The notes beneath the pieces were generated by a model. It did not search any database, was not told where the DNA came from, and was given only the letters and a program-made list of their open reading frames with translations. Positions 1-24,632 of a stretch of DNA of 24,632 bases are shown here, one piece after another. Position numbers and translations under genes: made by a program. Every line of letters starts with the position of its first letter. Positions within the stretch are counted from its first letter, which is position 1. The DNA is from a virus. Where the stretch lies: IMG/VR virus record IMGVR_UViG_3300002231_000541, positions 65,003-89,634 of that record. One strand, 5' to 3'.

Positions 1-1605
1 GTCTATGAGGTTCAGCGAACCGACATGGGAGAATCAGTGTGGGATGCACAAAAGTACAATGCCATGGCCTCTTGTATAGTGGCAGTAGAAAGTGGAAATC
101 ACACCAATCTTACTCAAGGACCCCCGGCCTCCAAAAGCCCAAAGAGAGCGAAGGACACTCGCGCGAACCCTTTGCGGGCCAACACACAAGACCGGTCTAA
201 TAATAGCATCCTTTCCCAAATTGGAGTAACGATCGTCGAGCCATCCGAGGAAGAATTAGCAGAGTTTTCGAGCCTGGATAAAGCCGCAGCCACAAAACTT
301 CTAGTTTCAGCCCAGCGCATTTTACCCTCTGATGATCCTATAAACACGATTGCAACTTCGGAATGTTCCAACGAAGCAGACAGCGACAATGAAGAAATCC
401 AGCAGCGGAAACGACGCAAAATCAAACAACGAAATAAAGAAAACAAGAGAGCAGTATCCCAGATATTTACTAATAACCTCTCTGCTACGGGCGCCCTCAA
501 AGGGAGAAAGCGCCGTGGCCAAAAGAGAAAGAGCAATTTCACTAAAAACAGCGGAACAACAACCCCTGTTAGTGACTATAATCTCTATTCGGCTTATAAC
601 GTATTAGATCTTATTAGGCAATCTCCTTTGGATAATAAAAGTTTACAAAAAGTGCCTAACCAATTGCGATCATTGATGTTTTCTGATAGTGATTCTACCA
701 AAAATGACTGGCAAAGTCAACCTATGGACCCCATCAAAGCCCCAGAAACCTCGCAAATGATGCGTATGAACTATGATACGTTTGGCAAAATAGAAGTTTT
801 TATGGGCTTTAAGAAGGATGGGAAGGGAAATAACATTGTTTTAAAGCCAAAATTTAGGATGCTCAATAAGAAGATCATTGAAGACTCGGAAGCTGGGGTC
901 TTGTTGTGCAGAATCGAACATTATAAAAACAATCTCCTGGGAATTGGCATCAATTCTGGCTTGGATATGCAAATATTCGACAATTACTTTCTAATGGCCA
1001 AATCAAGTCTGATTGTTTTGGCAAACAGGATGAAAAAAATCACTAATCAGGCAAGAAAGGGCCAAAAGTCGGCCAATAAACTTGTAGAGTCGGTGGTAAA
1101 GGGCGGCTCCCAGGAGGAAATAGCAGAGGTTTCAGCAGCCATGGTTCAAGCCGACTTAGAAAAAATTGAAACTTCCATTGCACAGCCGCTTATGGTTGAA
1201 ACACCCTCTACAAACACTTCAGCAAAACAATCTCCAGCCACAAAGAATAAAAATAAAAAGAAAACATCCACGGCCCAAAAGCCTCTAGATGAAATAATTA
1301 CCCTAGATGACACTATGGGACCCCCCGTGTCTGAAGAAATCTTAGACATGTTGGAGGTAGAAGAAAAACAGGAAATGATAGCCGATTATTCCTCATCCGG
1401 CACAACCAAACAAGGAGACGACTCGGCAGGTTTCCTGGGTATCACCCCCAACACGGCTACTGACGACAAGGATGATTTTGAAATGCCATCGGCACCAGCC
1501 TCTACAGCAACCACCCCTCTTCAAACCAACATGGCACAACCCATGGGCAATTCACCATCATCCACGCCTTCAACGCCAGGACCCTCTTATGGGAGTATTA
1601 AATAA
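1..1605 (+). CDS. Unrecognised virion-type protein, 5' partial
   Basis: The frame is open from the first base of the window and no ribosome binding site precedes the first ATG (position 25), so the gene most likely starts upstream. From that ATG there are 526 residues. Residues 40-190 are polar and strongly basic, with a cluster of Arg and Lys around 127-170. A compact part (about 245-365) contains alternating hydrophobic stretches and is the best candidate for a folded domain. From about 385 the chain is low-complexity, rich in Ser, Thr, Pro, Gly and Gln, ending in a Pro/Ser/Thr tail. No catalytic motif is visible. The stop overlaps the next start by one base (TAATG), so the two are translationally coupled. 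Context among large beta-rich proteins suggests a tail or baseplate part. That is inference, and I do not recognise the family. Confidence 0.75.
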   Translation, partial: VYEVQRTDMGESVWDAQKYNAMASCIVAVESGNHTNLTQGPPASKSPKRAKDTRANPLRANTQDRSNNSILSQIGVTIVEPSEEELAEFSSLDKAAATKLLVSAQRILPSDDPINTIATSECSNEADSDNEEIQQRKRRKIKQRNKENKRAVSQIFTNNLSATGALKGRKRRGQKRKSNFTKNSGTTTPVSDYNLYSAYNVLDLIRQSPLDNKSLQKVPNQLRSLMFSDSDSTKNDWQSQPMDPIKAPETSQMMRMNYDTFGKIEVFMGFKKDGKGNNIVLKPKFRMLNKKIIEDSEAGVLLCRIEHYKNNLLGIGINSGLDMQIFDNYFLMAKSSLIVLANRMKKITNQARKGQKSANKLVESVVKGGSQEEIAEVSAAMVQADLEKIETSIAQPLMVETPSTNTSAKQSPATKNKNKKKTSTAQKPLDEIITLDDTMGPPVSEEILDMLEVEEKQEMIADYSSSGTTKQGDDSAGFLGITPNTATDDKDDFEMPSAPASTATTPLQTNMAQPMGNSPSSTPSTPGPSYGSIK

Positions 1606-2942
1606 TGTCACATTCTAAGAAAAACACCTATGTGCTTTCTACAATTTATGGAAATGCACTCGATGAGTTCCGCAATGCTGTGGGCAATTACTGGGATCTT
1701 GGGCCCTTTTTCCCCGATTATGGAGATCCTACGGCGAAAAATCCTGCCGCGCTTCTGTCTAAAAAAGTAAATAAAATCAACACCTTCAATATTATTCCGC
1801 GTCAAAAAACAGTCAAAAATCTTAAACAATATCCTTTTTATGAAATCACTCACGATTTTGAAATTTATGCGGACAAGGGTCTTTACAATAATGACACTAA
1901 CTGGGCCAACTATATAATGAAAATTTGTAATTCTCCAAACGTATTTTTGGATTATTCTTTTGATGTGGAGACTCCCATGTCGCCGGCCGAAATGGACGCA
2001 CAGAGTTTCAACCCAGGCGCACTGTACAATAAGGCGAACTTTGTGTACAATTATTATGCTCGCCCCTATGAACTTTTAACCAATAATGATCAAGCTCCGG
2101 AGACTATTCTTCCTAATTTGTATTATTTTTTATCCACCCGCAATAATAAGATGACAGATAAAGCATTCCAAGCGCTAACTGCAGGCGGTATTCTAGAGGA
2201 ATCCCAATTGCGCTCCATGAGGTTGCCTAAAATTGGAACAGCCCACCCGGAATATTTCAATGACTTCGGCCAAGCACAGCGACAAACTTCCCTCACTGCC
2301 CTGGAGAACATTTCTAATGCAGCCACGGATATTATTTTTGATACTGATTGTGATGAGATATTACGTGAAGGCATTAATTTCGCTACTTTATTTCCTATGT
2401 ATGTGGATTTAGAATTCACTACGGACTCTGCCAATGAGATGACGGAGGTACTCAAAGATTCTCACCTAAGCACTTCCTTGATATCTTATTTATCCCTTAT
2501 TCCCCGAAATCCTACCGAGGCTGATCGACAAAGATTTTCGATGCGCACGGAACCAATGCAGTGCTTTTTTGAGAGTATTACTCCTAATGATGACTTTACA
2601 AGTACTGACATAAATGTGGACTCACTAGAGGTGGACGTCAATATTATTGATATTGATAAATGGCTCAAGAAGGTGGCAAAAAATAAGAATTTTGTTCGCT
2701 CATCTGCCATGGTTGTAAAAGATGATACTGAAGATGTCCGCACATCTGCCTTTGAGAAAATGATGTATTTGATAATCTTTTCTGGCAAGTTAAAAACTTT
2801 GGTGGATAAATACAATCGATCTTATTTGGATATTTCCGATGGTGTCAAGGCTTTTTCTGAAACCATATGCTATAAAGTAGAAAAGTTCACCACTAATGGC
2901 GGATCCGAGCCATTACAGACTTTTTTGGCTCCCCAATACTAA
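1605..2942 (+). CDS. Unrecognised structural protein, N-terminal part of a probably split gene
   Basis: This 445-residue frame starts at an ATG sharing one base with the upstream stop. It has no signal peptide or membrane segment and is rich in aromatic and Asn/Asp residues, as phage structural proteins often are. Its last 40 residues (YKVEKF followed by a short loop) look like the first strands of a fibronectin type III-like beta sandwich, and the frame then ends abruptly at 2942. The missing strands appear in the next frame, which overlaps by 47 bases. Removing one T from the T6 run at 2921-2926, or a +1 or -2 shift there, joins the two into a chain of about 1,150 residues. I therefore read this as the N-terminal part of one large tail or baseplate protein. 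The function is unrecognised. Confidence 0.75.
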   Translation: MSHSKKNTYVLSTIYGNALDEFRNAVGNYWDLGPFFPDYGDPTAKNPAALLSKKVNKINTFNIIPRQKTVKNLKQYPFYEITHDFEIYADKGLYNNDTNWANYIMKICNSPNVFLDYSFDVETPMSPAEMDAQSFNPGALYNKANFVYNYYARPYELLTNNDQAPETILPNLYYFLSTRNNKMTDKAFQALTAGGILEESQLRSMRLPKIGTAHPEYFNDFGQAQRQTSLTALENISNAATDIIFDTDCDEILREGINFATLFPMYVDLEFTTDSANEMTEVLKDSHLSTSLISYLSLIPRNPTEADRQRFSMRTEPMQCFFESITPNDDFTSTDINVDSLEVDVNIIDIDKWLKKVAKNKNFVRSSAMVVKDDTEDVRTSAFEKMMYLIIFSGKLKTLVDKYNRSYLDISDGVKAFSETICYKVEKFTTNGGSEPLQTFLAPQY

Positions 2943-5034
2943 CGAGATTGATGCTATTAAGTATGTGGACACCCAAGTCAAATATAATAAAGGGTATAAA
3001 TATAAAGTAAGTGCATACCAGTTCATTGTGGGGTCAGAATATTATTACAAAGACCTCCGATTCCCCGATGAATATGATATGCCGGGATTAATGGAACAAA
3101 CATTGGTCCAAGCCGGCCAAACAACACTTCAGGATTTCTCCGACACCAGCGCCACGCCCAAGACATTGGATGCAGCCGAGAAGCCTATCCCCGTGTTGCA
3201 TCTTTCTGACTACTCTAAGTATAAGGAAATTATGGACCCCTTTGACGAACTAATGGATGACCTTCCGGCCGAAGTGGCAAGCGTCCCTGCTGGCAAAGAT
3301 ATGGCTTTGGACATGGAAGTTTATGACATTATAGAAGAAATGAAGAAATATGATCTTCCAATTCAAACTCTCGAAGTACTAGCGACTACCTTTTCGACAG
3401 GAGAGACTTATCCCTCCTTTTTAAACGATACAAAGAGCCTGTTAGCAAACGCGCGCAACTATTTGACCAATATGAAGTCACGTATTGAGACTTTTGTTAA
3501 AGAATATGAAGATAGCTACCTCCCCTCCATCGCCACAGATGAAAAGAGAGATACGATGCGTACCGTCTCTAAGGAACTCCGCGCCGCACTATCGTGGATT
3601 TATATCATTGATTCATTTTATGGACAATTTGAGGCGTTTGTAGATAAATATAGGGAACTTACCTCCGAAATTGACACCCTTCGTCAAAACCAGCGAGACG
3701 CCAAGGGCCTTAGTTCGTCCTATGGGGAGTCTATAGACAAAGTGGTTTCTACACGCAATGATTTGATCGCTGAAATCTCCGCTGTTGCCACCCAATATCA
3801 TAAATATTATGATGATTTGAATGTGTATTTGTGGAAATACCAAGTCATTGATATTTCGAATCCGGGCTCCATGCAGCCCGCCGTACAAGCGTTTTTCGCG
3901 CAGGCGTCGGAAGAGCAGAACAATACCCAATATGCAGTAGAGACGTTGAGCATAGCCGGAGTTGCAGGTACGGCCCCCCAAACTCCGCAGCCAAGCTCTT
4001 TATATCTTGCAAGCACAGCAGGGCCTACAGTCACAGACTTAGACGCTGACATTATGACTCCAGGCTCAACAGTGTCGACCAATCGAGAAATTACGCAGAA
4101 GCCTTATATTTCGACGGATAGAGACATTTTTAATACCAAATATGCTAATCGACTTTTCGTCGTACCCAAGAAACGTCAGGCGGTAGACGAGAGAAAATTT
4201 TATAAAGCAAACTTACAAGTCTGCATTAGACCATCGGTCAAATTAGCCGAAGTGCCGTTTTTTGAAACAGAGGGTAGCATCATTGATGACCCTCCTGTCT
4301 TTCCCAATGTGGACCTCATTCCATATAGGGGGGTTAAGGATAAAATATTAATCAACTTGAATAGTAGCGTGGGAAGTTATAAAATGATGCCCATCACTTT
4401 TAATCCCAAAGAAGAAAAAATCGTAGAAGATATTCGACAAACTCACCAAATTCCCCCCAACAGTCCGATCACTTTTACCACAGATGACTCAGTTAGCGCC
4501 TTTGAGATATATCGACTAGAGAGTCCGCCAGAGAAGATAGAGGATTTCGCCAACGCTTTGAGAAAATACTTGCCTACCGACGTCAACTCGCAAACTCTAC
4601 AGAAAGCATCCTCAGCCTCGTTTGTAGACGATATCAACGCCAATACTGAATACTATTATACCTTTAGGTCCGTTGACGCTCATGGTAAAATCTCTAACCC
4701 ATCTCCTGTTTACAAGCTGATCATGATGGAGAACGACGCCGCTGTGTACCCCTTGGTAGAGGTCTATCAAATGCGCCCAATTGTCCCTCAACAGCCCACA
4801 AAGACTTGCAAAAAACTAATTAATATTGTGCCACGCTATAGCCAGAGACTCATCAATCTACAAAAATCAAACATAGGAGATGGCAATAGTACGAAAGAAG
4901 TGAAAAATATTGTCCTAGGCCTTGAGGACAAGTCTTTATTTGGGAGAAAATTTAAGATCAGGCTCACTTCGAAGAAGACTGGCAAACAACTTGATTTAAA
5001 CGTGAACTTTAATGTTAAGTTGGATAAAATTTAA
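2896..5034 (+). CDS. Fibronectin-like structural protein, C-terminal part of a probably split gene
   Basis: The frame gives 712 residues from the ATG at 2896, but that ATG has no convincing Shine-Dalgarno sequence and lies inside the upstream gene. The first plausible protein sequence begins only at the shift point (WLPNTNEID, residue 10 on), continuing the interrupted beta sandwich with a typical YKYKVSAYQ strand. Residues about 150-330 look mainly helical and partly coiled-coil. Around 530-612 a second fibronectin-like domain is visible (FEIYRLES, then TEYYYTFRSVDAHGKISNPSP). The extreme C-terminus (about 660-712) is basic and beta-rich. There are no enzyme motifs. Fibronectin-like modules are common in tail, baseplate and decoration proteins, so a tail or baseplate role is likely but inferred. 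The true protein probably starts at 1605. Confidence 0.75.
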   Translation: MADPSHYRLFWLPNTNEIDAIKYVDTQVKYNKGYKYKVSAYQFIVGSEYYYKDLRFPDEYDMPGLMEQTLVQAGQTTLQDFSDTSATPKTLDAAEKPIPVLHLSDYSKYKEIMDPFDELMDDLPAEVASVPAGKDMALDMEVYDIIEEMKKYDLPIQTLEVLATTFSTGETYPSFLNDTKSLLANARNYLTNMKSRIETFVKEYEDSYLPSIATDEKRDTMRTVSKELRAALSWIYIIDSFYGQFEAFVDKYRELTSEIDTLRQNQRDAKGLSSSYGESIDKVVSTRNDLIAEISAVATQYHKYYDDLNVYLWKYQVIDISNPGSMQPAVQAFFAQASEEQNNTQYAVETLSIAGVAGTAPQTPQPSSLYLASTAGPTVTDLDADIMTPGSTVSTNREITQKPYISTDRDIFNTKYANRLFVVPKKRQAVDERKFYKANLQVCIRPSVKLAEVPFFETEGSIIDDPPVFPNVDLIPYRGVKDKILINLNSSVGSYKMMPITFNPKEEKIVEDIRQTHQIPPNSPITFTTDDSVSAFEIYRLESPPEKIEDFANALRKYLPTDVNSQTLQKASSASFVDDINANTEYYYTFRSVDAHGKISNPSPVYKLIMMENDAAVYPLVEVYQMRPIVPQQPTKTCKKLINIVPRYSQRLINLQKSNIGDGNSTKEVKNIVLGLEDKSLFGRKFKIRLTSKKTGKQLDLNVNFNVKLDKI
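2921..2926 (+). other. T6 homopolymer, apparent frameshift site
   Basis: A run of six T sits where the frame beginning at 1605 must move to the frame ending at 5034. With five T the sequence reads straight through (QTF then WLPN) and restores a continuous fibronectin-like domain. A -2 slip would also work and give QTFFWLPN. The run also fits the T TTT TTG pattern of a -1 slippery site, but -1 leads to the wrong frame. A sequencing or assembly indel is the simplest explanation. Confidence 0.6.
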
Positions 5035-5047
5035 AAATAAAAGATTT

Positions 5048-5068
5048 TTCAAAACTAAACGTTTTGGA
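5048..5068 (+). terminator. Weak hairpin, possible terminator
   Basis: The 64-base gap after 5034 contains CAAAAC, a five-base loop TAAAC, then GTTTTG, extendable by a G-T and an A-T pair. The stem is AT-rich and no T-tract follows, so intrinsic termination would be weak at best. Confidence 0.2.
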
Positions 5069-5079
5069 TACTAATTATA
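5067..5079 (+). promoter_or_regulatory. Intergenic motif GATACTAATTATA, copy 1; candidate phage promoter
   Basis: This 13-nt sequence recurs exactly at 16083-16095. Both copies lie in gaps between genes, just upstream of a strong ribosome binding site (here AAAGGAAGG, then ATG at 5099). No convincing -35 box precedes it, which would suit a promoter read by a phage-modified polymerase, as with T4 late promoters. The promoter role is inference from position and repetition. Confidence 0.4.
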
Positions 5080-5098
5080 GAGAAAGGAAGGAAAACTA

Positions 5099-6037
5099 AT
5101 GGCTTTTTTAGATAACAGCGGAGACATCATTTTGGATGCCGTCCTAACAGATACGGGCCGAGCGCGCTTGGCAAAAGGAGATGGCACATTCAGAATTGCT
5201 AAGTTTGCTTTGGGTGACGATGAGATCGATTATGAACTGTATGATAAGACAAATCCTAGCGGAAGTGCGTATTATGATTTACAGATCTTGCAAACACCAG
5301 TGTTAGAAGCCTTCACCAACAACACAGCTACAATGTCTTCTAAATTAATCTCTATTTCCAGAACCAATCTTCTTTACCTTCCCTCGGTTGTACTTAACGA
5401 GGTCTTCGGCGGATCCGGTGACATTAATAGTTCCTCTACCGCTCGAAATCAAACTGCTGGCGTCTTCTATGTGGCAGTAGATGATGATACCAATACGGCT
5501 TTAGCTGGCGTCTCTGGCGTAATCGATGGTGTCGATGGAAGTGGCGGCAACTATGTCCGAGTCGATCAAGGCCTTGACACGGACGAGGTATCGCCCCAGC
5601 GCGAATTAGACTCTGATCTCGTTGAAACTCAATATCTTATTGAAATGGATACTCGCCTAGGCGAAATTCTATCCCGTGATGGCAACAACCTTGCCACCAT
5701 CTCTTTTATTGATGATGATCAGATCGCAAGTTATTATTTATCTTTGGGTACAGATTTAAAATTTGTCAGTGAAATTACTAATAACAAGAAAATCAGCGAC
5801 GGTGCACCAGGTCAGGTAATCAAAGGACCTAGAGGTACTTCGATTCAATTCAAAGTTCAGGCAAGTATTGATTTGAACACTAGCACGTTTTTGTTCACCC
5901 AGTTAGGAGCTACGATGAGCGCTCCGTCTGGCGCAACTGCGGGCACTTACAACTATATCGACTCCAATATCCGAGTCACTGGTGTCACCACCGGCAACAG
6001 AATCGACATTCCAGTCCGGTTTGTCAAGAAGCAATAG
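5099..6037 (+). CDS. Virion structural protein (tail or neck type), conserved N-terminus
   Basis: 312 residues follow a good ribosome binding site (GGAAGGA). The N-terminal 50 residues are distinctive: a short start (MAFLDNSGDIILDAVLTDTG), then ARLAKGDG, then FALGDDEIDY. I recall this pattern from virion proteins of marine myoviruses but cannot verify it here. The rest is rich in Thr, Ser, Gly and Asp with alternating beta pattern. The C-terminal 80 residues (SIQFKVQASIDLNTSTFLF, ending in IPVRFVKKQ) look like an immunoglobulin-like or jelly-roll strand set. There is no signal peptide, membrane segment or enzyme motif. It starts a cluster with the two paralogous virion proteins that follow, and the preceding gap carries a candidate promoter, so it may head its own transcript. 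The exact place in the particle is unknown. Confidence 0.7.
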   Translation: MAFLDNSGDIILDAVLTDTGRARLAKGDGTFRIAKFALGDDEIDYELYDKTNPSGSAYYDLQILQTPVLEAFTNNTATMSSKLISISRTNLLYLPSVVLNEVFGGSGDINSSSTARNQTAGVFYVAVDDDTNTALAGVSGVIDGVDGSGGNYVRVDQGLDTDEVSPQRELDSDLVETQYLIEMDTRLGEILSRDGNNLATISFIDDDQIASYYLSLGTDLKFVSEITNNKKISDGAPGQVIKGPRGTSIQFKVQASIDLNTSTFLFTQLGATMSAPSGATAGTYNYIDSNIRVTGVTTGNRIDIPVRFVKKQ

Positions 6038-6046
6038 GAAAACATC

Positions 6047-7015
6047 ATGGCAACTGTATTTAAGAATTTATTAAGCAACGACGTAGCAACGACACGGACC
6101 CTTCTCAATGAAGCTATCCCCATCACAGGCTCCATCGTTTCCGGAACTTATTCCGATAAAAACATCAAGTATTATTCTCATGGAATGTTCGAAAGCGTAT
6201 ACGATTATCCATATCTTAGCTCTTCGGCGAACCATATTTTCGATATTACTTATGGCTATTCATCAACCTTGTCTTCTTCGGGCAATCCCATGAATGCTAA
6301 GAAATTGAACATCTACAATCAGATGGCACAAGTCCTCGTGGGCTATGGTGTCAATGGAAATGTTAGAAAGTTCGATAGAGATGGCGACCTTACTGGTGGA
6401 GGAAAGATACACAGTTGTGTATTTTTGAACTACTCGCGCCTTCTCGTTAAAGACGAAATCAAAAAGGGAAGCTATACGCTCACTGTAGCGTCAGGGTCTA
6501 CCTTGATTACACTAGGCGACTACGGCGCTCAAAATGACTACAGAGTAAACTCTCCTTCAGGAGAATACGGCGTTCTCTACACATCTTCGGTGGCCTCTCC
6601 AGGTACCGGCGTAGGTCTTATCTATTACCAAGCTGGCGTAGCTGTCATTACCTCTTCGGCGGAGATTTTCCCAAGCGCTTCAAACTTTAATTCAGTATAC
6701 AGCATCACTGGAACTGGCGATTATGTACGAAGTGTATGGAAAAATAACTTACTTAACAACACTACTGAACTGAACAGTACGATTTACTTCTGCCGCGCCA
6801 ACAATAATGAGTTTAACTACTCTTCGAATCCTACCTATTTGTCAGGAAGCAAGATTAGAACCAAAAATGTATCGTCCGATCCATCCGTATCTTATATTAC
6901 TTCCGTGGGTCTTTATTCTGCGGACAACGAGCTTTTGGCAGTTGCCAAAATCAGCGAGCCCCTAAAGAAAGATCAAACAAATGAACTGACTTTGCGTGTA
7001 CGCTTGGATTACTAA
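6047..7015 (+). CDS. Virion structural protein, paralogue of the next gene
   Basis: 322 residues start nine bases after the upstream stop, with AGGAAAA as ribosome binding site. The protein is Ser, Thr, Tyr and Asn rich. About 110-322 matches the downstream protein segment by segment: a basic turn IKKGSYTLTV, a Gly-rich segment followed by GVGLIYYQAGVAVITSS, an Asn-rich NNEFNYSSNPTYL, and a C-terminal module of SVGLYSADNELLAVAKISEP, a short linker and RVRLDY. That C-terminal module is one I associate with virion proteins of T4-like marine phages, from memory only. No catalytic residues are apparent. A tail, baseplate or neck component is most likely. The pair could form a hetero-oligomeric ring or adjacent layers, but nothing in the sequence proves it. 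Confidence 0.7.
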   Translation: MATVFKNLLSNDVATTRTLLNEAIPITGSIVSGTYSDKNIKYYSHGMFESVYDYPYLSSSANHIFDITYGYSSTLSSSGNPMNAKKLNIYNQMAQVLVGYGVNGNVRKFDRDGDLTGGGKIHSCVFLNYSRLLVKDEIKKGSYTLTVASGSTLITLGDYGAQNDYRVNSPSGEYGVLYTSSVASPGTGVGLIYYQAGVAVITSSAEIFPSASNFNSVYSITGTGDYVRSVWKNNLLNNTTELNSTIYFCRANNNEFNYSSNPTYLSGSKIRTKNVSSDPSVSYITSVGLYSADNELLAVAKISEPLKKDQTNELTLRVRLDY

Positions 7016-7023
7016 AAAATGTC

Positions 7024-8190
7024 ATGCCATTTAAGAAATTTGACCAAAGCGACATTATTCATAATACGATAAAAGCACACCCTCGTGTTTCTTTAGCGAT
7101 ATATGATAGCAAAATTTACAAACAAGGTGAAACCCAAGTTTCGGGAGCCTTTGTAGCTAGTATTCCTAATGCACCTCCGGGGTTTATATCGCTGTATGAG
7201 TTAAATGTGGACCGCACTCCGGCTGATACGGGAATGATATACCCTTTTATCACCAAAAATGGCACCCTGTCTAACTTTAAAACTATTTCTACTTCTAAAT
7301 TTAACAGTGATTTTGCCTACGGTGCTAAAATCACATCTTCCTATCCATTGACGGCCTCTATTTCACGAGAATATTTCCAACTAAACCAATCGCGCCCCCA
7401 TGTAACAGCCCTTAAGAATACTCTCAATTTTTATAAAAACATCAGCCAGCACTATGCCTATAGCTCCAGTTTGGGCAATAAGTCTTCGCAACCCCTAAAC
7501 TTGACCTCTATCCCTTCTATCTTTTTTGGATCTTCAATTAAGAAAGGTTCTGTAGATTTAAAGTTCTACATTTCAGGCACTTTGATTGGACAACTTCAGG
7601 ACAAAAACTATGATGGTGAACTCATCCAAACAGGACCCTCTGGAAGCACCGGATCGGGGTCTGTAGCGGGTGTTGTTTTATATAACGAAGGTTTTATGGT
7701 ATTAACTGGTTCGTGGCCTCTAGAGACGTCTGTAGCGCGGAATTATTTAAATGATATCACCAACCAACAAACATCTTCATGGCTATATTATGGAGTCGGC
7801 GCCCAAGATGGGATACCCTCTGGAGTCATCCCTTCGTCAAGTTATGAGATGTATTTTGAAGGAACCCAGCGCATCCCCACTGTCACGTTATTAGCACACG
7901 CGGATAAAGGCGAGATGAACCACTCTAACAATCCCACATATATTAGATATGGTCAAAATCTGTCGCCCAATTCTTCCTCTATCTCTTTTATTGAGTCAGA
8001 ACAAGAAATCAAAAATACCGTGGAGTCCCCTTATGTTGCTCCTACGGCATCGTTTGAGAAAATTACTTATATTTCGAAAATTGGAATATATGACGAGGAT
8101 AGAAATCTTATAGGAATTGCCTCAATCGCCAAACCTGTCAAGAAAACAGAGCAACAGCAATATACTTTTAAGTTAAAAATGGATTTTTAA
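7024..8190 (+). CDS. Virion structural protein, paralogue of the previous gene
   Basis: 388 residues. The chosen ATG at 7024 lies eight bases after the previous stop. There is no clear Shine-Dalgarno sequence, so coupled re-initiation is likely. Residues about 165-388 are homologous to the preceding protein: IKKGSVDLKFYISG, VAGVVLYNEGFMVLTGS, EMNHSNNPTYIRYG and KIGIYDEDRNLIGIASIAKP, ending KLKMDF. The first 160 residues are longer and different (MPFKKFDQSDIIHN and following), containing a segment of short beta strands and a Pro-rich turn near 50. The stop codon is followed immediately by the ATG of the resolvase gene. A tandem gene duplication followed by N-terminal divergence explains the pair. 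The role is probably tail or baseplate, as inferred for its paralogue. Confidence 0.7.
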   Translation: MPFKKFDQSDIIHNTIKAHPRVSLAIYDSKIYKQGETQVSGAFVASIPNAPPGFISLYELNVDRTPADTGMIYPFITKNGTLSNFKTISTSKFNSDFAYGAKITSSYPLTASISREYFQLNQSRPHVTALKNTLNFYKNISQHYAYSSSLGNKSSQPLNLTSIPSIFFGSSIKKGSVDLKFYISGTLIGQLQDKNYDGELIQTGPSGSTGSGSVAGVVLYNEGFMVLTGSWPLETSVARNYLNDITNQQTSSWLYYGVGAQDGIPSGVIPSSSYEMYFEGTQRIPTVTLLAHADKGEMNHSNNPTYIRYGQNLSPNSSSISFIESEQEIKNTVESPYVAPTASFEKITYISKIGIYDEDRNLIGIASIAKPVKKTEQQQYTFKLKMDF

Positions 8191-8709
8191 ATGATATTAG
8201 GATTGGATATAAGCACAAGCATCGTTGGAGTGTGTGTTCTACAGGATAACAAGGTAGTTCATGCTGGATACATCGATCTTCGAAAAGTGGGAGATTTTTT
8301 TGCAAAAGCGGAAAAAGTAGATGAATATTTGCAAGCTCTGGAATTTCCCATTGAGCACATCTTCATTGAGCAGGCCTTGATGTTCTTCCGCCGAGGAGGT
8401 TCAACTGCAAAAACAATGGCTGTCCTTCAACGTTTCAATGGAGTGGTTTCGTGGTTATCGCATAAGCAGTTTGACATCCACCCAGAGTACGTTACTCCTA
8501 TTGGTGCCCGATCTAAATGTGGAATTAAAGTGCCCAAAGGCAAAAAAGCCAAAGATGTGGTAATGGAGCACTTTATAAAAAGCAAAGAGTTTGAAATTGA
8601 TTATACTCGGTATGGAAATGTTCAGAAATATTGTTATGATATGGCTGATGCAATTGTCGTTGCCAGAGCTGGGCACTATTTATTACAGGAGAATCACGAA
8701 AATGTCTGA
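8191..8709 (+). CDS. RuvC-like Holliday junction resolvase
   Basis: 172 residues with an RNase H-like fold signature. The first strand is MILGLDIST with Asp6, the second acidic residue is Glu60 in FIEQAL, and the third site is YDMADAIVVA with Asp150 and Asp153. The spacing fits RuvC, whose four acidic residues bind two metals to cut Holliday junctions symmetrically. Length is close to the usual 155-175. A Gly/Lys-rich stretch (113-121) may contact DNA. In phages of this type such enzymes resolve recombination intermediates and debranch DNA before packaging. The ATG directly abuts the stop of the virion gene, and the stop overlaps the next start by eight bases, so this gene sits in a mixed structural and replication operon. 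Family assignment is solid, and branched-DNA substrate is inferred from the family. Confidence 0.88.
   Translation: MILGLDISTSIVGVCVLQDNKVVHAGYIDLRKVGDFFAKAEKVDEYLQALEFPIEHIFIEQALMFFRRGGSTAKTMAVLQRFNGVVSWLSHKQFDIHPEYVTPIGARSKCGIKVPKGKKAKDVVMEHFIKSKEFEIDYTRYGNVQKYCYDMADAIVVARAGHYLLQENHENV
8687..8693 (+). promoter_or_regulatory. Ribosome binding site AGGAGAA fixing the start at 8702
   Basis: AGGAGAA lies eight bases before the ATG at 8702. The longer reading from 8591 has no such signal and overlaps the catalytic end of the resolvase, so 8702 is the real start. Confidence 0.75.
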
Positions 8710-9271
8710 AATGAAGTTGATCATGGAAGGGTGGAGGTCTCATGTGGAGGACCAAAAATTTGAAATGATGCTAGGAACATTATTGAACAGCCACGGCCAA
8801 TTAAACGAAAGTGTGGCTGATGATATCAAAGAAAAGGTACGGCAAGTAGCTAGAGAATATGGCAAAAAAGCCACCACCATAGCCATGGCCGCAATGCTGG
8901 CCACCAATGCAATCGCTCCTGGCATAGCCGCTGCTTCGCCTCCGGCCGTAGCCTCTGACGCTCCCAGGATAGCGCAGCAAGTCGATAATGATGCCGCTGA
9001 AGAAGAAACAAAAAAACCAGCTGCCCAAGCCCTAAAGAAAATTTTTCAAGATATTGGAGACTCCTTTAAACAAGATGGGGAAATAGGAAAGCTGTTTTCG
9101 AAAAAAGACAAGAACCAAGACGAGGTGTCAGATTCGGATAGTAAAGATCTTATAATACAACACATAAAGGCAAAAGCCGAAAGTGGTATCGACCTAAGTC
9201 CGGACGAAGTGCAATTATTGGACCTATATAATCAGCACGGACCCAATTGGGACTCTCAAATTGAAAAATAA
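8702..9271 (+). CDS. Unrecognised protein with possible capsid-targeting N-terminus and Ala-rich hydrophobic segment
   Basis: 189 residues from the start set by the strong upstream ribosome binding site. The start overlaps the resolvase stop by eight bases. The N-terminus MSEMKLIMEGWRSHVEDQ is a short amphipathic helix with I-M-E at 7-9, followed by a second candidate L-N-E at 34-36. Both fit the (I/L)-X-E rule of T4 gp21-type prohead proteases. Residues 56-80 are Ala- and Met-rich and hydrophobic, preceded by basic residues and followed by small residues, resembling an export signal or membrane segment placed internally. The rest (98-189) is charged and probably helical. A plausible reading is an internal head protein that is trimmed and possibly delivered to the host with the DNA, but that is inference. 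No enzyme motif is seen. Confidence 0.7.
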   Translation: MSEMKLIMEGWRSHVEDQKFEMMLGTLLNSHGQLNESVADDIKEKVRQVAREYGKKATTIAMAAMLATNAIAPGIAAASPPAVASDAPRIAQQVDNDAAEEETKKPAAQALKKIFQDIGDSFKQDGEIGKLFSKKDKNQDEVSDSDSKDLIIQHIKAKAESGIDLSPDEVQLLDLYNQHGPNWDSQIEK

Positions 9272-9274
9272 TCC

Positions 9275-9303
9275 TTGACAGGCGCCCTCAACTATGCTAT
9301 ATT
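9275..9303 (+). promoter_or_regulatory. Near-consensus sigma-70 promoter for the primase gene
   Basis: TTGACA (9275-9280) is a perfect -35 box. After exactly 17 bases comes TATATT (9298-9303), which matches TATAAT at five of six positions. The expected transcription start, about seven bases downstream, falls on or next to the primase ATG at 9310. It lies in a 38-base gap. Its strength suggests host polymerase reads the primase and SbcDC genes early, apart from the surrounding structural genes. Confidence 0.7.
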
Positions 9304-9309
9304 AATAAT

Positions 9310-10233
9310 ATGCAAGAGAAGTTGAATATTCTAGTTGGTATTCTCGGGTCGTGTTACGCCTCCGGAGATGAGCATCTTTTTAGATGCCCCTATTGTAAAC
9401 ACCATAAGCGCAAACTTTCGGTTAATGTCGAAAAGGGCGTATATAAGTGCTGGATCTGTGATGCTCGTGGTAAAAAACTATCACGAATTGTACGCCGCTT
9501 CGGGTCCTTCAATGAACAGGAGGAGTGGAAACTTGTTTCGGGAGAAGTCACCAATTTAAATGACTTTGACGACCTCTTTAAAGAAGAAATCATTGTTGCC
9601 AAGGAACAATCTATTCCTCTGCCCGACCACTTCCACACTCTTTGCAACTCTTCAAAAGCGCGCCAACCTATGGCATATTTAAAATCACGAGGCCTTGACG
9701 AGAGAGATGTTCTGAAGTGGAAAATGGGCTTTTGTAGTGATGGGCCCTATAAAGATCGCATTATTATACCTTCTTTCAACTTGGGGGGTAATTTAAATTA
9801 TTTTATAGCTCGGACATTTGTCGATGATTGGCGCAGGTATATAAACCCATCAGCCAGCCGAGATATTATTTTTAACGAGCTTTATATCGATTTTGATGAA
9901 GAAGTGACTTTGGTAGAGGGGGTTTTTGATGCGCTTAAAACCAACAATGCTGTCCCGCTTTTAGGATCCACTCTACGTGAAGGGTCGAGGCTTTTTACTA
10001 AAATAGTCAAGAATGATACAGCTGTCCTCTTAGCACTGGATCCAGATGCTACATATAAATCTACGAATATTAAAAACTTATTATTGAAACACGGAATAGA
10101 AGTGAGAGAAGTTAAATACGAAGATCATCGTGATCTTGGTGAGATGACGAAAGATGAAGTTACAGCAATGAGCACAAAGGCGCCGTTCGTGCGACAATAT
10201 GATGAATTATTGTCCGCCATCGGCTCTTTATAG
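9310..10233 (+). CDS. DnaG-type DNA primase (zinc finger plus TOPRIM)
   Basis: 307 residues. The N-terminal zinc finger has Cys26, Cys29, Cys47 and Cys50, with His31/His32 nearby, as in CHC2 primase fingers that read the template. A KDRIIIPSF strand (148-156) matches the DnaG RNA polymerase core. The TOPRIM part shows Glu203 in LVEGVFDA, Asp207, and the metal-binding pair Asp244 and Asp246 in ALDPDA. The protein makes RNA primers for lagging-strand synthesis. It is short for a bacterial DnaG (about 580) because no helicase-binding C-terminal domain is present, so a separate helicase elsewhere is expected. There is no Shine-Dalgarno sequence, and the strong promoter would start transcription at about the ATG, implying a leaderless message. 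Its stop overlaps the ribosome binding site of the SbcDC gene. Confidence 0.9.
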   Translation: MQEKLNILVGILGSCYASGDEHLFRCPYCKHHKRKLSVNVEKGVYKCWICDARGKKLSRIVRRFGSFNEQEEWKLVSGEVTNLNDFDDLFKEEIIVAKEQSIPLPDHFHTLCNSSKARQPMAYLKSRGLDERDVLKWKMGFCSDGPYKDRIIIPSFNLGGNLNYFIARTFVDDWRRYINPSASRDIIFNELYIDFDEEVTLVEGVFDALKTNNAVPLLGSTLREGSRLFTKIVKNDTAVLLALDPDATYKSTNIKNLLLKHGIEVREVKYEDHRDLGEMTKDEVTAMSTKAPFVRQYDELLSAIGSL

Positions 10234-10237
10234 GAGA
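10232..10237 (+). promoter_or_regulatory. Ribosome binding site AGGAGA for a TTG start
   Basis: AGGAGA overlaps the primase stop and lies seven bases before the TTG at 10245. The encoded MKFAHIADTH is the expected beginning of an SbcD/Mre11 nuclease, so the unusual start codon is well supported. Confidence 0.8.
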
Positions 10238-10244
10238 CACTAAC

Positions 10245-13200
10245 TTGAAGTTTGCACATATAGCAGATACTCATATTAAAAACTTGAAATATCATTATGA
10301 GTATAAAATAATTTTTGATAAAATGTATCAAAAACTACGAGAAGAAAAGGTAGATTACATCATTCATTGTGGAGACATAGCTCACACTAAGACGCAGATT
10401 TCCCCCGAATTTGTAGAAATGTGTTCGGCTTTTTTTAGTAACCTAGCTGACATTGCGCCCACCTATGTAATCTTAGGAAATCACGACGGCAACCTTAGAA
10501 ACTCTAATCGCCAAGATGCCCTCACTCCCATTGCTGAAGCCCTTAACCACTCCAACTTGCATTTGCTTAAAAATTCGGGAGAAACCCCTATTGGTTCTGG
10601 GTTCACTCTGAATGTCTTATCTGTATTCGATGAAGATAACTGGGTACAGCCATCAGACACCTCGCAGATAAACATTGCGTTATATCATGGTTCCATCTCT
10701 GGCGTTGTGACCGACACAGGATGGGTAATGGACCATGGAGAACACCCTATTAATATTTTTGACGGCCATGACTATGCCTTTTTGGGAGATATTCATAAAA
10801 CCAATCAAAGCCTGGACGTCGCTGGCCGAATCCGCTATTGCGGATCTACTGTGCAACAGAATCATGGTGAAACAAATGATAAGGGATTTTTAATCTGGGA
10901 CATTCAAGATAAAGACGACTTTACCTGCATTCATCACATGATTTCCAACCCTCGCCCGTTCGTTACAGTGAACTTAACACCGAAGGGAAAAATGCCAAGA
11001 GGCATCCAGGTACCGAGCCACGCTCGTTTAAGGCTCGTCTCTAACAATAATCTGCCCATTGGAGTTATGCGCAAGGCCATGGATGTCGCCCAGCGGCGAT
11101 TTAAGCCCGAAACAGTGACGTTTTTAAACCGCGCAGCAGGTAAGCGAGGAAGTGTAGAAGGTTCCACAGAGGGTCTGCAGACCGAAGATTTGCGTAATAT
11201 TGAAATTCAAGAAAAGCTTATTCGTGAATATTTGACAGATTATGAAGTAGAAGAAGATTTAATGACGCGCGTCCTCAACTTGAATTTGCGCTATAATAAA
11301 ATTGCTGAAGAAAAAGAAGAAATATCCCGTAACGTCAATTGGCGCCTGCGCTCGCTGGAGTGGGACAATCTGTTCAACTATGGAAAAGGGAATAGTATCA
11401 ATTTCGATAACCTAGAAGGAATCGTGGGTATCTTTGGTAAAAACTTCTCCGGTAAATCCAGCATTATCGATTCTCTTTTATACACACTTTATAATTCCAC
11501 ATCGAAAAATGATCGAAAGAACTTAAACATCATTAATCAAAACCTGCCGGCCGGTTCTGGCAGGGCGAAAATATCGGTGGGCGATGTAGATTATTACGTT
11601 GAGATAGATTCTGAAAAGTATATTAGAAAGCTTAAGGGAGAGGTGACGACGGAAGCCAAGACAAATGTTGAATTCAACTGTTACGACCCGCTCGTAGATG
11701 CCTTGGAGAGCAAGAATGGCCTAACGCGTAACGAAACGGACAAGAATATCCGTAAAGTATTTGGTACTCTTGATGATTTTTTGTATTCATCTATGGCAAG
11801 TCAGATGGATTCTCTCACTTTTATTAAGGAAGGTTCCACCAAGAGAAAAGAAATCTTGGCTAAATTTTTAGATTTAGAGTTTTTCGAGCGAAAATTCAAG
11901 CTTGCTAAAGAAGAGGCTGCCGACACTAAAGGAGCCCTGCGTAAACTCCAGGACAAGAATTTTGATGAAGATATGGAGGAAGCCTCAAGTCAACTCGCAA
12001 ATGCTAATAGTGATTTATTAAAAAAGAAAATGGCTTGTGAATCCATGAAAGCAAAATTAGCAAAGTGCGAATCCCAGGTTCAAGAATTGGGAGAAAAGAT
12101 ACGATCTATTCCTGCTGAATTAATTGATGTTATGAAAGTTCGCAATGAGCTGGATGACAAGAAGGGCCAAGTCATAAAGGTGTCGGATGAAAGCTCGGAA
12201 ATGGCCGCATTGAGAGACAAAGATCGTGAGTCATATCAGAAGATCTTAGAATTTGAAGAAAATTACGATGAAAAGTCTTTGTTTGAAAAACAAGAGGTCG
12301 CAAATGAATTACTTGAAAGTCTTATTTCCCTGGAGACATCTTTAGGAGAAGAAAACAAAGAACTTGAAAGAAATCAGAAAAAGATAAAAATGCTAGAAGA
12401 TCACGAATATGATCCAGATTGTCATTATTGTTGTGAAAACTCCTTTGTTAAGGATGCCTATGTCTCTAAGACCAAGTTACCAAAAAATGAACGGGAAGTG
12501 TCCCGCCTCGCTACGATGATAGATGACTTAAATGACGAAATTAAAGAAATAGACCCTCAAGAGGTAGAGTCAGATATCTACAAATATAATACTTTAATAA
12601 ACAAGAAAAATGCTTTATCTAACCAAATCACAAATTACGACCTCAAGATAGAAAAAAATGACTCCATCATCAAGTCTCTCATGGTCGAGATAGGGGCTAT
12701 AGAGGCTAAGTTGTCTGAATATGAACTCAACAAGGAGGTTATTGACAATCTTGAGGGCCTCAATAAGAATATGAAAAGCTTAAAATTTCAATCCAAGACC
12801 ATTCAGAATAACTTTGAGGAGTGCAATGGTTCTGTTTTAGATTTGTACAAAAAAGTGGGCTCGCTAGAACAAAAGGTGATAAACCTAGAGAATCAACGCC
12901 AGGAACTGCAGGATTTGCAAGAGGAGTTCTCCGCCGCCGACCTTTATATGCGCTGCATGCACCCCAACGGTATTGCTTATGATGTAATTAAGCGCAAGCT
13001 TCCTGTCATCAATGAGGAGATCGCCAAGATTTTGGCAAATATTGTAGATTTCGAGGTATTTTTTGAAGACGATGGTAAGCGATTAGATATTTTTATCAAA
13101 CACCCGCTTTATGGCCCTAGGCCTCTGGAAATGGGCTCTGGTGCCGAAAAGACTATTGCAGCCATGGCCATCCGGCTTTCTCTGCTAAGTGTGTCCAGTC

Positions 13201-13406
13201 TTCCAAAATCAGATATTTTCATTCTTGACGAGCCGGGTACCGCCCTCGATGAAGAAAACATGCAGGGATTTATTGATATTCTTGATTTAATTAAGTCTTA
13301 TTTTAAGACCGTGCTTCTGATTTCCCACTTGGATAGCCTAAAGGACTGCGTAGACATGCAAATCACAATTGATAAGAAAAATGGATACGCTTCAGTTAGT
13401 CTCTAA
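10245..13406 (+). CDS. SbcD-SbcC (Mre11-Rad50, T4 gp47-gp46-like) fusion nuclease-ATPase
   Basis: 1053 residues from a TTG start. Residues 1-330 form an Mre11/SbcD metallophosphoesterase with all main motifs: Asp8 and His10 (IADTHI), Asp44 (HCGDIAH), Asn79, His80 and Asp81 (LGNHD), His148 (YHGS) and His184 (LGDIHK). From about 365 an SbcC/Rad50 ATPase follows: Walker A (GKNFSGKSS, about 398-406), a long coiled coil (about 530-910) bearing a CHYC zinc hook (Cys726, Cys729), a signature segment MGSGAEK (about 961), Walker B ILDEPGTALDE (about 990-1000), and a switch histidine in LISHLD. Such complexes trim broken or hairpinned ends and start recombination. Bacteria and T4 encode the two subunits as separate genes. 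Here they are one chain with no internal stop, fixing 1:1 stoichiometry. The signature lacks the usual LSGGE wording, as in divergent phage members. Confidence 0.95.
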   Translation: MKFAHIADTHIKNLKYHYEYKIIFDKMYQKLREEKVDYIIHCGDIAHTKTQISPEFVEMCSAFFSNLADIAPTYVILGNHDGNLRNSNRQDALTPIAEALNHSNLHLLKNSGETPIGSGFTLNVLSVFDEDNWVQPSDTSQINIALYHGSISGVVTDTGWVMDHGEHPINIFDGHDYAFLGDIHKTNQSLDVAGRIRYCGSTVQQNHGETNDKGFLIWDIQDKDDFTCIHHMISNPRPFVTVNLTPKGKMPRGIQVPSHARLRLVSNNNLPIGVMRKAMDVAQRRFKPETVTFLNRAAGKRGSVEGSTEGLQTEDLRNIEIQEKLIREYLTDYEVEEDLMTRVLNLNLRYNKIAEEKEEISRNVNWRLRSLEWDNLFNYGKGNSINFDNLEGIVGIFGKNFSGKSSIIDSLLYTLYNSTSKNDRKNLNIINQNLPAGSGRAKISVGDVDYYVEIDSEKYIRKLKGEVTTEAKTNVEFNCYDPLVDALESKNGLTRNETDKNIRKVFGTLDDFLYSSMASQMDSLTFIKEGSTKRKEILAKFLDLEFFERKFKLAKEEAADTKGALRKLQDKNFDEDMEEASSQLANANSDLLKKKMACESMKAKLAKCESQVQELGEKIRSIPAELIDVMKVRNELDDKKGQVIKVSDESSEMAALRDKDRESYQKILEFEENYDEKSLFEKQEVANELLESLISLETSLGEENKELERNQKKIKMLEDHEYDPDCHYCCENSFVKDAYVSKTKLPKNEREVSRLATMIDDLNDEIKEIDPQEVESDIYKYNTLINKKNALSNQITNYDLKIEKNDSIIKSLMVEIGAIEAKLSEYELNKEVIDNLEGLNKNMKSLKFQSKTIQNNFEECNGSVLDLYKKVGSLEQKVINLENQRQELQDLQEEFSAADLYMRCMHPNGIAYDVIKRKLPVINEEIAKILANIVDFEVFFEDDGKRLDIFIKHPLYGPRPLEMGSGAEKTIAAMAIRLSLLSVSSLPKSDIFILDEPGTALDEENMQGFIDILDLIKSYFKTVLLISHLDSLKDCVDMQITIDKKNGYASVSL

Positions 13407-13422
13407 CTACTTAAGGTAAAAT

Positions 13423-13441
13423 GGATCCCCTAGGGGTATCC
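13423..13441 (+). repeat. Imperfect inverted repeat in the gap after SbcDC
   Basis: GGATCCCC, TA, GGGGTATCC is a near palindrome interrupted by one unpaired base. The loop is too small for a good hairpin and no T-tract follows, so a protein-binding site is as likely as a terminator. It lies in a 56-base gap before the fibre-type gene. Confidence 0.3.
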
Positions 13442-13462
13442 AACCAAGGGAGATAAATTATT

Positions 13463-14644
13463 ATGGGATATTTGACAGAAAATTCACTTTATACGGCAGG
13501 TACAGACGCTTCAGTCATTAGCGGATCAGCACCAATTAGCGGATCTGCGGGGTCTGGGTCATATGTGACAGGTAGTGAGCCAGCTTCGGGCGACTCTGGT
13601 CTCATGAAACTTCCGGGACAAACGGGATTCTTTATTCACAGTGCTGTGCCATATGGACTTTGGTTACGAGAATACAGCACAGGTGCTTGGACTCAAGTCC
13701 AACTCTTTGACGAATCGAACCTGATTGAGAGCACGACCTACGAATGGGGAACTAAAGACTGCCTATATATCCAGTCTTTCTCTGCTGATCAAAAGGTCTA
13801 TGTCTATCCTCGTACTGGTCCTCTCTATATTGATGGTGATACTTCGGATGGCGTAAATGCCCACGATACTGTGGTTCTAGATGGCTTACAACAAGCTGTG
13901 ACTGCTGGCTCTCCTATCTCTAATGGGATTAATAACGGATCTCTGGCTGTCATTTCTACCGACCCTGCCGAGACGGCATTTCGTGTTTCAACCTCGACAG
14001 ACGACAACTTTTTTGTAATCGATGAATCGGGTAGTTATGATGGCCGCGCGCGTGTCATGGTGCAAACCACCAATGACTTTGACGCATCAGATGTTCCATA
14101 TTTGGGATATGCCCGAGGCCTCGTTCATATCGAACGAGAGGCAGATGATACCCAATGCGCTTTAAGTATTTGGTCTCATGGGGGAACGCATAGTGATAAT
14201 TCGGGCGTCAACCTTGTTTCATGGGCCTCAAACGATAACGTTGGCTCTTATCTCAACTTTTTGTCGAACGATGGCACATTCCCCGCCGGCAACGTACCCG
14301 ACACCAAGATGCTTGGAAAAATTAGTTTCGGCGGTTATACCAATAACCAGCACCGAACAGGGGCTCATATTACAAGTCGCGCCACTCAAGCATGGCATTA
14401 TGGCAACAAGCTGGGAACCAAGATTGTACTGTCCACCACTCCCAATGACACCAATGTGGCAGCTGATCACTTAACAGTATCATCTGCTGGTATTGTTCTT
14501 CATGCTCCGGCATCTGCCATTGACTCGGCAGAGTTGAATAATTCATCTATGTGTATGAGTCTAGACGAAGCCACTAACAAGCTTACTATTACTGTCAAAT
14601 ACTCGGACGGCACAGTTAAAACTGGCCTCGTAGATCTATCATAA
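13463..14644 (+). CDS. Fibre or adhesin-like virion protein, paralogous N-terminal domain
   Basis: 393 residues. AGGGAG precedes the ATG by about ten bases. The first 45 residues are Ser/Gly/Ala rich with a short internal duplication (ISGSAP, ISGSAG). Residues about 52-155 form a beta-rich domain homologous to the N-terminus of the next gene product: GFFIHSAVPYGLWLRE, a Tyr/Trp strand, YIQSFSADQKVYVYPRTGPL, then DTVVLDG. Beyond this the proteins differ. This one continues with a Gly/Asn/Ser-rich region (160-360) that looks like short beta strands of a fibre shaft or receptor-binding head, and ends in LTITVKYSDGTVKTGLVDLS. No lectin, hydrolase or chaperone motif is recognised. The probable role is a short tail fibre, spike or head decoration. 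The shared domain would be the virion anchor, by inference. Confidence 0.65.
   Translation: MGYLTENSLYTAGTDASVISGSAPISGSAGSGSYVTGSEPASGDSGLMKLPGQTGFFIHSAVPYGLWLREYSTGAWTQVQLFDESNLIESTTYEWGTKDCLYIQSFSADQKVYVYPRTGPLYIDGDTSDGVNAHDTVVLDGLQQAVTAGSPISNGINNGSLAVISTDPAETAFRVSTSTDDNFFVIDESGSYDGRARVMVQTTNDFDASDVPYLGYARGLVHIEREADDTQCALSIWSHGGTHSDNSGVNLVSWASNDNVGSYLNFLSNDGTFPAGNVPDTKMLGKISFGGYTNNQHRTGAHITSRATQAWHYGNKLGTKIVLSTTPNDTNVAADHLTVSSAGIVLHAPASAIDSAELNNSSMCMSLDEATNKLTITVKYSDGTVKTGLVDLS
13517..13545 (+). repeat. Short tandem duplication ATTAGCGGATC, 18-base period
   Basis: The 11-mer ATTAGCGGATC occurs at 13517-13527 and 13535-13545, encoding the repeated Ile-Ser-Gly-Ser peptides near the fibre protein N-terminus. 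This is a low-complexity linker duplication, with no sign of a mobile element. Confidence 0.6.
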
Positions 14645-14655
14645 AGGAGACATGG

Positions 14656-16083
14656 ATGGGACAATTAACTTTACAAAATCAACACTTTATCGAGGGCGTA
14701 AATACGGACTTTATTGGCCAATCTGCTCCCGTAGCCCAAGTCGGCGAAGTGAGAGACCAGACTCACAGTGGTTTTTTTATCTATGCCACAGCAGACTATA
14801 CGTTGTGGTTCAAGACCGCAGCCGGCTCCTGGATTCAACATCAGCAGGTTTCATCTATTGACCCCACATCGCGAACATTTAGCTGGTCAGATAATATCGC
14901 CCTTTATTTGCAGGCTACCGATGTATCCCAGGTGTTTTATATCACCGCCAGAGACGGCGCCCTGTTAATTGATAATACTCCGGCGGATGGATCTGATGCG
15001 GTAGACACGTTGGTGTTAAGCACAGCAACTAGTTTACGGGTTTTTGGCGCGGGAAGTGTTATAACCCAGACTGAAACATCTCATGTCATCTCTGACGCAT
15101 CGCCTGTCACTATCGATACTCCAAACGAAGGGACTATTCAAGTAGTCGAAGACACCTCGGACTATGCAAATTCTTTATCTTCTAAGCTCGCCGCCTATTA
15201 CAACTTCGACGATGAAACAGCTAATGATTCCACGATTGGCGAAAATCATGGTACAGTCTCTGCTGGCTGCGTATATGTTAATGGCAAAACTGGCCTGGGG
15301 AAAGCACTTCACCAGACTACCGGAGATGCTCACGTATCTTTGAACAACCCTGATTTGATGAATCTAGGTCCGGATTTCACTGTCACAGCCTGGGTATATA
15401 TTCCGTCGACACAGGCCGAGACTGACCCAGTGGACAATCCTTATAATGACATCTCTATTTTCTGTAATACTGATTCTTTTGGAGACTGGACTTATGTAAC
15501 TGGATTTAACTTAGTCGTACCCAAACCGGGCTATGCAGGCGGCTGGGGGATGCCATCTAACTGTGTAGCTTTCTACTCTGGCGTGGGTCAGGGAAATGGA
15601 ATTTACTCTTGGGCATGGTATGCCGTAGCTTCACCACAAAACTCTTTTCCATATGACGAGTGGGTACATGTCGCTCTGACATTTTCAGGTGCGGATCAAG
15701 CCAGTTGGGGCGGTAATGAAAAACTATTCATTAACGGACAACTCCAGGCTCTGACATCCAGAACTAATCAGCCCGCCCAGAACGCCATGGAATGGACCGC
15801 TGATCCTCTTAATGTAAACCTAGGCGCTGCCCTCCGCACGAGTCACCCTTTGCCCATGGCTGGCTCTGGTGAATTGAAATATGATGAGATCGCTATCTGG
15901 AAGAGGGAGCTATCTGAAGCCGAAATCACATCGCTCTATAACAGTGGCACCGGCCAACAATTGGATACCACCTATGTCAATTCCGAAGTAGTCCGTGAAG
16001 ACTTTACTATAACAACGGCAGTAACAGTAGAGGCTCCAGCGGGTACCGATGATACAAATATTACAGTTAGAATCACAAAATAG
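14656..16083 (+). CDS. Fibre or adhesin-like protein with LamG-like lectin domain
   Basis: 475 residues. The ATG at 14656 has AAAGGAGA six bases upstream. A second ATG four bases earlier opens only a short frame. Residues about 38-140 are homologous to the previous protein (GFFIYATADYTLWFK, ALYLQATDVSQVFYITARDG, DTLVLS). After a Thr/Ser linker, about 175-445 is a LamG/concanavalin-like jelly roll: LAAYYNFDDE, a GKAL turn, FTVTAWVYIP, EWVHVALTFSG, KLFINGQL, and KYDEIAIWKRELSEAEI, the standard closing motif of that family. The last 30 residues form a small beta tail. Such lectin-type domains bind glycans, so this is a credible receptor-binding or adhesion protein on the particle. The different C-termini on a common N-terminal domain suggest modular swapping of host-recognition parts. 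Confidence 0.8.
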   Translation: MGQLTLQNQHFIEGVNTDFIGQSAPVAQVGEVRDQTHSGFFIYATADYTLWFKTAAGSWIQHQQVSSIDPTSRTFSWSDNIALYLQATDVSQVFYITARDGALLIDNTPADGSDAVDTLVLSTATSLRVFGAGSVITQTETSHVISDASPVTIDTPNEGTIQVVEDTSDYANSLSSKLAAYYNFDDETANDSTIGENHGTVSAGCVYVNGKTGLGKALHQTTGDAHVSLNNPDLMNLGPDFTVTAWVYIPSTQAETDPVDNPYNDISIFCNTDSFGDWTYVTGFNLVVPKPGYAGGWGMPSNCVAFYSGVGQGNGIYSWAWYAVASPQNSFPYDEWVHVALTFSGADQASWGGNEKLFINGQLQALTSRTNQPAQNAMEWTADPLNVNLGAALRTSHPLPMAGSGELKYDEIAIWKRELSEAEITSLYNSGTGQQLDTTYVNSEVVREDFTITTAVTVEAPAGTDDTNITVRITK

Positions 16084-16095
16084 ATACTAATTATA
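16083..16095 (+). promoter_or_regulatory. Intergenic motif GATACTAATTATA, copy 2; candidate phage promoter
   Basis: Exact copy of the motif at 5067-5079. It begins at the stop codon of the LamG protein and is followed by CTATA and the ribosome binding site GGGAGG. A TATACT resembling a -10 box overlaps its end, but no -35 box is found at the right distance. It would drive the membrane-protein cluster and possibly the head genes. Confidence 0.4.
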
Positions 16096-16111
16096 CTATA
16101 CGGGAGGACTC

Positions 16112-16312
16112 ATGACAATGACAGAAATGGCAAAAGGCGCAGTTGATAAAGCTTTGGAGAAGATGGTTTCGCGTAAACTACTTGTGTGGGCCACTGCTAC
16201 AGTTTTATTATTCACTTCTAATTTGGAAAGTGAGCATTGGCTTTATTTAAGTGCTTTATATATCGGAGGCCAGTCAGTGATTGACGCCATCGTGAAACTA
16301 AAAAGTGCATAA
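16112..16312 (+). CDS. Small two-helix membrane protein, holin candidate
   Basis: 66 residues after GGGAGG. The first ATG is only four bases from that signal, so the second Met (16118) is a possible start. After a charged N-terminal helix come two hydrophobic stretches, about 23-40 (KLLVWATATVLLFT) and 43-60 (HWLYLSALYIGG and on), with a short linker and a Lys-containing C-terminus. Size and topology match class II holins, and the gene begins a run of membrane and coiled-coil proteins. Holins are too diverse for sequence alone to decide. It could also be another small inner-membrane protein. No endolysin gene is visible in the window. Confidence 0.55.
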   Translation: MTMTEMAKGAVDKALEKMVSRKLLVWATATVLLFTSNLESEHWLYLSALYIGGQSVIDAIVKLKSA

Positions 16313-16322
16313 GTAAACAAGC

Positions 16323-16328
16323 GAGGAT
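16323..16328 (+). promoter_or_regulatory. Ribosome binding site GAGGAT for a TTG start
   Basis: GAGGAT lies three to five bases before the TTG at 16332, whereas the first in-frame ATG (16347) is about 20 bases away. This favours the TTG start. Confidence 0.5.
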
Positions 16329-16331
16329 ATT

Positions 16332-16733
16332 TTGATTAACATCAATATGGGCGAAATGTTTAAATCGCTCGGATCATTTATTGCAAAAAATTGGCAGATT
16401 TTAGCGCTATTGCTAATGGTGGTGCTCTTTTTTATGACAAAAAATGACTATGCAGCTCTCAAAAAATCGATGGATGTAATGAGTACATCTTATGAAGAAC
16501 AACTATCTTTGTTGCAAGAACTTCACGAAGAAGAGCTTTTGCGCAGAGATGAGGCTATTGCTTCCTATGAAGCTTTCATAGAAGAGTTGGAGGAGCAACA
16601 TAGGCTCGATTTAGAAGAAATTGCCAAAGCTCGTGAGCAAGAAATAGAAGACAATATTCAAGATTTCGAAGAAGCACCCAGTGAACTAGCTGAAGAAATA
16701 GAAGATTTATTTGGATTAGACTATGTGGAATAA
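16332..16733 (+). CDS. Membrane-anchored coiled-coil protein, possible i-spanin-like
   Basis: 133 residues from a probable TTG start. A single hydrophobic helix at about 17-36 (NWQILALLLMVVLFFM) is followed by a highly acidic coiled coil (about 42-110, rich in Glu, Leu, Gln), with no signal peptidase site. An N-terminal anchor and a periplasmic helix is the layout of Rz-type i-spanins, which bridge to the outer membrane at lysis in Gram-negative hosts. It overlaps the next gene by 11 bases, as spanin gene pairs often do. However, the partner lacks a clear lipobox, so the spanin label is a guess from topology. It could also be a tail-associated or superinfection membrane protein. Confidence 0.5.
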   Translation: MININMGEMFKSLGSFIAKNWQILALLLMVVLFFMTKNDYAALKKSMDVMSTSYEEQLSLLQELHEEELLRRDEAIASYEAFIEELEEQHRLDLEEIAKAREQEIEDNIQDFEEAPSELAEEIEDLFGLDYVE

Positions 16734-17151
16734 ACTCGCACTGATGTTAATATTGTTCTCCCCTTTGGCCGAGGCCTCGGAAGGAAAATTTACCTTCTTA
16801 CAGCAAGAGCAATGTGCACCGTTTTCAGGAACCTTATTTGACCCTACGGCTACTGCAAAAATTATTGCTCATCACAAGTTTCTTAAAGAAGAATTCGATT
16901 TAAAGCTGGCATATCAGGTATCGATACTAGAAGCTCAACATGATCTGGAAATAGAACAATTTAAGATTTCGCTTGACATTCAAGAGAAAAAATGTAATAA
17001 TATGATAGAAATCAAGGATAGGGAAATAGAAGGTTTAAACAAGATTATTGCCAAAAAGCCCGGAAGCAACGCTTTGCTATGGGGCATCCTTGGTGGCTTT
17101 GTAGCTGGGGCTGCAGCAACAGTGGGCATCGTCTATGCGGTGAACAAATGA
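16723..17151 (+). CDS. Exported coiled-coil protein with C-terminal membrane helix
   Basis: 142 residues. It has a short signal peptide (KLALMLILFSPLAEA, cleavage expected near residue 18) and then a mature N-terminus with Cys31 in QCAPFSGTLFDPTA. An Ala/Lys/Glu-rich coiled coil (about 45-112) follows, then a C-terminal glycine-zipper-like transmembrane helix (118-139, WGILGGFVAGAAATVGIVYA). The topology, with exported N-terminus, periplasmic helix and C-terminal inner-membrane anchor, is that of a unimolecular spanin. A lipoprotein box is absent, so this would be an atypical one. The Cys-Ala-Pro-Phe segment looks conserved in my memory of marine phages, unverified. It overlaps the upstream coiled-coil gene by 11 bases and the next gene by four (ATGA). 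A lysis role is inferred only. Confidence 0.55.
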   Translation: MWNKLALMLILFSPLAEASEGKFTFLQQEQCAPFSGTLFDPTATAKIIAHHKFLKEEFDLKLAYQVSILEAQHDLEIEQFKISLDIQEKKCNNMIEIKDREIEGLNKIIAKKPGSNALLWGILGGFVAGAAATVGIVYAVNK

Positions 17152-17540
17152 AAAAAGATTTAAATGAAATCGCCAAATATGAAGTAGCTATTTCCCAAAA
17201 ATATGGGAAAGAGGCAATTCAGCATCCCAAGGCTGATTGGACGGACGAAAAAGAAAAAGAATACCAACAACAAATGCGCGAGTTGTACGAAAAAGAGAAA
17301 AAGCAACAAGAAAAAAACGAAAAAATTGAAATCGATGGTTTTTTAATATCCAAAAAACTATTTAGTAAGGATAGCAATAGAAATTGTCCGGTTTGTCATG
17401 CTTATTCTTTTGATTCTCGTGATGATGTTTATATGACAAAATTTGATTGTTGCTATAAATGCTATATACAATTTGTTGAGGGTCGAGAAGCCCGCTGGTC
17501 AGAAGGCTGGCGACCAGGAGAAAAAAATGAAAATCACTAA
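17148..17540 (+). CDS. Zinc-ribbon protein of unknown function
   Basis: 130 residues. The start at 17148 uses an ATGA overlap with the preceding stop and is preferred over the longer frame from 17079, which would cover that gene's membrane helix. Residues 30-60 are a charged helix (many Lys, Glu, Gln). The C-terminal half has a probable zinc ribbon: Cys80, Cys83 (CPVC), then Cys101/Cys102 and Cys105 (CCYKC), inside an aromatic-rich segment ending GREARWSEGWRPG. The segment around SKDSNRNCPVC looks highly constrained, and I recall similar proteins in marine phage contigs, though not their function. A nucleic-acid-binding or assembly role is possible. It overlaps the following gene by 14 bases, so translation is coupled. 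Confidence 0.7.
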   Translation: MKKDLNEIAKYEVAISQKYGKEAIQHPKADWTDEKEKEYQQQMRELYEKEKKQQEKNEKIEIDGFLISKKLFSKDSNRNCPVCHAYSFDSRDDVYMTKFDCCYKCYIQFVEGREARWSEGWRPGEKNENH

Positions 17541-18141
17541 ATCACAATTAGTAAATATTATCCAAGAAGAGGTGCGGAAAGTCCACGAACAATTGCCCCC
17601 TACGGATGACGAAATCGCCAGCGCCTATGGTACATCGTTGGTGACTGGCTTCGAAGATGAAGACGGAGAGTGGCAACCATATGAGCGATCCGACACTCCC
17701 GAGTATGACGCAATCGTGGATGTTCTCGATAAATTGGACTCGGAGGACACAATTGCATCCCACTTGGACTCGATGCTCTCTGATCCAGACGTTGTAGCGC
17801 ACTTTAGATTAGATGAGGCACCCCCCGAAGCAGTAGCAGAAGCCCGCGAGTGGGTTGAAGTAGGAATTGATGCCGTCAAGGACGTCTTGATTAATGATAT
17901 CGATGTGAAGGCAATGATGCAAAAACACGGAAACCCAAGTTGGGAAGATTTCGCACACAAAGTCCGAATGATAACTACTGCGGTCAAAACGCCAAGCCAG
18001 CGATCTAAAAATATCCGTCAGCGATTTGGATATCGGATGCTAATCGTCGCCATGGGCGAGCTACTCAACCAAGCCGCCGCCACATCTGGCGCTGGATCCC
18101 TGAGAAAAGGAAAGGGCTTCGGCTTTAAAGATATAGAATAA
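17527..18141 (+). CDS. Unrecognised protein with possible capsid-targeting N-terminus (MKITKSQL)
   Basis: 204 residues from the ATG at 17527, which has AGGAG six bases upstream. The longer frame from 17443 runs through the zinc-ribbon protein. The N-terminus MKITKSQLVNIIQEEVRKVHEQ is a short amphipathic helix with I-Q-E at 12-14, matching the (I/L)-X-E cleavage rule of T4 gp21-type proteases. I recall the same opening on otherwise unrelated proteins from marine phages. The middle (30-120) is acidic. From about 125 the chain turns basic, with RSKNIRQRFGYRM near 160 and a Gly/Lys tail. An internal head protein that binds DNA through its basic half would fit, but that is inference. No enzymatic motif is seen. 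Confidence 0.7.
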   Translation: MKITKSQLVNIIQEEVRKVHEQLPPTDDEIASAYGTSLVTGFEDEDGEWQPYERSDTPEYDAIVDVLDKLDSEDTIASHLDSMLSDPDVVAHFRLDEAPPEAVAEAREWVEVGIDAVKDVLINDIDVKAMMQKHGNPSWEDFAHKVRMITTAVKTPSQRSKNIRQRFGYRMLIVAMGELLNQAAATSGAGSLRKGKGFGFKDIE

Positions 18142-18317
18142 TTAAAGGAAAAAATAAAATGGCTACAACATTAGAAATCATTCAAGGAATTAATCAAGCG
18201 GCAGCAAATGCCTATGACGGCGCCCACGATCAGAGATTCGTCACCGGAGACGCTAAAGAAATCGGCCTTAGTCGAGAAGAGGGCTGTCCCATTACTGATT
18301 CACGAGTCGCCGATGGC

Positions 18318-18321
18318 TTTT
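18318..18321 (+). other. TTTT, first apparent frameshift (+T)
   Basis: With three T instead of four the frame passes from DGF into RVKFIANK with no stop. The base added here is the likely cause of the premature TAA at 18327. Confidence 0.55.
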
Positions 18322-18365
18322 CGTGTTAAATTTATTGCGAACAAGCTGCAGATAAACTACGAAGC

Positions 18366-18369
18366 AAAA
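18366..18369 (+). other. AAAA, second apparent frameshift (missing A)
   Basis: With five A instead of four the middle frame (INYEAK) returns to the frame that runs to 18671 (SNFSDVY). The position is approximate: any single-base insertion over roughly 18360-18380 would do. Confidence 0.45.
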
Positions 18370-18678
18370 CATCAAACTTTTCTGATGTATATGCGAGGGG
18401 ATTTGAGGAAGAGTGCGAACGCCGGGTCCACGGGATTGCCGACTTTTTGAAGAAAGAGTACAAGGTAATCACTGGAAAAGCTTTATCGCTGACACCGGAT
18501 GGAGAAATTCATTGCTTTGTTCAGCACACATCACGCGTGCGCACCTTCGTTATGTGTCATAAGCTCTTTACGATTGGTGGTATGAAAGACGTAGAAACAT
18601 TGGGAGAAGCCGTGACGGACCCAATGGATGTCAAATACCAGAAATTCTTGAAAGAAGGCACTTTTAAATAAGTGGTAA

Positions 18679-20268
18679 ATGTCATATAAATTATCCAAAA
18701 AGCAGATTGTAGCAGAAATCTTAAAGTGCGGTAAGGATCCGGTATATTTTACGAATAACTATGCCAGGATTTCTCACCCCATTAAGGGGCTCATTCCCTT
18801 TAAGACTTATCCATACCAGGCCGACCTGTTAACAGATTTTAATGATTACCGATTTAACGTCATTCTTAAGGCGCGCCAGTTAGGGATTTCTACTATTGCA
18901 GCAGGCTATATTGTTTGGCTCATGCTATTTTATAGAGATAAAAATATCCTTGTTATGGCAACAAAGTTTGCTACAGCTGCAAACTTAGTGAAAAAAGTAA
19001 AAGCAATTATGAAAAACTTGCCAGAATGGCTTGTTTTGGCAGAAATTTCTATTGACAATCGAGCCTCTTTCGAACTATCTAACGGATCCCAGATTAAAGC
19101 AGCGTCCACTTCAGGCGATGCTGGTCGTTCGGAAGCCTTGTCTTTACTGGTACTCGACGAGGCCGCACATATTGAAAATTTAGATGACTTGTGGGCGGGC
19201 CTTTATCCTACTATCTCTACAGGTGGTCGATGCATCGCTCTAAGTACTCCGAATGGTGTAGGAAACTGGTTTCACAAGACTTACGCTGAAGCGGATGAGG
19301 GGGCGAATGATTTCCACCCGATCGTTCTGCCATGGGACGTCCATCCTGACAGAGATCAACAATGGTTTGAAAAAGAAACTCGTAATATGTCCCGCCGCGA
19401 GATTGCGCAAGAACTAGAATGTAACTTTAACACGTCGGGAGAGAGCGTAATCCATCCGGAAGACATTGCCTGGGTAGAATCTATTGTTTGTGAGCCCAAA
19501 CAGCGCGCCGGATTCGATAGAAATATGTGGATTTGGGAAGACCACAGTCCCGAATTCTCTTACTTACTAGTGGCTGACGTCGCACGGGGTGACGGGGCTG
19601 ACTTTTCTGTATTTCATATTATCAAACTGGAAACCATGGAAGTGGTTGCAGAATATCAGGGAAAGCCAAGCTTAGATATGTACGCAACGGTGCTGCAGCA
19701 GGCTGGCAAACAATATGGAAATTGTTTATTGGTGGTAGAAAATGTTGGAATTGGAATATCTGTACTGGAAAAGCTTATTGACTTGGATTACCCAAACTTA
19801 TATTATTCCATAAAAAGTACACACGAATATATAGAGAGTTATCAGGGCGCCACTCATAGCGGCGCAGTTCCGGGTTTTACGACTTCTTCGAAAACACGTC
19901 CACTTATTGTTGCAAAATTAGAAGAATTCATCAGAAACAGACTAATTAAAGTATATTCGGTCCGTTTTTCGAATGAATTGCGTACCTTTATTTGGCATAA
20001 TGGCAAACCCCAAGCCATGAGGGGATATAATGATGATTTAACAATGGCTCTGGCTATAGCATGCTGGATTAGGGACACTGCCTTGACGGTAAGCACCCGA
20101 GAAGTGGAATATAAAAAAGCATGCTTAAATTCAATAGTGAAAGTCGACACTCGAATCAGTACAACTATTCCAGGGATGACCAATCATGACAGAAAAAAAG
20201 CTTTAGACGAAAAAATGTTTCAAGCCCAGGATGATTTTTCAAAATATTCTTGGCTAATAAAAGGATAA
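18679..20268 (+). CDS. terL: Terminase large subunit (packaging ATPase-nuclease)
   Basis: 529 residues. The N-terminal ATPase has a Walker A-type loop KARQLGIST (64-72), Walker B LLVLDEAA with Asp160 and Glu161, and a coupling motif ALSTPNG (about 190). The C-terminal RNase H-like nuclease has Asp300 in VADVARGDGADFS, Glu354 in VVEN, and Asp452/Asp453 in YNDDLTMA, giving the three acidic sites that bind metal and cut concatemers. The ATPase pumps DNA into the prohead through the portal encoded next. The arrangement and motifs place it with T4 gp17-like terminases. The start is seven bases after the preceding stop with only a weak ribosome signal, and I accept it because MSYKLSKKQIVAEI is a normal opening. 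The portal gene starts three bases after its stop. No small terminase gene is recognised nearby. Confidence 0.95.
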   Translation: MSYKLSKKQIVAEILKCGKDPVYFTNNYARISHPIKGLIPFKTYPYQADLLTDFNDYRFNVILKARQLGISTIAAGYIVWLMLFYRDKNILVMATKFATAANLVKKVKAIMKNLPEWLVLAEISIDNRASFELSNGSQIKAASTSGDAGRSEALSLLVLDEAAHIENLDDLWAGLYPTISTGGRCIALSTPNGVGNWFHKTYAEADEGANDFHPIVLPWDVHPDRDQQWFEKETRNMSRREIAQELECNFNTSGESVIHPEDIAWVESIVCEPKQRAGFDRNMWIWEDHSPEFSYLLVADVARGDGADFSVFHIIKLETMEVVAEYQGKPSLDMYATVLQQAGKQYGNCLLVVENVGIGISVLEKLIDLDYPNLYYSIKSTHEYIESYQGATHSGAVPGFTTSSKTRPLIVAKLEEFIRNRLIKVYSVRFSNELRTFIWHNGKPQAMRGYNDDLTMALAIACWIRDTALTVSTREVEYKKACLNSIVKVDTRISTTIPGMTNHDRKKALDEKMFQAQDDFSKYSWLIKG

Positions 20269-20271
20269 GAA

Positions 20272-22257
20272 ATGGCAGATAGAACAAAGAACCCCAATAA
20301 CCCCCAATCTGAATTATTTAGAAGACTGACTCGACTCTTTTCTGGGCCCATTATTAATTGGAGAACCCAGCAAAATAGAAAGATTCGCCGAACGGCCTTG
20401 GACAAGTACGCCACACAATTTAAGTCCGCATCAGGACAGCAATTTAAAAAAGCAGAATATAGTCCTTTTGATGTGATGCATTCTAAAATTATGGCTCAAC
20501 AAAACCGCGCAGAGCGCTATGTTGACTACGAGCAGATGGAATATATGCCAGAAATTGCTTCTGCCATGGATATTTACGCAGATGAGATGACGACACATTC
20601 GGCTTTAAGTCCCATGCTTAACATTGAATGTCCCAATGAGGAAATCAAGGCCGTGCTTCACTCTCTCTACAGCAATGTGCTCAATTTGGAGCACAACCTT
20701 TTTGGATGGTGTCGGTCGATGTGCAAATTTGGAGATTTTCTGCTCTATCTTGACATTGACGATCGCCTGGGAATCAAATCTGTCGTCTCCCTACCTTTAA
20801 GAGAGGTAGAGCGCCTAGAAGGCGAAGATCCCACAAACCCCAACTACATACAGTTCCAGTGGAACTCCGCTGGTATGACTTTTGAAAATTGGCAAGTCGC
20901 CCATTTCCGTATTTTAGGTAATGACAAGTACGCCCCTTATGGCACTTCCGTTTTAGATGCCTCTCGGCGTATTTATCGACAGCTAGTGCTCATGGAAGAT
21001 GCTATGATGGCCTACAGAATCGTGCGCTCAAGCGAACGACGCGTCTTTTATATTGATGTGGGTAATATTGCCCCTACAGACGTCGAACAATTTGTACAGA
21101 AGACTATTACTTCGATGAAGCGAAACCAAGTGGTTGATGCTAATACTGGTCGTGTAGATCTCCGCTACAATCCCCTATCTGTAGAAGAAGATTATTTCAT
21201 TCCCACTCGTGGAGGAGAGACTTCTAAAATCGAAACGCTACCAGGTGGAAACTTTACTGGCGACATTGACGATGTTAAATATTTGCGCGATAAAATGTTC
21301 GCGGCCTTAAAGATCCCGCCCGCATATCTCTCCAGCGACTCGGAAGTTACAGAAGATAAGACCACTTTAGCACAAAAGGACGTGCGCTTTGCACGAACAA
21401 TTCAACGTCTGCAACGCGCCGTAGTGACAGAGCTGGAAAAGATTGGCATTATTCACCTTTATACTCTGGGATTCCGAGGCGATGACTTGGTAAGCTTTAG
21501 GTTGAAATTGAATAACCCGTCGAAGATTGCAGAACTCCAAGACTTGGAGGAGTGGAAGACTCGCTTTGAAATCGCTTCTGGTGCTACTGAAAACTTCTTT
21601 TCTAGAAGGTGGATATCTCAAAACATTTTTAACCTTTCGGAAGAGGAATTTGTTAGAAATCAGAGGGAAATGTTCCATGACCGCAAATTTGAATCTGAAT
21701 TAAATGCAACCGCCGAAGCAGCTGCCGAAGAAGCAGCCTCCGCCCTTGGAATGGGTGGCGATGATCAATTCGCAGACTTGGAAGCAGGGGGTAGAAACAG
21801 AAGTATTTTGATGCCGGCGCCGACGATTCCTCCCCCGGAAGATACCGGTGGAGCAGAACCCATTGATGATGTTGGTGATGCCGACGAGGGCCCTCTTTTA
21901 GATTTCCCCGCCGCCAAACGCGATGACACTGGCCGAGACGAAAGAGGCCGCCGCACAACAGCCAACTCCCAGACAGCACGCGCCAAAGGAAAGAAGCATG
22001 TCTCTACATCTCGTCGAGGTGGAGATGGGCGAAATGGCCGCATTCAAAATTACGCAGCTATGGCAATCCCCAAGCCAAAAGACATTATCCCAGGGCTGTC
22101 AGATTTAAAAAGCTATTCTCGTGGTATTTATGAAGATAAGCAAACTAATTACAATAACGAAGAAAATCTCTTATTCGAAGTAAAATCTGAAGTTAGGAAC
22201 TTAATTGGCGAACTAGAGAAAGCGGAGATAAAAATAAATGAAGATGAAACACAATAA
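20272..22257 (+). CDS. Portal protein, T4 gp20-like
   Basis: 661 residues, comparable with T4 gp20 (about 520) plus an extension. The portal core is recognised by several conserved stretches: ERYVDYEQMEYMPEIASAMD (about 83-102), WCRSMCKFGDFLLYLD (about 144-159), YAPYGTSVLDASRRIYRQL (about 222-240), RRVFYIDVGNI and KMFAALKIPPAYL (about 341-353). The protein forms the dodecameric ring at the head vertex through which DNA enters and leaves, and serves as the docking site for terminase and neck. The C-terminal 130 residues are low complexity, first acidic and Pro/Gly-rich, then Arg/Lys-rich, then helical. This extension is unusual in length and may act inside or outside the head. Translation is coupled to the next gene by a 20-base overlap. 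Confidence 0.93.
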   Translation: MADRTKNPNNPQSELFRRLTRLFSGPIINWRTQQNRKIRRTALDKYATQFKSASGQQFKKAEYSPFDVMHSKIMAQQNRAERYVDYEQMEYMPEIASAMDIYADEMTTHSALSPMLNIECPNEEIKAVLHSLYSNVLNLEHNLFGWCRSMCKFGDFLLYLDIDDRLGIKSVVSLPLREVERLEGEDPTNPNYIQFQWNSAGMTFENWQVAHFRILGNDKYAPYGTSVLDASRRIYRQLVLMEDAMMAYRIVRSSERRVFYIDVGNIAPTDVEQFVQKTITSMKRNQVVDANTGRVDLRYNPLSVEEDYFIPTRGGETSKIETLPGGNFTGDIDDVKYLRDKMFAALKIPPAYLSSDSEVTEDKTTLAQKDVRFARTIQRLQRAVVTELEKIGIIHLYTLGFRGDDLVSFRLKLNNPSKIAELQDLEEWKTRFEIASGATENFFSRRWISQNIFNLSEEEFVRNQREMFHDRKFESELNATAEAAAEEAASALGMGGDDQFADLEAGGRNRSILMPAPTIPPPEDTGGAEPIDDVGDADEGPLLDFPAAKRDDTGRDERGRRTTANSQTARAKGKKHVSTSRRGGDGRNGRIQNYAAMAIPKPKDIIPGLSDLKSYSRGIYEDKQTNYNNEENLLFEVKSEVRNLIGELEKAEIKINEDETQ

Positions 22258-23059
22258 AAAGCGCAACACAGCTTTTATTTTCGAGGTCTTGATTCGAGAG
22301 TTGACAAAAGCGATTTTAGAACAAGATGAGAAAAAGAAAAAGTATATTATCAGATTGGTAAAAGAAAATTTCAAAGGCAATACCTTGCTTTCTCGCGATT
22401 TAGAGATCTATAAAATGGTACTCGACACAACAAATGTTGAAAGAATTGTCGCCGAAAAGCTCATTTACGAAGCGCGCATTTTAAAATCCTCAATTGATCA
22501 TCGCAAGCTGTTCCACGAACAAGGAGCGATTATTGAGACAATTAATAAAACTCTTTCTCCGGGCGTTTTTAATAATTTTGTCCCCAATTACAAAGACTTG
22601 GCAACAGTGTTCCAGATTTTTCACCCTAAAACACGCGCTAAAGAGAGGGTACTATTAGAAAGTCAAGTGGTGGAAAAAATGCTCTCCGAAGAAGAGAGAA
22701 AGAAAGAGTTCCTTAAACCTATTGATAACCTGACTTATCGATCCTTCGTAAAGGCCTTTAATGAAAAATATAATGAGGCCTTACTAAAAGAGCAGAAAGA
22801 CTTATTAAAGGTTTATATCAACTCCTTTTCAGATAATGGCATCGATTTAAAAATCTTTTTGAATGAGGAGATTCCCCGACTCCAACAGGCGGTGGAAAAA
22901 TCCCAAAATCTTACCGAAGTCAAAAGTGATGAGCAGATGCTGACATCAACTAACGCAGTCCTCGAAATGATTGACCAATTGAAAAGCCGAGAAATAGACC
23001 AACAATATATTCACGAAATATTAAAGCTTCAGAATCTTGTAAAGGAGATTGAAGAATAA
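22238..23059 (+). CDS. Conserved-looking helical head-module protein, unknown
   Basis: 273 residues. GGAG lies ten bases before the ATG, which is within the end of the portal gene. The N-terminus is strongly basic (MKMKHNKKRNTAF, then FEVLIRELTKAILEQ). The whole chain looks helical and charged, with few Gly or Pro and no Cys. An ESQVVEKMLSEEERKKEF segment around 145-165 and the C-terminal 60 residues are likely coiled coil. I recall similar proteins sitting after portal genes in marine phages but no function. In T4 the same interval holds small prohead-core genes (67, 68) between portal and protease, so a core or scaffold-assisting role is a reasonable guess. It shares one base with the following gene start. 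Confidence 0.7.
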   Translation: MKMKHNKKRNTAFIFEVLIRELTKAILEQDEKKKKYIIRLVKENFKGNTLLSRDLEIYKMVLDTTNVERIVAEKLIYEARILKSSIDHRKLFHEQGAIIETINKTLSPGVFNNFVPNYKDLATVFQIFHPKTRAKERVLLESQVVEKMLSEEERKKEFLKPIDNLTYRSFVKAFNEKYNEALLKEQKDLLKVYINSFSDNGIDLKIFLNEEIPRLQQAVEKSQNLTEVKSDEQMLTSTNAVLEMIDQLKSREIDQQYIHEILKLQNLVKEIEE

Positions 23060-23607
23060 TGGCCGATATCATTGTCACCGTAGGTGTGGAGCAAAAGAAA
23101 AGGATCAACCTCGAACTCCAGGCTCGCAAATCCCTAGACGGAAACATTCTTATTTTTGACCATAAAGAGATCGACATTGTGATCATGCCTTTAAAACGTA
23201 AGATTGTGACCTTCGCGAAGTCTGAAATTAACGACTCGGTATATGAGGTACAGAATCGCTTCTTTGATTTTTTAAAGCGCAAAGGCCTTGTGGAGTATGA
23301 ATCCATTCGAGGGGGAAATGTTTATGGATCTATTGAGGCCCTGATTTGCGAATCTTCAAATCCCGAAATCAATACCTATGATTACACTCTCTATGGGGTA
23401 TATAACTTTCTCAAGGAAGAGACTCCATACTATGACTACATGGATGACTATGAAAAAATGCTTGATGATTATTTTGTAAGTCCGACTCAAGACGACTCTA
23501 CGGAGCTAGGCGAAGTTCCTCAAGCCGTAGAGAAGGGTTCTATTCGCCCTGGATATAACCACGAGCCGTACTGGATGAGCTATATGCTTGAAGGAAAAGA
23601 TAAATAA
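23059..23607 (+). CDS. Unrecognised head-module protein
   Basis: 182 residues, with one-base overlaps at both ends (TAATG), so it is tightly coupled within the head operon. Residues 1-65 are beta-like (MADIIVTVGVEQKKRINLEL, then KEIDIVIMPLKRKIVTFAK). The middle (65-100) is a helix with SVYEVQNRFFDFLKRKGLVEY. The C-terminal third is Tyr-rich and acidic (ETPYYDYMDDYEKMLDDY) and ends in a polar tail. There is no signal peptide, metal site or known catalytic motif. I recognise no family. Position between portal and protease suggests a head assembly or completion part. Confidence 0.65.
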   Translation: MADIIVTVGVEQKKRINLELQARKSLDGNILIFDHKEIDIVIMPLKRKIVTFAKSEINDSVYEVQNRFFDFLKRKGLVEYESIRGGNVYGSIEALICESSNPEINTYDYTLYGVYNFLKEETPYYDYMDDYEKMLDDYFVSPTQDDSTELGEVPQAVEKGSIRPGYNHEPYWMSYMLEGKDK

Positions 23608-23909
23608 TGGAATTGGTTTATTTTATTTTAGCCGCTCACGGCTTGACACAACTCCTCTGCCATGGCCGCATTTTTAATAGAATTCGGCCCCGAGGCTACT
23701 TCTGGTCATGTCCTATGTGCATGGGATTTTGGGTGGGCGTTCTTTTGTGCGCTTTAAATCCTTTGACGGAACTATTTATGTTTGAACTCACTATTATGAA
23801 CTTGTTCATTTGTGGGTGGATCAGCTCGGGAACTTCATATATTTTAGATATGTTGTTTGGCGACTCGGGCCTTAAGATCGATACAAAAGGGGGGAGCTGC
23901 AATGTTTAG
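23607..23909 (+). CDS. DUF1360-like small membrane protein
   Basis: 100 residues with hydrophobic segments at about 2-18, 41-56 and 58-82. Between the first two is a basic loop with RIFNRIRPRG and then SCPMCMGFWVG, containing Cys35 and Cys38. This arrangement matches, from memory, the DUF1360 family of small membrane proteins found in bacteria and phages, whose role is unknown. The C-terminus is polar with a final Cys98. It is placed inside the prohead operon rather than with the other membrane proteins. The start shares one base with the upstream stop and AAGGAAAAG serves as ribosome signal. Membrane localisation is well supported; the function is not known. Family confidence is moderate. 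Confidence 0.65.
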   Translation: MELVYFILAAHGLTQLLCHGRIFNRIRPRGYFWSCPMCMGFWVGVLLCALNPLTELFMFELTIMNLFICGWISSGTSYILDMLFGDSGLKIDTKGGSCNV

Positions 23910-23955
23910 AAGATGGATGCTAAGAGGCGTAAGACGCTGTAAGAATGGTTGTTGA
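23902..23955 (+). CDS. 17-residue basic micro-ORF
   Basis: Reads MFRRWMLRGVRRCKNGC and stop. The ATG lies within the end of the DUF1360-like gene (overlap of eight bases) and is preceded by GGGGGAG with about six bases spacing, a strong ribosome signal that no other start here would use. It fills most of the gap before the protease, which has its own AGGAG. The peptide has five Arg and one Lys, two Cys and a Trp, and could form an amphipathic membrane-binding helix. Its small size makes coding status uncertain, and the function is unknown. Confidence 0.5.
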   Translation: MFRRWMLRGVRRCKNGC

Positions 23956-23974
23956 CTACGCAGGAGAATAAGAA

Positions 23975-24592
23975 ATGTCAAAAGTTTTATTAAGAGAATA
24001 CTATGCTCTGTGTGAAGGTGGCGTTTGCCAAGATTTGCTCACCGAAGCCGAAAAAAGAGATATTAAAGAAAATAATGCCATGTATTTGACTGGCCTAATG
24101 CAACAGGCGGACACAAGAAATGGAAACGGTAGAGTATATCCCCAGCGCGTCCTTATGCGCGAAATGGAGACATACAAAAAGCTAGTAAAAGAAAAGAGAG
24201 CACTTGGAGAACTGGATCACCCAGATGACTCTGTAATTAATTTAAAGAATGCCTCTCACATGGTGACGAATATTTGGGCAGACGGCCCAAAAGTTATGGG
24301 AACCGTTAAAGTCCTAAACACACCGGCCGGAAATATTCTCCGCTCCTTAGTGGATTCAGGAGTCCAACTAGGAATTTCTTCTCGCGGCCTTGGGTCTGTA
24401 ACTGAAAGCATGACGGGCGGAGTGGTTGTTGAAGACGACTTTCAGCTTATCTGCTTTGATTTCGTTTCCGAGCCAAGTACACCAAATGCCTTTATGAATT
24501 TGCAGGAAGGCAAACAGTACACAGAACCGAACATTTTTACCAAAGCCGACAAGATTAATCGAGCTTTGAATGACATTTTGAGGAAAAAATGA
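23975..24592 (+). CDS. Prohead protease, T4 gp21-like (peptidase S80 type)
   Basis: 205 residues, ATG preceded by AGGAG. The N-terminus (about 1-30) is a removable-looking helix. The core contains NGNGRVYP (49-56), the catalytic His82 in LGELDHPDD, and the nucleophile Ser135 or Ser136 in LGISSRGLG, the motifs of the gp21/S80 prohead proteases (herpesvirus-like fold). The third catalytic residue is not assigned with confidence. The enzyme is packaged in the prohead and cuts scaffold, capsid and internal proteins after (I/L)-X-E. Length matches T4 gp21 (212). Context agrees: portal upstream and probable scaffold gene starting at its stop (ATGA). It could also process the two proteins with possible capsid-targeting N-termini in this window. 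Confidence 0.92.
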   Translation: MSKVLLREYYALCEGGVCQDLLTEAEKRDIKENNAMYLTGLMQQADTRNGNGRVYPQRVLMREMETYKKLVKEKRALGELDHPDDSVINLKNASHMVTNIWADGPKVMGTVKVLNTPAGNILRSLVDSGVQLGISSRGLGSVTESMTGGVVVEDDFQLICFDFVSEPSTPNAFMNLQEGKQYTEPNIFTKADKINRALNDILRKK

Positions 24593-24632
24593 AAAAACAA
24601 GAACTACAAAAAGTTTTAAAACCACTCATCAA
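24589..24632 (+). CDS. Start of the next head gene, probably scaffold, 3' partial
   Basis: Only 14 complete codons are present (MKKQELQKVLKPLI). The ATG overlaps the protease stop (ATGA), so translation is coupled. In T4 the protease gene is followed by the core scaffold (gene 22), and a Lys/Gln/Leu helix at the N-terminus is compatible, so scaffold is a reasonable guess. The fragment itself is too short to identify. Confidence 0.4.
   Translation, partial: MKKQELQKVLKPLI

Follow-up and report, generated by a model that had tools for sequence, protein, structure and literature searches.

The DNA analysed here, which we call the window, is a stretch of 24,632 bases (G000:C1:65003-89634) from a viral record of 119,951 bases, and two of its genes raise a question: are their products cargo of the phage head, each marked for it by a short N-terminal leader that is afterwards removed? 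The first gene (8702..9271, + strand) encodes a protein of 189 aa starting with MSEMKLIMEGWRSHVED, and the second (17527..18141, + strand) a protein of 204 aa starting with MKITKSQLVNIIQEEVRKV; both open reading frames have a plausible ribosome-binding site. Family searches gave no convincing match for either candidate cargo protein, and tblastn with the whole proteins against INPHARED found no credible relative. We call residues 1-17 of the first protein leader B (MSEMKLIMEGWRSHVED, 8702..8752, + strand; HMM score 26.3 bits), identified by scans, consensus and comparison with T4, and residues 1-22 of the second leader A (MKITKSQLVNIIQEEVRKVHEQ, 17527..17592, + strand; HMM score 30.4 bits), identified by scan, control and consensus. 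The cleavage motif of the T4 gp21-type protease is (I/L)-x-E, and the initial annotation had pointed to two such triplets in these leaders, I-M-E at residues 7-9 of the 8702 protein and I-Q-E at residues 12-14 of the 17527 protein. Both are present. A single (I/L)-x-E close to an N-terminus means little, being easily met by chance; it is the recurrence of the leaders, not the single triplets, that goes beyond chance.

The consensus of leader A is MKITKxQLKxIIKEE...LxE, and we searched public viral contigs for MKIT(K/R)x(Q/E)LxxIIxEE with a degenerate pattern at the DNA level. The pattern was found in at least 120 DNA stretches with at least 186 ORFs, against a chance expectation of about 1e-4 estimated from base frequencies, and a control pattern built in like manner from the permuted codons had no match in the public viral contigs. 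For leader B, with the consensus MKL(I/L)MENWRK(F/Y)LxE, the pattern MK..MExWR gave at least 120 stretches and at least 131 ORFs, where about 2 were expected by base-frequency estimate. When leaders were removed and the bodies clustered (E<1e-3), the 180 listed leader-A ORFs fell into 140 clusters (119 singletons) and the 126 listed leader-B ORFs into 63. The leaders thus stand in front of at least 140 (leader A) and at least 63 (leader B) body families that do not match one another, and each behaves as a transferable module shared by unrelated phage proteins, as the initial annotation had suggested. One leader-A scan pattern fixed I12 and E14, and conservation was judged from the unconstrained positions and a relaxed scan.

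The 140 listed families use 79 distinct leader peptides of 15 residues, encoded by 137 distinct DNA versions. Leader pairs differ at codon position 3 in 44% of cases, at position 1 in 16% and at position 2 in 14%; third positions vary about three times as much as the others, which means that selection acts on the leader peptide and not on the DNA. Tandem runs of leader-A genes are frequent, and the distances between neighbours (-4 to +3 bases) are those of an operon. Among 257 Gb of prokaryote genomes, only 9 stretches from five MAG assemblies had a match to the leader-A pattern, and two of these assemblies also have a gp21-type protease; the leaders are thus almost confined to phages. Of 140 leader-A genes that are otherwise unrelated, 7-8 have a block TATGAATGGATTAGCAAC (core GAATGGATTAGC) directly upstream, which looks like a shared cassette boundary (loci including L028, L040, L049, L080, L085, L090 and L128).

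Among cultured phages in INPHARED, tblastn gave no matches with the 22-residue leader-A consensus, a query that is too short, and only E=7 matches with the likewise short leader-B consensus, the low-complexity filter being on in both cases. Loose regular expressions missed a cultured relative, Flavobacterium phage immuto, in which the leader-A HMM found MKKSQLRxII-type starts. These starts are on four small proteins (NC_055915, at 102294, 102880, 113188 and 123355) and appear to be a shortened form of leader A. The leader-like proteins of this phage (vB_FspM_immuto, grown on Flavobacterium sp. LMO8) are gp072, gp080, gp094 and gp095. In the other cultured relative, Microcystis phage Mel-JY01, the leader-A HMM gave no convincing leader.

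Ten residues of T4 IPIII are enough for packaging; positions 4 and 7 serve targeting, processing depends on positions 8 and 10, and a D at position 10 stops processing with targeting retained (PMC9026906). The second half of leader B matches the T4 capsid-targeting sequence (CTS) MKTYQEFIAE at all four positions mapped by mutation. In a relaxed scan, with only MKLIMEN fixed and the W slot free, the leader B families have W (.81) or F (.13) in slot 4 and F (.49) or Y (.26) in slot 7, which gives.94 and.75 for the two targeting slots, while the processing slots hold L/V/I (.77, slot 8) and E (.74, slot 10). Residues 8-17 of the 8702 protein align with the T4 CTS, with W and H in the targeting slots and V and D in the processing slots, the D being in the slot of T4 position 10. 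Leader B can thus be classified as a putative T4-CTS-like variant, and the 8702 leader reads as a degenerate, worn copy of such a CTS. Leader A is not similar to MKTYQEFIAE; its consensus is without the aromatics of slots 4 and 7, and therefore we do not file it as a T4 CTS, only as a leader that would work like one.

If a leader is removed by a gp21-type protease, (I/L)-x-E is expected near the leader end even when its position shifts. Residues 17-26 of leader A contain the motif in 75 of 140 families, where column shuffles gave 38.3 +/- 3.8 and, in 2000 runs, at most 53; 65 families are without it in this range. Residues 11-20 of leader B contain it in 44 of 63 families, compared with 32.1 +/- 2.3, and 0 of 2000 shuffles reached 44. 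By the same test the leader families showed no enrichment of the spacings I/L-E, I/L-xx-E and I/L-xxx-E, and none when V/A replaced I/L, when D/Q/K replaced E or when the motif was reversed. The register of (I/L)-x-E slides between leader families. Capsid propeptides in leader-bearing genomes again end with this motif (LLENQAxQLLxE|A/S/T), at a cut that we infer from the position in T4 gp23. In the genome of the window, the gp23-like major capsid gene is outside the window at G000:91820, and its protein has LLRE|SS where cleavage would be expected by analogy with gp23.

A cut of the 8702 protein after I-M-E at residue 9, as proposed earlier, is probably wrong, since W11 and residue 14, which occupy the T4-like targeting slots, are downstream of I-M-E. 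This triplet belongs to the conserved MKLIMEN block, and cutting there would therefore leave the targeting residues on the protein. The best candidate site is L34-N35-E36 | S37 (8801..8809, + strand), which came from alignment with three diverged homologs: L407, which is 44% identical and has an identical leader type, and also L169 and L196, all of them carrying leader B. QLNE|S of the 8702 protein aligns with LLTE|G (L169), QITE|G (L196) and IIQE|G (L407), and the site at 34-36 is kept despite 27-44% identity. Since it is aligned in all three homologs, the cut is likely after residue 36.

The hydrophobic, export-signal-like segment that had been noticed in this protein (IAMAAMLATNAIAPGIA, 8879..8929, + strand) is real by hydropathy and alignment, and is conserved among members of the 8702 family. 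Such a segment after the leader, with an export-signal-like end (...ATNALAPGMAMA|AD), is present in the 8702 protein, L407, L169 and L196, and also in L206, L121 and L179. It could direct an injected protein to the membrane or periplasm.

In the 17527 protein, a cut after I-Q-E at residues 12-14 survives as a possible extra site; the family-typical cut would instead be at the helix end (residues 19-22), where there is a second site, V-H-E at 19-21. The helix comprises residues 5-22 in a low-confidence AlphaFold model from a single sequence (mean pLDDT 45), which was left out of fold searches. The body of this protein is acidic, and its basic tail, also described before, is confirmed by a pI of 11.0 for the C-terminal 50 residues.

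The genome of the window is of the T4 type in its head and tail genes. The window contains a terminase (18679), a T4-type portal of the gp20 family (20272..22257, + strand; Portal_T4, E 2.4e-74) and a prohead protease (23975..24592, + strand). The latter is rightly assigned to the gp21 type, as it matches Pfam Peptidase_S77 (E 8.6e-32) and the phrog_207 head maturation protease (E 3e-55), with the T4-type portal nearby, and it is presumably the processor of both leaders. A scaffold-like gene is outside the window at G000:90805. Elsewhere in this genome, at G000:984, there is another leader-A gene (MKITTTQLIKIIKEEVEKVLEEG), and a protein of 853 residues at G000:4101 has a T4-CTS-like start, MKNWKAFLKEQ, which aligns with MKTYQEFIAEA of T4 IPII/IPIII. 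Directly 3' of the protease, at G000:89592-89670 (L007, 13592 onward), there is a leader-A-like core gene (MKKQELQKVLKPLIxECIKEVIF), with one N and an apparent frameshift in the assembly. At 16332-17151 of the window two small genes overlap; the product of the first weakly matches Rz-like spanins, and that of the second has a hydrophobic segment at its N-terminus. They are possibly a lysis pair.

Leaders are also found within head clusters. Between protease and scaffold, a small conserved gene has a leader-A-like start (MKKSELKNIIKECVKEVIFEEG; MAKITKRMLKGIVKECLVEILSEG), and when 3068 ORFs were ranked with the leader-A HMM, true leader-A genes aside, 7 of 17 proteins of this kind were in the top 20. 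The gene directly 3' of the protease has a B-like leader in L377, L380, L381 and L382 (for example MDTWKEFLTEAP), and in L387 six leader-A-type genes are located between the portal and the capsid gene. A leader-bearing genome of 242 kb (L394) has a tandem pair of gp23-like capsid genes at 11110 and 13082.

An S77 protease was detected in 34 of 52 leader-A records with a length of 30 kb or more against 3 of 25 random records (Fisher p 8e-6, ancestry ignored) and in all 19 leader records of at least 150 kb, an association confounded by ancestry and genome size, with only one random record reaching 150 kb. The idea that the leaders go with a prohead protease is supported. Against head targeting, 18 of the 52 leader-A records have no S77 match. 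Those long records without S77 that were checked also lack gp23, with one exception that has gp23 near a contig end, so that fragments explain most of the gaps. In G004 and G050 the T4-type portal is kept, and neither protease nor gp23 was found. A phrog_207 search of the records without S77 had no match anywhere and is uninformative.

The domains recognized in the cargo include zeta-toxin-like kinase, NUDIX, HD_4, C5 methylase, GNAT, M23 peptidase and 2H-type phosphodiesterase. In zeta-toxin kinase, NUDIX, HD and C5-methylase cargo the domain starts at residues 17-26, immediately behind leader B. Most mature cargo is acidic (median pI 5.1), whereas the T4 internal proteins are basic (PMC9026906), and we count this against head targeting. 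The reading of L159 as an ADP-ribosyltransferase from its VYHYTS motif was tempting because T4 Alt is packaged; it had no support in Pfam or PDB and was dropped.

T4-type head targeting is the best explanation for leaders A and B as putative capsid-targeting sequences, and we give it a probability of about 0.75 on the recurrence and modularity of the leaders, the exact protease motif and the association with protease and head genes. This part of the initial annotation stands, and its cut site in the 8702 protein does not. The N-terminal amphipathic helix would dock the protein onto the assembling prohead core, and the cut by the co-encoded gp21-type protease would follow an (I/L)-x-E that ends the helix or lies beyond it. 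The mature protein would then remain in the head with the DNA and presumably be ejected into the host. Leader A may be another such docking helix; it is similar to the N-terminus of the conserved small protein encoded between protease and scaffold. Against head targeting, the copies in the window are atypical, with D in the cleavage slot of leader B and V-H-E in the end slot of leader A.

The leaders might also stay on their proteins as helices that dock to some virion structure (core, portal, neck or inner face of the capsid) and bring the proteins into the particle, as parts of its structure or to be ejected, the protease motif being incidental or used only sometimes. This would agree with the leader A helix (I12, E14) being far more conserved than the terminal cleavage-like site, and with the many leader-A families that have no motif there. 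But it is precisely (I/L)-x-E that is in excess, and this while its register slides, which is hard to explain without cleavage, and the homologs of the 8702 protein keep their site at such low identity; we consider permanent helices unlikely.

An address at another cell site (host membrane, RNA polymerase, protease adaptor or phage compartment), with the protease link coming from shared ancestry in one large marine phage lineage, seems quite improbable to us. Many leader genes are in small-gene arrays without demonstrated head-gene neighbours, and kinases, methylase, HD and NUDIX cargo could act during infection, but injected enzymes would likewise act then. The four-position match of leader B with the mapped T4 CTS, the protease-motif signature in the leaders, and the leader genes and leader-like core protein within the head cluster all speak for the head. 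Look-alike short amphipathic K/E-rich helices, as an artefact of chance or composition, deserve hardly any credence: leader A is of low complexity and (I/L)-x-E by itself is common, but the scans rule this out, by the empty permuted control and by the diversity of leader peptides and DNA versions across the families.

Returning to head targeting, we find it somewhat probable that leader A is a head tag independent of the T4 CTS, perhaps derived from a prohead core protein, with which a major marine phage group loads a large, fast-changing and unrelated set of proteins, several per genome, for injection. No earlier description of leader A was found in the open-licence literature, which is weak evidence of novelty, and in the same literature no relevant paper prints the leader A or B sequences. 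If the reading is true, a string of 15-22 residues marks injected head cargo among the unknown genes of uncultured phages from sequence alone, and counter-defence and takeover proteins are probably frequent in the marked set. The principle of the T4 internal proteins would also be widened from a few coliphage genes to general, modular delivery, and the leaders would be new tags to package chosen proteins into phage heads.

Leaders A and B are like the T4 CTS (IPI/IPII/IPIII, Alt) in being N-terminal leaders of 10-20 residues on unrelated proteins, with a gp21-type protease in the genome and an (I/L)-x-E end. Leader B further shares the aromatics of slots 4 and 7, I/L/V in slot 8 and E in slot 10, but has an extra MKLI in front (often after MS(E/D)) and W replacing Y, whereas leader A has another sequence and another length. 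Unlike the T4 CTS, both are on far more protein families, often in several tandem genes and with mostly acidic cargo, and they are known here from sequence alone. The inner-head proteins of phiKZ, 201phi2-1 and SPN3US resemble the proposed use in having propeptides cut after E by a gp21-related protease. Several SPN3US propeptides have more than 100 residues and only one has about 20 (PMC5694885), and the literature consulted on these three phages describes no shared short leader on unrelated proteins. Between gp67 of T4 and leader A there is only a loose likeness (LIKEEK...LIEG), and the gp67 and gp68 genes are upstream of the protease gene, unlike the leader-A-like core gene. Still, these T4 core proteins are small and encoded near the portal, protease and scaffold genes, as is the leader-A-like protein here, between protease and scaffold.

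Follow-up and report, generated by a model that had tools for sequence, protein, structure and literature searches.

The primase gene of a marine T4-related myophage is preceded by a host-type promoter that, on our reading, would begin transcription on the first base of the primase AUG and give a leaderless primase–SbcCD mRNA, most likely early in infection; we put the probability of this reading at roughly 0.8. The DNA analysed (the window, 24,632 nucleotides) comprises bases 65003–89634 of a 119,951-base virus record, and the virus is placed among the T4-related myophages by its T4-type portal (PF07230, E = 2.4e-74), terminase (PF03237) and prohead protease (PF03420). Promoter anatomy, spacing to the start codon, absence of a Shine–Dalgarno (SD) sequence, conservation within a clade and recurrence of the class at other genes can all be read from the sequences.

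Anatomy of the primase promoter

The features of the locus are as follows.

8191–8709, + strand: RuvC-like resolvase (phrog_159), upstream of the promoter
8675–8683, + strand: ACTATTTAT ahead of the cargo gene, a candidate late-promoter motif; intergenic-enriched and strand-biased (208:21)
8702–9271, + strand: variable cargo gene (MSEMKLIMEGW...) between ruvC and the promoter; no known family
9265–9274, + strand: AAAATAATCC block, UP-element-like, abutting the −35; 1.75 bits per column (13 clade sequences)
9275–9280, + strand: −35 hexamer TTGACA (CTTGAC with 9274), from the scan; 2.00 bits per column, invariant in 13/13 distinct clade sequences
9281–9297, + strand: 17-nt spacer ending in TGC; constant in length, variable in sequence (0.72 bits) except for the terminal TG
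9298–9303, + strand: −10 hexamer TATATT, from the scan; 1.70 bits per column (13 clade sequences)
9304–9309, + strand: discriminator AATAAT, 6 nt long; position −1 is a pyrimidine in 13/13 sequences
9310, + strand: predicted transcription start, on the A of the primase AUG and seven bases past the −10; A here and a pyrimidine at −1 in 13/13 sequences
9310–10233, + strand: DnaG-type phage primase, 307 aa, with CHC2 zinc finger and catalytic core (phrog_47, E = 3.5e-39)
10245–13406, + strand: SbcD–SbcC fusion protein (T4 gp47/gp46-like), TTG start (phrog_77, phrog_100)

The zinc finger and catalytic core assign the primase to the DnaG-type phage family; PF01807 (CHC2) and PF08275 (DNAG_N) match it just under their curated cut-offs. 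The SbcD–SbcC gene that follows has a normal SD, AGGAG at 10232–10236. Judged by its −35, spacer and −10, the site before the primase has the sequence of a primary-sigma (sigma-70 type) promoter, with a match of 11/12 over both hexamers at a spacer of 17. A TG at 9295–9296, within the end of the spacer, makes an extended −10, and the AAAATAATCC block overlaps the TAA stop (9269–9271) of the upstream gene. The sequence-only reading had placed TTGACA, 17 bases and TATATT directly before the primase ATG; this is borne out at 9275–9309, and the extended −10 and the 6-nt discriminator can be added to it. Its statement that it saw no other strong sigma-70 site in the window holds for the intergenic sense strand of positions 1–20000, where the scan found the primase promoter alone, but fails when all sites there are counted, as three further 11/12 matches occur: two intragenic (1891+ and 16973+) and one antisense near a gene start (16118−). 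Elsewhere in the record 12/12 promoters lie at 25453, 26735 and 38529, each with an SD-bearing leader.

Given a predicted start on the first base of the primase gene, the message should lack both a leader and a ribosome-binding site. Such a leaderless mRNA is predicted from the 6-nt discriminator and the pyrimidine/A initiator seen in 13 sequences, and the absence of an SD claimed earlier was confirmed by pairing energies: +1.9 kcal/mol before the primase ATG versus a genome median of −5.5 (longest start) or −6.2 (best start), with a range of −2.2 to +1.9 at the primase starts of the clade. An upstream in-frame primase start was rejected, since no ATG, GTG or TTG was found between the upstream stop and 9310. 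The 5′ end of the primase in the window is moderately structured (−7.0 kcal/mol over 40 nt), which would not be ideal for a leaderless mRNA.

Conservation in the primase clade and beyond

Sixteen primases from IMG/VR relatives, 58–68% identical, form a clade with tree support of 100/100, and 14 of them are preceded by TTGACA-N17-TATAnT-N6-ATG. One exception (L008) keeps the −35 and the spacing with a decayed −10; in the other (L004, with L005 identical in primase) the promoter is displaced. Information content was calculated from 13 distinct clade sequences, among them the window and L008 with its decayed −10, and falls from 1.75 bits per column in the AAAATAATCC block to 0.36 in the 15 bases before it. 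In the 14 members the spacer sequence and the upstream DNA vary while the hexamers, the 17-nt length and the 6-nt gap are kept, and the gap stays constant while the upstream stop moves between −24 and −52 relative to the primase ATG. The start codon is ATG in all members of the clade; their N-termini (M.EKL) align from the first residue, with no alternative start codon conserved. On this comparison a chance origin of the promoter can be rejected, because none of the 13 distinct sequences departs from TTGACA and the −10-to-ATG distance does not change; the decoy patterns described below likewise speak against chance.

The order ruvC, variable DNA, primase, SbcCD is found in nearly all of 52 relatives, and the stretch separating ruvC from the promoter can be absent or as long as >1 kb; the promoter travels with the primase while this DNA varies. 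The cargo gene at 8702–9271, which has its own ACTATTTAT motif and SD, has a partial match in L009 only among the relatives. Cargo genes after ruvC (window 8702–9271; L004 1874–2461 and 2544–3809) share the N-terminus MSxM(K/R)L(I/L)ME.W and then diverge, and no known family was found for them.

In L004 and L005 a cassette of ~1.5 kb (2480–4004 in both) stands just after the −35, with TTGACAAA kept, and parts the −35 from the ATG. At its end lies an ORF of 46 aa that has a promoter of its own (TTGACT-N17-TATAAT) and a GGAG, and the stop of this ORF overlaps the primase ATG as ATGA. The near-identical primases of L002 and L003 have no cassette and retain the leaderless promoter. L004 and L005 are a natural experiment in which the leaderless promoter was lost and the primase was placed behind a new SD-led ORF. 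The cassette also holds a late-type motif of its own and a gene starting MSEMRLLMEKW.

Outside the clade a promoter lies 6–7 nt from the primase ATG in L020 and L049 and 8 nt from it in L029, L038, L041 and L051, a gap that would permit a leader of 1–2 nt. With two further clades carrying the promoter at 6–7 and 8 nt, the arrangement either had multiple origins or is ancient and frequently lost. Across 50 distinct relatives the primase start largely falls into three types (promoter at 6–8 nt, stop–start coupling, or SD); L026, L028, L030 and L032 fit none of these, both promoter and SD were scored in L038 and L051, and a 10/12 promoter touches the ATG in L017. The sequence-only reading had asked whether relatives show a conserved ribosome-binding site and a different start. 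Members of the clade have the same start, no such site and the 17-nt spacer, which speaks for that reading, whereas the more distant, promoter-less relatives do mostly have an SD or stop–start coupling, at about the same start.

The same spacing at other genes

Promoters matching at least 10/12 were surveyed in 13 related genomes for the distance from the −10 to the start codon, with 60 shuffled patterns as decoys. A distance of exactly 6 nt was found 21 times against a decoy mean of 1.3 (one of the 60 decoys reached 17), with one hit each at 5 and 7 nt. The distances have a second peak, a hump at 16–31 nt with strong SDs, and the median SD energy is +0.4 in the 6-nt group versus −7.1 in the 16–31 nt group. 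This bimodality, with a 6-nt spike lacking SDs, suggests that leaderless genes are a recurrent minor class in these phages.

The 21 hits are not all independent, as five are primase orthologues; the others include small proteins of the MKVGDLV type, the MKMTIVID family and, by reading of the sequences, a gene that appears RNA-methyltransferase-like. The genes were called by simple scripting, and among the 21 some hits are doubtful, either as internal starts (G000 104721, G008 182907) or through an SD before a second ATG shortly downstream (G013 186034, G008 188571). The MKMTIVID family (~91 aa), traced separately, has TTGACA-N17-TATAwT-N6-ATG at 6 of 16 loci; in L186, L187 and L200 tandem TTGACA boxes occur every 10–15 bp before the leaderless promoter of this gene. 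A small-gene array at 182–195 kb of G008 contains several near-identical TTGACA-N17-TATATTATA promoters, with leaderless and SD-led genes mixed.

A candidate late motif in the surrounding cluster

The most enriched intergenic 7-mer of these phages is CTATTTA. In the 13 related genomes ACTATTTA, ACTAATTA and ACTACTTA are strongly biased to the sense strand (208:21, 117:12 and 48:3 respectively), and as these motifs precede structural genes they are a candidate late-promoter class. A strand-biased intergenic ACT(A/T/C)(A/T)TTAT is seen ~20–35 nt before the SD and ATG of structural genes at window positions 5070, 8675, 13406 and 16086. It differs from the T4 late motif TATAAATA, and phmmer with T4 gp55, run to support the late-promoter idea, gave no match in the 13 genomes, several of which are incomplete. 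The primase, with its host-type promoter, thus lies within a cluster of candidate late type marked by this motif and by SD-bearing leaders.

Mechanism and alternative explanations

In the proposed mechanism, host primary-sigma RNA polymerase would bind the UP-like A-tract, the TTGACA and the extended −10 and begin the transcript with the A of the primase's AUG; ribosomes, probably 70S, would then initiate on the 5′-terminal AUG of the leaderless primase–SbcCD mRNA. Primase and recombination nuclease would most likely be expressed early and without a phage factor, as the neighbouring structural genes use a different, candidate late motif with SD leaders. The exact 5′ end, the timing early in infection, initiation by 70S ribosomes and a benefit for regulation are inferences. 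Conserved promoter, spacing and ATG, together with the missing SD and the recurrence of the 6-nt distance, support the earlier proposal of a host-type promoter with an apparently leaderless primase.

The promoter could be real and the primase nonetheless made mainly from upstream read-through, by SD-independent or reinitiating ribosomes, with the promoter-to-ATG distance incidental. The upstream stop lies just 38 nt before the ATG, the feature scan shows no terminator-like site between 9271 and 9310, and stop–start coupling is used in other relatives; we nevertheless consider this unlikely, as the 6-nt gap holds while the upstream stop shifts, the hexamers are conserved and the spacer is not, and the 6-nt spike is present at unrelated genes too. 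It is similarly improbable that transcription starts 1–3 nt away from the A (for example at 9308 or 9311), leaving a tiny leader or a 5′ end inside the AUG and perhaps a different true start codon. Start positions vary by 1–2 nt at many promoters and a related clade has the 8-nt gap (L029, L038, L041); against this, the best initiator (pyrimidine at −1, A at +1) falls at 9310 in every one of the 13 sequences, and the alignment from residue 1 offers no other conserved start codon. The idea that the conserved block is mainly a phage-regulator binding site that merely resembles a sigma-70 promoter draws on conservation reaching 10 bases upstream of the −35, and we give it very little credence: the exact spacer of 17, the extended −10 TG and the pyrimidine–A initiator are promoter features, and CTTGACA, second among the enriched intergenic 7-mers of these phages, precedes many SD-led genes at a normal leader distance.

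Returning to transcription from the primase AUG, its retention in a phage clade and its recurrence at a few other genes suggest a real mode of expression for selected genes and not coincidence. That primase is thereby made first is plausible. More tentatively, the AUG might be used when an early transcript of its own begins with it, and poorly when it is internal and SD-less in a late read-through mRNA, which would tie primase synthesis to the early transcript; we think such an early-only translation gate possible, though doubtful, and compactness is a simpler idea for the leaderless start. Were the gate true, a replication gene could be housed in a late operon and yet not be made late.

Comparison with known leaderless systems

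Transcription of lambda cI from PRM uses a host sigma-70 promoter and starts at the A of the AUG, with no SD, as predicted for the primase here. Lambda cI, which has been named as a leaderless mRNA (PMC9031893), is the repressor of a temperate phage, whereas the present case is a replication gene among structural genes of a T4-related phage. The leaderless promoters PL1, PR2 and PL2 predicted in Cluster O mycobacteriophages (PMC4351075) concern an actinobacterial host in which leaderless genes are common and few close relatives, and were not described for primase. Thermus phage phiYS40, a lytic phage, likewise has a leaderless class alongside leadered genes; its leaderless mRNAs are middle and late and have been tied to IF2/IF3 changes (reviewed in PMC3594737), whereas the class described here is probably early, as it carries a host-type promoter.

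In bacteria, 171 leaderless genes are reported in Sinorhizobium meliloti and 375 in Caulobacter (PMC3616915, PMC4117421). The 375 Caulobacter mRNAs match leadered ones in translation during normal growth (PMC4117421), so that no stress explanation is needed. Leaderless AUG starts are routine in S. meliloti, there at bacterial genes, and its sigma-70 consensus, CTTGAC-N17-CTATAT (PMC2873474), fits window positions 9274–9302 exactly; this resemblance is only a lead to the phage host, and it is not decisive since TTGACA/TATAAT promoters also occur in the record. A search of genome contigs for related primase loci as a host clue gave just two distant ones (44–46% identity), one in a MAG of a gammaproteobacterium and one in a MAG of Flavobacteriales, neither with this promoter before the primase.

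In the literature searched, with partial coverage, neither a leaderless primase nor a leaderless class was found described for T4-related phages. Phage leaderless genes are usually reported genome by genome. Such genes being already known, the primase is a well-supported addition with better comparative support than usual. An uncultured T4-related clade keeps a predicted leaderless primase start despite deep divergence (~60% protein identity) and has predicted leaderless starts at several other genes too, with strong SDs at most others. The combination of an SD-less ATG and a promoter 6 nt before it offers a rule for finding such genes in metagenomes, and the clade would be a testable case of a phage choosing its mode of translation start gene by gene.
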